Assembly: GCA_017434885.1 (NCBI GenBank) | Contig: JAFSGE010000056.1 | Span: 124,001 to 188,000 of the forward strand | DNA: 64,000 nt | Origin: Lachnospiraceae bacterium | GTDB lineage: Bacteria > Bacillota > Clostridia > Lachnospirales > Lachnospiraceae | Direction of reading: 5' to 3' | In this document: in pieces, positions 1-64,000 of the stretch | Layout of the letters: each line of letters opens with the position of its first letter | How positions within the stretch are numbered: position 1 is the stretch's first letter | Notes under the pieces: model-generated | Databases searched by the model: none | What the model was told of the DNA's origin: nothing | What the model saw: only the letters and a program-made list of their open reading frames with translations | Program-made: the position numbers and the translations under genes

Positions 1-319
1 TTGTTTCCAACTGCGTTCCATCCTCTGCTTTGATGTTGTCCTCGGAACCGTAAACTACTTTTTCCATACGATAATCGGAAACAGCAGACTCTGTCTCTAA
101 CATTTCATCCAGTACGCCAATACAATTATCTCCCATGGTGCAAATCACAAAATCCTCTACGCCGGCTTTGTCCAGGTAATATTCTGTGCCGTTTATCACC
201 GTTACCACGTTATTGATACCGCTGGCTACAAACATGGTAGCAAGAACAATGAACAGAAAGAGTATCAGATTCATTGTCTTTTTTCTTTTCAGGTCTTTCT
301 TTAAAATTCTGAGTAACAT
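1..319 (-). CDS. ABC transporter permease, FtsX/BceB-like (partial, 3' end outside window)
   Basis: Only the first 106 codons are present; the frame runs off base 1. The start is ATG at 319, seven bases after AAAGGAG. The N-terminus MLLRILKKDLKRKK is followed by one hydrophobic helix (about residues 17-36) and then an extracellular-looking segment. This is how FtsX-fold permeases of peptide-exporting or lipid-exporting ABC systems begin. It lies 90 bases downstream of a sensor kinase and response regulator on the same strand, the usual arrangement of antimicrobial-peptide sensing and resistance modules. That role is inferred from context, because no ATPase or later part of the permease is visible. 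Confidence 0.7.
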   Translation of the reverse strand, partial: MLLRILKKDLKRKKTMNLILFLFIVLATMFVASGINNVVTVINGTEYYLDKAGVEDFVICTMGDNCIGVLDEMLETESAVSDYRMEKVVYGSEDNIKAEDGTQLET

Positions 320-409
320 TCAGATGCTCCTTTCTCTGCTAACATACTTCGCTTTGCTTTATGAAGTAATCATAGCGGAGAAATTATTAAATAATCATTA
401 AATAAAATT

Positions 410-1684
410 CTACGCCTTTTGAAGTACTATCGTTACAGCAAAGGAATCATTGCTTTTCTTCGCGAAAATATCGCCGTCCATTTTTCGCATCAGGGTTTGG
501 CAGATGTATAGACCAAGGCCGTTACCTTTGATGCCGTGGCTGTTACTGCCTCGGTAAAAAGAATCAAAAAGATTGGGAAGTTCTTCTTCCTTCAAATTAC
601 AGCCTGTGTTTTCAATGCAAAGCAGCTTGCAGTCTTCCTCGTCGCTGCCGGATATTCTGATTTCTTTGCCGTCACCGTACTTGATGGCATTTTCCATCAA
701 ATTCTGCAATACTTCTATAAGACGGTTTTTGTCTGTCTTTATCAGACAATCTGCAATCGGTTCAACCACAAATTCTGTATGTACCACTAAAAGTTTATCC
801 TGATAATAAACTTCAATCGTTTTTAGGACTTCTGACAAATAGCATTCGCCCTGTATCACTTCCAAATTTAAGAAATCTTCTCTGGATGCTGTCACGATTT
901 CCTCTACATACTTTTTGATTTCTTTCACATTTCTTGCAATTCCCTGCAAAGCCTCATCTTTCTTTTCCATCGTATCGTACAAATCTTCTGACAGTGCTTT
1001 GGAATACAGCTCTATTGCCGAAAGCGGTGTTTTAATATCATGAGACAAAGAAAGAATCAGCGTCTTTCTGTCCTTTTGAAATTCCAGTTCTTTTTCCCTG
1101 TTATCTTCTAACTTCTCCCGCAGCATATCCATGCCCCAAAGAAATTTTCCAAACAACTTACTCTTTTCTTCTTTTACGGGAACAGATAAATTTCCTTTTG
1201 CCAGTTCGTAGGAAAGGTTACTCATATCATGAAAAGGTTTTAGTACCTTTCGCTCTATATACAAAAGTACGATTCCTGTTAAAAACAGCATAAAAAAAAG
1301 CACTGCATTGATATACAGCAGTGGCTGACTGCTACTCTCTGTCCGATATTCAATCCTGTAAAGCTGTCCGTCAATCTCTTCAACAAGATAATCGTTATTA
1401 CAGATTGCTTCCGGGTCAAACTTACTGACACGAATGAGGGTACGATACTCTGACAGGTCCAAATCTGCAAGCATCTCTTCATGAAGTGCCATATCTCCCG
1501 ATAAATCCGACAGTTTCCTAAGCTTCATCTCCTCTTGCAGATGCATCGCAACACGCGCTGCTTCCACACGGTATAGTCTCCCCGCATCACTCTTATTTTG
1601 TAACAAATAAAAACCGTTGCAAGCCAAGATTAATATTATTTCCAATAATAAAATGAATCCTGCAAAACTTCTAAATCTATTCAA
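410..1684 (-). CDS. Sensor histidine kinase
   Basis: A 424-residue membrane sensor kinase. There are two membrane helices (about 8-28 and 126-143) around an extracytoplasmic sensing segment of roughly 100 residues, then a HAMP-like linker (about 144-172). The phospho-acceptor H-box SLSHDIKTPL carries His215. The ATPase domain has the N-box LMENAIKYG (about 329-337), a G1 box ENTG (about 359) and a G2 box GNGLGL (about 387). It overlaps the response regulator by 8 bases, so the two are co-translated. It should phosphorylate that regulator. The signal is unknown; the adjacent ABC permease suggests a cell-envelope or peptide stress signal, which is inference. Confidence 0.93.
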   Translation of the reverse strand: MNRFRSFAGFILLLEIILILACNGFYLLQNKSDAGRLYRVEAARVAMHLQEEMKLRKLSDLSGDMALHEEMLADLDLSEYRTLIRVSKFDPEAICNNDYLVEEIDGQLYRIEYRTESSSQPLLYINAVLFFMLFLTGIVLLYIERKVLKPFHDMSNLSYELAKGNLSVPVKEEKSKLFGKFLWGMDMLREKLEDNREKELEFQKDRKTLILSLSHDIKTPLSAIELYSKALSEDLYDTMEKKDEALQGIARNVKEIKKYVEEIVTASREDFLNLEVIQGECYLSEVLKTIEVYYQDKLLVVHTEFVVEPIADCLIKTDKNRLIEVLQNLMENAIKYGDGKEIRISGSDEEDCKLLCIENTGCNLKEEELPNLFDSFYRGSNSHGIKGNGLGLYICQTLMRKMDGDIFAKKSNDSFAVTIVLQKA

Positions 1685-2339
1685 ACCGATATCCCACTCC
1701 CCACTGTGTAATAATATGTTTTGGCTTCTTAGGATCCTCTTCCACCTTCTCGCGAAGCCATTTAATATGAACCGTTAACGTTTGTAATTCAGAATCGCTG
1801 TCACTTCCCCAGATACTGTTAAACAGATATTCCTTCTTTAAGGTCACATTTTTATTCTCGATTAGCAGCTTTAAAAGTTCAAATTCCTTCACAGTCACAT
1901 CTGCTTCACTATCATTTACAAACAATGTCTGATTGATGGTATTTAATCTGAGGTTCCCCTCCACAATTTCTTCCTGTGCATATTTACGCTTAAAAATACC
2001 GTTTATTTTTGCAAGCAATATATCAATATCATACGGCTTGTCTATGTAATCATCAGCTCCCAAATTCAAGCCTTTTAACTTATCGTTTTTCTGTGTTCTT
2101 GCGCTGGCAATCAAAATATGCGTATTGGAGTTTTCCCTGATTTTGGAACAAACCGCAAAACCGTCCATCCCCGGTAACATAATATCAAGCACAATCAGCT
2201 TCGCACCGTACTTTTCATATAATGCAAGTGCCTTCTCTCCGGTATCGGCAACACTGACCATATAGTTTTCTTTTCGCAGGAAATCGCAAAGAAGCGTGCC
2301 AATTTCTTTGTTATCCTCCACAATTAAAACATCTAACAT
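1677..2339 (-). CDS. OmpR/PhoB-family response regulator
   Basis: A 220-residue DNA-binding response regulator. The receiver domain (about 1-115) has the acidic pocket E8/D9, phospho-acceptor Asp52 in VLDIMLPGMDG and the conserved Lys101 in YIDKPYD. A winged-helix trans_reg_C domain follows (about 125-218), ending in LREKVEEDPKKPKHI and GVGYRFE, both typical of the OmpR class. It starts at ATG 2339 with AAGGA nine bases upstream. It is first in an apparent operon with the sensor kinase and the ABC permease, so its targets probably include that transporter. Confidence 0.95.
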   Translation of the reverse strand: MLDVLIVEDNKEIGTLLCDFLRKENYMVSVADTGEKALALYEKYGAKLIVLDIMLPGMDGFAVCSKIRENSNTHILIASARTQKNDKLKGLNLGADDYIDKPYDIDILLAKINGIFKRKYAQEEIVEGNLRLNTINQTLFVNDSEADVTVKEFELLKLLIENKNVTLKKEYLFNSIWGSDSDSELQTLTVHIKWLREKVEEDPKKPKHIITQWGVGYRFE

Positions 2340-2376
2340 AATTTCATATCCTTGTTATCCTAATATTTATCCCAAA

Positions 2377-2412
2377 ATAGCCATTACAAAGATTCCTCTC
2401 TATAATGGCTAT
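2377..2412 (-). terminator. Terminator-like hairpin after the CZB chemoreceptor gene
   Basis: A perfect 10-bp inverted repeat (ATAGCCATTA at 2377-2386, TAATGGCTAT at 2403-2412) lies 35 bases past the chemoreceptor stop. On the minus strand it is followed by a short TTTT. It separates that gene from the two-component operon. Confidence 0.5.
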
Positions 2413-2447
2413 CTATTTTTTACATAACTGTTTTCTTTTTTGTCACA

Positions 2448-3821
2448 CTACTGAAGCAAAGGACTTTTCTGTAGCAAATGAATTGCATCCAACATCTGCT
2501 TCAGTATTACATCTGCTTCCTTTGCACGCTTTGAAGCTTCCTCAAAGCATCCTTCCTGAATTTCATTATAGCATGCAACGCCCTTTTTATGCAGTTCCAA
2601 ATGATAACGATACACATCCTTATAAGCAGGAAGCTCTTTTATCGCCGGATCCTGTACATTCGCCATCCATTTCCCCAACTTGCATCCCTGCGCATTCTGC
2701 ACGCTGCTAAATACAAGCTCCTCATTTTTGGAAACTGCGTTATGCAGACGCCATGCATATATGGTATGGTCTACCATAAAGGTTTCTAACCACTGTTGGG
2801 TAGAAAGGCAGGCAGCATCTCTCGCGAGCGCTCCTCTAATCTTATCCACGCTAAGTATCGTAGTGAAAAGAAACCTTCCCGCGTCACCACAACTCTTTTG
2901 TAGTTCAGCATAGGAATTTTCCATTTGCTGAATACTTTGGGCAAAACGTCCTGTTTCATCACTCTGCTGTTCTACATATGAACAGATATTCATGATTTTT
3001 TCATTGATAATTTTCATCTGCTCATTAATATCGCGGATATCTTCCACTGAGCGTCCAACAACAGCGGTTTCCTTGGAAAGGTTCTCGGAAGTATCTCCTA
3101 TCTGGGAAACAAGTCCTTCTATACTTCCCTGTAACTCGTCCACATATTTTGATATCTCTTCAGCTGAAGCAGTAGTATTCTCTGCCAGTACGCGCACTTC
3201 ATCTGCTACCACTGCAAATCCGCGTCCCGCTACCCCTGCCCGGGCAGCTTCTATAGCTGCATTCAATGCCAAAAGATTGCTCTTAGATGCAACCGCTTTT
3301 ACCAAATCGGCAATTTCCCTAATTTTAAGTATTTTGTCATGAAATGCCAACACAAGGCTGTTGATCGCACCGATTTCCGCTACCGAACGTGTCACGGAAT
3401 TCACACTGAGAGAGAGGTTCGTAACACCTGCATTGGAACTGTCTACCGCACAATCCACAAAGTGTTTAATATCCTCTACCACACCGGAAATACTATTGCC
3501 TGATTCCATTAAGCGGGAGCTGGACTCTCTCATATGATTAATGGATTCCGTCTGTGTCGAAACTGCGCTCAGCATATCATTGATAATCGTGTCACTGGTA
3601 GATGTGGACAAAGCCTGATTCAAACGTAATGTAGGCTCATTGCAACGACGTTTCATCTCCATTGACAATTCATTAATCGCCCGAACCAATTCAACATCTT
3701 GGTATCCCTCTTCCGACACCGTAACCGCTTCCCCGGCAATCACCTGATGGATTTCCTGCAAAAGCCGTTCTCGCTCTGCAGCACGCTGTTTCTCATGCTT
3801 ATTCTGCTTTACAAACTCCAT
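2448..3821 (-). CDS. Soluble methyl-accepting chemotaxis protein with C-terminal CZB zinc-binding domain
   Basis: A 457-residue chemoreceptor without a membrane helix, so probably cytoplasmic. After a charged N-terminus it is almost all coiled coil. The signalling hairpin tip (AIEAARAG followed by RGFAVVADEVRVLAE) binds CheW and CheA. The last 114 residues match the chemoreceptor zinc-binding (CZB) domain: His352, Cys380 in CKLGKW and the HLELH pair His407/His411 are the likely zinc ligands. Known CZB receptors respond to zinc or to oxidants acting on the zinc-bound cysteine; that role here is inference. The start is ATG 3821 with a strong AAGGAGGGG site. It is monocistronic, with hairpins on both sides of its neighbourhood. 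Confidence 0.93.
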   Translation of the reverse strand: MEFVKQNKHEKQRAAERERLLQEIHQVIAGEAVTVSEEGYQDVELVRAINELSMEMKRRCNEPTLRLNQALSTSTSDTIINDMLSAVSTQTESINHMRESSSRLMESGNSISGVVEDIKHFVDCAVDSSNAGVTNLSLSVNSVTRSVAEIGAINSLVLAFHDKILKIREIADLVKAVASKSNLLALNAAIEAARAGVAGRGFAVVADEVRVLAENTTASAEEISKYVDELQGSIEGLVSQIGDTSENLSKETAVVGRSVEDIRDINEQMKIINEKIMNICSYVEQQSDETGRFAQSIQQMENSYAELQKSCGDAGRFLFTTILSVDKIRGALARDAACLSTQQWLETFMVDHTIYAWRLHNAVSKNEELVFSSVQNAQGCKLGKWMANVQDPAIKELPAYKDVYRYHLELHKKGVACYNEIQEGCFEEASKRAKEADVILKQMLDAIHLLQKSPLLQ

Positions 3822-3885
3822 TTTACCCCTCCTTACCCCTTACCCAATGCCTTGTTCCGTAAAATTACTACACAATACTAAAAGT

Positions 3886-3914
3886 ATTATATCACAAAGC
3901 AAAGATATAGTAAA
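3886..3914 (-). promoter_or_regulatory. Probable sigma-A promoter of the CZB chemoreceptor
   Basis: A perfect TATAAT (-10) on the minus strand at 3891-3886 is spaced 17 bases from a weak -35 TTTACT (3914-3909). It lies about 65 bases upstream of the chemoreceptor start. Confidence 0.4.
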
Positions 3915-3928
3915 ATACAGTACAGTCA

Positions 3929-4044
3929 CTAATACTCCAGCATATTTTCAATAAATATCCCATACCCCCTTGTTGGATCATTCACTAAAACGTGAGTAAC
4001 AGCACCCACAATTCGCCCATTTTGGACTATGGGGCTGCCCGACA
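3929..4044 (-). pseudogene. Relic of the spoIVB 3' end (duplicated 36-codon tail)
   Basis: The minus strand reads [18 protein letters not shown] and onward to IENMLEY and a TAG stop. It matches the last 36 residues of the intact spoIVB at 7175, except the final residue. At DNA level 3941-4044 aligns without gaps to 7187-7290, with 13 differences in 104 bases. All differences inside the shared codons are synonymous. Similarity stops abruptly at the catalytic-serine codon; beyond it lies unrelated sequence. Two blocks are identical: 3951-3973 and 3999-4027. This is the only gene-like content in the 361-base gap between the chemoreceptor and the XRE gene. It is probably a displaced gene end left when the neighbouring module arrived. 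Confidence 0.85.
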
Positions 4045-4114
4045 CGAATGTGTCAAGTAGGGAGCAACATTTTTCTGCAAATTTTGATATTTTTCTATAA
4101 AAACGGCAAAGTCA

Positions 4115-4149
4115 CTCCTAAATTCCGTGCAATACACAAAATTTAGGAG
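4115..4149 (-). terminator. Inverted repeat, possible terminator of the XRE-regulator gene
   Basis: A perfect 10-bp inverted repeat (CTCCTAAATT at 4115-4124, AATTTAGGAG at 4140-4149) with a 15-base loop lies 34 bases past the stop of the XRE gene. On the minus strand a TTTTT run follows only after about 10 further bases, so it is an imperfect intrinsic terminator. Confidence 0.4.
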
Positions 4150-4182
4150 CTGCTTTACTTCTACCTATCCATATAGGAACAA

Positions 4183-5346
4183 TCATTCTTCATTTATTAT
4201 CTCATTTTCATATTCTCGAATTGCCTCCTCAACACTTAAAAGCGGCAACTCTAACATAGAAACATTTTTCATATTAAAAATTATTTGTGTGCCTGCGATA
4301 TCTTGGCAAAACAAAATATCATCTGCAAATTCCGTATCTTCGTACACATAAGTATTGTATATTTCGCCTGATATAGATTCATTATATTTGAAATCAATTG
4401 AAACAGGTCTTACGCATCCATCCAAATAATATATCATAGAAATCTGTGTTTCTTCATATATTTCATCTTCAGATAATCTTTTTTTCTCAATAAATTCTTT
4501 CATAAAACTCTGAAATTGTGGTGATAAAACATCCTCATCACTTCCCTCATCCATTAGATAGCAATAATCTTCTAATACTTCATATACTACTAATGGAACT
4601 TCACCGCAATCCACTTTGTTATTCCAATTAATAAATTCTGGTTGGTCACAGTCAAAATCTGAAAATACGATTTCATTCACATTTTTCATATTAACAAATA
4701 ACACTTTGTTATTCATGCAAGGAATAACTATCCTGTCACTTTCTATCATTCTATAAACTAATTTTTTTGTGTTCCCAGTAATCGGATACCACAAAAATTC
4801 TTTACTGTTGCATAACTGAATCCCTATATGTCCCCAAAACCCACTATATTTATCGCGATTCTCGTCAGTACTATTACATATACACAAATCTAATGTTGCA
4901 ATCTGTGGTTCGAAAAAATTTTCTCCTAATAGACATTTAACACTTACAGATAAACACATTGCAATATCTCTTAATTCTGCAAGTGTCGCATTTTCTCCAG
5001 CATCAATCTCCATTAAACGTGTTAATGGAATACCTGTTGCTTTTGCTATTTCTTTTGAACTTACTTTCATCAGATTGCTTATTTCTCTAGTACGAATATA
5101 TTTATTTTTTATATTACCCAATAGCATATCTGCAGAAATAGAAAGATATTCCATTATCTTTGCCATGTGTTTTTCATAATTTATTTTACTAGTTGATGTT
5201 CCGGTTAGTAATTTATCTAAAGTCGGTCTTGATACCCCTACTTTTTTTGATATTTCGACTTTAGTATAACCCCTATCAATAATAATCTTCTCTAGTCTTA
5301 TACCTACTACACTTCTTCTATCAAACAAATCACCTACGCTATACAT
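4183..5346 (-). CDS. Double-XRE DNA-binding protein with a duplicated C-terminal domain of unknown function
   Basis: A 387-residue protein. Two Cro/C1-type helix-turn-helix segments are visible, at about 14-76 (TKVEISKKVGVSRPTLDKLL) and about 82-141 (SSKEIAKATGIPLTRLMEI). The C-terminal part is not a family I recognise, but it contains two related halves, each ending in a similar strand: VLFVNMKNVNEIVF and IIFNMKNVSMLEL. The C-terminus is acidic. The start is ATG 5346 with GGGAGG seven bases upstream, and it has its own sigma-A promoter. It probably regulates its own gene and perhaps the neighbouring ATPase unit; the C-terminal duplicated domain could sense a ligand or partner. That function is inference. 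Confidence 0.8.
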   Translation of the reverse strand: MYSVGDLFDRRSVVGIRLEKIIIDRGYTKVEISKKVGVSRPTLDKLLTGTSTSKINYEKHMAKIMEYLSISADMLLGNIKNKYIRTREISNLMKVSSKEIAKATGIPLTRLMEIDAGENATLAELRDIAMCLSVSVKCLLGENFFEPQIATLDLCICNSTDENRDKYSGFWGHIGIQLCNSKEFLWYPITGNTKKLVYRMIESDRIVIPCMNNKVLFVNMKNVNEIVFSDFDCDQPEFINWNNKVDCGEVPLVVYEVLEDYCYLMDEGSDEDVLSPQFQSFMKEFIEKKRLSEDEIYEETQISMIYYLDGCVRPVSIDFKYNESISGEIYNTYVYEDTEFADDILFCQDIAGTQIIFNMKNVSMLELPLLSVEEAIREYENEIINEE

Positions 5347-5376
5347 AAATAAGCCTCCCTTTCTTTTGTTTTTTTC

Positions 5377-5405
5377 ATTTTATCATACGCCGTTTTGTTT
5401 GTAAA
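5377..5405 (-). promoter_or_regulatory. Sigma-A promoter of the double-XRE regulator gene
   Basis: On the minus strand TTTACA (5405-5400), a 17-base spacer and TAAAAT (5382-5377) lie about 30 bases upstream of the ATG. The upstream stretch is rich in TTTTTAC/GTAAA words that could hold operators, but no clean palindrome was found. Confidence 0.65.
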
Positions 5406-5459
5406 TATGTTTTTTACTTTTTTACATTTTGTTTTTTACAATTTGGAATTGTTTATTAA

Positions 5460-5490
5460 AATAGGGTTCCGCAATTCGCGAAACCCTATT
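5460..5490 (-). terminator. Intrinsic terminator of the ATPase/92-residue gene pair
   Basis: AATAGGGTT (5460-5468) pairs with AACCCTATT (5482-5490), with an inner CGC/GCG extension, and is followed on the minus strand by TTTTAAT. It sits 11 bases after the stop of the 92-residue protein and before the promoter of the XRE gene, so these are separate transcription units. Confidence 0.7.
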
Positions 5491-5500
5491 AATATTTTTA

Positions 5501-5779
5501 CTAAAAGTCTTCCTTTTCTAACATTTCAGCCTTATCCCAATCGGAACCAAACATACTTGATAATGAAACCAGTTGTGCCACAAAATCTCTATCTTCTTCG
5601 TTTTCTGAAAAATACCAATTCAATAGCGTATAAATTCTATTGTTTACTTCCTTATTGATTATTTTCATTGTTTCATCATCAAGGCAAACTCCCTCTGCAT
5701 GTAAATCTTCTACAACAGTATTTCTGTATACTAAATGCGTTAATGCTCTTGACAATGTCTGTAATAACTCTTCATCCAT
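5501..5779 (-). CDS. Small acidic protein of unknown function
   Basis: A 92-residue, mostly helical, acidic protein without a signal peptide or membrane helix. I do not recognise the family. The start is the ATG at 5779 (MDEELLQTLSRAL) because AAGGAG lies eight bases before it; a longer frame would overlap the upstream ATPase and has no such site. It follows the AAA/DUF4143 ATPase by 25 bases, so the two are probably co-transcribed and may act together. The content (LTHLVYRNTVVEDLHAEG, then NNRIYTLLNWYF) suggests a small folded helical bundle. Function is unknown. Confidence 0.7.
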   Translation of the reverse strand: MDEELLQTLSRALTHLVYRNTVVEDLHAEGVCLDDETMKIINKEVNNRIYTLLNWYFSENEEDRDFVAQLVSLSSMFGSDWDKAEMLEKEDF

Positions 5780-5804
5780 TTCGAATTCTCCTTCAAATCG
5801 TAGA

Positions 5805-7034
5805 CTACAATTCCTTATTCTCTGCAATATATTGAACTAAATTGCAATGATGTATACCATCCCTTTTCTGCAATAACTGATCTAAGGTAAACAAATACTT
5901 CGGATAATTATCACGAATTTTTGCAAATGGTCTGTACTCTCTATCTTCTGTTACCTTATCCATAATTGTCATTGCAACTTGAATATATTGGTAAATATCA
6001 TTTTTTCTTGTAATAAAATCACACTCAAGAGTTCCTATTCTTCCAACACTTAACTGATATCCTTTTGCCCGAAGATAAGTATAAATGATATTTTCTAAAA
6101 CCGGACCATAATTTATACGAGTATCGGTATTACGTGCAAAATAGATTCCCAAATCAGCCAAATAATACTTTTCATCTCCGCGCAAGGCTTTTTTTGAACG
6201 CAAGTCAAATCTTGGACATTTGTATATAATTTTGGCCTTTTCCAAAATTTCTATATATGTTCTAAGTGTTTCTCTTTTTATCGGAATTCCTTCCTCCTTA
6301 TTAAAATATTCAAGAACATTTGACAGGCTTGTTGTAGCGCCAAAATTATTTATAATGTAATTCATTATTTTATCAAAAACTGATTTGTTACGTATCTTTC
6401 GATGCTTAACAATATCTTTATCTATAATCTGCTCTATAACACTTTTGACATATAAATCTTTATCATCATTATTAATAAATTCCAGTGTTTTAGGAAAGCC
6501 ACCATAACGAATATATTCACTAAATTCTTCCATTTTATTTTCATTAACCGGAAGATTTCTAAATTTTTTCATTTCCAAAAACTCATAGAAGTTTAAAGGA
6601 AACATCTCAACCTCTATATATCTACCGGTTAACTTAGTGGCAAGTTCTCCACTTAATAAATAAGAATTAGACCCTGTAATAAATACAGAAAAATTTCCTT
6701 CTTCCCGATATGCATTGATTACTGTTTCAAAGCCATCCACATTTTGAATTTCATCAATAAAAAGATATTTAAAATCATTGTCTTTTATTTTCTCATCAAT
6801 TATCTTTTCTAGCTGTTCTGGTGTTTTGATACTTTTATATCCCTTTTTATCTAAGTTTATTTGTATAATATCTTTTTCCTTAACACCTTGCATTATTAAC
6901 CTATCGATTATTGATAGAAGAAAGCAAGATTTACCACAACGGCGAATACCAGTAATTACTTTAATTAAATCGCTATCAATAAATCCTTCAATCTTATCCA
7001 TATAATACTGTCTTATATAAATTTTATTATTCAT
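5805..7034 (-). CDS. AAA_14 / DUF4143 family ATPase
   Basis: A 409-residue P-loop ATPase. Walker A is GIRRCGKS (29-36), Walker B is LFIDEIQ (91-97), followed by a sensor strand VFITGSNSYLLSGELATKL and a TGRYIEVEMFPLNFYEF block typical of the AAA_14 family. The C-terminal half (about 200-370) matches DUF4143, including ILEKAKIIYKCPRFD and LENIIYTYLRAKGYQ, which resembles a PD-(D/E)XK-like fold. Members are common in accessory DNA of gut Clostridia and Bacteroidetes; their function is not established. The start is ATG 7034 with GGAGG. Its composition is AT-rich compared with spoIVB, consistent with acquisition. Confidence 0.9.
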   Translation of the reverse strand: MNNKIYIRQYYMDKIEGFIDSDLIKVITGIRRCGKSCFLLSIIDRLIMQGVKEKDIIQINLDKKGYKSIKTPEQLEKIIDEKIKDNDFKYLFIDEIQNVDGFETVINAYREEGNFSVFITGSNSYLLSGELATKLTGRYIEVEMFPLNFYEFLEMKKFRNLPVNENKMEEFSEYIRYGGFPKTLEFINNDDKDLYVKSVIEQIIDKDIVKHRKIRNKSVFDKIMNYIINNFGATTSLSNVLEYFNKEEGIPIKRETLRTYIEILEKAKIIYKCPRFDLRSKKALRGDEKYYLADLGIYFARNTDTRINYGPVLENIIYTYLRAKGYQLSVGRIGTLECDFITRKNDIYQYIQVAMTIMDKVTEDREYRPFAKIRDNYPKYLFTLDQLLQKRDGIHHCNLVQYIAENKEL

Positions 7035-7084
7035 TGCATACCCTCCATATGCAATATCATATATTATCTCTTTATTTTTTACAA

Positions 7085-7131
7085 GTTAAGGGTGTATTTT
7101 TTTAATATTTTTTCTTTTATACCCCCTTAAC
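7085..7131. repeat. Inverted repeat between spoIVB and the ATPase gene
   Basis: GTTAAGGGTGTAT (7085-7097) and ATACCCCCTTAAC (7119-7131) form a 13-bp inverted repeat with one mismatch around a T-rich 21-base loop. It lies between the spoIVB stop and the ATPase start. It could terminate spoIVB, be an operator for the ATPase unit, or mark a module end; the sequence does not decide. Confidence 0.5.
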
Positions 7132-7174
7132 ATTTGCTTTAATTATCATAACTCTTCAGCACCTCAAGTCCTTC

Positions 7175-8488
7175 TCAATGCTCTAACATATTCTCTATAA
7201 ATATCCCATACCCCCTTGTCGGATCATTGACAAGCACATGTGTTACAGCACCCACAATTCGCCCATTTTGGACGATGGGACTTCCCGACATTCCCTGTAC
7301 GATTCCTCCTGTTGTTGCAAGCAAATCCTCATCGGTAATCTTTAAAACAATTCCCCTGTTCACATTATCATTTTCCAAATGAATATCCGTAATCTCCACA
7401 TCATATACCTTGGTTTCCGCACCCAAAGAACAAATAATCTGTGCTTCACCTTCCTGAATCTCATGTTTTAAACCAATCGGCATATATTCATACTCATTTT
7501 GACTGATAATTTCCTGAGAACAGACACCGTAAATCCCCTTTGCCGTGTTTGCAGTAATGGTTCCCAGTATATTATTGTCATCATACTCAATAAATCCGGT
7601 CAGTTCTCCCGGTGCCCCGTTTCTTCCCCTTGTGATACCTATAATCTCGGTGTGGTACAATGTTCCGCCTGAAAGCTCCATAAGTTCACTGGTATCCACA
7701 TCATTGATACCGTGTCCCAAAGCTCCAAAGCAACCACTTTCATCAATATATGTCATGGTACCTACCCCTTGAGCATTATCTCTGACCCAGATTCCCATTT
7801 TATACTCCCCGTTTAAATTCAATTCCGGTTTTGCCTGTACATCAAAAATCTCTTCCTCTCTCCGAATCTTAAAAACAATTTCCTGTCCTTCGCAGTGACT
7901 GATATTTTCAATCAACTGCTTTTTACTCTCCAGTATTTCCTCATTCATTTCCAAAATATAATCTCCCGGCTTAATTACATACTTTGCCGGCTCATGTATT
8001 TGTCCGTCTTCCCCTTCAAATTCACCTACGCCAACTACCAATACACCTGCTGTCTTTACGTAAATTCCCACCGGAATTCCGGAAGGCTTCAGCTTAATAT
8101 CCTGTATTACCTTGACATCCACCTCTTTTAGCGGAATAACTCCAAACAGCTTTAGGTTCATGGTATAGTTGTCAATCTGGTTTGCCTTTACCGTAATGGG
8201 GACACTGAAATCAATTTCTACACTCTCTTGTTTTGCAGAACTTGCAGATTTTGCAACACCGCTTGTCAAAAGAGCCTCTTCCCGATAAAGTCTGCCCGAT
8301 GCAGGTAATTTAAAATCGAGAGTCTGAGTAGTCCCTGCCTTTACCATAATTGTAGACGGTATACGGCTCCACATGGTGTAATAAACGGAAAACACCGTAA
8401 GAACAATCCCTGCAATCAATAATATATATAAAATTTTTCTGTATAACAAAAGTCTGAAAGAATTGCTTTCTATTCTATTAATTTTCAA
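7175..8488 (-). CDS. spoIVB: SpoIVB serine peptidase (S55)
   Basis: About 437 residues. In sporulators SpoIVB is secreted from the forespore into the intermembrane space and cleaves SpoIVFA, which activates pro-sigma-K processing. There is one N-terminal membrane anchor, a PDZ region containing GIPVGIYVKTAGVLVV, catalytic His in GALGHGIND and catalytic Ser in GMSGSPIV. I chose the TTG at 8488, about eight bases after AAAGGA. A longer frame from TTG 8527 would begin inside the recN terminator and has no ribosome site. Its 3' end (7187-7290) is the second copy of the duplicated tail. spo0A, the usual next gene, is replaced by the inserted module. Confidence 0.93.
   Translation of the reverse strand: MKINRIESNSFRLLLYRKILYILLIAGIVLTVFSVYYTMWSRIPSTIMVKAGTTQTLDFKLPASGRLYREEALLTSGVAKSASSAKQESVEIDFSVPITVKANQIDNYTMNLKLFGVIPLKEVDVKVIQDIKLKPSGIPVGIYVKTAGVLVVGVGEFEGEDGQIHEPAKYVIKPGDYILEMNEEILESKKQLIENISHCEGQEIVFKIRREEEIFDVQAKPELNLNGEYKMGIWVRDNAQGVGTMTYIDESGCFGALGHGINDVDTSELMELSGGTLYHTEIIGITRGRNGAPGELTGFIEYDDNNILGTITANTAKGIYGVCSQEIISQNEYEYMPIGLKHEIQEGEAQIICSLGAETKVYDVEITDIHLENDNVNRGIVLKITDEDLLATTGGIVQGMSGSPIVQNGRIVGAVTHVLVNDPTRGYGIFIENMLEH
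7187..7290 (-). repeat. Right copy of the 104-bp spoIVB-tail duplication
   Basis: This part of the functional spoIVB aligns without gaps to 3941-4044 (91 of 104 bases identical). It encodes the segment from the catalytic serine to the penultimate residues. The pair bounds the AT-rich module. Confidence 0.85.
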
Positions 8489-8520
8489 ATTTTCACATCC
8501 TTTTTTGTACTTTCCGAAAT

Positions 8521-8553
8521 AAAACAAAGAGACACACTTAACGCATGTCTCTT
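8521..8553 (-). terminator. Intrinsic terminator of recN
   Basis: AAGAGACA (8546-8553 read on the minus strand) pairs with TGTCTCTT (8527-8534), followed by TGTTTTATTT. It lies about 70 bases after the recN stop and 33 bases before the chosen spoIVB start. Confidence 0.8.
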
Positions 8554-8554
8554 C

Positions 8555-8561
8555 TAGTATG
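8555..8561 (-). promoter_or_regulatory. Sigma-G-like -10 element upstream of spoIVB
   Basis: CATACTA on the minus strand (8561-8555) matches the forespore sigma-G -10 pattern CATnnTA. I could not find a convincing -35 at the expected distance. A start here would fall inside the left arm of the recN terminator, so spoIVB messages could escape that hairpin. Confidence 0.35.
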
Positions 8562-8620
8562 TGAAAATATTTTTACTTTTAGTTAACCGATTTCAAATTT
8601 TAACTTCCAAATGTTTGAAA

Positions 8621-10303
8621 TCATTGTTTTGCTTTCCCGGCAAGCTGTCTCATTTCTGCCGCATTGCTGAGAACCGCCTCTGTCACACTATCTCCGCCCA
8701 AAAGTCTTGCAAGTTCATCCAGCATTTGCTTATCCTCTAATGGAACAATTTGTGTCGCTGTACGGTCATTCACCACGTTCTTTTCAATTAAAAAATGAGT
8801 ATCAGCCATAGCTGCAATTTGAGGCAGATGTGTAATACAGATAATCTGGTGTTCTTTAGAAAGCTGCCCTAATTTTTCCGATACCTTCCAAGCGGTTCTC
8901 CCACTGATTCCTGTATCAATTTCATCAAAAATCAAAGTATCCGTTCCTTCTTCGTCTGCAAACACGCTCTTAAACGCAAGCATAATTCGGGAAAGTTCAC
9001 CACCACTGGCAACCATCTGCAAAGGTTGCTTCTTTTCTCCCGGATTGGTTGAAATCAAAAAACCAATTTTGTCATAACCGTCTTCTGCGAAATGCTCCGC
9101 ATCCGGTTCAACACTAATCTCAAAGTCCACATCCAAAAAGTTTAAATCCACAAGTGCTTCTGTCAGTTTTTTGGTCAGTACTGTCGCTGCACTCATTCTT
9201 TTTTCAGATATTTGCCTGCAGAGTTCCAGAATCTGTGTTTTTTCCTGATTTATTTTTTGCTCTAAATTCTGCAAATATTCTTCATAGTGAGCCAACTGTT
9301 CCAGACGCTCAGTTTTCATGGTAAGTGCTTCCTGTAATTTTTCATAGGAATTACCATATTTATCCTTCAATCTGTTAATCAGGTTCAAACGCTCCTGCAC
9401 TTGAATGAACTCTTCTTCATCGAACTCAAGACTTTCGCTGTAATTAGCCAAACTTCTGTTAAAATCATTCAGCAAATTGTCAATTTCCGCAAGTTGATCG
9501 CAAAGCTCCTGCGCGTCCTCTTCATAACTTCCTACGCTCCGAAGTTCACGAAGCGCTCTCCCCACAGCTTCTCCAGCACAGCCTGCATTATCATATCCGG
9601 TAAGACTGTGTGTGAAATAAACAGCTTCTTTAATCTTCTTTGCATTGGACATTCTGCGATATAACTTTTCAAGCTGCTCATCTTCCCCCTGCACAATTGC
9701 AGCGCTTTCCAGTTCATTTACCTCAAACTGCAGTAAATCAGCTTCCCTTTTTCTGGCATCCTCATCCATTCTGTTATCGTCAAGCTCTGCTTTTGCCATT
9801 TGATAGTCTGTATATATTTTTTTTAATTCTTTTTTTAATGCTGATACTCCGTCACCCGCATAATCATCCAGCATCGCCTTATGCTTTGCCGGTTTTAACA
9901 GAGATTGATGCTCGTGCTGCCCGTACATATCAAGCAGCACACCGGCCAGTGCACGAAGTTGCCCGCTGCTCACCGTCTCGCCGTTTACTTTACAGGTACT
10001 TCTCGCCGGAGCAATCTTTCTCTGTAGCAAAAGCGTGCCATCCTCTTCTGTGGGAAGCTCCATCTCTTCAAGCACTCTGCACTGCTTCGCATTCAGTGAA
10101 AAAATAAGCTCTACCAAAGCATATTCCGCTCCGTTTCGGATGTAATCCTTATCAGCCTTTGCTCCAAGCGCCAAATTAATGGAACCGATAATAATCGATT
10201 TACCTGCACCGGTTTCTCCCGTTAATATATTAAGGCCATCGGTAAATGTTACCTCGGCCTCATCAATTAATGCCAGATTTTTCACATGTAAACTCTCAAG
10301 CAT
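8621..10303 (-). CDS. recN: DNA repair protein RecN
   Basis: A 560-residue SMC-like ATPase acting early in double-strand-break repair. The Walker A motif GETGAGKSIIIGSIN lies near residue 30. A long coiled coil fills about 150-370. The C-terminal lobe has the ABC signature ASGGELSRIMLAFK and the Walker B DTLIFDEIDTGISG, followed by ICITHLPQIAAMADTHF. Length is normal for the family (about 555). The start ATG 10303 has AGGAGG upstream. It is co-directional with argR (25-base gap) as in other Firmicutes. Confidence 0.97.
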   Translation of the reverse strand: MLESLHVKNLALIDEAEVTFTDGLNILTGETGAGKSIIIGSINLALGAKADKDYIRNGAEYALVELIFSLNAKQCRVLEEMELPTEEDGTLLLQRKIAPARSTCKVNGETVSSGQLRALAGVLLDMYGQHEHQSLLKPAKHKAMLDDYAGDGVSALKKELKKIYTDYQMAKAELDDNRMDEDARKREADLLQFEVNELESAAIVQGEDEQLEKLYRRMSNAKKIKEAVYFTHSLTGYDNAGCAGEAVGRALRELRSVGSYEEDAQELCDQLAEIDNLLNDFNRSLANYSESLEFDEEEFIQVQERLNLINRLKDKYGNSYEKLQEALTMKTERLEQLAHYEEYLQNLEQKINQEKTQILELCRQISEKRMSAATVLTKKLTEALVDLNFLDVDFEISVEPDAEHFAEDGYDKIGFLISTNPGEKKQPLQMVASGGELSRIMLAFKSVFADEEGTDTLIFDEIDTGISGRTAWKVSEKLGQLSKEHQIICITHLPQIAAMADTHFLIEKNVVNDRTATQIVPLEDKQMLDELARLLGGDSVTEAVLSNAAEMRQLAGKAKQ

Positions 10304-10328
10304 TTATATTTCCTCCTGTGTATGTCGG

Positions 10329-10781
10329 TTATTCCTCCAATACACTGCGTATTTCTTCCATAATACTCTTTGTATCATCTACTGTCCGCACAGCCACCAT
10401 AATGGTATCATCACCTGCAATGGAACCTACAATTTCTTTTAATTTCATGGCATCAACCGCAGCCGCAACTGCCATTGCCATGCCTGATACCGTCTTTATC
10501 ACCAGAATATTCTGTGCCATATCCATAGAGACAAAACCGTCTTTTAATACTCGGATATACTTATCGCTCAAATAGTGGTCGTTGTGTACCAAAACGGTAT
10601 ATTTCTGCCTTCCGTCTTTCATGGGAATCTTTGACAGCTTCATTTCCCTGATGTCTCTGGAAACCGTTGCCTGAGTCACCTCATAACCGGCTTCTTTGAG
10701 TCTGTCAACCAACTCTTCCTGGGTTTCAATTTCAAACTGTTCAATCAGTTCTTTAATTTTTCGGTGTCTGTTTTTTTTCAT
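10329..10781 (-). CDS. argR: Arginine repressor ArgR/AhrC
   Basis: A 150-residue repressor. The N-terminal winged helix (about 1-70, TQEELVDRLKEAGYEVTQA) binds ARG boxes. The C-terminal domain (about 80-150) forms the arginine-binding hexamer and carries the conserved GSIAGDDTIMVAVR. It represses arginine synthesis and activates catabolism when arginine is present. The gene sits between nadK and recN, its common place in Clostridia. The start ATG 10781 has AGGAAG nearby. Confidence 0.96.
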   Translation of the reverse strand: MKKNRHRKIKELIEQFEIETQEELVDRLKEAGYEVTQATVSRDIREMKLSKIPMKDGRQKYTVLVHNDHYLSDKYIRVLKDGFVSMDMAQNILVIKTVSGMAMAVAAAVDAMKLKEIVGSIAGDDTIMVAVRTVDDTKSIMEEIRSVLEE

Positions 10782-10839
10782 GGTCTTCCTATGCCTTTCT
10801 GCCTAAGTTTCTCCTTTGGCATCCATGCCTGTGCTTATG

Positions 10840-11673
10840 CTAATCGCTCATTTTCTGATGAAGTATCTCCAAAAAGCTTGCCTTATTCAGCTTTACGATT
10901 CCCGTTGTTTTATCGGAACGCCTGATAACAATTCTGTCTCCCGTGTACAAAGTCACTCTATGGCTACCGTCAAAGATTGCCTCAACTTCCTGCTCCACAC
11001 CATCATGTCCTGTTTCAATTTCAATGGTAATCTCATCTTCCGGAGAAAGAATGATGCTTCGATGCTGCATGGAATGCGGACATATCGGAGACATCACAAT
11101 AAGCTCTGCTTTCGGGTCCACCACCGGACCGCCCGCTGACAAATTATATCCTGTGGAGCCGGTTGGCGTTGCCACAATCATACCGTCTGCATGATACTTA
11201 TGTAAAAATTGTCCGTTAACACTAATGTTAAACTTGATAATCTGCAAGGAACCTTTACGGGTAATGACAATATCATTGAGTGCACGGGTATTGTCCTTTT
11301 CCCCCGCCTCATCATAACTGTATCCGACCAGCATCATTCTCTTCTCAATTTCATATTCTCCTAAAAGAATGTTGCCAAGTGCCTCCTCAATATCATCCTT
11401 GTTTACTTCCGTCAAAAATCCCAGTGTTCCTAAATTAATGCCCAAAAAAGGAACATTCATATCCGCAAGATCTACTGCCGCCTGTAAAAGCGTACCGTCT
11501 CCGCCAAGCACCAGCACGCAGTCTGCACCTTGCTGCACCGAATTTTTATCAATATGTCTTTCGGCGCAAACCGTGCACATTTTTCCATGAGCTTCCAAAT
11601 AATCTTTTATCTGATTGGTAACCTGAAACTCCGGGTCTTTTGTCTGATTTGTAATAATGTGAAAATGCTCCAT
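10840..11673 (-). CDS. nadK: NAD kinase
   Basis: ATP-dependent NAD kinase, the source of NADP. The GGDGT motif is present (LVLGGDGTLLQAAVD), as is the conserved PTGSTGYNLSAGGP loop. The start is uncertain: GTG at 11694 directly follows the tlyA stop, ATG 11685 is also open, and ATG 11673 (MEHFHIITNQTKD) matches where the family usually begins, with GAGAGG 13 bases upstream. I chose 11673, giving 277 residues. It is translationally close to tlyA and belongs to the same operon. Confidence 0.93.
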   Translation of the reverse strand: MEHFHIITNQTKDPEFQVTNQIKDYLEAHGKMCTVCAERHIDKNSVQQGADCVLVLGGDGTLLQAAVDLADMNVPFLGINLGTLGFLTEVNKDDIEEALGNILLGEYEIEKRMMLVGYSYDEAGEKDNTRALNDIVITRKGSLQIIKFNISVNGQFLHKYHADGMIVATPTGSTGYNLSAGGPVVDPKAELIVMSPICPHSMQHRSIILSPEDEITIEIETGHDGVEQEVEAIFDGSHRVTLYTGDRIVIRRSDKTTGIVKLNKASFLEILHQKMSD

Positions 11674-11694
11674 CGCAATGTTCATACCTCTCAC

Positions 11695-12579
11695 TTATAA
11701 ATTCTGATGGGCCTTGCCGACTGTAGTTTTAATTTCTTTCATCATTTCTTCTCTAAAGGAATAACCGCTTTTATTTTCTGTTATAAATCTAAGCTGTCCT
11801 TCGGCGTCAGCTTCCGTTATATGTGCTGTATGCGCTGCCTTCTCATCTTCCTTGCGAAGATGCACCAAATACTCAATATTGCCTTCCGGACCTTTTATCG
11901 GCGAAAAGTCCAAATGCAAAACCGTAAATCCGATAAAATCTGCAAAGTCTATTACTTTGCAAATCACTTCTTCGTGAATTTCCGGTTCTCTCACCACACC
12001 TTTTTTTCCCACCTTGTCTTTGCCCGCTTCAAACTGCGGCTTTATCAGACATACCATTTCTCCCCTATCGGCAAGAAGCTCTCTGGCAGGTATTAAAATT
12101 TTGGTCAGAGATATAAACGAAACATCTACGGATGCAAAATCAAGCACATCCTCAATATCTCCCGGCACCATATAACGGAAATTTGTTTTTTCCATGCAGA
12201 CCACGCGCTCATCATTTCTCAATTTCCAATCAAGCTGACCGTGCCCCACGTCCACGGAATACACCTTCTTTGCCCCGTTTTGAAGCATACAGTCCGTAAA
12301 ACCTCCGGTGGATGCACCGATATCCATACAGACTTTATCTGTAAGGTTTAAGCCAAACTGCTTCATTGCCTTTTCTAACTTAAGACCGCCCCTGCTTACA
12401 TAAGGCAATGTACTTCCTCTGACTTCTAACTTTATTTTGGACAAATCAAAGGTGGTTCCTGCTTTATCTTCACGCTGCCCGTCCACGAAAACATTTCCTG
12501 ACATAATAATTGCCTTGGCTTTTTCACGGGAGGCGGCATACCCTTCTTGTACCAATATTACATCTAAACGCTCTTTCAT
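11695..12579 (-). CDS. tlyA: TlyA family rRNA 2'-O-methyltransferase (hemolysin A family)
   Basis: A 294-residue protein with an N-terminal S4 RNA-binding domain (about 3-65, RLDVILVQEGYAASREKAK) and an FtsJ-like methyltransferase domain containing the SAM motif DIGASTGGFTDCML. Homologues methylate ribosomal RNA; YqxC is the Bacillus member. The stop of dxs and the ATG share an ATGA overlap, indicating translational coupling. Confidence 0.94.
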   Translation of the reverse strand: MKERLDVILVQEGYAASREKAKAIIMSGNVFVDGQREDKAGTTFDLSKIKLEVRGSTLPYVSRGGLKLEKAMKQFGLNLTDKVCMDIGASTGGFTDCMLQNGAKKVYSVDVGHGQLDWKLRNDERVVCMEKTNFRYMVPGDIEDVLDFASVDVSFISLTKILIPARELLADRGEMVCLIKPQFEAGKDKVGKKGVVREPEIHEEVICKVIDFADFIGFTVLHLDFSPIKGPEGNIEYLVHLRKEDEKAAHTAHITEADAEGQLRFITENKSGYSFREEMMKEIKTTVGKAHQNL

Positions 12580-14447
12580 TCTTTCATTGTTTCCATTTCT
12601 TTCAAAATTCGGCTTACAATGCTCTCTTCATCCATTTCGATTTCTTTTTTGAGCAAATCTACATTGCCGTGCTCTACATATTCATCGGGAATGGTCACAT
12701 TTATCAATTTGCTTCCAAAAGTAAGAGTATCCATATAATCTCTTACCTTTTCACCATAACCGCCGCTTGCTACATTTTCTTCCATTGTCACAACCAGCTT
12801 GTGATTCTTTGCAGCCCAGTATACCGCATCTTCATCAATTGGTTTAATAAATCTGCCGTTAATCAGACTGCACTTATATCCTGCTTCATGCAAAAGTTCC
12901 CGCACTTTCTCCGCGGATTTTACCATGCTTCCTACTGCAAGCAGACAGATTTCACCCTCAGCGTAAATAGCCTCTGCCTTAAAAGCTTCAATAGGTGCAC
13001 GATATTCTTCCAGCCCTGCATATGCCTCTCCTCTGGGATAGCGTACCGCTATGGGTGCCCCAAACGAAACTGCAAACTTCATCATATCGGAAAGCTCCCA
13101 TTTATTTTTGGGTGCCATTACATGCATGTTGGGAATGGAAGATAAATAGGACAAATCAAAAATCCCCTGATGGGTCTCTCCGTCGCTTCCCACCAATCCT
13201 GCCCTGTCAATGGCAAATACCACCGGCAGATTCTGAATACACACATCGTGCAGAATCTGGTCATATGCTCTTTGCAGGAAAGAAGAATAAATTGCCACAA
13301 CGGGTTTCAGTCCGCCTGCAGCCAGTCCTGCCGCAAAGGTTACTGCATGTTCTTCCGCAATTCCTACATCAAAAAATCTGTCAGGATAAAGGTTTCTGAA
13401 ACGCTTCAACCCCGTGCCGTCCGGCATTGCCGCCGTAATGGCAACCACCTTTTCGTCCCTTGCCCCTAACTTTGTCATAACTGTTGAAAAAATATCGGTA
13501 TAATTTGCCACCGTTCTCGGCTTTGTGGGAATACCTGTTTCCACATTAAAAGGTTCTGCCCCATGGAATCTGGCAGGATGACGTTCAGCAGGTGCAAATC
13601 CTTTTCCTTTTTGGGTAATTACATGCACCAATACTGCATTTCTCACGCGCTTTGCTTCCTGGAACATCTGAAGCATTGCCGGAATATTATGTCCGTCAAC
13701 AGGTCCGAGATATGTGATACCCATATCTTCAAAAAACATTCCGGGAACAACAAGATGCTTAAAGCTGCTCTTTGCTTTTCGAATTCCTTCTACCACCTTG
13801 CCACCATACTTAGGCATATCTTTAAGAGTTTTATACACACCTTCTTTGATATCCAGATAGGTATCCGCTGTACGGATATTGTTGAGGTATTTTGATACGC
13901 CACCCACATTTTCGGATATGGACATATTATTATCATTCAGAACAATAATGAAATTCGTCTCCATTTTTGCCGCATTGTTTAGAGCCTCGTAAGCCATACC
14001 GCCTGTCAGGGAACCGTCTCCGATTACGGAAATAATATTGTGATTCAATCCCTGAATATCTCTTGCTTTCACCAAGCCAAGACCTGCGGAAATAGAAGTA
14101 GAGCTGTGCCCGGTATCAAAACAGTCACAATCACTTTCTTTCCGTTTGGGGAATCCGCTCATTCCGTGATATTTGCGCAGATTCTCAAATCCGTCTCTGC
14201 GTCCTGTCAATAATTTATGGGTATAAGACTGATGTCCTACATCCCATACAATCTTATCTTCCGGCAACTGAAATGCCAGATGAAGTGCCATAGTAAGCTC
14301 CACCGCCCCCAAATTTGAGCCTAAATGTCCACCTGTTTTGGAAATCTTCTCTATCAAAAACTGTCTGATTTCTTCCGCAAGCTCCGGATAACATTCCGGT
14401 CTTATGTTCTTAATATCATTCGCTTTTTTGATATTGTCAAGTAACAT
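12576..14447 (-). CDS. dxs: 1-deoxy-D-xylulose-5-phosphate synthase
   Basis: A 623-residue TPP enzyme that condenses pyruvate with glyceraldehyde-3-phosphate, the first step of the MEP isoprenoid pathway. Visible motifs are GHQSYTHKLLTGR, the TPP-binding GDGSLTGGMAYEALNNA with NNNMSIS, the transketolase Pyr-domain GIAEEHAVTFAAGLA and DRAGLVGSDGETHQG. Length is normal. It is clustered with ispA, linking synthesis of the C5 units to prenyl chain building. The start is ATG 14447 with GAAGGG upstream. Confidence 0.98.
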   Translation of the reverse strand: MLLDNIKKANDIKNIRPECYPELAEEIRQFLIEKISKTGGHLGSNLGAVELTMALHLAFQLPEDKIVWDVGHQSYTHKLLTGRRDGFENLRKYHGMSGFPKRKESDCDCFDTGHSSTSISAGLGLVKARDIQGLNHNIISVIGDGSLTGGMAYEALNNAAKMETNFIIVLNDNNMSISENVGGVSKYLNNIRTADTYLDIKEGVYKTLKDMPKYGGKVVEGIRKAKSSFKHLVVPGMFFEDMGITYLGPVDGHNIPAMLQMFQEAKRVRNAVLVHVITQKGKGFAPAERHPARFHGAEPFNVETGIPTKPRTVANYTDIFSTVMTKLGARDEKVVAITAAMPDGTGLKRFRNLYPDRFFDVGIAEEHAVTFAAGLAAGGLKPVVAIYSSFLQRAYDQILHDVCIQNLPVVFAIDRAGLVGSDGETHQGIFDLSYLSSIPNMHVMAPKNKWELSDMMKFAVSFGAPIAVRYPRGEAYAGLEEYRAPIEAFKAEAIYAEGEICLLAVGSMVKSAEKVRELLHEAGYKCSLINGRFIKPIDEDAVYWAAKNHKLVVTMEENVASGGYGEKVRDYMDTLTFGSKLINVTIPDEYVEHGNVDLLKKEIEMDEESIVSRILKEMETMKE

Positions 14448-14476
14448 CTCTTCGCCCTTCTTTTCTTAGGTTATTG

Positions 14477-15394
14477 CTATTTTTCTCTGGTTATCAGTGA
14501 CTCAATCAATTCTATCAAAAAGGTATCCCTATCCTTGTCTTTCTTCTGAACATAATATGTTAAGGTTTCAATAGCCTCCCTTGAAAGACGCTCCACTTCT
14601 TTTTTCGAAGTTTCCAGCCCCTTTAAGGTCACGTAAGTAAGCTTGTTATTTTTTTCATCGCTTCCTACCGGCTTTCCAAGCACCTCCGTGGTACTTGTCA
14701 CGTCAAGGACATCATCCTGAATTTGGAAGGCAATACCGATATTGTAAGCAACCTGTTCCATGGCTTTTACATCATCATCCGAAGCCCCTGCCAGGGTTGC
14801 TCCTATCATCATGGCCGCCTGAATCAGTGCCGCTGTTTTATTTTCGTGAATAAACAATAATACTTCTTCTGTCAGCAGATTTTGATTTTCTTCTGCTTCA
14901 ATATCTGCGGTCTGTCCGCCAATCATACCATAAACACCGGCTTTATTGCCTAAAATCTGAAGCGCCTTTGCAACACGCTTTATCACAGTTATATCTTCTG
15001 TCATATCAAAAGCTTTTGCAGCAGTTTCATACGCCAAATTGAGAAGACCGTCTCCTGCCAGTACCGCCATTCCTTCTCCGTAAACCGTCCATGTTGTTTT
15101 GCGGCCTCTGCGATACATGTCATTATCCATTGCCGGAAGGTCATCATGCACTAAGGAATAATTATGAATCATTTCCAGTGCCGCCATAAAAGGATACACT
15201 ATCTCGCCTTCTCCTCCAAACAGTTTAAAGCATTCCTCCATTATCATAGGGCGAAGCCTCTTACCTCCTGCGGTCACGCTGTAATTCATCGCTTCCAAAA
15301 CCGTTTTCTGATAGCCGGTCTCTTTTGGCAGAAATCCGGTAAGTACTTCCTCAATATGGTCTACTCTTCTACCCAGCTGCTCTTTAAAACTCAT
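14477..15394 (-). CDS. ispA: Polyprenyl (farnesyl/geranyl) diphosphate synthase
   Basis: A 305-residue trans-isoprenyl diphosphate synthase. It has GGKRLRP, the first aspartate-rich motif DDLPAMDND and the second DDVLDVT, which bind magnesium and the diphosphate substrates. The length and context between xseB and dxs point to farnesyl diphosphate synthase; chain length cannot be proved by eye. The start ATG lies inside the 3' end of xseB (11-base overlap). Confidence 0.95.
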   Translation of the reverse strand: MSFKEQLGRRVDHIEEVLTGFLPKETGYQKTVLEAMNYSVTAGGKRLRPMIMEECFKLFGGEGEIVYPFMAALEMIHNYSLVHDDLPAMDNDMYRRGRKTTWTVYGEGMAVLAGDGLLNLAYETAAKAFDMTEDITVIKRVAKALQILGNKAGVYGMIGGQTADIEAEENQNLLTEEVLLFIHENKTAALIQAAMMIGATLAGASDDDVKAMEQVAYNIGIAFQIQDDVLDVTSTTEVLGKPVGSDEKNNKLTYVTLKGLETSKKEVERLSREAIETLTYYVQKKDKDRDTFLIELIESLITREK

Positions 15395-15599
15395 CTGTTT
15401 CTCCCTTTTCGTTTAACACAAGTACTTTTTTCTCTACTTTATCAATGGCATCATTACACTGCTTTAAAAGTTCCATTCCTTTTTGATATTCCGCAAAGGA
15501 ATCTTCTAACGAAATGTCCTCTCGTTCCAAGTTCTCAATGGTTTGATTCAGTTGTAAAAATGCCTCTTCCAGATTAAACTCTTTTTTCTTATCAGCCAT
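15384..15599 (-). CDS. xseB: Exodeoxyribonuclease VII small subunit
   Basis: A 71-residue helical protein, MADKKKEFNLEEAFLQLNQ, with the family pattern LEREDISLEDSFAEYQKGMEL. The ATG at 15599 follows GGGAG by about seven bases; an upstream start at 15632 would lie deeper within xseA. It overlaps the end of xseA by 8 bases. Together they form the nuclease that degrades single-stranded DNA. Confidence 0.95.
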   Translation of the reverse strand: MADKKKEFNLEEAFLQLNQTIENLEREDISLEDSFAEYQKGMELLKQCNDAIDKVEKKVLVLNEKGETDEF

Positions 15600-16800
15600 T
15601 CTTTTCTCCCTGCTTTCCGGTAACATCAGCATTTATCACGCCGTTTCTTACATAAATCTGCAGTTTATCACCAATTTGCACCTGCCGGATATCTTTCACA
15701 TTCTTCCCGTTTTCATCGGAAACATAAGAAAATCCCTGATTCAGTTTTTCAAGCGGCGATAGCCCTTTTAGACGTTCAATATAAATATCAAGTTTGTGAC
15801 GTCTGTCTAAAAGCTTCCCTTTTATGGCTTCATTTATTTTTTCTTCCTGTCTGAGAAGCCATGTTTTCTTTTCCCGAATCTTTCCCATTGGTGAATTCAT
15901 CCTAATTTTGGCATCATATGCTTTCAGATGAATTCTGTTCCATTCTATTCTGCTCCGCATCAGACGCAACAAAGTCAGCTCCCGCTCTTTCATCTGCCGC
16001 AATGTTTCTGTCACATCAAACACGGCAAGTTCTGCTGCTGCCGAAGGTGTGGGAGCCCGCAAATCAGCTACATAATCAATGATTGTCGTATCTGTCTCAT
16101 GTCCCACGGCAGAAATAACAGGCACATTGCAGTCAAATACCGCCTGTGCCACAATTTCTTCATTAAAGGCCCATAAGTCCTCGATGGAGCCGCCGCCTCG
16201 TCCTACGATTATCACATCCACCTGCTGCCGCTCCAGTGCCCGGATACCGTTTACAATGCTTGCTGCTGCTCCTTCTCCCTGCACCAGTGCAGGATAAAGG
16301 ATAATCTGTACATACGGGTTTCTTCTGGTTGCAATATTAATAATATCTCTTACCGCTGCTCCTGTAGGTGCTGTCACCACACCCACTATCCTGCTGTAGG
16401 CCGGAATCGGCTTCTTATAGCAGGCATCAAACATTCCCTGCTCCTGCAGCTCTTTTTTCAGCTTTTCAAATTTCTCGTAAAGGGCACCTGCTCCGTCCAA
16501 TGTAATTTCTTTGGCATAAAGCTGATATTTACCGTCACGTTCGTAAACATCCACGCATCCCCTTACAATTACCTGTAATCCCTCTGACAGCCGAAATGCA
16601 AGACCGGAACGATTTCCTGCAAACATCACACAGGAAATCGTTCCTTTCATATCTTTCAGTGTAAAATATATATGCCCGGAAGTATGATATTTGCAGTTAC
16701 TGATTTCTCCTTTCACGGATAAATCCTGCAATAAAAAATCCTGACTGAACATATTTTTAATATAGGAATTTACCTGGCCGACCGAATATACATTTCTCAT
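15592..16800 (-). CDS. xseA: Exodeoxyribonuclease VII large subunit
   Basis: A 402-residue catalytic subunit. It has an N-terminal OB fold (about 1-100, VGQVNSYIKNMF to YQLYAKEI), a catalytic domain with IIVGRGGGSIEDLWAFN and VGHETDTTIIDYVADLRA, then a coiled-coil C-terminus. In B. subtilis folD lies between nusB and xseA; here it is absent and nusB follows directly upstream with a 41-base gap. Confidence 0.97.
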   Translation of the reverse strand: MRNVYSVGQVNSYIKNMFSQDFLLQDLSVKGEISNCKYHTSGHIYFTLKDMKGTISCVMFAGNRSGLAFRLSEGLQVIVRGCVDVYERDGKYQLYAKEITLDGAGALYEKFEKLKKELQEQGMFDACYKKPIPAYSRIVGVVTAPTGAAVRDIINIATRRNPYVQIILYPALVQGEGAAASIVNGIRALERQQVDVIIVGRGGGSIEDLWAFNEEIVAQAVFDCNVPVISAVGHETDTTIIDYVADLRAPTPSAAAELAVFDVTETLRQMKERELTLLRLMRSRIEWNRIHLKAYDAKIRMNSPMGKIREKKTWLLRQEEKINEAIKGKLLDRRHKLDIYIERLKGLSPLEKLNQGFSYVSDENGKNVKDIRQVQIGDKLQIYVRNGVINADVTGKQGEKNG

Positions 16801-16841
16801 GCTATACTCCTGCCCTATCTATTCGCTGCCTATTATATGCT

Positions 16842-17240
16842 TTAAGCAAACTTAGCCAAAACACCGTTCACAAAAGCCGGTGACGAATCCTGTCCAAACT
16901 TTTTGGCAAGCTCTACCGCCTCGTTAATTGCCACTCCTGTAGGAATTTCTTCATCAAACATGATTTCATACACAGCAAGTCGCAAGACAGTCAGGTCTAC
17001 TTTGCCCATTCTTGCAGTGTTCCATCCCTGCACTTTTTCGTTTAACGCAGCATCAATCTCATCCAGTTTTTCCAAAATTTTGTTTACTTTTTCAGTAATA
17101 TAGGCTGTATCTGCCACATCTGCCTGATTTTCTTCTTCTTCAAAAAAGAGTTCTGTCTGCTCAGACATTTCTTCTTTTTGATTAAATTCTATACGAAACA
17201 GCAATTTAAAAATCTGCTCTCTCAATTCTCTTCTACTCAT
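16842..17240 (-). CDS. nusB: Transcription antitermination factor NusB
   Basis: A 132-residue all-helical protein with the family start MSRRELREQIFKLLFR, then MGKVDLTVLRLAVYE and the end GQDSSPAFVNGVLAKF. It works with NusE, NusA and NusG in antitermination of rRNA operons. It is located downstream of the Asp23-type gene, as in the Bacillus yqhY-nusB pair. Confidence 0.97.
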   Translation of the reverse strand: MSRRELREQIFKLLFRIEFNQKEEMSEQTELFFEEEENQADVADTAYITEKVNKILEKLDEIDAALNEKVQGWNTARMGKVDLTVLRLAVYEIMFDEEIPTGVAINEAVELAKKFGQDSSPAFVNGVLAKFA

Positions 17241-17270
17241 GAATTCATCCTGCTTATCTTTAGTCTGTTG

Positions 17271-17648
17271 TTATGCCATTTCTACGCCTGCAATACGTAC
17301 ATTTACGTCTGTTGCGGTAAGGCCTGTCATATTTTCGATAGTAGATTTTACTTTTTCCTGTACCTTTTGGGAAACAGCAGGAATATTATGTCCGTAAGCA
17401 ACAACAAGCGCAAGGTCAATCTTAACATTCTTGCCGATCACTTCTACTTTCACACCTTTGGAAAGCTTTTTCACGCCCATCTTGCTCATCAGTTCGTTTG
17501 TAACGTTTCCTGCCATGGAAACAACACCGTCTACTTCCGTTGCTGCCAGTCCCGCAATAATTGCCACTACATCATCTGCAATTTTAACAGTTCCGATTCC
17601 TTCATCTTCCTGTAATACATATGTGTTCTGCTCTACTATTTTTTCCAT
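17271..17648 (-). CDS. Asp23/Gls24 family protein (YqhY-like)
   Basis: A 125-residue Asp23-family protein (GTVKIADDVVAIIAGLAATE, then VDLALVVAYGHN-like strands). Its place next to nusB identifies it as the YqhY type, which in B. subtilis is linked to acetyl-CoA carboxylase control, rather than the envelope-stress Asp23. The exact role here is inferred. ATG 17648 has AAGGAAGG upstream. Confidence 0.92.
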   Translation of the reverse strand: MEKIVEQNTYVLQEDEGIGTVKIADDVVAIIAGLAATEVDGVVSMAGNVTNELMSKMGVKKLSKGVKVEVIGKNVKIDLALVVAYGHNIPAVSQKVQEKVKSTIENMTGLTATDVNVRIAGVEMA

Positions 17649-17702
17649 AATAATTTCCTTCCTTTTGTTTCTTGGGTTCGTGAATACACATGATAATCAT
17701 AT

Positions 17703-17720
17703 CAAAAATTACAATTTTTG
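17703..17720. promoter_or_regulatory. 18-bp palindrome upstream of the Asp23/nusB operon
   Basis: CAAAAATT-AC-AATTTTTG is a perfect 8-bp inverted repeat about 55 bases upstream of the Asp23 start. It overlaps the region where a promoter would be expected (TATGAT -10-like hexamer just downstream). It may be an operator. Confidence 0.35.
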
Positions 17721-17764
17721 CATAGTCTAAACACTAAAAAACTCCCTATTTGCTTGTCTGTCTG

Positions 17765-18949
17765 TCACAGCCAGAAGCTGACACTAAACTGTTCCTTATT
17801 GTCCGCATAAGAAACGGTACCGGCTTCACTGTTCAGATACTTGAAAATCCCCTGTTCCTTTATCAGATAATCTATCATTTCCTGATAAATCTCCTGAGTA
17901 GCACCCTTCAGCGTTATATAGGATTCACCATTTTCATAAGCATCCTGAAAGATTTGTGCAAGCTTTTCTTCGTTCATTTCCGTCACATACAGACCTTCTC
18001 TTACATAATAATTGTCTGTCATGGCATCGCAAACAGGAATCAACTCCTTATGATCCAGTGTATGCGTCCTTTCCATTTGCTGCGTCGTAACGCATAAATA
18101 ATCGTAGTTAATCGGAGGTATACTGCTGAGCAAAGAGTTATCATTTCCTTCTACCATCTGATAGGAAGCATCTCCCCATGTGGTATCCACATAGTAATAC
18201 TCTCCGTTAATGTTGACTAAATTCCAGGCATGTCCTTCTCCGCCAAGAACACGTCCCATCACAAGCGCAGAATCTATTCCCACCCTTGCAAGAAGATATT
18301 GCGTCGCCTTGGCATATCCCTGACAGACACTTCTCCGGTGAATAAATACCGAGCAAATATTCTGATTGTCCGGTGCCTGCGCATCATATTCCGTCTGCTC
18401 TATAATATACTCATAAATATATTTTACCTTTTCATAGTCATCCATATACGGAGAAATACTGGCCAAACAGGTATTCACATAATTTTCTATTTGAGCCCTG
18501 TATTCCTTTATCTGCGTTTCATCCATCAGATAAATTCCTGAAAAAGTGATTTTCTTTACTTCTTCTCCCAGCGTATATCTGGTATAAGTGTACCCGTCCA
18601 CATAGAAAATTTCCGGGTGGTCGTTGAGTACATACTGAAATACTTTTTCAATCATGTCAGTTTCCAGACAGGATAACGCAATATCCGCATCACATTTCTC
18701 CAGGATATCCAGTATCTCCACATAAACAGTCTTCTCTTCACCGTTTAATTTATCATAATAAAATTGGCCTGTCTGTTTTTGTTTCAGTAATTCTGCCTGT
18801 TCCGATGACAACTGGGTAAAGGAGGGAAGCTTTTCTTCTTCCATTGCCTCTGCCGCCTGTTTCAGTTCTTCTTCTACTTTGCCGGATATGTCACATCCTG
18901 TCATAAACAGCAGCACTGCCAAACAGCAAATGAACCATTTCTTTTTCAT
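17765..18949 (-). CDS. Transglutaminase-like lipoprotein
   Basis: A 394-residue exported lipoprotein. The signal peptide ends in the lipobox LFMTGC with lipidated Cys19. A transglutaminase-like cysteine protease domain covers about 175-270, with candidate triad Cys in RRSVCQGYAKATQY, His in GEGHAWNLVNI and Asp in YYVDTTWGDASY. Such domains in Lachnospiraceae lipoproteins probably act on cell-wall peptides, but the substrate is unknown. It directly precedes the prfC stop on the same strand and may be read with prfC. Confidence 0.88.
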   Translation of the reverse strand: MKKKWFICCLAVLLFMTGCDISGKVEEELKQAAEAMEEEKLPSFTQLSSEQAELLKQKQTGQFYYDKLNGEEKTVYVEILDILEKCDADIALSCLETDMIEKVFQYVLNDHPEIFYVDGYTYTRYTLGEEVKKITFSGIYLMDETQIKEYRAQIENYVNTCLASISPYMDDYEKVKYIYEYIIEQTEYDAQAPDNQNICSVFIHRRSVCQGYAKATQYLLARVGIDSALVMGRVLGGEGHAWNLVNINGEYYYVDTTWGDASYQMVEGNDNSLLSSIPPINYDYLCVTTQQMERTHTLDHKELIPVCDAMTDNYYVREGLYVTEMNEEKLAQIFQDAYENGESYITLKGATQEIYQEMIDYLIKEQGIFKYLNSEAGTVSYADNKEQFSVSFWL

Positions 18950-20560
18950 TTAATCACGTCCAAACTCTGAAAGTACCAGTCCTTCGTTTCTATCCAAGGT
19001 CATTCCCACACTCCATGCATTGATAAACAGAAGTAACGGATTTCCCTTTAAGTCTTTAATCTTCTTCATATCGGAAGTACCCACCAGCTTGTTCAAATCC
19101 ACTTCTTCTTTATTCTCAATCCAACGGATATGCTCATAAGGCAGTGGCTCCAAGCGGATTTCCACATTGTATTCGTTTTCCAAACGGTATTTCAGCACAT
19201 CAAATTGCAGTACACCTACCACGCCCACGATGATTTCTTCCATACCGGTATTAAATTCCTGAAAAATCTGGATGGCACCTTCCTGCGCAATCTGTGTAAT
19301 TCCTTTTACAAACTGCTTTCTCTTCATAGTGTCCATCTGTCTTACTCTTGCAAAATGCTCCGGCGCAAAAGTCGGAATCCCTTCATACTTAATGGTTTCC
19401 TTGGGCATACACAACGTATCTCCTATAGAAAAGATACCCGGATCAAACACGCCGATAATATCTCCTGCGTAAGCTTCTTCCAGTATTTTTCTCTCGCTGG
19501 CCATAATCTGCTGAGGCTGGGAAAGACGCATTACTTTGCCTCCCTGCACATGCTTTACTTCCATACTGGCTTCATATTTACCGGAACAAATGCGCATGAA
19601 CGCAATTCTGTCTCTGTGTGCTTTGTTCATATTTGCCTGTATTTTAAATACAAATGCCGAAAAATCATTTTCAGCGGGAGCAATCAGCCCTGCATCTGAT
19701 TTTCTCGGAAGCGGAGTGGTTGTCATTTCAAGGAAATGCTGTAAGAAAAACTCCACACCAAAATTGGTAAGCGCCGAACCAAAAAATACCGGTGTCAAAT
19801 CACCGGACTGTACTAAGTCCAAATCAAACTCTGCACTTGCACCGTCCAGAAGCTCAATTTCATCATTTAACGTTCCCATTGCCTCTTCCCCGATTGCCGA
19901 GATAAGTGCTTCTTCGTCATCAATGGAAATTACTTTGGTTTCGCCTTCCTTGGTTCCCTTCTCAGTATCGGAAAATGTAATGACACATTTTTCGTCTCTG
20001 TCATAAACACCTTTAAACCGTTTACCGGAACCGATAGGCCAGTTTACGGGACAGGTTGCAATTCCAAGCTCCTTTTCAATTTCATCCAAAAGTTCAAAGG
20101 TATCGTTTGCATCCCGGTCCATTTTGTTGATGAACGTAAAAATAGGAATCTTACGCATGACACAAACTTTAAACAGCTTTCTTGTCTGGGCTTCTACACC
20201 CTTAGATGCATCAATCACCATCACTGCAGAGTCTGCGGCCATCAAGGTTCTGTAAGTATCCTCTGAGAAATCCTGATGTCCCGGTGTATCAAGAATGTTA
20301 ATACAAAATCCGTCATATTCAAACTGAAGCACGGAAGAAGTAACGGAAATACCTCTTTCTTTCTCTATTTCCATCCAGTCAGAAACTGCATGTCTTGCCG
20401 TTGCTTTACCCTTTACGCTTCCCGCCAGATTAATGGCACCGCCGTACAAAAGAAACTTCTCTGTCAATGTTGTTTTTCCCGCATCCGGGTGTGATATAAT
20501 TGCAAACGTTCGTCTTCTGTTAATCTCTTTTTCCAATGTTCCCACGTATTTTTCCTCCAA
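18950..20560 (-). CDS. prfC: Peptide chain release factor 3
   Basis: A 536-residue translational GTPase that recycles RF1/RF2. G1 is SHPDAGKTTLTEKF, G3 is DTPGHQDFSEDTYR, G4 is NKMDRDANDT, and RGISVTSSV occupies switch I. RF3-specific C-terminal domains follow (GVVGVLQFDVLKYRLENEYNV). Length is normal. One base separates its start from the deoB stop region, so the two are likely co-transcribed. Confidence 0.97.
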   Translation of the reverse strand: MEEKYVGTLEKEINRRRTFAIISHPDAGKTTLTEKFLLYGGAINLAGSVKGKATARHAVSDWMEIEKERGISVTSSVLQFEYDGFCINILDTPGHQDFSEDTYRTLMAADSAVMVIDASKGVEAQTRKLFKVCVMRKIPIFTFINKMDRDANDTFELLDEIEKELGIATCPVNWPIGSGKRFKGVYDRDEKCVITFSDTEKGTKEGETKVISIDDEEALISAIGEEAMGTLNDEIELLDGASAEFDLDLVQSGDLTPVFFGSALTNFGVEFFLQHFLEMTTTPLPRKSDAGLIAPAENDFSAFVFKIQANMNKAHRDRIAFMRICSGKYEASMEVKHVQGGKVMRLSQPQQIMASERKILEEAYAGDIIGVFDPGIFSIGDTLCMPKETIKYEGIPTFAPEHFARVRQMDTMKRKQFVKGITQIAQEGAIQIFQEFNTGMEEIIVGVVGVLQFDVLKYRLENEYNVEIRLEPLPYEHIRWIENKEEVDLNKLVGTSDMKKIKDLKGNPLLLFINAWSVGMTLDRNEGLVLSEFGRD

Positions 20561-20561
20561 G

Positions 20562-21713
20562 CTATATCATCGGCGTTCCGGCAATATCACCGGACACACC
20601 TAAGTATTTTAACACAGTTGCACCGATATCTGCAAAGGTTTCTCTTGTACCCATGTTTACAGGCTTTATCTTCTTTCCGTACATCAAAAAGGGCGTATAC
20701 TCTCTGGAATGATCCGTAGACTGTGTATAACCGGGGTCACAACCGTGATCGGCAGTAATCATAAGCACATCATCTTCCCCCATTGCCGCCATAATTGCAG
20801 GCAATGCCTTGTCAAATTCTGTCAGGGCTTTCGCATAACCATCAATATCATTTCTGTGTCCGTAAAGCATATCGTAATCTACCAGATTCACGAAGCAAAG
20901 CCCCTCAAAATCCTGTTTTAAATAGTCAAGCGTCTTTTCGATTCCGTCTGCATTTCCTGTAGTATACACATAAGAAGTAAGACCGATTCCTGCAAAAATA
21001 TCTTTAATTTTTCCTACACCGATTACTTCTTTTCCTGCTGCCTTTAAAGCATCCAGCATAGTCGCTGCCGGAGGCAATATGGAAAAATCATGTCTCTTGG
21101 CAGTTCTGGTATAATTGCCCTCTTCGCCGATAAAAGGACGGGCAATAACTCTTCCCACGCCATGCTTTCCCACAAGAATTTTTCTTGCAAATTCACAATA
21201 CTCATATAAGGTTTCCACCGGAACCACATCTTCATGGGCAGCAATCTGAAATACACTGTCCGCCGAAGTATAAACAATTAAGTCACCTGTCTCTACATGC
21301 TCTTTTCCGTATTTTTTGATGACCTCGGTTCCTGAATAAGGGGCATTACACAATACACCTCTTCCCGTAGCTTCCCTAAAAGGTGCAAGTACCTCCTCGG
21401 GGAAACCATTCGGATAAACCGGAAGCGGATTTTCGGAAATCAATCCCGCAATCTCCCAATGACCTATGGTGGTATCTTTTCCCATAGACTTCTCGGTCAT
21501 TCTCGCATGAAGTGCCATCGGCACCTCCTTAGATTCTATATAATCAACTCCGTCAATATGGAACAATCCCAGCTTTTCCATATTGGGAGTATGGAAATAG
21601 GAGCTTGTGGAAGCCGAACGCAGCGTATTGCATCCTACATCGCCGAATGCCGCTGCATCTTCCATGGCTCCGATTCCCACACTGTCAAGCACAATTAAAA
21701 ATACTCTTTTCAT
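20562..21713 (-). CDS. deoB: Phosphopentomutase
   Basis: A 383-residue alkaline-phosphatase-superfamily enzyme interconverting ribose/deoxyribose 1- and 5-phosphates. Metal-binding and catalytic signatures are visible: LDSVGIGAMEDA, GKDTTIGHWEIAG (phosphorylated Thr region), YDMLYGHRND and ITADHGCDPGY. It lies downstream of the spoIIIA operon with a 51-base gap. The start is ATG 21713 with AAAGGAAC upstream. Confidence 0.97.
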   Translation of the reverse strand: MKRVFLIVLDSVGIGAMEDAAAFGDVGCNTLRSASTSSYFHTPNMEKLGLFHIDGVDYIESKEVPMALHARMTEKSMGKDTTIGHWEIAGLISENPLPVYPNGFPEEVLAPFREATGRGVLCNAPYSGTEVIKKYGKEHVETGDLIVYTSADSVFQIAAHEDVVPVETLYEYCEFARKILVGKHGVGRVIARPFIGEEGNYTRTAKRHDFSILPPAATMLDALKAAGKEVIGVGKIKDIFAGIGLTSYVYTTGNADGIEKTLDYLKQDFEGLCFVNLVDYDMLYGHRNDIDGYAKALTEFDKALPAIMAAMGEDDVLMITADHGCDPGYTQSTDHSREYTPFLMYGKKIKPVNMGTRETFADIGATVLKYLGVSGDIAGTPMI

Positions 21714-21764
21714 TCCTATGTTCCTTTCGTCTGTTTATTGTCTCTCGTAATAGAATACCACATT

Positions 21765-22496
21765 TTACTGTTCTGTAATAGTACTGATTACAATATTTTC
21801 CGGTGCAACACCTGTTTTACGTATCACAATATCCTCTATCTGGGCACGTTGTGCTTCTGAAAGTTCAGGCGCATTTACCACTACATCGACCATTCCGTCT
21901 GTAATGCTCACCACCACATCCTCAAAGCCTTTTGCTTCCAGCAAGATCTCTGCCGCTGTTTCCTTTTCCGCAATATCTGTTATGGCAATCATGTCATCAA
22001 TTGCCGCCTGCTTCTGTTCCTCACTGATATTTACGTTATTAATAATTTCAAGTAACGTTTCTTTATTCTTTGCTCTTGTCTGTTCCTTCAGTAACTTGGC
22101 ACCGGATAAGGCATCCAGACTTGCAGAAGAAGTAAATACCGCTTCTCCCGGTACTTCACTCTCGGTCATCTGTTCTCCCAAGGTTTCGTTAATCACTTCT
22201 TCCATGGATGCTTCCAGATAGTTTTCCTGTTCGGTAATTACTTCTGTGTCCAGGCTTTCGATGTCACCGCTTTCTGCAAGCTCCATATCCTCATCGGATA
22301 TTTCAAACAATGTTGCCACGTCCACATCATCCACATAGCTCTCTTCCTGCAAACTGCTGATCGTACTGTCACTTCCCGTTGTCATAATTTCTTCATCCGT
22401 AATCGTTTCTCCTGCAAAGTTCAGGTATCCCGCCACCGCAATCATAATCGCAAGTGCCGTAATCATGATTTGATTCTTTTTCACCATATTTTTCAA
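21765..22496 (-). CDS. spoIIIAH: Stage III sporulation protein AH
   Basis: About 243 residues. SpoIIIAH spans the mother-cell membrane and binds forespore SpoIIQ, forming the zipper/channel of the engulfed forespore. It has one N-terminal helix (about 8-24), an acidic linker, then the ring-building motif domain (LLEAKGFEDVVVSITDGMV). The preferred start is TTG 22496 because AAAGGAG lies eight bases upstream and the result, KNMVKKNQIMITALAIMI, is how the family begins. ATG 22517 would overlap spoIIIAG and lacks a site. Confidence 0.93.
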   Translation of the reverse strand: MKNMVKKNQIMITALAIMIAVAGYLNFAGETITDEEIMTTGSDSTISSLQEESYVDDVDVATLFEISDEDMELAESGDIESLDTEVITEQENYLEASMEEVINETLGEQMTESEVPGEAVFTSSASLDALSGAKLLKEQTRAKNKETLLEIINNVNISEEQKQAAIDDMIAITDIAEKETAAEILLEAKGFEDVVVSITDGMVDVVVNAPELSEAQRAQIEDIVIRKTGVAPENIVISTITEQ

Positions 22497-22509
22497 TTCC
22501 GCATCTCCT

Positions 22510-23154
22510 TTATTCATTGGAAGTCATTTTGATTATTTTAATTTTATGTGCTTCAATTCCGAATAATGCCTGAATTGCTTCTGTAATATTTTTATTTATT
22601 CTTTGGTTATCCCCGCCCTGGGCGCAAACAACTACTCCCGCTATCTGCGGGCATATCACCTGCTTTACATAGGGTATTGAACAATCATTGTCCCTTATGT
22701 ATACAGTCTCCCTTGCTTCCTCCTTATCACCGCTGTTCTGACTGCTGCCTTCACCGCTTACCTGTGTAGCAGTATTCAAGCCGGTTGTGATGTCCTTCTC
22801 GACAACCGATTCGGCAGAATTTTTTAATGTAATCATCACTTTCACCCGACCGGCACCTTCCATGGCAGAAAGTACCTCCTCCAGCGCCTCCTCCAAGTAA
22901 GCGGCATAGGCAATCCAATCCTGTTCGTCCGCTATGCTTTCTGCCTTTTCAGAAAATTTTGTGCTTTCTGTGAGCATATCACTTTTCATGTCCGATATAA
23001 CGGACTTATTCTGCTCCTCCTGTGTTTTTTCCTCCGGCATAGGCCAGACAATCACCAAAAGCAGTACACCTATCAGCAACAATACCAAAAAATTTTCTTT
23101 TTTCAGTCTTGCTCTCCCGTTTTCTTTCTTTTCGCATTCCTGTACTTCAGACAT
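22510..23154 (-). CDS. spoIIIAG: Stage III sporulation protein AG
   Basis: A 214-residue protein with one membrane helix (about 22-40) and an extracytoplasmic ring-forming domain with the family segment VKQVICPQIAGVVVCAQG. SpoIIIAG builds the large oligomeric ring of the feeding-tube apparatus. The long middle stretch is polar and low in complexity. AAGGAG lies just upstream of ATG 23154. It is third from last in the spoIIIA operon. Confidence 0.95.
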   Translation of the reverse strand: MSEVQECEKKENGRARLKKENFLVLLLIGVLLLVIVWPMPEEKTQEEQNKSVISDMKSDMLTESTKFSEKAESIADEQDWIAYAAYLEEALEEVLSAMEGAGRVKVMITLKNSAESVVEKDITTGLNTATQVSGEGSSQNSGDKEEARETVYIRDNDCSIPYVKQVICPQIAGVVVCAQGGDNQRINKNITEAIQALFGIEAHKIKIIKMTSNE

Positions 23155-23156
23155 TT

Positions 23157-23477
23157 TTACTCCTTTCCGCTTTCCGCCGCTTCCCTTTCCGCCTGTATCA
23201 TGTTTTCATAACAGGATATGATATTTTCATATGAATCGCTTCTTATAAAAGCCTCTTCTCCCGCTTGTATCTCTTCCAAAAGTCTCTCCTCCTGCAATGT
23301 CAGTTCTTCCATTCCATCCCCGGACAAAAAGGCAAAAACCGGAAACGCCAGTTTTGCTATCATGATTACGCCAATCAGAACCTTTATATACTTCACGTAG
23401 GCTTCTCCCGGTACAAAATAGAGAATTGCCTGCGCTATCACAATAAAAATCCCCACTTCTTTTACTATGGAAAGCAT
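23157..23477 (-). CDS. spoIIIAF: Stage III sporulation protein AF (short)
   Basis: A 106-residue protein with two membrane helices (about 7-22 and 31-50: AQAILYFVPGEAYVKYIKVL, then GVIMIAKLAFPVFAFL), followed by a short charged tail. Bacillus SpoIIIAF is about 206 residues with an extra folded C-terminal domain; here that domain is missing or reduced to some 55 residues. The reading frame is intact and the gene is in its normal place, so it looks like a shorter family form rather than a frameshift, but this was not tested. Confidence 0.88.
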   Translation of the reverse strand: MLSIVKEVGIFIVIAQAILYFVPGEAYVKYIKVLIGVIMIAKLAFPVFAFLSGDGMEELTLQEERLLEEIQAGEEAFIRSDSYENIISCYENMIQAEREAAESGKE

Positions 23478-23489
23478 CTCTTCCTCCTT

Positions 23490-24719
23490 TTATCGAAATG
23501 AATATGCCACAACCGCCACTACGATTAAAAAAAGTGTTACCGATGTAAAGAGGCAACGAAGAAGAAGAAAGCATCCCTCTCCCACTTTATCAGCACAACC
23601 TGCAATTCTCTTATCACTGACAATTCCTGCCAAAGCTGCTCCTACTTTTATCATTCCTCCTATCAAAAACAATTTCAAAACAGGTAGCAGGCATCCTGCC
23701 AGCAATAACAGAAACAGTAAAATTCCCAAGCTGTTTTTGATTAGCACCGCAGAGCCGATTACCAGTTCCGTCATACCTTCTGCCACCCCACCGATTCCGG
23801 GAATGGTGGACACTACTTTGCGCAGGGCAGATATCTTCAACCCGTCCGCCACCGGCAGAATCACTGACTGTACCAGACTAAGCCCCGTTACAGCTCCCAT
23901 AGCAAGCTTTTGCGTAAACACAATCCCTTTTTTTAACAGCTCCAACAAAAGTACCAGTCTTTCTTCTGCCCATATTCCGTTAAGAAGTGCAAGCACTACA
24001 TAACTAAATACAAATGGTACTAATGTTTTTACCAGAAAAGTTTCCACAAAGTAAGCAATCACCAACATTATCTGATAATAAAAAAGTGCTGTGGCACTTC
24101 CTCCCGATGCCCCCACCGCAATAAACCAAGTCGGAATAAACAGCTTGATAAAGAGTACTGCATTTTCCATTGTTGTCACTGCCACTTCCGCTGCCATGAC
24201 AAATGCCTTTGTCAACACTGCCATCAGCATAAGGTAAAGAAAGTAAAATCCGACCTGCGAAACCTGTTTCCCTGAAAAAAGGTCTGAAAAATTGGAAAAC
24301 AATGCCGACGCAATTCCCAAAACCAACACACTGATTAGTAATGTCTTCACACTGACTACTTCTCCTGTGATTCCCTGTTTTACCTCTTGCCAAAGCAGTT
24401 TTACGGCCGCAGCAAATTCTCCTTTTATAATGAAAGACCACACTTCCTTGCTGTTTATGGAAAAATCCGGAAACAATTGCTCAAATCCGCGATTAATCTC
24501 TTCCATATCATAGGACTGCATCTGCTCTTCAAAAAAAATTTCCAGTTCTCTGTTAATCTCCCTCTCTATCTCTTCTTTTGCCATGCTTTTGTCAGATTCT
24601 TCCTGTGCCTCAAAAGATGAGATTCTTTCTGCTTCCCCGGCAGCCTGCACGGGAATTTCCCACAAACCAAAAAAAATCACCGCAAAAAGGCAAAACAATC
24701 CTGTTTTTTTTCCATTCAT
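23490..24719 (-). CDS. spoIIIAE: Stage III sporulation protein AE
   Basis: A 409-residue polytopic membrane protein with an N-terminal signal-like helix, an amphipathic/coiled segment (about 40-100) and about eight membrane helices. Conserved parts include GLSLVQSVILPVADGLK and VVSTIPGIGGVAEGMTEL. It is required for sigma-G activity in the forespore as part of the SpoIIIA-SpoIIQ channel. Position five in the operon fits the canonical order. Confidence 0.95.
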   Translation of the reverse strand: MNGKKTGLFCLFAVIFFGLWEIPVQAAGEAERISSFEAQEESDKSMAKEEIEREINRELEIFFEEQMQSYDMEEINRGFEQLFPDFSINSKEVWSFIIKGEFAAAVKLLWQEVKQGITGEVVSVKTLLISVLVLGIASALFSNFSDLFSGKQVSQVGFYFLYLMLMAVLTKAFVMAAEVAVTTMENAVLFIKLFIPTWFIAVGASGGSATALFYYQIMLVIAYFVETFLVKTLVPFVFSYVVLALLNGIWAEERLVLLLELLKKGIVFTQKLAMGAVTGLSLVQSVILPVADGLKISALRKVVSTIPGIGGVAEGMTELVIGSAVLIKNSLGILLFLLLLAGCLLPVLKLFLIGGMIKVGAALAGIVSDKRIAGCADKVGEGCFLLLRCLFTSVTLFLIVVAVVAYSFR

Positions 24720-24730
24720 ACAACTCCCTC

Positions 24731-25117
24731 TTACCCCGCAATGGCACTGATATTTTCAATTATGGAAATTAACAGCGGCATGCCCATAAATAAAACGGAA
24801 AGTTTACCGAAAATTTCAACCTGTCCGGCCACTGCTCCATAACCGGCATCCTTACATATTGCCGCCGTAAACTCGCAGATATAGGTAATGCCTACCGCCT
24901 TAAACAAAATTTTAAAATAAGCAGCTCCTGTTTCCATATATTTTTGCAGCACCTGTATTCTTTGAATCATCTGAAACAATCCTTCCAACGCAAAACCAAA
25001 AATAATAATTCCAACAGCCAACCCGATGTAAATACCTATCTCCGGCTTACTACTTTTAAACTGTAATGCCAGCAGTATCCCTGCCAGTCCTAAAATACTG
25101 ATTTTTATGACTTCCAT
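24731..25117 (-). CDS. spoIIIAD: Stage III sporulation protein AD
   Basis: A 128-residue membrane protein with about four helices, including IYICEFTAAICKDAGYGAVAGQVE-like segments typical of SpoIIIAD. It is related to the SpoIIIAC family and part of the spoIIIA channel. Its gap to spoIIIAE is 11 bases. Confidence 0.95.
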   Translation of the reverse strand: MEVIKISILGLAGILLALQFKSSKPEIGIYIGLAVGIIIFGFALEGLFQMIQRIQVLQKYMETGAAYFKILFKAVGITYICEFTAAICKDAGYGAVAGQVEIFGKLSVLFMGMPLLISIIENISAIAG

Positions 25118-25132
25118 GCTACGGCTCCTTAT

Positions 25133-25327
25133 CTACAACGCAAACAAATCCTGAATCATTACAAACAAATCATAGATATACGGCAATATCCAGGTCAAAA
25201 CTAAAATAAGTCCTGCCAGACTGATTAAAAAGGCATGTTCCTCTCTTCCGCTGTGTTTCAGTATCTGACTTAAAATTGTAATCAAAATTCCCACCGCAGC
25301 TATTTTAAAAATCAGGCTTACTCCCAT
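25133..25327 (-). CDS. spoIIIAC: Stage III sporulation protein AC
   Basis: A 64-residue membrane protein with two helices (IAAVGILITILSQIL, then AFLISLAGLILVLTWILPYI). The length and position between AB and AD identify it as SpoIIIAC. Confidence 0.94.
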   Translation of the reverse strand: MGVSLIFKIAAVGILITILSQILKHSGREEHAFLISLAGLILVLTWILPYIYDLFVMIQDLFAL

Positions 25328-25346
25328 AGTTCCTCCCTCATCAAGT

Positions 25347-25865
25347 CTATAGCAGCAAAATAGACAGTAAGATACCCGCTGCCGTTCCCAGACTCATAAT
25401 TAATTTATTTTTGTCTTTTTCTTCCTTCTCAGTTTGTACAATCCACTTATCCAGCTCATCTATGTAATCACACAGCATCTGCGCTTGTCCTTCTCTGTCT
25501 ATTGCATTTAAAAGTCTTGGGAACCCCAGCATCAGTTCCTTTTGCTCCTTTGTAATAGGTATTCGAAACAATACTGTCTCCATTTCACGAGTCCATATTC
25601 TGCAAAATTCCTCCCCGTCTTCCAAACACATTTGTTCACTGACGCGTTTTAAGGCTTCGCTAAATGGTGTTTTAACCTTACCGGACACCTCTTGCAAAAT
25701 CAGGTCAATGGGAAAGCCTCCGTAATGAATCTGTTTTTGTACCAGAAAAAATATACTGCGCATTTCCTTCAACATCATCAACCTGATTTTCTGTTCTCTG
25801 CACAGGCAAAAAGAAAACCCCACCGCGCCCGTAATCAAAAAACACACTCCGAAAAGTTTAACCAT
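25347..25865 (-). CDS. spoIIIAB: Stage III sporulation protein AB
   Basis: A 172-residue protein with helices at both ends (about 5-20 and 155-172) and a charged helical middle, similar to the type II secretion F domain. It overlaps the end of spoIIIAA by 8 bases, indicating translational coupling. It is believed to work with the AA ATPase. Confidence 0.94.
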   Translation of the reverse strand: MVKLFGVCFLITGAVGFSFCLCREQKIRLMMLKEMRSIFFLVQKQIHYGGFPIDLILQEVSGKVKTPFSEALKRVSEQMCLEDGEEFCRIWTREMETVLFRIPITKEQKELMLGFPRLLNAIDREGQAQMLCDYIDELDKWIVQTEKEEKDKNKLIMSLGTAAGILLSILLL

Positions 25866-26793
25866 ATATCATGTCCCCCTCCGGCTTTTGCACATTTTTG
25901 AGGACACAGATTCCATCTTTCTTTCCAAGGAACGCAATTCTTTCAAACATAGTTCTGTCAATCCCCCGATTTTCTATCTCCTCCGGCGCACTGCCGTGCA
26001 TGGTTGCAATCACCTGACAGCCGCATTGTAAAATACTTAAAATGGCCTGTTTGTCCATACTGCTTCCGATTTCATCCACAGCAATTACTTGCGGTGCCAT
26101 GGAACGTAAAAGCATCATCATCCCCTGTACCTTAGGGCATCCATCCAGAATAACAGTTCTGATTCCCATCCTATTTTCCGGCATTCCCATAAAGCATCCC
26201 GCAATTTCAGATCTCTCATCCACCACCCCCACCTGTTTCCCGGCAGCCCATCTGCTTCCGTCAGAAATCTGTCTGATTAAATCACGAAGCATGGTTGTCT
26301 TCCCGCAGCCGGGCGGCGCCACCAGTAATGTATTACACAATCTGCCTTTTTCATGAATCAGTGGCATCAGCACATCCGCCGCACCGATTACTTCATGTGC
26401 AATACGGATATTCATATAACGGATATATTTCATATTCTTTACTTTTCCGTCTTCCCCTAAAACAACTGCTCCCGCCACACCGATTCTGTGGCCTCCCGGC
26501 ACTGTCAGAAAGCCTTGTCCGATTTCTTCTTCATAGGCGTATCTGGAATAACTGCAGACATGGTCAAGAATCTGTTCCATTTCCCCTACAGACAAATACC
26601 AGCAACTGCCGGCAATAATACTGCTAAATTCTCCCGATACATTCAAAAAATATTCTTTATTGCTACAAATAACTCTTACCGGACCGCCTGCAATCAACCT
26701 GATTTCCTGTAATTCGTCCGCCATTTTTGCAATGACACGAAAACGTTCCCTGATACGACCGGGAAACATTCCGAGAATTTGCTTTTCTTTCAT
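25858..26793 (-). CDS. spoIIIAA: Stage III sporulation protein AA (secretion ATPase)
   Basis: A 311-residue ATPase related to type II/IV secretion ATPases, the motor of the spoIIIA apparatus. Walker A is VAPPGCGKTTMLRDL, an ASP-box-like VVDERSEIAG follows, and Walker B is VIAVDEIGS; STIATMHG-type residues follow (CQVIATMHGSAPEEI). I chose ATG 26793 because AAGGAGG lies five bases upstream; the frame is open to 26811. It is first in the operon, with a possible mother-cell promoter just upstream. Confidence 0.95.
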   Translation of the reverse strand: MKEKQILGMFPGRIRERFRVIAKMADELQEIRLIAGGPVRVICSNKEYFLNVSGEFSSIIAGSCWYLSVGEMEQILDHVCSYSRYAYEEEIGQGFLTVPGGHRIGVAGAVVLGEDGKVKNMKYIRYMNIRIAHEVIGAADVLMPLIHEKGRLCNTLLVAPPGCGKTTMLRDLIRQISDGSRWAAGKQVGVVDERSEIAGCFMGMPENRMGIRTVILDGCPKVQGMMMLLRSMAPQVIAVDEIGSSMDKQAILSILQCGCQVIATMHGSAPEEIENRGIDRTMFERIAFLGKKDGICVLKNVQKPEGDMIYG

Positions 26794-26822
26794 ATCTGCC
26801 TCCTTGTACAACCTTTTATCTC

Positions 26823-26830
26823 AATATATG
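26823..26830 (-). promoter_or_regulatory. Sigma-E-like -10 element before spoIIIAA
   Basis: CATATATT on the minus strand fits the mother-cell sigma-E -10 pattern CATAYAHT. A matching -35 was not found because the upstream bases are the pnp terminator. The spoIIIA operon is under sigma-E in Bacillus. Confidence 0.35.
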
Positions 26831-26842
26831 AAAGAAGACAAA

Positions 26843-26870
26843 AAAAAGAACAGCTTTCGCTGTTCTTTTT
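26843..26870 (-). terminator. Intrinsic terminator of pnp
   Basis: A perfect 12-bp stem (AAAAAGAACAGC / GCTGTTCTTTTT) with a TTTC loop lies 12 bases past the pnp stop. It has a T-run in both directions and isolates pnp from the spoIIIA operon. Confidence 0.92.
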
Positions 26871-26881
26871 AAAAATTTATA

Positions 26882-28972
26882 TTATTGCTGCGCAACATCT
26901 TTCATAGAGAAACTCATTCTGCCCATCTTATCCTTGCCGAGGCATACAACAGTTACCTTGTCGCCAAGTGTAAGAACATCTTCCACATGATTGATTCTTT
27001 CTTTTGCAATCTTGGAGATATGAACCATACCTTCCTTACCGGGTGCAAATTCTACAAATGCACCGAATTCCTTAATGCTTACTACGATACCCTTGAAAAT
27101 CTGTCCTTCCTGATAATCGGTTACGATAGTCTTGATGTATTCGATAGCCTTATCCATCATTGCTGCATCTGTACCGCACACAGAAACCATACCGACATCT
27201 GTGATATCAATCTTAACGCCTGTACGGGCAATAATTTCGTTGATAGTCTTACCACGCTGGCCTACTACATCACCAATCTTTTCAGGGTCAATCTGGATAG
27301 ATACAATCTTAGGTGCATAAGGACCAACTTCCTGTCTGGGTTCTGCGATTGCAGGCTTCATACAGTTGTCCATAATGAAAAGTCTTGCTTCACGGCATCT
27401 TGCGATAGCACCCTCTACAATAGGTCTTGTCAAACCGTGAATCTTAATATCCATCTGAATTGCTGTAATACCTTCTGTTGTACCTGTTACCTTAAAGTCC
27501 ATATCACCAAAGAAGTCTTCAAGACCCTGGATATCTGTAAGAAGTACAAAATCATCATCTGTATCACCTGTTACAAGACCACAGGAGATACCTGCAACCA
27601 TGCTCTTAATCGGAACACCTGCAGCCATCAGGGACATACAGGATGCACAGGTAGAAGCCATGGATGTAGAACCGTTGGATTCAAATGTTTCGGATACGGT
27701 ACGGATTGCATAAGGGAACTCTTCTTCAGAAGGAAGCACGGGAATAAGTGCTCTCTCTGCCAATGCGCCGTGACCGATTTCTCTTCTTCCGGGACCTCTT
27801 GAAGGCTTTGTTTCGCCTACAGAGTAGGAAGGGAAATTATAATGATGCATATAGCGCTTACTTACTTCGTTTTCATCCAAACCGTCAATCTTCTGCTGTT
27901 CGGATAAAGGAGCCAATGTACATACATTGCAAATCTGTGTCTGTCCGCGTGTGAACATTGCACTTCCGTGTACTCTGGGGATTAAATCTACTTCTGCCGC
28001 AAGAGGACGAATCTGTGTAATTTCACGACCGTCGGGACGCTTGTGATCCTTCAAAATCATCTTACGCACAGTCTTCTTCTCATACTGATAAATTGCTTCT
28101 CCTAAAAGAGCAAGCCATTCTTCGTTTTCTGCAAAAGCTTCTTCCAGTCTTGCTGTGATATTCTTAATATTCTCTTCACGAACCTGCTTTTCATCTGTGA
28201 AAACTGCTTCTTCCATTTCTGCGGGAGGAACAATTTCCTTAATGGCAGCGAACAATTCTTCAGGAATTGCACAACTTGTATATTCATGTTTTGCCTTACC
28301 TACTTCTGCAACAATGCTTTCGATAAAGGCAATGATTGTCTGATTGATTTCATGCGCCTTGTAGATTGCTTCAATCATCTTATCTTCAGGTACTTCATTT
28401 GCACCTGCTTCAATCATGATAACCTTTTCCTTGGTAGAAGCAACGGTTAAGTTAAGGTCGCCCACTTTCCACTGCTCCTGGGAAGGGTTCACAATAAATT
28501 CACCATCAATTAATCCCATCTGGGTCATGGCACAGGGACCATCAAAAGGAATATCGGAAATACAGGTTGCAATTGCTGCACCAAGCATTGCCACAAGTTC
28601 AGGACGACATTCAGGGTCCACGCTCATAACCATGTTGTTTAAGGTTACATCATTTCTGTAATCCTTAGGGAAGAGCGGACGCATAGGTCTGTCAATTACA
28701 CGGCTTGTAAGGATTGCATTTTCGGATGCCTTTCCTTCTCTCTTGTTAAATCCGCCGGGAATCTTTCCTACTGCATATAATTTTTCTTCATATTCTACGC
28801 TCAGAGGGAAGAAATCAATTCCGTCTCTGGGCTTATCGGATGCGGTTGCTGTAGATAATACTGTAGTATCACCGTAATGCATAAAAGCACATCCGTTTGC
28901 CTGCTTACCCACTCTGTTTACATCAACACTAAGAGTACGGCCTGCAAGTTCCATGGAAAATGTCTTGTACAT
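26882..28972 (-). CDS. pnp: Polyribonucleotide nucleotidyltransferase (PNPase)
   Basis: A 696-residue phosphorolytic 3'-5' exoribonuclease. Two RNase PH domains (about 10-230 and 310-540, the second with RGQTQICNVCTLAPL and HYNFPSYSVGETKPSRGPG) flank an all-helical linker. A KH domain (VVGQRGKTINEIIARTGVK) and an S1 domain (GQIFKGIVVSIKEFGAFVE) follow. Length and order are normal. It follows rpsO, as in most bacteria, but two hairpins stand between them. Confidence 0.98.
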   Translation of the reverse strand: MYKTFSMELAGRTLSVDVNRVGKQANGCAFMHYGDTTVLSTATASDKPRDGIDFFPLSVEYEEKLYAVGKIPGGFNKREGKASENAILTSRVIDRPMRPLFPKDYRNDVTLNNMVMSVDPECRPELVAMLGAAIATCISDIPFDGPCAMTQMGLIDGEFIVNPSQEQWKVGDLNLTVASTKEKVIMIEAGANEVPEDKMIEAIYKAHEINQTIIAFIESIVAEVGKAKHEYTSCAIPEELFAAIKEIVPPAEMEEAVFTDEKQVREENIKNITARLEEAFAENEEWLALLGEAIYQYEKKTVRKMILKDHKRPDGREITQIRPLAAEVDLIPRVHGSAMFTRGQTQICNVCTLAPLSEQQKIDGLDENEVSKRYMHHYNFPSYSVGETKPSRGPGRREIGHGALAERALIPVLPSEEEFPYAIRTVSETFESNGSTSMASTCASCMSLMAAGVPIKSMVAGISCGLVTGDTDDDFVLLTDIQGLEDFFGDMDFKVTGTTEGITAIQMDIKIHGLTRPIVEGAIARCREARLFIMDNCMKPAIAEPRQEVGPYAPKIVSIQIDPEKIGDVVGQRGKTINEIIARTGVKIDITDVGMVSVCGTDAAMMDKAIEYIKTIVTDYQEGQIFKGIVVSIKEFGAFVEFAPGKEGMVHISKIAKERINHVEDVLTLGDKVTVVCLGKDKMGRMSFSMKDVAQQ

Positions 28973-29058
28973 AATCTCTCTCCTTTTCTATTTACTTATT
29001 TGAAGGAAAGAAGTCTTTTCATACAAAGCTGTTTCTGAGACTTTCTTTTGTCTCTGTC

Positions 29059-29099
29059 AAAAAGCAACATAAACCCTCCGGTTTCAGAACGCTTATGTT
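29059..29099 (-). terminator. Second hairpin between rpsO and pnp
   Basis: AACATAA (29066-29072) pairs with TTATGTT (29093-29099), with an inner AAACC/GGTTT stem, and is followed on the minus strand by GCTTTTT. It lies in the 216-base gap between rpsO and pnp and could terminate or be a processing site. Confidence 0.6.
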
Positions 29100-29148
29100 A
29101 CTTCTTGACCTGCCATGTATGAGACTCTCTCCCTGTTTCCTTTTGAAA

Positions 29149-29182
29149 AGGCGGAGGTCCGAATACATCGTCCGCTCCGCCT
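29149..29182 (-). terminator. Intrinsic terminator just after rpsO
   Basis: AGGCGGAG (29149-29156) pairs with CTCCGCCT (29175-29182). On the minus strand it is followed by TTT. It begins only seven bases after the rpsO stop. Confidence 0.7.
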
Positions 29183-29188
29183 CGTCAA

Positions 29189-29455
29189 TTACTTTCTTAA
29201 ACCTAATCTTTCAATCAAAGCACGGTATCTTTCGATATCTTTCTTCTTCAGATAATCAAGTAAACCACGTCTCTGACCTACCATCTTGAACATACCTCTT
29301 CTGGAATGGTTATCCTTCGGATGTTCCTTTAAATGAGCTGTAAGCTCCTGGATTCTTGCTGTAAGAACTGCAATCTGTACTTCAGGTGAACCTGTATCGT
29401 TTTCGCAGGTTGCATATTCTTTCATGATAGCTGCTTTCTTTTCTTTAGAAATCAT
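29189..29455 (-). CDS. rpsO: 30S ribosomal protein S15
   Basis: An 88-residue S15, starting [20 protein letters not shown] and ending [11 protein letters not shown]. It binds 16S rRNA helices early in assembly. [21 protein letters not shown] is the conserved RNA-binding region. It has the strong site AGGAGG and a structured leader that may serve autoregulation. Confidence 0.98.
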
Positions 29456-29480
29456 TTGTTTTTCCTCCTGTTCTTTAACC

Positions 29481-29528
29481 GCCTGAAGCTAAGATGTGGT
29501 CGGAGTGATCCAACGTCCGAGCTTCGGC
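29481..29528 (-). ncRNA. Structured rpsO leader, possible S15 autoregulatory element
   Basis: In the minus-strand leader, GCCGAAGCT (29528-29520) pairs with AGCTTCAGGC (29490-29481) with one bulged A. It encloses a smaller CGGA/TCCG stem. It ends about 25 bases before the S15 start, next to the ribosome site. S15 leaders that repress rpsO are known in Firmicutes. The match to a specific known class was not tested. Confidence 0.5.
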
Positions 29529-29556
29529 TAAATTTCATACCTATTGATAATAACAC

Positions 29557-29584
29557 AAATCCCCCTTTGTGTAAAGAGGGATTT
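29557..29584 (-). terminator. Hairpin after the amino-acid ABC ATPase gene
   Basis: AAATCCC-C-CTTT pairs with AAAG-A-GGGATTT around a GTGT loop, 22 bases past the ATPase stop. On the minus strand only a weak T-run follows. It probably ends the transporter operon before rpsO. Confidence 0.5.
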
Positions 29585-29605
29585 TGCCAACACTTTTCAT
29601 ACTGT

Positions 29606-30328
29606 TTATAGAACTTTTGATAAAAACTCCTGTAATCTGTCACACTTGGGATTTGCAAAAAATTCTGCAGGAGTGTTTTCTTCCATGATGATTCCTTCAT
29701 CCATGAAAAGTACCTTAGTTCCCACTTCCCTTGCAAAGCCCATTTCATGGGTTACCACCACCATGGTCATTCCGGATTCTGCCAGACCTTTCATAACTTC
29801 AAGAACTTCTCCTACCATCTCCGGATCAAGTGCTGAAGTAGGTTCGTCAAAAAGCATTACCTTGGGATTCATGGCAAGGGAACGCACAATAGCGATTCTC
29901 TGCTTCTGCCCTCCGGAAAGTTGACTGGGATATGCGTCTGCCTTTTCTTTCAACCCTACTCTCTCAAGCAGACTCAATGCCGTTTCACAAGCCTGTTCTT
30001 TGTTCATCAGTTTCAGTTTCACAGGTGCTAAGGTAATATTGTCCATAATAGTAAGATTATTAAACAAATTAAAGTTCTGGAACACCATACCCATATGCTG
30101 TCTGACCTTATCAATGTCAGTCTTGGGGTCTGTAATCAACTGACCATCGAACCAGATTTCTCCGCCGGTAGGTACTTCAAGCAAATTCAGGCAACGTAAG
30201 AATGTACTTTTCCCGGAACCCGAAGGTCCTACCACTACAATTTTTTCGCCTTGATGAATATGATAATTCACGCCTCTGAGCACGCGATTGTCTTCAAATG
30301 TTTTGTGCAGGTCTTTAACGATTATCAC
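29606..30328 (-). CDS. Polar amino-acid ABC transporter, ATP-binding protein
   Basis: About 240 residues. Walker A is [14 protein letters not shown], the signature is [15 protein letters not shown] and Walker B is [15 protein letters not shown]; this is the GlnQ-like class. I chose the GTG at 30328 ([13 protein letters not shown]): AGGAGG lies ten bases upstream inside the end of the permease gene, and no site supports the longer frame. It overlaps the permease by 14 bases. Confidence 0.95.
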
Positions 30329-31016
30329 TCTTACGCAACCTCCTCTCAAGCTTCTCAAGCAGTACGGTCAACACCTTAATAATACTAAAATAAATCACTG
30401 CCGCTCCGATTAACGGCATAAATGCTTCATAAGTTCTTGATGTAATCTGATTAGCCGCTCTGGTTAAATCTGTCAGACTGACATAACCTACAATCGCAGT
30501 TTCCTTCAAAAGTACAATAAATTCGTTTCCGATAGGCGGAAGTACATTTTTAATTGCCTGCGGAATGACTATGTACATCATAGTCTGCGCCTTAGACAAG
30601 CCTAAACTTCTGCCGGCCTCCGTCTGTCCCTTGTCAACAGCCAGAATACCTGCACGGACAATTTCTGCCACATAAGCACCACTGTTGATACCAAAAGATA
30701 ACACCGCAACCAACGTTCCGTTGGTGCAGTTTTTCATAATAATAAACCACATAATCAGAAGCTGAAGTACCGAGGGCGTACCTCTGATAATGTCAATGTA
30801 AATATTGGCAATATGCGCCCACACCGTCTTTTTGCCGTTTCTCTTAACAGAAAGCTTCATCAGCGCAACCACGGTACCAATGGCAAGACCAAGTATTGCT
30901 GCAAAAAAAGCAATCTGCAATGTCACTCCAAGTCCATCCAGATATAATTTCCAGCGATCACCTTCCACAAATGCCATATGAAACATTTTACTTATTTTTT
31001 CAAACCACGCCTGCAT
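30315..31016 (-). CDS. Polar amino-acid ABC transporter, permease
   Basis: A 233-residue HisM/GlnP-type membrane protein with about five helices. The conserved EAA motif is [20 protein letters not shown], which docks the ATPase. The start is ATG 31016 ([13 protein letters not shown]), with AAAGGA nine bases upstream; the frame stays open further, but that would run through the upstream hairpin. It forms the transporter with the ATPase and the binding protein. Confidence 0.95.
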
Positions 31017-31042
31017 AAGCTTCGTTCCTTTCTCCTTATTCA

Positions 31043-31074
31043 AAAAAAGGATAGCATAAATGCTATCCTTTTTT
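31043..31074 (-). terminator. Strong hairpin between binding protein and permease genes
   Basis: A perfect 15-bp stem (31043-31057 with 31060-31074; core GGATAGCAT/ATGCTATCC) with a two-base loop and six T's on both strands. Located between the first and second gene of the transporter operon, it should cut read-through, giving excess binding protein over membrane components. Confidence 0.85.
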
Positions 31075-31105
31075 AACATCAGCCTATATCATTGTACCTC
31101 ATTTT

Positions 31106-31900
31106 TTATTCTGCTTCAATATAAGTTTTTACTAATTCATCAAAGGTTCCGTCAGCTTTCAGTTCTTCAATGGCAGTATTAATCTGCTCTGCAAGTACAG
31201 TATCGCCCTTAGGAAGCGCAATTGCATAGTTTTCAATTTCAAATTCAAACTGTGCACCGTCCACTGCCACTACCTGACCCTCAAATTTGCTTTCAAAAAC
31301 AAGTGCAGGGTTCTTATCGATAATCACACAATCAACCTTACCGTTTACAAGGTCATTAACAGCATCTACAGCCTTATTGTAAGAAGAAACGGTGCTTCCC
31401 GGAATATCTGTCGCAATGAAGTCACCGGTTGTTCCGAGCTGTACACCAATTGTTTTTCCTTCCAAATCTGCAGCTGTTGCAATAGCAGAATCTGCAGGAA
31501 GCACTACATACTGAACAGCTTCATAATAAGGATTGGAGAAATCTACTGTCTCCTTTCTTTCTTCTGTCACAGTCATACCTGCTGCCGCAATATCAATCTT
31601 ACTTCCGATAGAAGTTACCAAAGATGCAAATTCCATATTCTCAATTTTTACTTCCACGCCAAGCTTTTCACCGATTGCTTTCACAAGCGCCATGTCAAAG
31701 CCGTCAGGCTGTCCGTCATCGCCTACATACTCAAAAGGCGGGAACTCAGCGTTGGTACCTACTGTCAATACGCCGTCTGCTAAAGCAGCGCTTGCAACGC
31801 CGTCTGCACTTTCGGTTGTTGCTGCTTCGCTGCCGCCGCAAGCAGTAAGCATGGTCATTGCCATAACTGTTGTTAACAATAATGCTACTAATTTTTTCAT
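31106..31900 (-). CDS. Polar amino-acid ABC transporter, substrate-binding lipoprotein
   Basis: A 264-residue extracellular binding protein. The signal peptide ends in the lipobox LTAC with Cys21. An SBP_bac_3 domain follows (TVGTNAEFPPFEYVGDDG, then GFDMALVKAIGEKLGV and IDIAAAGMTVTEERKETV). The type binds polar amino acids; which one is not clear. Its start has AGGAGG, and a small inverted repeat (AACTGTA/TACAGTT) lies upstream. Confidence 0.95.
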   Translation of the reverse strand: MKKLVALLLTTVMAMTMLTACGGSEAATTESADGVASAALADGVLTVGTNAEFPPFEYVGDDGQPDGFDMALVKAIGEKLGVEVKIENMEFASLVTSIGSKIDIAAAGMTVTEERKETVDFSNPYYEAVQYVVLPADSAIATAADLEGKTIGVQLGTTGDFIATDIPGSTVSSYNKAVDAVNDLVNGKVDCVIIDKNPALVFESKFEGQVVAVDGAQFEFEIENYAIALPKGDTVLAEQINTAIEELKADGTFDELVKTYIEAE

Positions 31901-31988
31901 AACTTTTCCTCCTCAAATGAACTGTATTATTTACAGTTTTTTCAAAACATAGGTAGTCTATCACTTTCCAATGATAAAATCAAGTCAT

Positions 31989-33047
31989 TTACACATCATA
32001 CAAAACCCGTACCATCTTATAGGGAGTTCTGTAATTGTAATTGGATATCTTAATCCCCGTCTTCGGACTGCTGGCATGAATTACCTGTCCGCCACCGATA
32101 TAAATTGCTACATGATTAATGGTTCCGCCCTTAGCATAAAAAATCAAATCGCCGGGCTGTATCTGGGAATACTGAATCTGCGTACCGGCATTTGCCTGCG
32201 TCCGCGATGTACGGGGAAGAGACACTCCATACTTCTTAAACACACTCTGTACAAAGCCGGAACAGTCCGCACCTTTTGTAAGGCTTGTACCACCCCACAC
32301 ATACGGATTTCCCAAAAATTGCTTTGCATACTGACAAATTTCCACACGGATATCAGAAACACCCTGCCCATACAGAAGCTCTGTCATGGTAACTGCGGTA
32401 TTTAAGTCAGCTCTCACTTCCACATAATCAGAAGATACATACACCTCGTCATCATCCAGATATACTTTTACCCATCCATTATCTAAAATTTCTGCAATTT
32501 CAAGGCTTTCTCCCTGCGCCACCTGAGTAACAATTTCCGAATTTGTGTTGGGTTCTTCCCTGACATTTAATGCATCCGCAGATGCCACCGCGGTTGCCGT
32601 TGCCAGTTCTTCTCCTTTTTGCTGTGCCCCAAAGCCGGTCAGCAAATATTCTTCTTTTACGTATCCGTCAACTTTGCCGGATGTGATATGTGCCCATCCG
32701 CCTTCACTGCTTATAATTTCGCAAGCTGCATTTTTAGGCAATTTACCAACCAATTTGCCGGATTCATCAGGCTCTTGCCGGATGTTTAAGTTATTTTCCT
32801 CTACATTACAGATTCCAAGATGCGTATATCCCCATCTGGCACCCTCTGCCTGTTTTGCAATTTCCTTATATTCTTCCTCCGTTAAAACATCCGAAAAGAA
32901 ATCACCGATTCCGGCAGAAAGAAGTTCTTCCGATTCACTTGTATTTGTATTTTCATTCGGAATCTCTGCGGCAATTACCGTTGCAGGTGCCATACAGATG
33001 ACACTGCAGGAAAGAGCGCAAAGTCCAAAATTTATCAGCTTTTTCAA
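31989..33047 (-). CDS. Secreted NlpC/P60 cell-wall peptidase with two SH3 domains
   Basis: A 352-residue exported protein. The signal peptide covers about 1-26. Two bacterial SH3 domains follow (about 80-140 with LNIRQEPDESGKLVGKL, and about 150-210 with LNVREEPNTNSEIVTQV). An NlpC/P60 domain ends the protein, with catalytic Cys in GADCSGFVQS, His in NHVAIYIGG and a third polar residue in VIHASS. It should cut peptidoglycan stem peptides. The first codon is probably TTG at 33047, with GGAGG upstream. It has its own sigma-A promoter. Confidence 0.93.
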   Translation of the reverse strand: MKKLINFGLCALSCSVICMAPATVIAAEIPNENTNTSESEELLSAGIGDFFSDVLTEEEYKEIAKQAEGARWGYTHLGICNVEENNLNIRQEPDESGKLVGKLPKNAACEIISSEGGWAHITSGKVDGYVKEEYLLTGFGAQQKGEELATATAVASADALNVREEPNTNSEIVTQVAQGESLEIAEILDNGWVKVYLDDDEVYVSSDYVEVRADLNTAVTMTELLYGQGVSDIRVEICQYAKQFLGNPYVWGGTSLTKGADCSGFVQSVFKKYGVSLPRTSRTQANAGTQIQYSQIQPGDLIFYAKGGTINHVAIYIGGGQVIHASSPKTGIKISNYNYRTPYKMVRVLYDV

Positions 33048-33089
33048 AACGTTCCTCCAAATATTACAAAATTGTTACAAACCTTTTTC

Positions 33090-33118
33090 ATTATAGCAAG
33101 GAACGGATACTCTGTCAA
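33090..33118 (-). promoter_or_regulatory. Sigma-A promoter of the NlpC/P60 gene
   Basis: Consensus TTGACA (33118-33113), a 17-base spacer and consensus TATAAT (33095-33090) on the minus strand, about 45 bases upstream of the start codon. Confidence 0.85.
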
Positions 33119-33171
33119 TTTTTATCCCGAAGCAACATTTTCCAATCAGTAATTTATCCTATCGCTTTCCT

Positions 33172-35112
33172 TTACTCCGGCTTCCTGAAAAATCCGAATT
33201 GTCTGCCGTTATATTCAAATACCTCATGAAGGACAAACTGGTCTGACAGTCCCGGAAATTCCTCCTGCATATAATAAAGACTTTCCATAGAACAGAAAAA
33301 CCACTTCTCATCCTCCAAATCCAAACGGACTCTTTCCATCGTATCCAATGGCGTATTCTTGTAAGACCATTCCGTCGTGTGCAAATGGGTATCTCTGTCT
33401 ATCATGGATAACAGCTCCGGCACCCCTTCTCCGAAGGCTTTGGCATCCGGCGGTACCTGTACCCATACATAATCGGCAAACTCCTTAAGTTCTGCTCTCT
33501 TCCATATAGTTTCAGAAGATGTCTTTAACGCTTTTGGCATACAATAAAGGCTGTCAAACGCCATAATAAACAAAATCAGCGTTGTAATCACGCGGAGAGA
33601 TAAGAACCAAAAACGTTCCGGATTTTTCCGGACAGATTCCCTGTTTTCTTTCCATTCCAAGTAAATTTCCTGACTTTTCTGCAAAATCACCGCCTGCAAC
33701 AGCAGCATCAGGAATAAAATGATAAATATACTTCCTTCTGCAGCACGGTTAATGTAATAAAGCATTAATCCCAGACTCATAACACCTATCAGGAAGTAAA
33801 ACGGCATCCGTCCTTTTTCTTCCTTCTGTGGGAAGAAAATGCGCAGCATCCCCATTCCCGCAACTGTCAGAAACAGTGCAGTAGCTCCTGCCCATGCATG
33901 TGTCACATCGGGAAGCGGCAGTTCAATATTGCTGACATAATCCCTGTCAGAAATCAGCGGAAATAAAAATTCTTTCAAATCCAGAATACTGCCACCTGCA
34001 ATCAGGTTATATCCTGTCACTATTACATATGCCAGAATAAAAGGAATTACCGCATATATCATAAGTTCCCTTACAAGCAACAGCATTTTTTTCAGTGAAA
34101 GCCTCTCCCCGTCCATAATCTGCCATGCCCATCTGTACAACGCAAACGCAAGCATAATTACTAAACCTACTTCCGTTGACCACACAAAGGAGCATGCTAT
34201 CAGCACTACCGCAAGAATATTGTATTTCTTCTGTTTTTTATATTCCAAAAGAGCAAGTGCCACCATCATAATCGGAAAAATCATGCGATGAGGATGTACC
34301 TGCAAATAGACACCGCCCTGCATCAGCATAAAATATTCTTCGCCGATGGCAAACATTGCCAGATAAAAAATCACATCATCCTTTGCCAGATAATCCAGCA
34401 CATAAATAAACAATAAAATAGAAATTCCCGCAATCACTGCGCTGACTGCAAAAAGACCTGTCAGGTAATCGATATGGAAAAATTTATGCAGTACTTTCAA
34501 AACCGGCATATAAAAAATCGCATAATGTCCGTAAAGTGCCTGCATATCTTCACTGTAAGGAATCAGCCAGCAAACATTAATGATACTGTTGGTATAAGCA
34601 TGGCTGTGATAAGTTCCGCCCTGAATATCCTGAAAAATATTGGGTGCATAAAATTGCACGGATGTAAGCACGGTAAATACACTTGCCACAACAGCTCGAA
34701 TCACTTTTCTGATTTTATAAGTCTTTTCCTTCTGTTCTTTTCTCAGCAAAAACAGGCAGATAACAACCCCTGCCGCCATCAACGTAATCCACAACGGAAA
34801 AGGCATAAATCTTCGAACCAAATCTTCTTCGTTTAACGGAAAATCCGTATTCATTTCATTGATATAAAAAAGTATCATCCACAAAACCAGTGCCGCAACC
34901 GGCAATGCAGCCCATACTCTTTCAAACTGTCCTTCCCGCGCACCTGCTTTCTTGCCCGTTATCATATGACAAAGCAGCGTTGTTCCCACAAAAACAGCAC
35001 ATGCCATCACATAAAACATCATATAACTTACCGGCAGAATATTTCTCATCATTCCAAATAGCATAAATGCTATCAATCCGCAAAAAATACTTTTACCTTT
35101 CTGACAAATCAT
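33172..35112 (-). CDS. Large polytopic membrane protein of unknown function
   Basis: A 646-residue protein with roughly twelve hydrophobic helices, spread from residue 10 to about 530. A soluble C-terminal domain of about 110 residues follows (EFADYVWVQVPPDAKAFGE, then FNGRQFGFFRKPE-like end). The layout (many helices, a loop with HSHAYTNS between early helices, and a C-terminal extracellular domain) resembles GT-C glycosyltransferases or related lipid-linked sugar enzymes. I see no decisive motif, so no function is assigned. It is convergent in context with ribF upstream and NlpC/P60 downstream, all on one strand. Confidence 0.75.
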   Translation of the reverse strand: MICQKGKSIFCGLIAFMLFGMMRNILPVSYMMFYVMACAVFVGTTLLCHMITGKKAGAREGQFERVWAALPVAALVLWMILFYINEMNTDFPLNEEDLVRRFMPFPLWITLMAAGVVICLFLLRKEQKEKTYKIRKVIRAVVASVFTVLTSVQFYAPNIFQDIQGGTYHSHAYTNSIINVCWLIPYSEDMQALYGHYAIFYMPVLKVLHKFFHIDYLTGLFAVSAVIAGISILLFIYVLDYLAKDDVIFYLAMFAIGEEYFMLMQGGVYLQVHPHRMIFPIMMVALALLEYKKQKKYNILAVVLIACSFVWSTEVGLVIMLAFALYRWAWQIMDGERLSLKKMLLLVRELMIYAVIPFILAYVIVTGYNLIAGGSILDLKEFLFPLISDRDYVSNIELPLPDVTHAWAGATALFLTVAGMGMLRIFFPQKEEKGRMPFYFLIGVMSLGLMLYYINRAAEGSIFIILFLMLLLQAVILQKSQEIYLEWKENRESVRKNPERFWFLSLRVITTLILFIMAFDSLYCMPKALKTSSETIWKRAELKEFADYVWVQVPPDAKAFGEGVPELLSMIDRDTHLHTTEWSYKNTPLDTMERVRLDLEDEKWFFCSMESLYYMQEEFPGLSDQFVLHEVFEYNGRQFGFFRKPE

Positions 35113-35132
35113 TTATCTTCCTCTCCTTTGTT

Positions 35133-36056
35133 TTATATCTCATGATAGCATCTGCCTTCTTCCACATCTTTTATCATCTGTTCCCTCAAGGCTTCCACAC
35201 TATCAAATTTCTTTTCCGCTCTCTTATACTCTGCAAAAGACACTACCACTTCCGCACCATATAAGTCTCCCTCATAGTCATACAAATAGGTCTCGACACT
35301 GACAGCCTCCGTATCGTTTACTGTTGGTTTCTTACCGATATTTGTAATGGCTTTATACTCTTTTCCTCTGCAGTTTACAGTAGAATAATACACACCGTTC
35401 GGTGGCAAAAGCTTGTCTTTTTCGGGATAAATATTTAACGTGGGCATTCCCAATTTGCGTCCCAGTCTTTTGCCGCTTTCCACAGTACCTGTGATACTGT
35501 ACAGTCTTCCGAGAAGGAAAGAAGCTGTTTTCATATCTCCCTTTTCCACTGATTCCCTGACATAGGACGAACTGATTTCACGCTCTCCGTATAAAATTTT
35601 ACTGATTATTTCCACTTCAAATCCGCACTGCTCTGACATCTGATGCAGCAGATGACTGTTTCCCTTTCCGCCTGCACCGAAAGACAAATCACTTCCTGCC
35701 ACTATATACGCAGTATTTATCTGCTCTGCCAATACCTTTTCCACAAACTCCTCTGCAGGTATTGCTGCCGTTTCTTTATTTAACGGAAACTCTATTAAAA
35801 TATCAACGCCAAGACTTTCAAAGAGACGTCTCTTTTCAGAAAGCGGTGTAAGCTCTGCCTCCCCTGCTTTCCCAAAAAAGGATGCCGCAGGAGAATCGAA
35901 AGTAAAAACCACAGCTTTCATCCCTTTCATCTTTTGCTCCATCAAATGCAAAAGAAGTACCTTATGACCGATATGGATGCCATCAAATTTTCCGATTGCC
36001 ACAGCACTTTTTTCTGTCAGTTTAAAATCTGTGCGCCCATTTATAATCTGCATCAT
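35133..36056 (-). CDS. ribF: Bifunctional riboflavin kinase / FAD synthetase
   Basis: A 307-residue enzyme making FMN and FAD. The N-terminal nucleotidyltransferase has GKFDGIHIGHKVLL and SSYVRESVEKGD; the C-terminal kinase has GRKLGMPTLNI and GVYYSTVNCRGK. I chose ATG 36056 (MMQIINGRTDF) with AAGGG six bases upstream. The frame extends to 36182, but that would run into truB. The gene follows truB by 16 bases as in many Firmicutes. Confidence 0.96.
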   Translation of the reverse strand: MMQIINGRTDFKLTEKSAVAIGKFDGIHIGHKVLLLHLMEQKMKGMKAVVFTFDSPAASFFGKAGEAELTPLSEKRRLFESLGVDILIEFPLNKETAAIPAEEFVEKVLAEQINTAYIVAGSDLSFGAGGKGNSHLLHQMSEQCGFEVEIISKILYGEREISSSYVRESVEKGDMKTASFLLGRLYSITGTVESGKRLGRKLGMPTLNIYPEKDKLLPPNGVYYSTVNCRGKEYKAITNIGKKPTVNDTEAVSVETYLYDYEGDLYGAEVVVSFAEYKRAEKKFDSVEALREQMIKDVEEGRCYHEI

Positions 36057-36072
36057 TCGCTTCCCTTCCGTC

Positions 36073-36975
36073 TTATTGTTCAAAAAACAACTGCACAGGA
36101 CAGAGTAGTTTTCGTTTTTTATCATAACGGTACACCCCGTGGAATTTTCCTTCCGCACTGTATAAACGAACCTGCTCCTCATTGGTCAGTTCTTTTTCTG
36201 TCTTATATTCTTCTCTTTTTAGCTGATTGCCGTTAGCAAGTGCTTTCTGCGCATTTTCGCCTGCCACTACCGCATTCAAATGCGTAAACATCTCTTCCAC
36301 CGGAATCACTAACTCGTCAAGCCTTCCTTCATCTGCCATTTTTTGAATCTCGGAAAGCGGATAGGCTCTATCAATGCCAAAGCGACCGGACTGTGTTCTC
36401 TTAAGCGAAGTCATTACGGCTCCGCATCCAAGCTTCTGTCCGATATCATGACATAACGTTCTGATATAAGTACCTTTGGAACAGCGCACCCGGATACAGA
36501 ACTTTGGCATTTTCTCTTCCAGTATTTCAATTTCCAAAATCCTGACAGGGCGGCTTTTCCGCTCAATTTCCTTGCCTTCCCTTGCCAGTTCATAAAGCTT
36601 CTTTCCGTTTACTTTCAGCGCAGAATACATAGGCGGTGTCTGGTCATAATCCCCTACAAATGAGAGAATTACTTCTCTTACCTGCTCCTCTGTCGCTTCC
36701 ACTTTGCTTTCTGTAAGTACTTTACCTGAAATATCCTGGGTATCTGTTACCATTCCAAGTTCAAACTCTGCAATATATTCTTTTTCTTTCTCTGTAAGCA
36801 TGTCACACAATTTGGTAGCACTGCCGAGACAAACAGGAAGAACCCCCACCGCATCGGGGTCGAGGGTTCCTGTATGACCGATTTTTTTCTGTTTACAGAT
36901 ACCACGCAGCTTTGCTACTACATCATGGGAGGTAAATCCCTTTTCTTTGTAGACATTGATGATTCCGTGTTTCAT
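36073..36975 (-). CDS. truB: tRNA pseudouridine(55) synthase
   Basis: A 300-residue enzyme making pseudouridine 55 of tRNA. The catalytic Asp is in HTGTLDPDAVGVLPV; KGTYIRTLCHDIG and KRTQSGRFG are conserved. The C-terminal PUA-like part is present. It belongs to the nusA-infB operon order. Confidence 0.97.
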   Translation of the reverse strand: MKHGIINVYKEKGFTSHDVVAKLRGICKQKKIGHTGTLDPDAVGVLPVCLGSATKLCDMLTEKEKEYIAEFELGMVTDTQDISGKVLTESKVEATEEQVREVILSFVGDYDQTPPMYSALKVNGKKLYELAREGKEIERKSRPVRILEIEILEEKMPKFCIRVRCSKGTYIRTLCHDIGQKLGCGAVMTSLKRTQSGRFGIDRAYPLSEIQKMADEGRLDELVIPVEEMFTHLNAVVAGENAQKALANGNQLKREEYKTEKELTNEEQVRLYSAEGKFHGVYRYDKKRKLLCPVQLFFEQ

Positions 36976-37030
36976 ATTTTACCATTACTTTCCTGTCTGC
37001 ATTCTTAATCAGCTTAACGCCATGCTCTTT

Positions 37031-37981
37031 TTACAGCTGCTTTGCAATCTCTGCAATTAATTTATCAATAATTTCCTGCGAATCTCCCTGCATGGTTACA
37101 CCGGCCGCTTTCACATGACCGCCTCCGCCAAAACAGGAAGCCACTTTTGCCATATCTACGTCTCCGCTGGCACGCAGGCTTGCTTTATATTCCTTTTCTT
37201 TCATCTCATACAAAAACAGGGCGCATTCCACCCCCTTCGTATTTCTGAGCTGACTGACAATTCCGTCCAAATCCTTGGTATTTGCCTGATAGCGCTCCAT
37301 CATAGCGATGTCCGCCACACCCACAATGCACTTACCGTCTAAATACAGCTTGCTCTCTGTGAGTACTTGTCCCATAATCCGGTTCTGAACAAAAGTCTTT
37401 TCATAAAAAGTACTGTCTATCAATCTGGGAAAATCGAAACCGTAGGCAATCAGTTTTGCCGCAATTTCCAGTGTCTGCGGCGCTGTATTGGAATACTGGA
37501 ATACACCTGTGTCATGAATGATTCCTATGTATAATGCCTTGGCAATTTCTTCATCTATTACACGTTTATCTTCCATCACCTGATATACCAGTTCACTTGC
37601 AGAGCTTGCGGTGGGTACCACATAATTCACATCTCCGCAACCTGTCGCATTACTGATATGATGGTCAATGTTAACCGTTTTCTTTGCACTGTCAAAAAAC
37701 TTTTCTGCCTCTCCCAGTCTCGACTTCTCACAATCCAAAGCAATAAACACATCAAAATTTTCTGTAACAGGTTGAAAATCACTGCAGATTTCACCGACAC
37801 CACTAATACAGTTAAAAATATCGGCCGGTTTTTCTATCATCACCTGAATCTGCGCATCCTTGCACAATTTTTTCAGATAAAGATAAAGTCCCATAACAGA
37901 ACCCACACAGTCTCCGTCCGGTCTTACATGACCGCTGATACCGATTGTTTTTGCACCTTTTACTTCTTCATAAATATTCAT
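37031..37981 (-). CDS. nrnA: DHH-family oligoribonuclease / pAp phosphatase NrnA
   Basis: A 316-residue DHH/DHHA1 phosphoesterase degrading short RNA oligomers and 3'-phosphoadenosine 5'-phosphate. Motifs are GHVRPDGDCVGSV, DHHISNATG and the DHHA1 GGGGHVKAAG. Location between rbfA and truB is the Firmicutes norm. A nested palindrome lies directly upstream (38009-38080). Confidence 0.95.
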   Translation of the reverse strand: MNIYEEVKGAKTIGISGHVRPDGDCVGSVMGLYLYLKKLCKDAQIQVMIEKPADIFNCISGVGEICSDFQPVTENFDVFIALDCEKSRLGEAEKFFDSAKKTVNIDHHISNATGCGDVNYVVPTASSASELVYQVMEDKRVIDEEIAKALYIGIIHDTGVFQYSNTAPQTLEIAAKLIAYGFDFPRLIDSTFYEKTFVQNRIMGQVLTESKLYLDGKCIVGVADIAMMERYQANTKDLDGIVSQLRNTKGVECALFLYEMKEKEYKASLRASGDVDMAKVASCFGGGGHVKAAGVTMQGDSQEIIDKLIAEIAKQL

Positions 37982-38008
37982 GGGATAACCAGCCTTTCCT
38001 ATAACCGG

Positions 38009-38080
38009 TTGTAACTATCCGGAGCAAAAGCAAAGCCTTATAAAAGCGGCTTTGCCCATGTAAACTCTGAATAGTTACAA
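38009..38080. repeat. Nested palindrome between rbfA and nrnA
   Basis: An outer perfect 10-bp inverted repeat (TTGTAACTAT 38009-38018, ATAGTTACAA 38071-38080) encloses an inner perfect 8-bp repeat (GCAAAGCC 38030-38037, GGCTTTGC 38048-38055). It fills most of the 106-base gap. There is no T-run after it, so it is not a plain terminator. It resembles a short palindromic extragenic element or a structured RNA. Confidence 0.7.
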
Positions 38081-38087
38081 TCATTCC

Positions 38088-38456
38088 TTATTCTTCCCGA
38101 TTGTCATTACTGATTACATCATCAATCAGCTTCGACATTCTGACACCGTATGCAATGGACTCATCCACAATAAAACGGATTTCCGGTGTATTGCGGAGAT
38201 TAATCTTCTTTGCAAGCTGATTTTTGATATACCCTTCGGCACTCTTAAGTCCCGCCATGGTATCCGCAATCACCTGCTCGTCACCGTATACACTGATCCA
38301 TGCTTTACAGGTCTTTAAATCAGGTGCTACTTCCACGGCCACCACGGAAGTAAGCGGGCTGATTCTGGGGTCTTTAATTTCTCCCCTGATTACTTCAGCC
38401 AGAACTCTTAGCACCTCCCCGTTGATACGGGTGTTTTTCATACTGTTTTTTCTCAC
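38088..38456 (-). CDS. rbfA: Ribosome-binding factor A
   Basis: A 122-residue KH-like ribosome maturation factor ([21 protein letters not shown], then [16 protein letters not shown]). The start is GTG 38456, with GGAGG seven bases upstream; it overlaps the infB stop by 4 bases. It acts in 30S maturation and cold adaptation. Confidence 0.96.
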
Positions 38457-41329
38457 CTGGGAACCTCCACCATAATATAAGCTTCCACAATATCAAGTTC
38501 CTGCATCTGGTCAAAGCCTTCAAATACAAGACCACATTCAAATCCTGCTCTGACTTCTTTTACGTCATCTTTAAATCTCTTTAAGGACTTCAGCTCACCT
38601 TCGTAAATCTGATTTCCTTCTCTGCTGATACGAACCTTACAGTCTCTCTGGAAGGTACCGTCAAGCACGTAGGAACCTGCAATATTACCAACCTGAGACG
38701 CCTTGAAGATTTGTCTTACTTCTGCGTGACCGATTACCTTTTCCTCAAAGATAGGATCAAGCATACCCTTCATGGCAGCTTCGATATCTTCAATTGCCTG
38801 ATAGATAACCTTATAAAGCTTCACATCAACGCCTTCACGCTCTGCAATCGCCTTTGCTGTGGCATCGGGACGTACATTAAACCCGATAATAATTGCATTG
38901 GATGCAGATGCTAAGGTCACGTCGGATTCGTTTACGGCACCTACGCCGCCGTGGATACATTTTACCACAACTTCTTCGTTGGAAAGCTTCATGAGACTCT
39001 GCTTCACAGCTTCCACACTACCCTGAACGTCTGCCTTAACAATAATGTTCAGTTCTTTCAGATTACCTGCCTGAATCTGGGTAAACAAATCATCCAGAGA
39101 CATTTTTGCTTTGGTTTCTTCCAGCATCTTTTCTTTGTTCTGAGCCAGGTAGGTTTCTGCATAAGATTTTGCCTGCTTATCACTTTCATGGGCAATAAAC
39201 ACTTCACCTGCACTGGGTACATCGGAAAGACCTAAAATTTCTACAGGTGTAGAAGGTGTTGCTTCTTTTACCCTTCTTCCCTTGTCATCAATCATGGCTC
39301 TTACTTTACCGTGGCTTGCGCCTGCAGAGATAAAGTCACCCACATGCAGCGTACCCTTCTGTACCAAAACGGTTGCGACAGGACCACGTCCCTTGTCAAG
39401 CTCAGCCTCGATAACAAGACCTCTTGCTCTTCTGTCAGGATTTGCCTTCAGTTCCATAATTTCGGAAGTGAGCAGAATGGTTTCCAGAAGGTCTTCAATA
39501 CCTTCTCCTGATTTCGCGGATACCGGTACAAATTCCGTACTTCCGCCCCAGTCTACGGGAATCAGTTCGTATTCTGTCATTTCCTGCTTCACTCTGTCGA
39601 TGTTGGCACTGGGCTTATCAATCTTGTTAACAGCCACAATAATTTCAATTCCCGCTGCCTTAGCATGGTTAATTGCTTCCACTGTCTGAGGCATTACACC
39701 GTCGTCTGCCGCAACTACCAAAATTGCAATATCGGTAGAATTTGCACCACGCATACGCATAGCCGTAAAGGCTTCATGTCCCGGTGTATCAAGGAATGTA
39801 ATGGTCTGACCGTTAATAGTTACAGTATACGCACCAATGTGCTGTGTAATACCTCCGGCTTCTTTGTCTGTTACGTTTGTCTTACGGATTGCATCCAAAA
39901 GGGATGTTTTACCATGGTCAACGTGACCCATAACACAAATTACGGGAGGTCTGCTTACTAAGGATTCTTCCGCCTCGTCTTCTTCTTTCAGAAGTTCTTC
40001 GATAACGTCAACCTTCACTTCTTTTTCACAAATAATTTCATATTCGATTGCAATGTTCTCTGCATCTTCAAAAGAAATTTCAGAGTTTACGGTTACAATC
40101 TGTCCCTGAAGGAACAGTTTTTTGATAATCACGGATGGCTGCATCTTCATCTTATCAGCCAAATCCTTAATGGTAAGTGATTCCGGAATGGTAATTACCT
40201 TAATCTGTTCTTCTGCAACAGTTTCTACTTTCTTTTCCGGTTTGATAAACTTACCGGGTTTATTCTTACCCTTTACTGCTCCATCCTCTTCTTCATAGAA
40301 GAAATCTTTTCTTGACTTTTTGTCACGTTCCTGATTGCTTCTGCGCTTTTCATCAGTTCTGGGTTTTTCCATGTCTTTAACGGGAGCTTCCGGAATGAAA
40401 CTCTTACCCGGCTTTTCAGGTTTTCTGAATCGAGCATCCTGCCCGCTGTTTCCTTTTTCAGGACGAGCACCACCTTGAGCAGGTCTGCCGCCGCCTTGAT
40501 GATTGCTGCCAGTGCGGAAATCGCCCCTGCCGTTCTGACCATTCTGGCGATTACCGAAAGAGCCTCCTCTGCCTTCATTTCTCTGACCTCTTTGTTCCTG
40601 ATTGTTTCCGGAGTTTCCTGCATTTCTTTCATTTCTGGGATATCTCTCCTCTTTTACAGGTGTCTTCTGCACATGCTGCTGTGTTTCCGATGCAACAGAT
40701 TCTGCAGATGCTACAGTCTTAGCAACCTCTCTATTTTCCTTCTGGGCTGCAGCATTTTTTGCTGCAATCCTTTCGTTTTCCATTCTTCTTGCATTTTCCT
40801 TAAAATCAGGTTTTATGCTGTCCGGCACGGAAGGCGCAGTAAGCGGTCTGATAATCTTGTGAGGTGCCTCCTGCACTCTTCCCTGGGCAGGATGGTTGCC
40901 GCCTCCCTGGGGTCTGTTTCCCTGATTTGCATTCTGGGCGGGACGTCTCTCGCCACCCTGACGCTGTCCGGGAATATTGCTGTTGTGAGGATTGCTCACA
41001 AAGATAATTTTCTTTTTCTTCTTAGGTGCTTCCTGCACAGGTGTTACCGCTTTTTCTTCCTTTGCAGGTGCCTTTTCTTCTTTTACCATTTCTGCTTTCT
41101 CTGCAGTAGCCACAGGCTTTTCAGCTGCAGGTGCGCTTTCTTTTGCAGATATATCATCTGCTTTAGATGTCTGCTGTCCGAAAGCTTTTTTTACCATATT
41201 GACTGCATCGTCCTCTACAGAACTCTGAGCCGCTTTTACTTCAATACCTTTATCCTGTAAAAAGGCAATGATTTCTTTGCTTTGCATATTCAATTCCTTT
41301 GCAAGTTCATGCACTTTCATTTTTGCCAT
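38453..41329 (-). CDS. infB: Translation initiation factor IF-2
   Basis: A 958-residue GTPase that delivers initiator tRNA. An IF2N motif occupies the start ([19 protein letters not shown]). A long low-complexity segment rich in Ala, Lys, Gln, Asn, Gly and Arg fills about 55-370. A second IF2N lies near 385 and the G domain near 460-620 ([34 protein letters not shown]). The C-terminal initiator-binding domains are present. The N-terminal extension is long but within the range of Lachnospiraceae. Confidence 0.98.
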
Positions 41330-41344
41330 TTATTTACCTCCGTC

Positions 41345-41659
41345 TCATTTGAAAGCTTCCAAATTTTTTACTATGTTTGCTGCCATCCCTTGATCCGTCA
41401 CCGCTATTGATGCTCTCATCTGCTTACCGATTGCTTTTCCAAGTGATTCTTTATCACTGTAAAAATAAATCGGTATATTTCGATAGTTGCACATATTGGT
41501 AAACATCTTTTTGGTATTGTCGGATGCATCTACCCCCACAATCACCAGTGCAGCTTTTCCCTCTTTGATTGCTTTTTCTGTTGAAAATTCACCGCTCACC
41601 AGATTTCTTCCTCTGGCCGAGAGCCCCAACAGGGATAATACTTTATCCATTTTCTTCAT
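41345..41659 (-). CDS. L7Ae-family ribosomal protein YlxQ
   Basis: About 104 residues, L7Ae/L30e fold, binding kink-turn RNA (KVLSLLGLSARGRNLVSGE, then ALVIVGVDASDNTKKMF). I chose ATG 41659 (MKKMDKVLSLL), four bases after AAGGAG; ATG 41650 is possible. It overlaps the end of ylxR by 17 bases and precedes infB, as in Bacillus. Confidence 0.93.
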   Translation of the reverse strand: MKKMDKVLSLLGLSARGRNLVSGEFSTEKAIKEGKAALVIVGVDASDNTKKMFTNMCNYRNIPIYFYSDKESLGKAIGKQMRASIAVTDQGMAANIVKNLEAFK

Positions 41660-41912
41660 CAAACTCCTTTTCCAGGCTGTCATAGACATCATTTGGAATG
41701 CTCATTTTAAAAGACCGTTCCAATCCTTTATTTTTTCTGGCTTTTATCAGACACTCTTTGGAAATACAAAGATATGCCCCTCTGCCGTTTTTCTTGCCTG
41801 TTTTATCCAGTGTAATGGTATCTTCCGGTGTTTTCAGCACACGCATCATCTCTTTTTTGCTTTTCATTTCACCGCAGCCCACACACTGCCTTAAGGGAAT
41901 TTTTTTTGCCAT
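41643..41912 (-). CDS. YlxR family RNA-binding protein
   Basis: An 89-residue YlxR protein (CVGCGEMKSKKEMMRVLKTP, then KKNGRGAYLCISKECL). The conserved GRGAYLC motif is intact. It lies between nusA and ylxQ; the family is linked to RNA binding and in Bacillus to regulation of many genes. Confidence 0.95.
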   Translation of the reverse strand: MAKKIPLRQCVGCGEMKSKKEMMRVLKTPEDTITLDKTGKKNGRGAYLCISKECLIKARKNKGLERSFKMSIPNDVYDSLEKEFDEENG

Positions 41913-41927
41913 ACAGATGCTCCTTTC

Positions 41928-43082
41928 TTATTCAAGGTCTCCATCTTCAGCTTCTTCGTATCCCTCGTATTCTTCATACTCCTCGTACTCACCCTCTTCG
42001 TACTCATCATACTCATCCATATAATCTTCATAACGGAATCCGGGTGCATCCTTAGCCTGTGTTTCACTCTTAATATCAATCTTATATCCTGTCAGTCTTG
42101 CAGCAAGTCTTGCATTCTGTCCTTCCTTACCGATTGCAAGAGAAAGCTGATAATCGGGAACAACTACCTTTGCTGTCTTTTCATCGGGATCTGCAAATAC
42201 CGCAACAATCTTTGCAGGTGATAATGCATTCTGAATCAGGTTACCGGGGTTCTCATCCCAGTTGATAATATCAATTTTTTCGCCTCTGAGCTCATTTACG
42301 ATAGAGTTTACTCTGTCACCGTTCATACCTACGCATGCACCTACTGCATCTACGTTGGGATTTACGCTGCGGACAGCCATCTTGGTTCTGCTTCCCGCTT
42401 CTCTGGCAATACTCATAATTTCTACTGTTCCGTCTTTGATTTCGGTTACTTCAGCCTCAAACAATCTCTTTACCAGTTCAGGATGAGTACGGCTCACTAA
42501 AATTCTGGGACCCTTGGGAGTATTCTTTACTTCAAGAATATATACTTTAATTCTCTCGGTAGGCTTAAATGTTTCTCCCTTTACCTGCTCACTTTCGTTT
42601 AAGATACCGTCTGCCTTTCCGAGGTTAATGCTGATGTTTTTTCCAACGTAACGCTGCACAATACCGGTTACCACATCTTTTTCTTTTTCAAAATACTGAT
42701 TATAAATAACACTTCTTTCTTCTTCTCTGATTTTCTGTAAAATCACGTTCTTTGCATTCTGTGTCGCAATACGACCGAATTCCTTGGACTTAATTTCCAC
42801 ATTCAGGATGTCACCAATCTGTGCATCAGATTTCTGCTTCTGTGCATCATCAAGGGAAATCTGAAGGCAATCATCTTCCACTTCCTCTACCACTTCTTTT
42901 TCTGCATAGCAAAGGAAATCGCAGGTTTTTCTGTCGATTTCAACCTTTACGTTATCGGATTTACCGAAATGGTTCTTGCAGGCGGTAATCAAAGAGTTCT
43001 CAATCGCCTCAAAAAGAGTTTCTTTGCTGATTTCTTTCTCCTTCTCCAAAATATCCAATGCTTCCATTAATTCTTTGTTCAT
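41928..43082 (-). CDS. nusA: Transcription termination/antitermination factor NusA
   Basis: A 384-residue RNA polymerase-associated factor with an N-terminal domain, S1 (about 135-200), and two KH domains (about 200-345; GACVGMNGDRVNSIVNELRGE, then LAIGKEGQNARLAARLTGYKI). It lacks the C-terminal acidic repeats of E. coli NusA, but carries instead a short tail made almost only of Glu, Asp, Tyr and Gly (about 350-384). The encoding DNA (about 41937-42030) is a degenerate tandem repeat. Confidence 0.97.
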   Translation of the reverse strand: MNKELMEALDILEKEKEISKETLFEAIENSLITACKNHFGKSDNVKVEIDRKTCDFLCYAEKEVVEEVEDDCLQISLDDAQKQKSDAQIGDILNVEIKSKEFGRIATQNAKNVILQKIREEERSVIYNQYFEKEKDVVTGIVQRYVGKNISINLGKADGILNESEQVKGETFKPTERIKVYILEVKNTPKGPRILVSRTHPELVKRLFEAEVTEIKDGTVEIMSIAREAGSRTKMAVRSVNPNVDAVGACVGMNGDRVNSIVNELRGEKIDIINWDENPGNLIQNALSPAKIVAVFADPDEKTAKVVVPDYQLSLAIGKEGQNARLAARLTGYKIDIKSETQAKDAPGFRYEDYMDEYDEYEEGEYEEYEEYEGYEEAEDGDLE

Positions 43083-43133
43083 TTTTTCCTTATCCCTTTC
43101 CGTCCATTCTATGTATGGACTATCCTATTCTTG

Positions 43134-43601
43134 TTAAAAATCAAAAGCCAGTCTTATCAAGGCTATATCGTTTCTCGCAAATAACACTTCTTTGCCTTCT
43201 TCGGTTTCAATGGTAATCTGTTTTTCATCAAAGGACTTCAAAATGCCTTCAAACTCCTTACTTCCGTTAAGCGGCTTGTAAGTTTTAATCTCTACCGCCT
43301 GCCCGATACTTTTTTGCAGATGCTTATCTTTTTTTAAGGTTCTTCCAAGTCCCGGACTACTCACTTCAAGAATATACGCATCTTCAATAAAATCCGTTCT
43401 GTCAAGTTCATCGGAAAGTGCTCTGCTGACAGCTTCACAATCATTGATATTCACGCCCTCTTCCTTATCAATATAGGCTCTCAAATACCAGTCACTTCCC
43501 TCTTTGACATATTCAATGTCGTAGATTTCCACCCCATTTTTTTTGGCAATGGGAAGAAGCAGTTCCTCTGTTCTTGCCTCATAGGTATCTCTTTTTGACA
43601 T
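43134..43601 (-). CDS. rimP: Ribosome maturation factor RimP
   Basis: A 155-residue RimP (NGVEIYDIEYVKEGSDWYLR, then CEAVSRALSDELDRTDFI and LEVSSPGLGRTLKKD). Needed for 30S maturation. It is the first gene of the nusA-infB operon. The ATG has AGAGGTGAAAG upstream. Confidence 0.97.
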   Translation of the reverse strand: MSKRDTYEARTEELLLPIAKKNGVEIYDIEYVKEGSDWYLRAYIDKEEGVNINDCEAVSRALSDELDRTDFIEDAYILEVSSPGLGRTLKKDKHLQKSIGQAVEIKTYKPLNGSKEFEGILKSFDEKQITIETEEGKEVLFARNDIALIRLAFDF

Positions 43602-43643
43602 TCTTTCACCTCTCTTACCGTTTGTTCCCTCATTACTTCAACA

Positions 43644-43671
43644 AAAAAGTGGACTTGCCAGCCCACTTTTT
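43644..43671 (-). terminator. Intrinsic terminator upstream of rimP
   Basis: AAAAAGTGG (43644-43652) pairs with CCACTTTTT (43663-43671), with T's after it on the minus strand. It ends the CPBP gene but also lies downstream of the promoter at 43696-43724, so it could attenuate rimP operon transcription. Confidence 0.75.
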
Positions 43672-43695
43672 AGTAATCATCTTTAATTCTTCCTT

Positions 43696-43724
43696 ATCTT
43701 AGCACTGTTTTCCGGGGAAATCAA
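43696..43724 (-). promoter_or_regulatory. Candidate promoter for the rimP-nusA-infB operon
   Basis: TTGATT (43724-43719), 17-base spacer, TAAGAT (43701-43696) on the minus strand. It lies between the CPBP stop and the hairpin. Confidence 0.5.
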
Positions 43725-43740
43725 TAGATTTTCCCAAATT

Positions 43741-44679
43741 TTACACAGTTTTTTCGCTTTTCTTTGCCGTTTCTTCTTTGTACATTTTAAGAAGAAGGTA
43801 CGCTGCCAACACTGCAAAGCCAATCAGCCCGATAAATCCGGTAGGTGCCGGTCCCAAAAACACATTATAAGGATTTTCAAGAGAAGTAAAATATACTCCG
43901 ATGCTTGCAAATCCGTTAATCAATCCATGTGCCATAATGGCAGGAATACAGCTTTTTGTCTTTATGGTAACATAAGAGAAAATAATTCCGAGTACCACAC
44001 AGAACAAACACATCATCAAAATCCCCGTAACCGGATAACCTCTATATCCCAATCCGTAATTATGTCCCATTGCCGTAAGAGGTGCATGCCAAAGTCCCCA
44101 AATCACACCGCTGATTAACAGGGTAGGCACTATTGAAAAACGTTCCATCATTTTCGGTAACAGATAGCCTCGCCATCCCCATTCTTCACCAAAACAATTC
44201 ACCGCATTGATAAAAGGGGATAAAAAAATTCCCATCAGAATCTGACTTACCATCATTGCCTGCAATTCCGGAACGGAAGCTTCCACCTGTGCCTGCGCCT
44301 GCAACACTGCTCCCAAATAGCTGAGATTCGCATCAAACTGCTTCGGGAAAATCAGGAAATACAAAGCACCGCCAACTACCACGAGAAACGCCATGCCAAA
44401 CCATGCAAGCGCAAAATACTTCAAGTTCTTTTTGATGTTAACAGCCAGATACAACTCTTCCAAATGAAAACCTTCTTTGGTGAGAAGTCTGGTAAGCACT
44501 ACCGCAAGTGCCGGCATAAACATGGCACATGCCGTCAGATTCTGTGCAATCAAAGCCTCGTTTATGTCGGCACTGCCGACAAAGGGGGCAATCACAAAAA
44601 TTTCCAGAGCATAGGTCAGCACAAAGGTAATGACCAGATATAAAACAATTCGTTTTACAGTTAAATTTTTATTTTCCAT
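43741..44679 (-). CDS. CPBP-family intramembrane metalloprotease
   Basis: A 312-residue membrane protein with about eight helices. The CPBP (Abi) motifs are clear: GEEWGWRGYLLP (EExxxR), VIWGLWHAPLT (the FxxxH-type motif) and MAHGLINGFA. These residues form the zinc-bound or glutamate-based active site within the membrane. Roles in the family include prenyl-CAAX-like processing and bacteriocin immunity; the substrate here is unknown. Confidence 0.93.
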   Translation of the reverse strand: MENKNLTVKRIVLYLVITFVLTYALEIFVIAPFVGSADINEALIAQNLTACAMFMPALAVVLTRLLTKEGFHLEELYLAVNIKKNLKYFALAWFGMAFLVVVGGALYFLIFPKQFDANLSYLGAVLQAQAQVEASVPELQAMMVSQILMGIFLSPFINAVNCFGEEWGWRGYLLPKMMERFSIVPTLLISGVIWGLWHAPLTAMGHNYGLGYRGYPVTGILMMCLFCVVLGIIFSYVTIKTKSCIPAIMAHGLINGFASIGVYFTSLENPYNVFLGPAPTGFIGLIGFAVLAAYLLLKMYKEETAKKSEKTV

Positions 44680-44708
44680 AAAATAACCTCATTGATTTTG
44701 TCGCTTGC

Positions 44709-46019
44709 TTATCTTCCGATGCTGTAATATTCCACTCCTGTTTGTTTCATTTCTTCCGGAGCATATAAATTTCTTCCGTCATACACAAGCGGAGTATGCA
44801 TTTTCTCTTTGAATACGGCAGGAGTAAGTTCTTTCATCTCTTTCCATTCCGTAAATACAAAACAGATGTTGGCACCGCTTAACGCCTCCTCGCAGGAAGA
44901 AACATAAGTAATACTTCCTTTATCCAGCTTTCCTTCCGGGAATATCTGTTTTGCCCGGTCTGTTCCCTTGGGGTCATATGCATAAATATCAGCCCCGCTT
45001 GCAAGCAGACACTTAATATTATCAATAGACGGTGCTTCTCTAAGGTCATCCGTGCCGGCCTTAAAGGTAAGTCCCAGTACCGCCACTTTTAATCCCTTAA
45101 AAGAAATCATTCTGTCTTTTGCCTTTTCAAAAAGGCGGGTTTTCTGGTCCGTGTTTACCGCAACACATGCCTCTACGGTCCTAAGCTGATACCCATGTTC
45201 CTTGGCCAGAAATTTAAGTGCCTTGGTATCTTTGGGGAAACAGCTTCCGCCAAAACCGATTCCTGCATTTAAGAAACGGGAACCTATTCTCTCATCATAA
45301 CACATTCCCTGTGCCACATCCGTAATATCCGCACCTACTAATTCACAGAGGTTTGCAATATCATTCATGTAAGAAATCTTCAAAGCAAGGAAATCATTAC
45401 ATGCATATTTTATCATTTCTGCGGAGCGACGTTTTACGGAAACAATGGGAAGTTTAAAAGGCTCATAAATTTTCTTAAGAAGTGCTTCTGCCTGCGCACT
45501 TTCCGTACCGATAATAATTCTTGCGGCATGAAGTGTATCATGTACCGCGGTTCCCTGCGCCAAAAATTCAGGATTGGAAGCCACTTCCACTTTCACATCA
45601 TGTACCAGAAAATCCTTAATGAACTGCTCTACTTTATCATTGGTTCCCACCGGCACCGTAGACTTTACCACTACAAGACAATCCTTCTCAATGGTCTCTG
45701 CAATTTGTCTTGACACAGTGGCGATGTAGCTTAAATCCGCACTTCCATCCGGCATCTCAGGTGTTCCCACACCGATAAAAATGGCATCTGCGTCTTTATA
45801 TGCTGCTTTATAATCAGTCGTATAATGTAAAGTTCCCCTTTCGTTATTCTTCTGCATCAGTTCTTCCAGTCCGTCCTCATAAATAGGAGAAATCCCCTGA
45901 CGCATCATCTCTACTTTTTTTTCATCTACGTCCACACAAGTGACATCATATCCTTTTTCTGCAAAACATACACCTGCAACCAGTCCTACATATCCTGTTC
46001 CTGCTACTGCTATTTTCAT
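44709..46019 (-). CDS. ugd: UDP-glucose 6-dehydrogenase
   Basis: A 436-residue enzyme oxidising UDP-glucose to UDP-glucuronate for polysaccharide synthesis. It has an N-terminal Rossmann fold (VAGTGYVGLVAGVCFAEKG), the helix linker, catalytic Cys in GGSCFPKDTKAL and the C-terminal GLTFKAGTDDLREAPS. It is 22 bases downstream of the manC-like gene, so both feed nucleotide sugars for surface glycans. Confidence 0.97.
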   Translation of the reverse strand: MKIAVAGTGYVGLVAGVCFAEKGYDVTCVDVDEKKVEMMRQGISPIYEDGLEELMQKNNERGTLHYTTDYKAAYKDADAIFIGVGTPEMPDGSADLSYIATVSRQIAETIEKDCLVVVKSTVPVGTNDKVEQFIKDFLVHDVKVEVASNPEFLAQGTAVHDTLHAARIIIGTESAQAEALLKKIYEPFKLPIVSVKRRSAEMIKYACNDFLALKISYMNDIANLCELVGADITDVAQGMCYDERIGSRFLNAGIGFGGSCFPKDTKALKFLAKEHGYQLRTVEACVAVNTDQKTRLFEKAKDRMISFKGLKVAVLGLTFKAGTDDLREAPSIDNIKCLLASGADIYAYDPKGTDRAKQIFPEGKLDKGSITYVSSCEEALSGANICFVFTEWKEMKELTPAVFKEKMHTPLVYDGRNLYAPEEMKQTGVEYYSIGR

Positions 46020-46041
46020 GTTCTTTCCCGTCCTGTATTTT

Positions 46042-47361
46042 TTAATCTAATTCCAAATCAAACTTTTGTTTATCCTCTACACTGATATCCTGACCAATCT
46101 GCACTTCAATCAGCTTCAGTTCCGTATCTGCCAGAATCGAATGCTTACATCCCGCCGGCATCTGAATCACATCTCCTGCCTTTACAGTTTTTATCTCTCC
46201 GTCAATAACTGCCCTTCCGGTTCCCGATATTACATTCCACACCTCATCTCTTCTCTCATGGCTGTGGTAATTCATTCTATTTCCCGGATTCAGCGTTACT
46301 TTTATGGTCAGACTTTCCTCCTGCACATCAAGCACTCTAAAACTTCCCCATGACTTTTCCGCAAACATAATCTGCTGGTCTATTTTATCCACAAAAGGCT
46401 TGATATAGCTGGACTGTTCTTTATCGGATACCAAAATGCCCTCTGCACTTGCCGATACCACCACATCATTTAATCCCATACAAAGAACCGGAACATCAAG
46501 TTCATTGATTACATGTACATTTTCACACTTTTCATTCAGCATGACCTTACCGATGCTGGCTTCTTCCATCGCTTCCGTCAAAGTGTTCCACGTACCCAAA
46601 TCCTTCCACTGTCCGGCAAAACGCATCACTTCAATATTATCTTCTTTTTCTACCACTGCATAGTCAAAACTGATTTTATTCAAAGTTTCATACTTTGCAA
46701 ACAAATCACGGTAATCCGCAAAATCAATAAGCTGATGTGCTTTTTCCAATACATACTTTAGCTTATAGGCAAACACACCGCCGTTCCATAAAGCCCCTTG
46801 GGCAATATAACTCTCTGCAGTCTTAATATCCGGCTTCTCCTTAAAAGTCGCCACCTTGCTTACCTGTTCCTTGCTTGCAGGAATCACATAGCCATACTTT
46901 TCACTGGGATAAGTAGGCTCAATTCCCATAAGAACCAGATTGGCACTTCCCTCATCTGCAAGTTCACCAAGCTTCTTTACCGCCTCGAAGTAATCCTGAT
47001 TTACATACGGGTCCACAGGACATACCACCACAGACTCCTCTTCGGAAATTCCAAGCACATCATGCAAATAAGCAGTTGCCAGTGCAATCGCCGGAAAAGT
47101 ATCTCTTCTGCACGGCTCCACGCAAACTCCCACTTCACTTCCAAGCTGGTTATGAATGGATGAAACCTGCGTCTTTGATGTGGCAATGGTTACCGTTGCA
47201 TTTTCGTCCACGCTGCGAATTTGTCTGTATACTCTCTGAACCATAGATTCATATTCGTCATTTTCTGTTTTAAAAATCTTGATAAACTGCTTGGAACGAA
47301 TGTCATTGGAAAGCGGCCATAAACGCTTACCGCTACCGCCGGACAATAAAATGATATTCAT
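46042..47361 (-). CDS. manC: Mannose-1-phosphate guanylyltransferase / mannose-6-phosphate isomerase-like
   Basis: A 439-residue enzyme. The N-terminal nucleotidyltransferase has LSGGSGKRLWPLSND, and VEKPDIKTAESYI-like FKEKPD is present. A C-terminal cupin (about 330-430, MNYHSHERRDEVWNVISGTG) corresponds to the type II isomerase part of ManC/CpsB. It makes GDP-mannose and may isomerise fructose-6-phosphate. It is flanked by ugd. Confidence 0.93.
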   Translation of the reverse strand: MNIILLSGGSGKRLWPLSNDIRSKQFIKIFKTENDEYESMVQRVYRQIRSVDENATVTIATSKTQVSSIHNQLGSEVGVCVEPCRRDTFPAIALATAYLHDVLGISEEESVVVCPVDPYVNQDYFEAVKKLGELADEGSANLVLMGIEPTYPSEKYGYVIPASKEQVSKVATFKEKPDIKTAESYIAQGALWNGGVFAYKLKYVLEKAHQLIDFADYRDLFAKYETLNKISFDYAVVEKEDNIEVMRFAGQWKDLGTWNTLTEAMEEASIGKVMLNEKCENVHVINELDVPVLCMGLNDVVVSASAEGILVSDKEQSSYIKPFVDKIDQQIMFAEKSWGSFRVLDVQEESLTIKVTLNPGNRMNYHSHERRDEVWNVISGTGRAVIDGEIKTVKAGDVIQMPAGCKHSILADTELKLIEVQIGQDISVEDKQKFDLELD

Positions 47362-47382
47362 GCTTTCTATACTCCTGCCATG

Positions 47383-48300
47383 TTATTCATATTCCTGCTG
47401 TAACTTTTCCGAAATCTTTTGATACATCGGAAGAGAAACACCATATTCCTCACCTAATCTTGCCACAGAATATACAAGACCGTCAAGTTCTGACTTCTTT
47501 CCGGCTTCCACATCGCGTTGCATGGAGGTTTTCACTCCCGGTGCAAGACTATCCATAATGGCAACATTGGTTGCCACCATATCCTCTTCAAATGTAATTC
47601 CCATAGCCTTGGAAAGTATCATAATTTCACTGATTAACGTCTTAAAAGTCTCTCTGATTTCTCCCGGCTTCTGAATATCATCGGATGCTGCGCGATAATA
47701 CTGACCGCATGCAGCTGCCGGAGAAATATAAGAAAACTTTCTCATAGCATCTTTACGGATATTGTCGGAAAGCACACACTCAATTTCTGAATCTTCCAAG
47801 TCTTTTTTGATGTCTGCAAGCACCTGACGATATTCTTCAGGCTCTCTGACACCAAATACCACACGGAACAGATTTCCGCTTTGGAACAGGCATCCCGGTT
47901 CCTTAATCATTCCCACAATATAAATACAACCGTCTGTCACCAACAACTCCGGAAGTTCTTTTTGCATTCTGCCGCCGGTTCCGTAAATATTCAGTACCGG
48001 AATCACTACTGTCTCAGGCTTTGCCACCCTGCGGATAAACGGAATGGTTTCCTCCAAAGAATATCCCTTGACACATACAAAAATCACATCAGGTTTTTCT
48101 TCGTAATGCTCCATATCGGTTGCCTTGATATCTTCAACTACAAAACTACCTTTTGCTGTTGTTTCCATTCGAAGCCCATTTTCCTGCATGGCTTTTAAAT
48201 GAGCGCCGCGGGCAATTAACGTTACATCCTTACCTGCCTTTGTCATATAGGCACCCATGCATCCGCCGGTTCCTCCGGCTCCGATAATCAGGTATTTCAT
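47383..48300 (-). CDS. panE: 2-dehydropantoate 2-reductase (ketopantoate reductase family)
   Basis: A 305-residue NADPH enzyme of the ApbA/PanE family (LIIGAGGTGGCMGAYMTKAG at the N-terminus, helical C-terminal domain with SLAPGVKTSMQRDVEAGK). PanE makes pantoate for coenzyme A. Paralogues of unknown substrate exist, so the exact reaction is likely but not certain. Confidence 0.88.
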   Translation of the reverse strand: MKYLIIGAGGTGGCMGAYMTKAGKDVTLIARGAHLKAMQENGLRMETTAKGSFVVEDIKATDMEHYEEKPDVIFVCVKGYSLEETIPFIRRVAKPETVVIPVLNIYGTGGRMQKELPELLVTDGCIYIVGMIKEPGCLFQSGNLFRVVFGVREPEEYRQVLADIKKDLEDSEIECVLSDNIRKDAMRKFSYISPAAACGQYYRAASDDIQKPGEIRETFKTLISEIMILSKAMGITFEEDMVATNVAIMDSLAPGVKTSMQRDVEAGKKSELDGLVYSVARLGEEYGVSLPMYQKISEKLQQEYE

Positions 48301-48320
48301 TTTTCTTTTCCTCGTTCCTT

Positions 48321-49424
48321 TTATTCTTCTCTTGCTTCCAAATGAATATCTGCAAACCTTTCAAGTTCCTCTTTTGCCTTTCGGAAGCATTCTAACAATT
48401 TGTAAGAAAATACACCGCACTCTCCCTGCAAAATCATGTTATAGGCATCATCAATGGGTATCGCATCTTTGTACACACTCTCACTGATTAGTGCCGCAAA
48501 ACAGTCTGCCACGGAAACAAGCTGCGCCGAAATAGGAATTTCATCCTCTTTCAGCCCATCCGGGTATCCGCCGCCATCATATTTTTCATGATGGGAACGG
48601 GTAATTTCCAGACTACATTTTACGTAATCTTCTTCCCACAAATCCTTAATGCTCTCTATTATATCATAACCTCTGATGGAATGCGACTTTACATATTCAA
48701 ATTCTTCTGCTGTAAGTTTGCCCGGCTTTAATAAAATGGCATCCGGAATCATAACCTTTCCCACATCGTGAAGCACACTGGCAGACGCAATAATTTTTAT
48801 CTTTTCTTCCGTAAGTTCATATTCAGGATAGTCTTCCATCATATGTTTTGCAAGAATTTCCGTAAATCCTTTGACAAGTGTAAGATGAGAACGTTCCTCC
48901 ATGTTTCTGTACTCGACAACGGTACCCAGAACATCAATCATCTTCTCATTGCTTTTCTTCAATTGCTCTGCCTGCTGTTGCAAAAGCTTATACTGATTAC
49001 GCAAGGTAAACGCCTGTCTCTCCAGTTTCTCCTTAAACTCATTCTTCTCCAGGTACAGATTAACCAGCTTTTCTACTCTCTGCTTTACAAAGTCAGTATT
49101 AACCGGCTTTCGGATAAAATCGGAAATTCCATAGTCAAAGCATTCTGCCACCAAAGCAACATCCTGCTCACTGGTTACCACAAGTACCGGAAATTCTCCC
49201 ATATAATTTTTTTCGTTCAGCATTTTAAGAAGCGTCACACCGTTTACTTCCGGCATAACAATATCAAGAAGTACAGCTGCAATTTCTTTCATCTGAGTCT
49301 CTATCAGCTCCAGGGCTTCACGGCCGTTCTCCGCTTCCAAAATTTCATAATCTTCTTCCAGAATATTTTTGAGAACCTGGCGGTTAAATTTTGAATCATC
49401 TACTATTAATATCTTATTTTTCAT
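48321..49424 (-). CDS. Response regulator with HD-GYP phosphodiesterase domain
   Basis: A 367-residue protein. The N-terminal receiver has LIVDDSKFNRQVL and phospho-acceptor Asp in AVLLDIVMPEVNG, with KPVN as the switch lysine. A coiled-coil linker follows, then an HD-GYP domain with VLHDVGKVMIPDAILLKPGK and HHEKYDGGGYPDGL. All metal-binding residues visible are kept, so it is likely an active c-di-GMP phosphodiesterase controlled by phosphorylation. ATG 49424 lies eight bases after AGGGG. It follows the FapA-like gene by 20 bases. Confidence 0.95.
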   Translation of the reverse strand: MKNKILIVDDSKFNRQVLKNILEEDYEILEAENGREALELIETQMKEIAAVLLDIVMPEVNGVTLLKMLNEKNYMGEFPVLVVTSEQDVALVAECFDYGISDFIRKPVNTDFVKQRVEKLVNLYLEKNEFKEKLERQAFTLRNQYKLLQQQAEQLKKSNEKMIDVLGTVVEYRNMEERSHLTLVKGFTEILAKHMMEDYPEYELTEEKIKIIASASVLHDVGKVMIPDAILLKPGKLTAEEFEYVKSHSIRGYDIIESIKDLWEEDYVKCSLEITRSHHEKYDGGGYPDGLKEDEIPISAQLVSVADCFAALISESVYKDAIPIDDAYNMILQGECGVFSYKLLECFRKAKEELERFADIHLEAREE

Positions 49425-49444
49425 AGCCACTTCCCCTTACTCTC

Positions 49445-51610
49445 TTAGTTATTGATAACTTCGATTTCTCCATCCTGTTGCTTCAGTGTAATGTTGTACT
49501 GATTTTCTGCTTCCCATCTGCATTCCTGCAATTCAGCTACAGTTCCTTCAAAGGCATGCCCGTTAATCTGTATTCTGGCATCCCTGACATTTTTGATGCT
49601 TTCATCCACTTCCGCTTCCAGTTTCAGGAATTGTTCCAAATGCTTACTCTTGGTGTAAACAGCCTTTTCCAGCTTTTTAAATACCTCCATCTGGTTTCTG
49701 ACTTCGGGCGGGAACTTAGCCTTATATTCTTCGTAGGAATTCACCAGCATTTGCAATTCCTGTCTGCCTTCCTGAATCGCAACCTTGATCATACGGTTTT
49801 CTTCCCACATCTTTTGGTTCACTCTGACCTTCAGCACTGTATGAAGTCCCGCCTGATTGCCTACATTATTCAGCTTAAATCCCGATTCTGCCTGTGCCAC
49901 TCCACCGGCAATTACCTTGGTACTGGTAATGACTCCGCCTGCATAAAGCTGGCTGTTCAGACATTTGTCTACTTCAATATTTCCCTTTGCAATTACTTTG
50001 GCAGATTCAAAGAATCTGCTGACTACGTCTCTCTCAGCCTGTATCAGACCTCGTCCTGCGGAGTTCATTCCTTTCTTGAGAACGACGCTTCCTCCGCTCT
50101 CTATGGTAGCAGCTTCCACCGTGCCGTCAATGACAATGTCATCCGTTGCACGCACTACCGTACCGTATCCGATATCCCCACGGATATGAATACTTCCGTT
50201 AAACTGAATATTTCCGGTTGCCAGATTAATTTCGTCGAGCATCAGATGACTGGTTACTCTCAGTTCATCACCTTCCAACCTGACCATACCGTCAATGGCT
50301 GCTGTATAGGTTCGCTTATCTTCACTGAGGGAAAAGCCCTGTCCGATCAGGATTCTCTTTTCCACACCTTTTCTGCCTTTAATTTCTGTGCCTCGTACCG
50401 TGTATCCGTCTTCTCCCTCCTCGGCAGGATGATATTCAGCAAGCTTCTGACCTTCCCTTACCATTTCAAACCAGTTAATATTCTGATAATCCACGGAGCC
50501 GTCTTCAAGCACCTTAGGCTTTCTTTCTGTATCGGTATTAAAAAAGAATTCATAGTAACCGTCTTCACCCTTACTTGGGATTACTCCCTTTGCAACCAAT
50601 ACAGCTTTTCTGTATCCTTTTTTTGCTAAAATATAGTCTACCGCTTCTTCTAAAATCCCCTTACGGATACCATTTTCTTCAAAAATTTCCAAAAGCCTGT
50701 TTCTGGTCAGTTCTTTATCCTTTGTGAGCACCGTCACATATGCTTCCATATCATTGGCATTGAAATCAAACTGAAAATCCTCAGAGCGAATCTGACTCTG
50801 TAAAAACCGCTCCTGCTCACGATTATACTCATCCAAAATCGCCTGACGCTTCCGTCGCATTTCACTGGCTGTATAGCGCAGGAGACGATAACCATCTACG
50901 TCAATTCCTTTCATCAGACCATGCCGGATTACTCTCATTTGTTCCCATGAATATAAGGGATTATTGTACTTCCCGATATCAATCTGATTTTCCAGTCCTT
51001 TACGGATTTCGCGCATCTGACGCCAGCCGTACTGTAATGATGCATAAGCCGACACATCTATTCCTCTCACAAGCCCTTTGCTAATCTGGGTAATGGATGC
51101 CGCTCTGTATTCTTTTGACAGATAAGGGTCTATATCCACACCGTACTCCAGTGCAATCCGTATTTCATTGAGTTGCTGCGCATCATATCCTTCATTAATA
51201 TATTTCAGAATATTTACACCTGCCACGCGTGCTTTTCTGATTTGACGCATCACTCCGGCATCCAGCCTGATAAAGCTGTACAAATTCACTCCTGCTTCCA
51301 AGCCTTTGCGAAGCTGCCGCATTTTTTCGTAAGGAATCTCCGGAAGGGCATAACGGTTTACATCCACACCTGATTTAAGCCCCAGTCTGATTTCTTCCAT
51401 CTGGAACCAGTCAAACTCCGGCCTCGCATAGCGCTCTACCGGCAAATGTTCCAAAAGCCCCAATCTGATTTGGCGCATTTGAATAGGCAGGAAACTTTTA
51501 TTGGCATATAATGCCGTTTTGATTCCTGCCTCTTTGCCTTTAGAGATTTCTTCTATCTGTTCATTTGTAAAACCAACATTTAAAAAATACTCTTTTTCTT
51601 TTGATGTCAT
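49445..51610 (-). CDS. FapA/DUF342-family protein with N-terminal tandem repeats
   Basis: A 721-residue protein. Residues about 12-265 hold about nine repeats of about 26 residues, pattern Y.W.QMR.IR.GLE.GIDV..YA, for example FDWFQMEEIRLGLKSGVDV and YGWRQMREIRKGLENQIDI. The second half is a typical DUF342/FapA region with a right-handed beta-helix (GDIGYGTVVRATDDIVIDG, then VVLKKGMNSAGRGLIQAE) and a C-terminal coiled coil. DUF342 proteins of Vibrio (FapA) act at the flagellated pole. The repeat is not a family I can name. It is co-directional with the HD-GYP regulator and chemoreceptor. Confidence 0.85.
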   Translation of the reverse strand: MTSKEKEYFLNVGFTNEQIEEISKGKEAGIKTALYANKSFLPIQMRQIRLGLLEHLPVERYARPEFDWFQMEEIRLGLKSGVDVNRYALPEIPYEKMRQLRKGLEAGVNLYSFIRLDAGVMRQIRKARVAGVNILKYINEGYDAQQLNEIRIALEYGVDIDPYLSKEYRAASITQISKGLVRGIDVSAYASLQYGWRQMREIRKGLENQIDIGKYNNPLYSWEQMRVIRHGLMKGIDVDGYRLLRYTASEMRRKRQAILDEYNREQERFLQSQIRSEDFQFDFNANDMEAYVTVLTKDKELTRNRLLEIFEENGIRKGILEEAVDYILAKKGYRKAVLVAKGVIPSKGEDGYYEFFFNTDTERKPKVLEDGSVDYQNINWFEMVREGQKLAEYHPAEEGEDGYTVRGTEIKGRKGVEKRILIGQGFSLSEDKRTYTAAIDGMVRLEGDELRVTSHLMLDEINLATGNIQFNGSIHIRGDIGYGTVVRATDDIVIDGTVEAATIESGGSVVLKKGMNSAGRGLIQAERDVVSRFFESAKVIAKGNIEVDKCLNSQLYAGGVITSTKVIAGGVAQAESGFKLNNVGNQAGLHTVLKVRVNQKMWEENRMIKVAIQEGRQELQMLVNSYEEYKAKFPPEVRNQMEVFKKLEKAVYTKSKHLEQFLKLEAEVDESIKNVRDARIQINGHAFEGTVAELQECRWEAENQYNITLKQQDGEIEVINN

Positions 51611-51662
51611 TGTTTCGTCATCTCTTTCCCGGAATCAAAATGAATCTTTCTTTTACAATTCC

Positions 51663-51691
51663 ATTTTATCAAAACAACAACATCATATCAA
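51663..51691 (-). promoter_or_regulatory. Sigma-A promoter of the FapA-like gene with tandem upstream repeat
   Basis: TTGATA (51691-51686), 17-base spacer, TAAAAT (51668-51663) on the minus strand. Immediately upstream stand two tandem copies of GTTAAAAAATT (51693-51714), phased 11 bases apart, like an A-rich UP element or repeated protein site. Confidence 0.65.
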
Positions 51692-51747
51692 TAATTTTTT
51701 AACAATTTTTTAACGTGTGCATGAATTTTCTGACAAAACCATTATCC

Positions 51748-53274
51748 TTACTCACTTACTACCTTGTTAAGCTGTTCGGAAAGTTCTCTTACCTGTACTA
51801 CCATCCTTGCAAGATTTTCTGTTCCTGCGCTGTTTTCCTGGCTGGCTGCCGTCACCTGCTCAATAGCCTGCTCATTTTGTTGTGTATTATTACTGATTCG
51901 CCTCATGTTATCTGCAATTTCACTACTTTTTTTCTGTATAACAGCAGCTGTTTTTTCAATGGCATGCACCTGACCTACCAATTCAGCATTGGATGATGTA
52001 ATCAGCGCCGTGGATTCATTTGCCCTTTCAATATTTTCCATACCGCTTCTGGTAAACAACACATTTTTCTCCATAGCCGCAACAGCTTCATCCGTATTTC
52101 CCACTACCTGATGTACGATAGTTCCGATATTTTCTACCGCTGTCTTTGTCTGCTCTGCCAGTTTCTGAATCTCTTCCGCAACTACCGCAAAGCCTTTTCC
52201 GTGTTCTCCTGCCCTTGCCGCCTCAATGGTAGCATTCAACGCCAAAATATTTGTCCTGCTGGAAATACTGGTAATAGTCTGTACAATACCGATAATTTCC
52301 TTGGATTCCTCTCCAAGCGCCTCTATAATCTGCTTGCAGGCATCCGTACTTTCATAAATCTGTTTCATACTGGCAGTGGTTTCATCCATTCTCTGCTGAT
52401 TCTTTTCGGTGTTGACACCGATTTGCTCGGTCAAAACAGCTGTGCGGTGATTCATCCTGCCAAGCTCTGTAAGCTGTTCGTTTATATCATGCATTCTCTC
52501 ATCAGCACCTTCCACAGCATTCGTATTTTCTACTGAACCTTGCAAAAGATTTTCTGCTTGCCTTGCAATATGCTGGTTATTTTGCAAAGATATATCGGAA
52601 ATAGTCGAAAGCTCTGTCACCATACCAAATAAGGTTTCCGATGTTTTTGAAGCACTTTCCTGCATCTTCTTCATACGGTTTAACAACTCTTCCTGTTCCT
52701 CAGCACCCATCAGATTGGAAAGCATAGCTGCCGTTCTGGAAGACAGCATGGTAAAAATTGCTGCAACAGCTATCAAAACAAGTGCACGGGGAATAATACC
52801 GAATATAATCACACCGTTCATATCGGTAAAATTATCATCCTGTAATGTCTGTAACTGAAAAGCCAATATCTGTCCAACAGAAACCCCTACTACCGTAAAA
52901 CCTGTTGCGACAATATTCAAATGCCTCGAAAAATACAGACTTGCTATGGCAATAGGATAAACATAAACCACCACTACATGATAAGTAAGAGTGGTGCTGA
53001 GCAATAGCACAAAAATTGCTGCACATATCACATTGAAATACTTTATTTGACCGTTTTCTAATTTCAAAATATTGGTAAGCAGCGTAGGCAACAGTAAAAG
53101 CAGACCTCCGCCGATATATGCCACTGTCATAATACTATGCTCTACTTTAAAAACGCGAACTACATTAAGCACATAAACCAATGTAAATATGAAAAAAGTA
53201 ATCCTCATCACCTTTGCTACAATTTTGTTTGCCTGTCTTTCATTTTCTCTTAACATTCCGTTTCCTGCCGACAT
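51748..53274 (-). CDS. Membrane methyl-accepting chemotaxis protein
   Basis: A 508-residue chemoreceptor with about six N-terminal membrane helices (about 23-190) and no large periplasmic loop. This is unusual for classical receptors and common in Lachnospiraceae. The signalling domain has the hairpin tip [19 protein letters not shown] and the Gln/Glu-rich helices around it. There is no evident HAMP. It lies 21 bases downstream of the HD-GYP gene, so the signal probably links c-di-GMP and chemotaxis. Confidence 0.94.
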
Positions 53275-53295
53275 ATCTTTTTCCTCCTGTCATAA

Positions 53296-54594
53296 TTACA
53301 GATTATTTACTTCATGATGAGCAGCTTCAACCTTATCCCTGATGTCCAAAAAAACCTCTGCCAATAACGGTTCAAAATCCTGCCCGCTTCCCTCTTGTAT
53401 TATCTCAAAGCATTTATCCAGCGGAAGTGCCTCACGGTAACACCTCTTCATGGATACCGCATCAAATACATCTGCAATTGCCATAATTCTCGCACACAAG
53501 GGAATTTCTTTTCTTTTTAGTCCGTCCGGATATCCTTTTCCGTTCCACTTTTCATGATGATAACGGGATACTTCATATGCCATCTGTGTAAATTCTTTGT
53601 TTTCCAAATGCCCGAATGTTTCCCGGATAATTTCTCCGCCTTTGGCAGCATGCTGCTTCATGGCTTCAAATTCCTCATCAGTCAGCTTTCCCGGTTTCTG
53701 CAATATCACATCCGGCACAGAAACCTTTCCGATATCATGCATGGGTGCTGACCTGCATAGGTTATTGATGTAGTCTTTCGTCAGTACATCCTTATAAAAT
53801 CCTCTGTGTCTAAGTTCTTCTGCCAAGAGCTTGACATACAGTGATGTTCTCTTGATATGACCTCCGGTACTGCCATCCTTATTTTCTACCAATGTAGCAA
53901 ATCCCATCACCATTTCTTTGTGATAGCGCGACAATTCCTCTATAACCGGATTTTCCTGATTAATATAAACACCGATAATAATTGTTGTCACGGCAATGCT
54001 GCTGAGCAACGCCTGCGGATGTATCATCTGAAATGTTGTGACACAAAATAGCACAGCCAAATATGTAAAAATGCCAAACCGCTTATGCCGCTCAATGTAT
54101 TTCCATCGCTTAAAAAAAGTCACCCATGAAAGCAGAATATATACGCCTGCCATAATAAAGCAGGTATATGCCGAAATCCCCATGGAATAATTGCTGATTT
54201 CTCCTTCATGGTATTTCAGCTGCGGCATAAACACCACTACAACCAACACATTCAATATATAAGGAATATACAGGAGCATCCCATATTTCTTGGGTTTCGG
54301 TATTCCCTCCGTAATTGCCCGCATATAAAGGAATAGCAAAAAAATAAGCGTATCAAGACTCAGTAAAAAGAACATGTGACAAATCATGTTTACCATCGGT
54401 GCTACCACGTCCGGATGATTCACGGTGTGCGCTGTGATGCCATCAAACAATACGCTGATAATTCCCACAACAAGCAGATAGTCAAATATCCTCAGCTTAT
54501 GCTTTTTGTGGTATTTCCCACGCTCTTTCCAATATAGAAATGCAATGTATAATAAAATCATCATACATCCCATCTGTAACTTATAATATTGCAT
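53296..54594 (-). CDS. Membrane HD-GYP phosphodiesterase
   Basis: A 432-residue protein with about seven N-terminal membrane helices (about 5-225) and a C-terminal HD-GYP domain (about 235-420). The motifs are PMHDIGKVSVPDVILQKPGK and HHEKWNGKGYPDGL with CARIMAIADVFDAV, so the metal site looks intact. The start ATG 54594 follows GGAG by six bases. The leader in front of it has a promoter, a structured region and a terminator. It is the first gene of an operon with the chemoreceptor. Confidence 0.93.
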   Translation of the reverse strand: MQYYKLQMGCMMILLYIAFLYWKERGKYHKKHKLRIFDYLLVVGIISVLFDGITAHTVNHPDVVAPMVNMICHMFFLLSLDTLIFLLFLYMRAITEGIPKPKKYGMLLYIPYILNVLVVVVFMPQLKYHEGEISNYSMGISAYTCFIMAGVYILLSWVTFFKRWKYIERHKRFGIFTYLAVLFCVTTFQMIHPQALLSSIAVTTIIIGVYINQENPVIEELSRYHKEMVMGFATLVENKDGSTGGHIKRTSLYVKLLAEELRHRGFYKDVLTKDYINNLCRSAPMHDIGKVSVPDVILQKPGKLTDEEFEAMKQHAAKGGEIIRETFGHLENKEFTQMAYEVSRYHHEKWNGKGYPDGLKRKEIPLCARIMAIADVFDAVSMKRCYREALPLDKCFEIIQEGSGQDFEPLLAEVFLDIRDKVEAAHHEVNNL

Positions 54595-54735
54595 TCTTTT
54601 CTCCACCTTTAATGCCAACAAACAAAAAAACCGATAAACTGCGTGAAAAGCACACAAGTTTACCGGCTCTGCGTCTATCAGACTCTGCGTCTATGCGTCT
54701 GGCTCTTTTATATAACTTCGTTATGTAACATTTGT
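54595..54735 (-). promoter_or_regulatory. Structured leader (attenuator / riboswitch-like) of the HD-GYP gene
   Basis: The transcript from the promoter at 54739-54767 has a leader of about 140 bases. It contains three related words, GACGCATA, GACGCAGAG and GACGCAGAGCC (54664-54700 on the minus strand), able to form GTCT-GAT-AGAC hairpins. The last word is next to a terminator. GACGCAGAGCC differs by one base from the GACGCAAAGCC core of c-di-GMP-I riboswitches, but the usual 5' half of that fold is not evident. The class is undecided. Confidence 0.55.
54624..54666 (-). terminator. Leader terminator upstream of the HD-GYP gene
   Basis: CCGGTAAAC (54666-54658) pairs with GTTTATCGG (54639-54631) with one G-T wobble. 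An inner GTGTG/CACGC stem extends it, and seven T's follow. The T-run ends about 30 bases before the start codon, so read-through of this hairpin must control expression. Confidence 0.85.
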
Positions 54736-54738
54736 TTT

Positions 54739-54767
54739 ATTATATCTCTCTTAGGTTCTTTTGTCAA
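54739..54767 (-). promoter_or_regulatory. Consensus sigma-A promoter of the HD-GYP operon
   Basis: TTGACA (54767-54762), 17-base spacer and TATAAT (54744-54739), all consensus. The -35 begins immediately after the stop codon of the KTR gene. Confidence 0.9.
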
Positions 54768-54944
54768 TCATGAAACATTACCATGCACAATATGTATATT
54801 CTCATTCTTTACGTGAATCACGGTTTCCTCTTTACACTTTGGACAAAACAACGGAAAAAATTTTAATTCTGTTTCCTTTCTGATTTTAATTCTCGTTTTG
54901 CTTTGGCACACCGGACAATAAATCCATTTATTATTATCTGTCAT
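54768..54944 (-). CDS. Cysteine-rich KTR protein (zinc-ribbon-like)
   Basis: A 58-residue small protein with two CxxC pairs, YCPVCQSKTR and FCPKCKEET, that should bind one zinc. The KTR context after the first pair matches the Cys_rich_KTR family seen in conjugative transposons and Firmicute chromosomes. The start ATG 54944 follows AAGGTGGG. No conjugation genes are near. Its function is unknown, and its place directly before the HD-GYP promoter looks coincidental or shared with other loci. Confidence 0.8.
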   Translation of the reverse strand: MTDNNKWIYCPVCQSKTRIKIRKETELKFFPLFCPKCKEETVIHVKNENIHIVHGNVS

Positions 54945-55086
54945 AATTTCATCCCACCTTATAACTACCATTATAAATAGCAAAACAAAGTTTTTCATTT
55001 GATTTTATTTGAAAAACATTGCCGTTTTTGTGATTATATGACATACTGTTGATAACAAACAGGAAACTCAGCGTAAGGAGATTTTT

Positions 55087-55935
55087 ATGCCGGCACCATT
55101 GCCCCAGGGAAAACAAATCATTGTACATTACGGCATCTATGAAGAACATTATCAGATGAAATCCATGCAGATGTCCACAGACCATTATAATATTGGTATT
55201 ACTTTACAGGGATGCCGGCGTACCGTCACCCCTCATTTTTCCTATTGCTATCAGGCAGGAGATGTTGCTTTGGCACCACCTTATCTGCTTCACCGCACTG
55301 TGGCCGAAAGTGACGGACCTTACGAGCGTATTATGGTCAAATTTTCTTACAAATTCGCAGAGCCTTTTATCAGGGAAATGGGGCAGGACGTCTTTGATCG
55401 GCTTTATGAAAACTATGTGTATTATTTCACGCCTGAGACTCAGGATAAAATCAGACATCTCTTTTTTGACATGTATGAAGAATATCAAAAAAACACCCCT
55501 TACAGGGAATTTATCCTGCAAGGGATGCTGTTTCGTCTGTTTACAATAATCATGGAAGAACATCTTCCCATAGAAGTTACCATGTATCCTTCCTCTCTCA
55601 CGCCCCGGATTCTTGACGCAATTAACTATATGGAAAAATACTATCAAACCAATATTACCATGGAAGAAGTTGCCCACAATATCGGATTTTCTCCGTCCTA
55701 TTTTTCCCGGCTTTTCCATGCACAGTTGGGTATGTCCTACCGCACTTATTTAAGTAATATTCAAATCCGGAACGTTCAGCTTCTTTTGGCAAACACAGAT
55801 TTATCTGTCAGTGACATTGCAAAAGAAACCGGTTATGTACATGTTGATTATCTGTCTGCACAGTTTAAAAAGAAAACAGGTATGACCCCCAGCCAATATC
55901 GCAAGCAGAGTGCACTTGGCTTATTGCCTTCTTAG
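55087..55935 (+). CDS. AraC-family transcriptional regulator
   Basis: A 282-residue regulator and the only plus-strand gene in the window. An N-terminal cupin-like sensing domain (about 10-150; FSYCYQAGDVALAPPYLLHRT) is followed by a C-terminal double helix-turn-helix (about 180-278; MEEVAHNIGFSPSYFSRLFH and ISVSDIAKETGYVHVDYLSAQF-like). It starts at ATG 55087 with AAGGAG six bases upstream. It is divergent from the KTR/HD-GYP side and convergent with the EAL gene. Target genes are unknown. Confidence 0.94.
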   Translation: MPAPLPQGKQIIVHYGIYEEHYQMKSMQMSTDHYNIGITLQGCRRTVTPHFSYCYQAGDVALAPPYLLHRTVAESDGPYERIMVKFSYKFAEPFIREMGQDVFDRLYENYVYYFTPETQDKIRHLFFDMYEEYQKNTPYREFILQGMLFRLFTIIMEEHLPIEVTMYPSSLTPRILDAINYMEKYYQTNITMEEVAHNIGFSPSYFSRLFHAQLGMSYRTYLSNIQIRNVQLLLANTDLSVSDIAKETGYVHVDYLSAQFKKKTGMTPSQYRKQSALGLLPS

Positions 55936-55945
55936 TTCTTTGTTT

Positions 55946-57949
55946 TTAGTATTTATATTTCTCGACAAACTCTTCTACTGCCATTGGCTTTGCAAAGAAA
56001 TATCCCTGAATCAGGTCACACTCCTGCTCCACAAGGAAATCCACCTGTTCCCGGCTCTCAATTCCCTCAGCCACAATCTTCATATTCAGCTTCTTGGCAA
56101 GGTCAATTACCTCCGAAACAATGAGCATACCTCTCTCCTCCACATTTTCTCCCCTGAAAAAGTCTGCATCAATTTTCAGGACATCCAACTGCAGTTCTTT
56201 CAGTGAATTCAGTGAAGAATAACCTGCTCCGAAATCATCCATGGATACAATAAATCCAAATTCCCTGAGTTTCTTTACCGTATCAAGCAGCACTTTCTTG
56301 TCATCAAAGAATGCGCTCTCTGTAAGTTCCAGTTCTATGACACTGTGAGGCACCCGGTACTTGTCTACAATACTGCAAATATGTTCCGCCAAATCCTCTC
56401 TGGTGAAATGTGCTCTTGAGACATTAACGGATATGGGAACTATTTTTCGCCCTTCAGAAATCCAACGCGCCTGCAGACTTGCCACTTCCTCAAGCATGTA
56501 ATCATCCAGTTTTAAAATAAAACCGTTTTTTTCAAAAATAGGAATGAACTTATTAGGTGGAATAAAACCATCCTTGGGATGTATCCATCTGACCAAAGCC
56601 TCTGCACCGGCCAATATTTCCTGCATGGCGCTGATTTTAGGTTGCAAATAGACCTTAAACTCTTTGTTCAAAAGTGCACGGTCCATTTCATCCTCCACCT
56701 TACGCTCCCACAATTTCTGCTTATTCATCTCTTCATCAAAAAATGCTATTCTGTTTTCTGTGTCCTCTCCCATCATATCACAGGCAATCAGTGCATTATT
56801 ATACAACTGCTCCACATCTCTCTGGCCTGCTTCTATCTGGCATACTCCAACACCAAAATACATTTTCATGTTCGGTAACACTGCATTTAACGTACTTTTA
56901 AGTGCCTCAATTCTATCCCGCAGCTGCTGTTCATCATTATAGCAAATCAATAAACCAAACTCTGCATTTTCATGGTATGCCATCACTTCATGATATTTTA
57001 AGGATTTTTTTAATGCATAATAAAATTTCTCTATCAGAGCTTCGCCTTCCTGTACTCCAAAGCAAGTGCAAAAGCTCCTGTATTTATACATCCGCAGATG
57101 AATCATTGCGTATTTTCTTCTGCTTCCGCGATTTCTCTTAAGAAGAGAAGTTCCCTTTTTGACAAAGCCAAGCCAGTTGTCTCCGCCTGTTACCATGTCA
57201 GTATAAATAATTTTGGTTGTTTTACGTATACTGACAATTACACTGACGAAAGATACAATGTAATATAATGCAAAGATACTAATCATGATGATAAACAGCA
57301 CAAGCGTTACCAATAGCATCACCAAATCATTGGCATATACATTAATCTGATTCAGCACAAAAACATTCAGATGATTAACGGGAACCGCATACCATACCTT
57401 GAGTTGAAGAAGTGATGCCTGCCCGCCATCAACAAATACATCTGTTTCATTCAGAAGACTCACAAAATCTAATTTGCTGATAATATCCGTATTGATTACC
57501 AGCGTATTTTCATCCTCCGAAAAAACACCTTCCTCATCTTCTTCTATCAGCATCTGAATGCCGGAACCGAATTTAGCCTGCCTTAGTTCAAATTCTGTCA
57601 TCTTATCCTCATTTGGATAACTTCCGTCACTGGACCAGACTTCCCCGCCTTCCGTATCTGTAACCGCTACCGTTTCAATGTCTGTTTCCATATCCATATA
57701 AGTCAATACCGACGTTGTAATGCTCTCAGCACTTGTTTCGTTGTATTCCTCATACAAACCTGCAATCTTAGCAGAACGATTGCTGCACTCATTCACTTTC
57801 CGCTGTACTACATCAAGGCAAGTCGTTCCCAGCGCAAGCATAATCAGTAACGCAAACAACATCAAAATCAAAAACAGACCGAGCACGGAAGGCCAGATAT
57901 GTTTCTTTTTCAATCTCTTAATACGTTTATCTTTTGAATTGCTCATCAC
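55946..57949 (-). CDS. EAL-domain c-di-GMP phosphodiesterase with degenerate GGDEF
   Basis: A 667-residue protein. Two membrane helices (about 20-42 and 210-235) enclose an extracytoplasmic sensor of about 165 residues. The GGDEF region (about 255-395) has HENAEF where GGDEF should be, so it cannot make c-di-GMP. The EAL domain (about 420-660) has GAEALVRW, the loop MDDFGAGYSSL, KIDADFF and VAEGIESREQ, with catalytic residues kept. It is likely an active phosphodiesterase controlled by the sensor and the degenerate domain. M1/M2 are close alternatives for the start. Confidence 0.94.
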   Translation of the reverse strand: MMSNSKDKRIKRLKKKHIWPSVLGLFLILMLFALLIMLALGTTCLDVVQRKVNECSNRSAKIAGLYEEYNETSAESITTSVLTYMDMETDIETVAVTDTEGGEVWSSDGSYPNEDKMTEFELRQAKFGSGIQMLIEEDEEGVFSEDENTLVINTDIISKLDFVSLLNETDVFVDGGQASLLQLKVWYAVPVNHLNVFVLNQINVYANDLVMLLVTLVLFIIMISIFALYYIVSFVSVIVSIRKTTKIIYTDMVTGGDNWLGFVKKGTSLLKRNRGSRRKYAMIHLRMYKYRSFCTCFGVQEGEALIEKFYYALKKSLKYHEVMAYHENAEFGLLICYNDEQQLRDRIEALKSTLNAVLPNMKMYFGVGVCQIEAGQRDVEQLYNNALIACDMMGEDTENRIAFFDEEMNKQKLWERKVEDEMDRALLNKEFKVYLQPKISAMQEILAGAEALVRWIHPKDGFIPPNKFIPIFEKNGFILKLDDYMLEEVASLQARWISEGRKIVPISVNVSRAHFTREDLAEHICSIVDKYRVPHSVIELELTESAFFDDKKVLLDTVKKLREFGFIVSMDDFGAGYSSLNSLKELQLDVLKIDADFFRGENVEERGMLIVSEVIDLAKKLNMKIVAEGIESREQVDFLVEQECDLIQGYFFAKPMAVEEFVEKYKY

Positions 57950-57975
57950 ATTTCTCCTGTCACATTTATGTCCAT

Positions 57976-57984
57976 ATTATAACA
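57976..57984 (-). promoter_or_regulatory. Extended -10 promoter of the EAL gene
   Basis: TGTTATAAT on the minus strand is an extended -10 with a consensus TATAAT, about 30 bases upstream of the EAL start. No good -35 was found. Confidence 0.5.
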
Positions 57985-58013
57985 GATTTAGAAATCGTCA
58001 TCTACCTGTATTG

Positions 58014-58052
58014 ACAAAAAATCCCACTATCGGCATTTTGGCCAATAGTGGG
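58014..58052 (-). terminator. Intrinsic terminator of the AraC gene downstream of uvrA-like
   Basis: CCCACTAT (read from 58052) with an inner GGC/GCC pair and ATAGTGGG forms a strong stem followed by ATTTTTTG on the minus strand, about 40 bases past the AraC stop. Confidence 0.82.
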
Positions 58053-58091
58053 TTATTACCAATACTTTGCATTGTCATTTTTCTCTGCGGA

Positions 58092-58976
58092 TTACGCGTC
58101 TTTTTTCTTTACTGCCCTTAGTTCAATATAACCTCTGCTGCCTATGGGTTCCAGCTGAATGCGAGGATTACTGTTATCCCACTGAAATCCGTTTACAGAA
58201 GGGTCATAAATGTTCATGGCATGTTGCACAGACCGGATTGCTTCGCAATAATCTTCCTCCTGAAAAGGTTGTCCCTGAAACATTAAATAATCTGCTTCCG
58301 GTAACATAATTACATCAAAGCCTTCCGGTATCATTCCCATATAATCCTTTTCCACCTCAACTCCCTGTACATAAGTGGATGTATTCGGTTTCTTATACTT
58401 TTCGGGAAGCCACATACAAACAGGCTCCCCGGAAAGAGATTTCATACTCAGAAGAATCCCCCATACATCACAGGAGACTTCTTCACAGTACGGAAAATAA
58501 TCTTCCGCAGAAACACCTCTTTTTATAATACATAATCTCTCAGGTTTATGCACAACCTGTACAAAAACACTCTGTATATCTGACATATCTATTTCATCCT
58601 TTCTAAGTTCTCTGTATTTGACTCCGTAGGGAACAAACAGTCCTATGGGAACCGGATTTCTGACATAATCACTGGGATTGCAGCCAAATTCTTTATGAAA
58701 AGCCCTCGTGAAGCCATCCACACTGCCAAACCCAAGTTCATATGCCACATCGATAATCCGGCACTCTTCATCTCTGATACGAAGCGCAGCTTTGGAAAGC
58801 CTCAGTTTGCGGACATACTCGGCTATGCTTATCCCCAAGTACTCCCGAAACAAACGATAGGAATACCAAGGGGAAAACAAAGATACCTTTGCCATATCCG
58901 TAAGTGTCATTTCCTTTTCCAAGTTTTCCTCAATGTAATCCTGCATTCTTTGAACTGCCAAAACCTGTTCTTTCAT
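58092..58976 (-). CDS. AraC-family regulator with C-terminal effector-binding domain
   Basis: A 294-residue regulator. The helix-turn-helix domain is N-terminal (about 8-105; MTLTDMAKVSLFSPWYSYRLF, then IDVAYELGFGSVDGFTRAFH). A GyrI-like/Rob-type effector-binding domain makes up the rest. Such regulators sense drugs or small molecules. ATG 58976 has AAGGA seven bases upstream. It follows the UvrA-like gene by 13 bases, so they are one operon and it may control that ATPase. Confidence 0.92.
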   Translation of the reverse strand: MKEQVLAVQRMQDYIEENLEKEMTLTDMAKVSLFSPWYSYRLFREYLGISIAEYVRKLRLSKAALRIRDEECRIIDVAYELGFGSVDGFTRAFHKEFGCNPSDYVRNPVPIGLFVPYGVKYRELRKDEIDMSDIQSVFVQVVHKPERLCIIKRGVSAEDYFPYCEEVSCDVWGILLSMKSLSGEPVCMWLPEKYKKPNTSTYVQGVEVEKDYMGMIPEGFDVIMLPEADYLMFQGQPFQEEDYCEAIRSVQHAMNIYDPSVNGFQWDNSNPRIQLEPIGSRGYIELRAVKKKDA

Positions 58977-58989
58977 ATCCATTTCCTTT

Positions 58990-61236
58990 TTATGCTTTTC
59001 TCAAATATTTTGCTGTTATAGTCTCTGCCTTCTCTATCATCTCCTTAGGCGTTCCGGTAAACACCACTTCTCCTCCCATGGTTCCTCCGTCCGGCCCGAT
59101 GTCTATGATATAGTCTGCCTGCTTCATTACATCCTGATTATGTTCAATTACGATTACCGTATTTCCTTTTTCCACAAGGCTTTCAAGCAGTTGCATAATG
59201 CTTTTAATATCAGAAGCATGAAGTCCTGTTGTAGGTTCATCCAAAACGTAAATATTCCCCTGCCCATTGATATCTTTTGCAAGCTTCACTCTTTGCCGTT
59301 CACCGCCGGATAACGTTGAAAGCGGCTGTCCGATAGAAAGATAAGGCAATCCTACTTCCATTAATGCCTGCAGATATCTGCTGATTTTCTTATTATCTTT
59401 GAAAAACTCATACGCATCCTCCACAGACATTTTTAGTATCTCCACCACATTTTTTCCCCTGTAAGAATATTTTAGCGCCTCTTTACTGTAGCGGGTTCCC
59501 TCACATTCCTCGCACACTGTTGTCACAGGATCCATAAATACAAGCTCTGTTACAATACTTCCCCTGCCCTTACATGCCGGACATGCACCTTTTCCATTAA
59601 ATGTAAAAAGCGAAGCATCCTGATGATTCTCCAAAGCAAGCACCTTCCGAATCTCATCAAAGAATCCCAGAAATGTTGCCGGTGTGGAACGCCCTGTAGC
59701 TGTTACAGGTGACTGATCAACCAGCACTACCCTGTCCGCATACTGTTTTGCAAAAACATCCCTTATCAGCGTACTCTTTCCCGAACCCGCCACTCCGGTA
59801 ATCACCGATAAAACGTCAAGCGGAATATCTACGGAAATATTTTTCAAATTGTGTAAATTTGCATTTCTCACCGGCAGAAACTCTTTTGCTTTTCTTGGAT
59901 TTACCTTAACCTGTACCTCTTCCTTCATGGCATTCCCCGTCTTTGTTCCTGAAAGCAGAAGGGCTTCGTAGCTTCCCTGAAACAAAATCTCACCACCTGC
60001 TTTGCCCGCTAACGGTCCCACATCAACAATCTCATCCGCAATACTGATAATGTCTTTATCATGTTCTACCACTAATACTGTGTTACCCTTATCCCGCAGA
60101 CTTCTAAGCAGCCTGACCATTCTGTGTACATCTCTCGGATGCATTCCCGTACTTGGTTCATCGAATATATATGTCATTCCTGTAAGGGAGCTTCCCATAT
60201 ATCTTACCAGCTTTAACCGCTGTGCTTCACCGCCGGACAATGTTGATGATTCCCTGTTCATACTCAGATAAGGAAGTCCGATATCTATCATTCTCGTAAG
60301 GGATGCCACCAAAGACTCCACGATTGTAGCCGCTCTTTTATCTTCAATACTAAGCAATACCTCCCGAAGTTTTAAGAATTCCATCTCACACATTTCATCA
60401 ATGCTATACCCTGCAACCTTACAGCTAAGAACCGTATCATTCAGACGTTTTCCCTTACAGCAGGAGCATTCTTTTTCTTCCACCAGTTCAGCCATCATTT
60501 TCCTCACTCCGGCACTTTTTACTTCCTCACTGTTTCTTTTGATAAGCTGTCTGTTAAAATGATTCTCGATTCCTTCGACCAGATTTGAAACCGGTTTTTC
60601 CCCCTTACTTTTGGCACCATATAACAAAATATTTCTTTCTGTTTCTGTAAAGTCCTTATACTTTTTATCAAGAGGAATTACCCCTGACTGTGCATAGCGC
60701 TTCCAATAATAATTCCCAACATGAAAGGCGTCCAGATCTGCCATTCCCTCATTCCATGTTTTCTCCGGGTCAATTCTACACTCCACATTTACTGTCAGTA
60801 CTTTCCCGATTCCAAAGCATTCCGGGCACATTCCTTTCGGATCGTTAAAGGAAAAATAAGACGCCGTGCCCACATAAGGCTCTCCGATACGTGAATACAA
60901 AAGTCTGACTGCTGAATACAAATCACTGATTGTGCCTACCGTAGAACGGGCATTTCCGCCAAGCCTGCTTTGGTCGATTATAACAGAAGCTGTTAAATTA
61001 TCAATGTACTCTACCTTCGGCTTTTCATATTTAGGCAGTCTTCCTCTCATAAACGCCGTATATGTTTCGTTCATTTGCCTCTGACTCTCCGCGGCTATCG
61101 TATCAAACACAATACTTGATTTCCCGGAGCCGGAAACACCTGTAAATACCACTATCTTTTCTTTGGGTATCTCTAAAGAAACATTTTTTAAATTATTCTG
61201 CTTTAATCCTCTGATAACAATTCTGTCCGTACTCAT
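58990..61236 (-). CDS. Class II UvrA-like ABC ATPase
   Basis: A 748-residue protein with two ABC ATPase cores: GVSGSGKSSIVFDTI and GVAGSGKSTLIRDV (Walker A), LSGGEAQRLKL and LSGGERQRVKL (signatures). Zinc-module cysteines are CPECFGIGK, CSCCKGKRL, CPACKGRGS and CEECEGTRY. It is about 200 residues shorter than true UvrA (about 940), which places it with UvrA2-type proteins that lack the UvrB-binding domain and are often linked to drug resistance. The start is ATG 61236 with AAAGG upstream. It probably acts with its AraC regulator. Confidence 0.93.
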   Translation of the reverse strand: MSTDRIVIRGLKQNNLKNVSLEIPKEKIVVFTGVSGSGKSSIVFDTIAAESQRQMNETYTAFMRGRLPKYEKPKVEYIDNLTASVIIDQSRLGGNARSTVGTISDLYSAVRLLYSRIGEPYVGTASYFSFNDPKGMCPECFGIGKVLTVNVECRIDPEKTWNEGMADLDAFHVGNYYWKRYAQSGVIPLDKKYKDFTETERNILLYGAKSKGEKPVSNLVEGIENHFNRQLIKRNSEEVKSAGVRKMMAELVEEKECSCCKGKRLNDTVLSCKVAGYSIDEMCEMEFLKLREVLLSIEDKRAATIVESLVASLTRMIDIGLPYLSMNRESSTLSGGEAQRLKLVRYMGSSLTGMTYIFDEPSTGMHPRDVHRMVRLLRSLRDKGNTVLVVEHDKDIISIADEIVDVGPLAGKAGGEILFQGSYEALLLSGTKTGNAMKEEVQVKVNPRKAKEFLPVRNANLHNLKNISVDIPLDVLSVITGVAGSGKSTLIRDVFAKQYADRVVLVDQSPVTATGRSTPATFLGFFDEIRKVLALENHQDASLFTFNGKGACPACKGRGSIVTELVFMDPVTTVCEECEGTRYSKEALKYSYRGKNVVEILKMSVEDAYEFFKDNKKISRYLQALMEVGLPYLSIGQPLSTLSGGERQRVKLAKDINGQGNIYVLDEPTTGLHASDIKSIMQLLESLVEKGNTVIVIEHNQDVMKQADYIIDIGPDGGTMGGEVVFTGTPKEMIEKAETITAKYLRKA

Positions 61237-61334
61237 ATACCACACACCTTTCTTCTGTCTTATAAGATGTATCATAATTTCTCTTTCAGAATTGTTCTCG
61301 ACTTTTCTTGCTCTCTTTTATCTTAAATACTGAT

Positions 61335-61829
61335 TTATATTGCTAAAATCAAATGAATCATACCTCCCGACAACGCTGCCACTACTAACCCCAAAACAAG
61401 TCCTATCGCCGCGCCTCTTGCATGAAATCCATAATTTTTATACTCTTTTTCCATATCTTCTGTACCCGGTATTCTTAGTTTCCTGCTATGACAAAAAATT
61501 CCCCAATCCAAAACAACCAAGTCGTAAAGATTTACAGCAAAAAACAATGTAAACACATGAATAAATGTTGCTCCAAAGCTTCTGCATCCAGAAAAGTAGG
61601 CAACAACAGATAATACTATTACAAAAAACATGAGTCCGCCTATCTTTTTACTGATGTGAGAACTTTTTCGCTGCTTAATTGAGCCTTTATATTGCGGCAG
61701 TTCATCTACTCTTTTTATCACTTCAGGCGGGTAGGACATAATCATACTGATAGGATCTTTATATTGTGCCGGTAAAATTATTAATGTAAACAGCAAGCAA
61801 CAAACTACACATTGAATAAATAAAACCAT
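61335..61829 (-). CDS. Small four-helix membrane protein of unknown function
   Basis: A 164-residue protein with helices at about 1-18, 63-80, 85-105 and 140-162, and a basic segment between the first two. No family was recognised. It is 35 bases downstream of the ATC-hydrolase-like gene and shares its operon. The start ATG 61829 has GGAGAGG upstream. Confidence 0.7.
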   Translation of the reverse strand: MVLFIQCVVCCLLFTLIILPAQYKDPISMIMSYPPEVIKRVDELPQYKGSIKQRKSSHISKKIGGLMFFVIVLSVVAYFSGCRSFGATFIHVFTLFFAVNLYDLVVLDWGIFCHSRKLRIPGTEDMEKEYKNYGFHARGAAIGLVLGLVVAALSGGMIHLILAI

Positions 61830-61863
61830 TTCGTTTTCCTCTCCGTTCTTTCAATAATCAATT

Positions 61864-62484
61864 CTATTTTACTTTTACAAATACATCATGGCAACAATTG
61901 CCACCCTCGCCGATTGCCGAATATCTGATAAATTTTGCATGTCTATGTAAAACCTCATACGCATATCTGTCATGAGTACAAAACACTTTTGTAAATTCCG
62001 GATATCCATGTGCGTTGCAGACATCAAAATATAAACACTTTGTAATCCGATATTCAAAACGCTGCTCGCTGTCCTCAATTACTTCTGTTTCCCAACAAAT
62101 TGATTTTGCTCCTACCATATCCTCTTTTACACTATTTGCCGAAATGACAAATCCATTTGGCAGTAAATCGGCCACCCTGTATGCCAATGACGCTACTCTT
62201 CGAAGCGGTCTGCACATATAATCATAAATTGCAATACCATCCTGTTTTGAAAATCCGTTTTCCAGCAACAATTCATAAGCCGCTAAACCTGAATAAATAT
62301 TAAGATAACTGGTGAATCTCTCGTTATTGCTTCCGAAATCGGCATTATTTATATACTTAAGAAACCGCTCTTTATACTGCTTCTTTAGTATCTCACTATT
62401 CATATATCCTCTGTTCTTTAATGCTCTTTTTAAACGTTTCGAATAATGTTGTTTAAAAAAAGATATCATCTTATCATTTTTCAT
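61864..62484 (-). CDS. L-2-amino-thiazoline-4-carboxylic acid (ATC) hydrolase-like protein
   Basis: A 206-residue protein. The C-terminal part matches the ATC_hydrolase family: YRITKCLYFDVCNAHGYPEF, then FCTHDRYAYEVLHRHAKFI and GEGGNCCHDVFVKV. ATC hydrolase opens a thiazoline ring on the way to L-cysteine. Many family members in gut Clostridia have no tested substrate, so the reaction is tentative. The start ATG 62484 follows AGGAG by nine bases; GTG 62487 is possible. It starts three bases or less after the TetR stop. Confidence 0.82.
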   Translation of the reverse strand: MKNDKMISFFKQHYSKRLKRALKNRGYMNSEILKKQYKERFLKYINNADFGSNNERFTSYLNIYSGLAAYELLLENGFSKQDGIAIYDYMCRPLRRVASLAYRVADLLPNGFVISANSVKEDMVGAKSICWETEVIEDSEQRFEYRITKCLYFDVCNAHGYPEFTKVFCTHDRYAYEVLHRHAKFIRYSAIGEGGNCCHDVFVKVK

Positions 62485-62490
62485 CACTGT

Positions 62491-63075
62491 CTACTCCTCA
62501 AAAATATAGTCACAAAGCATCTTTCTCATAATGCTTAAATTCTCTTCCAATGCCTCCTCATGAAGCATTTTTTTATTTTCTACTGCTATTGCCATAATCT
62601 TCATCATATTAGCAATCACATAAACATTAGGTGTTCCTTTTACACCTTTTACATTCCTTAATAATGCTGAAACAATCTGCTCCTCTTTTGGAACATCCAG
62701 CACATATTCCTTCGGAAGTTTTTCATTCAACCACTCTTGATCCTCTTTACTAATGAAACGTACAATGTTTTTTTCTCCATTAAAAGAATACATAGCTAAA
62801 ATCTGCTCTATGGCTTTTCTGTCCATACCGCCATCATTGGCAGCATTCCTATTTAAAACCTTCTTTAATTCTTCCTTACTGTATTGAATAACAGCATAAA
62901 CATAGTATTCCTTTGCAGGATAAAAATGATAAAATGTCCCTTTGCCTATTCCTGCTCTGTCGGTCACTTCGCTGATTGTCATTTTGCGTATGCCTTTTTC
63001 CTTAATCAGCTCAATACCAACTTCCAATAATTTTTCATGTACTTCTGTTCTTCTTTCCAAAGTAAAAATAGACAT
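62491..63075 (-). CDS. TetR-family transcriptional regulator
   Basis: A 194-residue repressor. The N-terminal helix-turn-helix has TISEVTDRAGIGKGTFYHFYP; the C-terminal ligand domain is variable. ATG 63075 has GGAGG six bases upstream. A promoter with an inverted repeat overlapping its start lies just upstream, so it very likely represses its own operon including the ATC-hydrolase-like and membrane genes. Confidence 0.94.
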   Translation of the reverse strand: MSIFTLERRTEVHEKLLEVGIELIKEKGIRKMTISEVTDRAGIGKGTFYHFYPAKEYYVYAVIQYSKEELKKVLNRNAANDGGMDRKAIEQILAMYSFNGEKNIVRFISKEDQEWLNEKLPKEYVLDVPKEEQIVSALLRNVKGVKGTPNVYVIANMMKIMAIAVENKKMLHEEALEENLSIMRKMLCDYIFEE

Positions 63076-63089
63076 TCCAGCCCTCCAAA

Positions 63090-63114
63090 TGACCATTTTT
63101 CATATTTTTGGTCA
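63090..63114. promoter_or_regulatory. Operator-like inverted repeat of the TetR operon
   Basis: TGACCA (63090-63095) and TGGTCA (63109-63114) form a perfect 6-bp inverted repeat with a 13-base AT-rich spacer. It lies directly downstream of the promoter -10, where a TetR operator blocks initiation. Confidence 0.6.
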
Positions 63115-63119
63115 CTTAA

Positions 63120-63148
63120 ATTTTATCATTTACATAAAAACATGTCAA
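63120..63148 (-). promoter_or_regulatory. Sigma-A promoter of the TetR operon
   Basis: TTGACA (63148-63143), 17-base spacer, TAAAAT (63125-63120) on the minus strand. Confidence 0.8.
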
Positions 63149-63154
63149 TCATAA

Positions 63155-63186
63155 CGAAAAAAGAGCCTATCATGACGATAAGCTCT
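63155..63186 (-). terminator. Intrinsic terminator of the hybrid kinase gene
   Basis: AGAGC-x-TATC pairs with GATA-x-GCTCT (63162-63186); TTTTTT follows on the minus strand. It lies about 78 bases past the kinase stop. Confidence 0.78.
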
Positions 63187-63263
63187 AAAAATCTCGTTAT
63201 TAATTAATTTATATATTGTACAGTTTAATGAGATTATCTGCTAATTCTTCATTACTTACATAT

Positions 63264-64000
63264 TTATAAGATTTTTTCTTCCGGCAGATACTTTAACAAC
63301 ACTTCATTCAATACCTGTGGCATAACCGGCTTTGATATAAAATCATTAAATCCTTCTGCTAAGTATCGTTCTCTGTCTCCGGCGATAGCATTTGCCGTAA
63401 GCATAATAACCGGAGTATTCTCGCACAATTTCTTTTCTTTCATGACATGGAGTGTTTCTATTCCATCCATTTCCGGCATCATGTGATCGAGAAAAATCAA
63501 GTCATATGTATTATGCTCTGTCAAAGCAAGACATTCCTTTCCGCTCATGGCTTCATCCGGCTGTACTTTATTTTGCTTTAACAAACCTTTTAACACTTTT
63601 ATGTTCATTTTGTTATCGTCTACCACCAAAATTTTCGCGTCCGGTGCCGTGAATCCTTTCTTTTGAACACTCTCCTTCGCTAAATAAGATTTTTTATCTT
63701 TAAAATCTCCTATCGGCGTGGCATCAATCACTTTTTGCCTTATTTCAAAAGAAAACTCGCTTCCCTTTCCATACTCGCTTACTATTTTCAGTTCACTGCC
63801 CATCAGCTTTAAAAATTGCTGTACAATATTCATTCCCAGGCCTGTGCCTTCAACATTCTTATTTTTTTCAAGATCAAATCTCTGGAAGGCATCATAAATT
63901 TTTTCAATATTTTCATTTCGGATTCCGATTCCTGTATCCTTTACGGAAAATGTTAAAACAGCTTCTTCCTGTTCAACCTTATTACAACTTACCTTTAATA
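63264..64000 (-). CDS. Hybrid sensor histidine kinase / response regulator (partial, 5' end outside window)
   Basis: The last 245 codons are present; the frame continues past base 64000. The end of a histidine-kinase ATPase domain is visible (FSVKDTGIGIRNENI, then VEGTGLGMNIVQQF). A linker and a C-terminal receiver follow: KILVVDDNKMNIKVLKGLL and phospho-acceptor Asp in LIFLDHMMPEMDG, with a conserved Lys in DFISKPVMP. Sensing domains and the H-box lie upstream of the window. An internal Met at 63833 is not a start, because coding sequence continues in frame before it. Confidence 0.93.
   Translation of the reverse strand, partial: LKVSCNKVEQEEAVLTFSVKDTGIGIRNENIEKIYDAFQRFDLEKNKNVEGTGLGMNIVQQFLKLMGSELKIVSEYGKGSEFSFEIRQKVIDATPIGDFKDKKSYLAKESVQKKGFTAPDAKILVVDDNKMNIKVLKGLLKQNKVQPDEAMSGKECLALTEHNTYDLIFLDHMMPEMDGIETLHVMKEKKLCENTPVIMLTANAIAGDRERYLAEGFNDFISKPVMPQVLNEVLLKYLPEEKIL

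Follow-up and report, generated by a model that had tools for sequence, protein, structure and literature searches.

A complete spoIVB gene is followed by a second copy of its tail

The window analysed here is a stretch of 64,000 nt from Lachnospiraceae bacterium (GCA_017434885.1, contig JAFSGE010000056.1, positions 124,001-188,000, forward strand). It holds a complete spoIVB gene and, beyond it, an orphan copy of the spoIVB tail (Table 1). Self-comparison of the window identified a direct repeat, 3931-4044 against 7177-7290; the first-pass annotation had counted 91 identical positions over 104 nt of it, and we obtained the same figure over those 104 nt. The stretch from TG to stop is identical at 98 of 116 positions. 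Both copies stop at the TG that precedes the codon of the catalytic Ser, where a sharp break had been reported. Outside the repeat, the adjoining 60 nt show no relationship on one side (22% identity) or the other (23%), so the repeat ends are indeed sharp. The two copies had been said to differ only synonymously. This is true of codons 1-36, where all 13 codon differences are silent, and hence of the stretch originally quoted, but not of the last residue: codon 37 reads His in spoIVB but Tyr in the orphan copy, and different stop codons are used. A search of the same genome (assembly 94.5% complete, 58 contigs) with whole SpoIVB gave two places at E <= 0.001, the sole full-length match being 7175-8527.

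Table 1. Features of the spoIVB locus in the window.
Feature	Position	Strand	Basis
spoIVB, complete, 450 aa	7175..8527	-	Peptidase_S55 E=1e-83; B-B' site inside gene
B-B' junction: TG preceding the catalytic-Ser codon of spoIVB	7289..7290	-	Repeat end; crossover point from element pairs elsewhere
Functional spoIVB tail, 37 codons + stop	7175..7288	-	Tail alignment
Cargo 1: AAA_14 + DUF4143 ATPase, candidate phage-defence family PDC-S01	5805..7034	-	Pfam; PADLOC
Cargo 2: small ORF, 93-108 aa	5501..5827	-	Relatives in L129
Cargo 3: 387-aa protein with Cro/C1-type HTH	4183..5346	-	HTH_26 E=3.3e-7
P half-site GTTGCTCCCTACTTGACACATTCGTG, cassette right end; TG = 4043-4044	4043..4068	-	P pattern match
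Orphan spoIVB tail (tail part of P-B' site), frame open to stop	3929..4042	-	Repeat and protein search

The interval between the tails is AT-rich, as had been noted, with a G+C content of 0.28-0.33 per 500 nt against 0.36-0.47 in the surroundings, and neither its ORFs nor Pfam revealed a recombinase, again in agreement with the first reading. Promoter and terminator scans gave nothing above shuffled sequences. The orphan tail is adjoined by a feature that had been overlooked, a half-site P (GTTGNNCC..TGACA..TG) whose pattern matches once in the 64 kb against 0.07 matches expected; its first 19 nt are identical with those of recombinase-triplet elements at two other loci (L244 and L176, see below). 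Cargo 1 matches the PADLOC model PDLC04787 over residues 1-406 (E=4.8e-141) and has relatives behind P-tails at two loci, L190 and L196 (82% amino acid and 76% nucleotide identity). Relatives of cargo 2 occur at L129 (52-61%) and L229 (39%), its 93-aa form having no Pfam family, and no relatives of cargo 3 were found in the loci searched.

The arrangement is widespread in Clostridia

The repeat in the window belongs to an arrangement that is widespread in Clostridia, often with several cassettes per array; neither this recurrence nor the linked recombinase triplet had been recognized in the first-pass annotation. Its proposal of an element that carries its own spoIVB tail is supported, and neither of the findings it had named as refuting was obtained. 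A pattern of P plus tail matched at least 118 genome stretches and 3 viral contigs. Conservation of TG, GTTG and TGACA among these loci is partly built in, since all three are part of the search pattern, but a TG had been noticed in front of every undecayed extra tail before the pattern was built. In seven other genomes, the extra tails whose starts are intact set in at the Ser codon or no more than two residues from it.

Across 129 loci, 207 tails (a number that includes L228, L233 and L126, which duplicate other loci) comprised 149 P-B' sites, in which the tail B' follows P, 42 B-B' sites in intact spoIVB, 15 unclassed tails and 1 at an edge. All tails of each of the 63 multi-tail loci lie on one strand, and in 38 loci spoIVB has P-B' as its next tail. 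With repeat loci L228 and L233 left out, 75 units of 212-10034 nt (median 2010) are enclosed between tails, 16 of them bounded on one side by an unclassed or edge tail. ORFs of at least 80 aa in the units, picked mechanically, number 138 on the tail strand and 33 on the opposite one; the cargo scan covered 148 of 159 ORFs of at least 90 aa. The frame is kept open in 131 of 137 P-B' tails. Cassette interiors are common to different genomes at 91-99% identity. The genes behind spoIVB vary greatly between related genomes. Judged at the level of sequence, cassette ends are formed by the conserved P, the TG and the spoIVB tail B', and arrays follow spoIVB in direct order. Two genomes depart from this order and count against the insertion model given below. 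In G375, a whole spoIVB without a cassette lies beside spo0A on one contig and a three-tail array on another, with no spoIVB in the preceding 4.7 kb; in G782, triplet and P-B' stand without spoIVB across 27 kb to the contig end. An ORF after the tail of L149 has only 24% identity to Spo0A of G375, and L149 carries no weight in the spo0A search because this ORF was itself among the queries. A 26-nt run shared by some tails was absent from the viral contigs scanned.

Relatives do not share the double-tail layout throughout. A tail search of 397 family genomes, one per species, matched 252, of which 243 have a single tail, although two genomes listed with one match (G202 and G280) each have a P-tail. 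Among the genomes compared, no clean case was found of an empty site for exactly this cassette. After spoIVB of G280, the response-regulator (87%) and kinase (65%) genes of the window follow from 1.25 kb, with no second tail at that place; we regard this as suggestive of an empty site and not a clean one, because its SpoIVB is 50% identical and the chemotaxis gene of the window had no match within the 16 kb examined.

Right borders are exact and left borders are blurred

The right ends of shared elements were compared in 24 pairs from 17 loci, which overlap and are not independent (L228, L233, L126, L172 and L199 left out). Before the Ser codon the identity is 0.96-0.99 per 15-nt bin, reaching 1.00 at the last base of the TG and dropping to 0.62 at the next base; past the TG it is 0.62-0.82 per bin, slightly above the 0.60-0.71 of random P-B' pairs. 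Near-identical element ends thus lie before different tails in different hosts. The left ends are blurred. In nine pairs that share the sequence after the tail, identity drops inside the tail, and the first 75 nt of the tail are 0.72-0.83 identical in eight of them; L174/L191 (0.99) departs from this, as does L174/L213, the latter judged by eye and with one indel. Since left-end identity falls inside the tail, most shared cassettes lack the common tail that a pure model predicts. A target-site-duplication model was rejected, as the tails flanking a recently shared cassette differ (0.77 at L187).

Tails appear to be exchanged, and neither window tail stands out as the older, both being equally near to tails from other genera. 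Across 86 genes, up to 30 of them from loci chosen for high tail similarity, tail identity tracks body identity weakly, with a mean tail identity of 0.71 in genes whose bodies are 0.3-0.4 identical, rising to 0.75 (bodies 0.7-0.8), 0.78 (0.8-0.9) and 0.87 (above 0.9). This trend is not used as proof because it fits tail exchange but also saturated silent sites. Close to the crossover, B' shows no conservation at third codon positions, and the idea that silent B' sites mark DNA recognition was dropped.

A triplet of serine recombinases is linked to P-B'

Three large serine recombinase genes precede the P-tail in 10 of the 121 pattern loci (from the at least 118 genome and 3 viral matches; a match at L207, 35% over 115 aa, was left out), at a distance of at most 351 nt in 9 of the 10. 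All three proteins have the Resolvase, Recombinase and Zn-ribbon composition and belong to one clade. When relatives of the third, LSR3, were found by protein, P-B' followed LSR3 in eight of nine evaluable cases; at L261, a triplet relative (60%), no tail occurs in the 715 nt after LSR3. LSR3 has only relatives below 36% among plasmids, and of its matches in phage records one reached 51.5%. Three adjacent Resolvase-Recombinase genes at an element end, a trait of ICE-type serine-integrase triplets, are a feature of the helper loci and not of the window cassette, whose genome gave no LSR3 match at 1e-120, and no locus among those examined held spoIVB, triplet and P-B' together.

These features suggest with good confidence that 4043-7174 is a cassette between spoIVB tails, inserted by a serine-recombinase system that lands in spoIVB; movement of cassettes by the triplet is likely. 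We infer that the triplet would recombine two TGs, one in spoIVB (B-B') and one in a circular cassette (P-B'). The exchange would yield, on the left, an intact spoIVB carrying a new tail (B-B') and, on the right, P-B' again; both sites would be regenerated because they share the B' side. The gene would stay whole and the site would never be consumed. As each insertion would rebuild spoIVB and leave a P-tail, cassettes without an enzyme of their own could accrete in trans, and be gained or lost in this way. Homologous recombination between tandem tails may additionally remove cassettes and mix tails. The first-pass annotation had offered a decayed or a helper-dependent element. The latter is probably correct, whereas a decayed one-off does not fit an arrangement that is widespread and often multi-cassette. 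With no close LSR3 relative in the same genome (none at 1e-120), the window cassette would have to stay where it is until the genome acquires a triplet element.

Alternative explanations

RecA crossing-over between spoIVB tails could move cassettes without a dedicated recombinase, the tail serving as a portable homology arm. The left borders, blurred inside the tail, speak for this, and tails within a locus are closer (spoIVB tail against next P-tail, median 0.82, range 0.64-0.97) than tails taken from separate loci, which average 0.69 (sd 0.07; L228, L233 and L126 left out of the tail-identity and element-pair comparisons). We nevertheless consider homology alone unlikely, since crossing-over would bring the 5' part of the donor tail beyond the TG and the right borders are exact at it; it also leaves unexplained the P motif, noticed before any pattern was built, and the linkage of triplet and P-B'.

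Less probable still is that one prophage or ICE, now decayed and without its integrase, inserted at the 3' end of spoIVB. Elements at 3' gene ends commonly supply a replacement end, the interval holds no recombinase, and some contigs classed as viral likewise carry triplets of the spoIVB type, but 111 of the 121 pattern loci (at least 118 genome and 3 viral matches) have no triplet in the stretch examined, many have several units in a row, and Pfam found no phage or conjugation family in the three cargo proteins of the window. That the gene end was duplicated in tandem and captured cargo later would account for a direct repeat of the gene's own end; we give this almost no credence, because the window tails are 0.86 identical to each other and 0.82-0.85 to tails from other genera, against a recent duplication within the species, and the same element ends precede different tails.

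Implications and comparison with known systems

In the open-licence PMC literature, preprints lying outside it, we found no paper on spoIVB with a serine recombinase or integration site. We judge it an even call whether spoIVB serves as platform for a further, third type of cassette capture beside integrons and staphylococcal cassettes, with three serine recombinases and Clostridia as hosts. If so, about 100 species would draw on a common pool of cassettes for defence and metabolism, an integron-like swapping in anaerobic gut Clostridia marked by a short DNA signature. A recombinase could then target an essential catalytic codon while the incoming DNA restores the protein, and loss of the platform would mean loss of sporulation, since each cassette would bring a new end for the sporulation protease. 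The joint role of the three serine recombinases and the variable genes behind spoIVB become testable questions; the P-TG-tail signature may offer a route to new defence genes and the triplet enzymes an insertion tool for Clostridia.

In SCC, recombinase-less units occur and the gene end is restored. The spoIVB arrays share with SCC/ECC a complete target gene, direct repeats at both ends and tandem composites. For SCC/ECC, PMC6222049 describes large serine recombinases (CcrAB or CcrC at rlmH) whose site lies towards the 3' end of a housekeeping gene, end repeats in direct orientation and variable cargo, as here, and PMC5595907 describes composites of several elements. Unlike SCC/ECC, the tails are those of spoIVB and not the rlmH 3' end, the enzymes number three and not two, the hosts are Clostridia, and the units are small (median 2 kb), each with a whole 37-codon tail. 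The recombinases belong to another clade, since the Ccr models, which require 700-900 bits, give them no more than 50-110; the best scores among the three triplet proteins of G195 were 110 bits with the curated CcrB model (cut-off 900), 80 with CcrC (900) and 69 with CcrA (700).

Insertions by the serine-integrase triplets of streptococcal ICEs disrupt their targets (mutT, traG, hsdM), whereas spoIVB is complete here and most loci have no recombinase and often several units. Serine recombinases also act on sporulation genes in gin and in skin/SPbeta-type elements, gin in gerE having three recombinase genes (PMC5595907); such elements split the gene and excise at sporulation, whereas spoIVB is whole when the cassette is integrated, a complete and unsplit ORF that does not qualify the cassette as an intervening element.

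The spoIVB arrays resemble integrons in their small direct-order cassettes behind one platform site, with G375 and G782 as exceptions. Integrons (IntI, attI, attC) have one platform site, small one-site cassettes in direct order and an enzyme acting in trans. The spoIVB arrays differ in that the linked enzymes are serine recombinases where integrons use a tyrosine integrase, that P and a coding tail make up the cassette site in place of a folded attC, and that the platform is a sporulation gene. A CIME is an integrase-less element with att sites at both ends that is mobilised in trans, and the window cassette has site-like ends on both sides and no integrase, and may be mobilised in trans.

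A second spoIVB tail lies outside an intact gene

The first-pass annotation had claimed a direct repeat of the spoIVB 3' end, and this repeat is real: alignment within the window gave 91 identical positions of 104 (86% over 114 nt), and the sequence beyond it is unrelated at either side. The break it had placed at the catalytic-serine codon was also borne out, either copy starting at TG followed by that codon. The description of all differences as synonymous held for every residue but the last (His/Tyr). spoIVB is whole in the window, and a whole-protein SpoIVB search of its own genome (E ≤ 0.001) matched spoIVB and the orphan tail only. The two window tails have one 26-nt run in common, which also occurs unchanged in the tails of G280, G123 and G406 (L245, L246, L114), although G280 and G123 have SpoIVB bodies just 50-55% identical to the window's. 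The genes between spoIVB and glgA mostly differ between the window's genome and G003, indicating a variable region extending past the cassette.

A 45-residue tail query matched 252 of 397 same-family genomes, 9 of which, including the window's, carry more than one tail. The search was repeated on 14 selected genomes to place the extra-tail starts, which fell at query residue 7 or 8 (Gly-Met directly before Ser) in G195, G296 (three tails), G339, G375 (three), G404 and G420 and at residue 10 in G182; the pieces in G021, G053 and G406 were decayed. Whole spoIVB of G296 lies on a contig that stops 214 nt past the gene, and the tail array starts 141 nt from the end of another contig, a split expected if assembly breaks at repeats. 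In G375, spo0A lies right behind whole spoIVB with no cassette, and the three-tail array is on another contig (L105, L106); it may occupy a second place. One in-frame fusion of a tail to a cargo ORF in L105, without the half-site described below, appears to be a by-product of rearranged cassettes.

Coordinates of features in the window and in compared loci
Feature	Sequence	Position	Strand	Detail
Orphan spoIVB tail	window	3929-4042	(-)	
P half-site	window	4068-4043	(-)	GTTGCTCCCTACTTGACACATTCGTG
26-nt run identical in both tails	window	3999-4024, 7245-7270		
spoIVB-glgA interval	G000 (window's genome), C52	about 108104-131175		~23 kb
spoIVB-glgA interval	G003, C45	about 39262-50004		~10.7 kb
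Tail fused to 3' end of cargo ORF	L105 (Faecalicatena contorta ET55)	5601-6059		152-aa ORF
PDC-S01-like ATPase gene	L175	4000-5211	other strand	37%; between triplet and its P-tail
Distant triplet	L264 (IMG/VR)	9956-14970		31-33%; more recombinase genes behind, no spoIVB tail
Distant triplet	L265 (IMG/VR)	9956-14970		31-33%; more recombinase genes behind, no spoIVB tail
spoIVB-type triplet with P-tail	L268 (G782)	12798-17964		

Extra tails follow a conserved half-site and bound cassettes

The upstream sequence is alike for most extra tails and defines a half-site, P, ending in TG; no clear P precedes the extra tails of G182 and G404 or the middle one of the three in G375. Its consensus is TGTTGTCCCTAATTnnAAACACTCGTG, from 137 distinct sites that were selected by the P-plus-tail pattern. 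The P pattern matched once in the 64-kb window (0.07 expected). The P-plus-tail pattern, first tried on known loci and then run on genome_contigs and viral contigs, matched at least 118 stretches and 3 further ones, respectively. Taxa among the matches listed include Clostridia, Lachnospiraceae, Oscillospiraceae, Tyzzerella, Roseburia, Robinsoniella, Ruminiclostridium, Butyricicoccus and others; the 80 titles listed are nearly all MAGs, together with the strain F. contorta ET55. Over its first 19 nt, the window's P is the same as that of the triplet elements in L244 (G202) and L176, and its subtype recurs in 12 other loci, including L194 and L199, whose sequences are identical here.

Tail classes were assigned across the window, 121 pattern loci and 10 earlier loci (132 sequences). 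In 129 of these we counted 207 tails, including three loci that repeat others: P precedes 149 of them, 42 are the ends of intact spoIVB genes, 15 belong to neither class and 1 is at an edge. All tails lie on one strand within each of the 63 multi-tail loci, and the next tail behind spoIVB is a P-tail in 38 loci. Neighbouring tails delimit 75 units, ranging from 212 to 10034 nt with a median of 2010, of which 16 are bounded on one side by an unclassed or edge tail; their ORFs of at least 80 aa run with the tail's strand in 138 cases versus 33 opposite. P-tails, though joined to no spoIVB, keep an open frame over 34 codons at 131 of the 137 distinct sites and thus look to be kept in working order.

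Several loci from different genomes have interiors in common: L187/L191 (98.8% over 649 nt), L131/L148/L211 (91-93% over about 1.2 kb), L153/L171/L202/L204 (91-95%), L105/L178 (93% over 821 nt) and L107/L229 (94% over 1374 nt). The window ATPase gene matches the first genes behind P-tails in the Tyzzerella MAG loci L190 and L196 (76% DNA, 82% protein), neither of which has a relative of the window HTH gene. The 148 cargo ORFs scanned include AraC-type HTH (11), Fic (3) and AAA_21 (3) proteins, oxidoreductases and others, with PADLOC matches to PtuA (up to 3), SoFic (2) and PDC-S01 (2), among others. The window ATPase aligns end to end with PDC-S01, a candidate family, and is by this alignment a candidate-family member rather than a tested defence gene.

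A recombinase triplet is linked to P-tails

G195 carries a trio of large serine recombinases (555, 598 and 539 aa), each with Resolvase, Recombinase and zinc-ribbon domains, oriented towards a P-tail, the last (LSR3) stopping 41 nt short of it. The triplet, whole or in part, has relatives (45-61% identity) in 10 of 121 pattern loci (7 among the 118 genome stretches and all 3 viral ones) with order and orientation kept; LSR3 ends 28-351 nt before the tail in nine and 1.65 kb before it in L175. Since the pattern loci had been chosen by P-tail, LSR3 alone was also searched independently. At 51% or more this gave 10 partly redundant relatives: G202 and G280 (copies of one element), MT836038, G662, L237 and L262 (likewise copies), G782, L260, L261 and L263, with G782 and L237 also in the pattern set. 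P and tail lie behind LSR3 in 8 of 9 evaluable relatives, L263 being cut off and G280's tail cut by the contig end; L261 has no tail within 715 nt behind LSR3. No spoIVB tail accompanies the four relatives at 31-33% (L264-L267), and the distant triplets of L264 and L265 probably use other target sites.

A search at 1e-120 found no LSR3 relative in the window's genome, and no contig examined holds spoIVB, triplet and P-tail together. No spoIVB was found in the 4.7 kb before the G375 array or in about 27 kb before the G782 triplet; these could possibly be displaced copies, other carriers or long elements, and for the G782 triplet the options are displacement of a copy or an element of large size.

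The right border is exact at TG

If insertion occurs at TG, element copies in different hosts should match up to TG and diverge from the next base. We compared 24 overlapping, non-independent pairs from 17 loci (e.g., L103/L141, L237/L262, L154/L176/L227 and L162/L187/L218) in which the 120 nt preceding the Ser codon are 95% or more identical. Identity per 15-nt bin was 0.96-0.99 up to the junction and 0.73 in the first bin past it, with later bins at 0.62-0.82 versus 0.60-0.71 in random P-tail pairs; base by base, it fell from 1.00 at the last base of TG to 0.62 immediately after it. Of nine pairs with a common left end, eight showed 0.72-0.83 identity in the tail's first 75 nt versus 0.85-1.00 past the stop. 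The tail's end travels with the cassette while its start does not, which does not fit the mechanism proposed below; loss of a cassette by homologous recombination between tandem tails, with a hybrid tail left behind, would produce such a one-sided blur.

Site structure, arrays, the exact right border, recombinase-clade linkage and common cassettes are seen directly in the sequences. We propose that the triplet would join the spoIVB site (B-B', B' being the tail) to P-B' of a circular cassette at TG. The products would again be B-B', a whole spoIVB, and P-B', because B' is present on both partners. Such a reaction would explain why spoIVB is intact, why arrays are direct, why units lack a recombinase and why tails are maintained.

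Comparison with known systems

We found no report of spoIVB as a site of such insertion in the open-licence literature. The enzyme module is of the same known kind as the ICE serine-integrase triplets, which disrupt their targets (PMC4701971). Unlike skin or gin, the spoIVB system does not split its gene. It works like both SCC/ECC and integrons, but SCC/ECC uses the rlmH site, which is not the site here, and the spoIVB-linked recombinases fall short of the Ccr models; the comparison with SCC/ECC and gin draws on PMC6222049 and PMC5595907.
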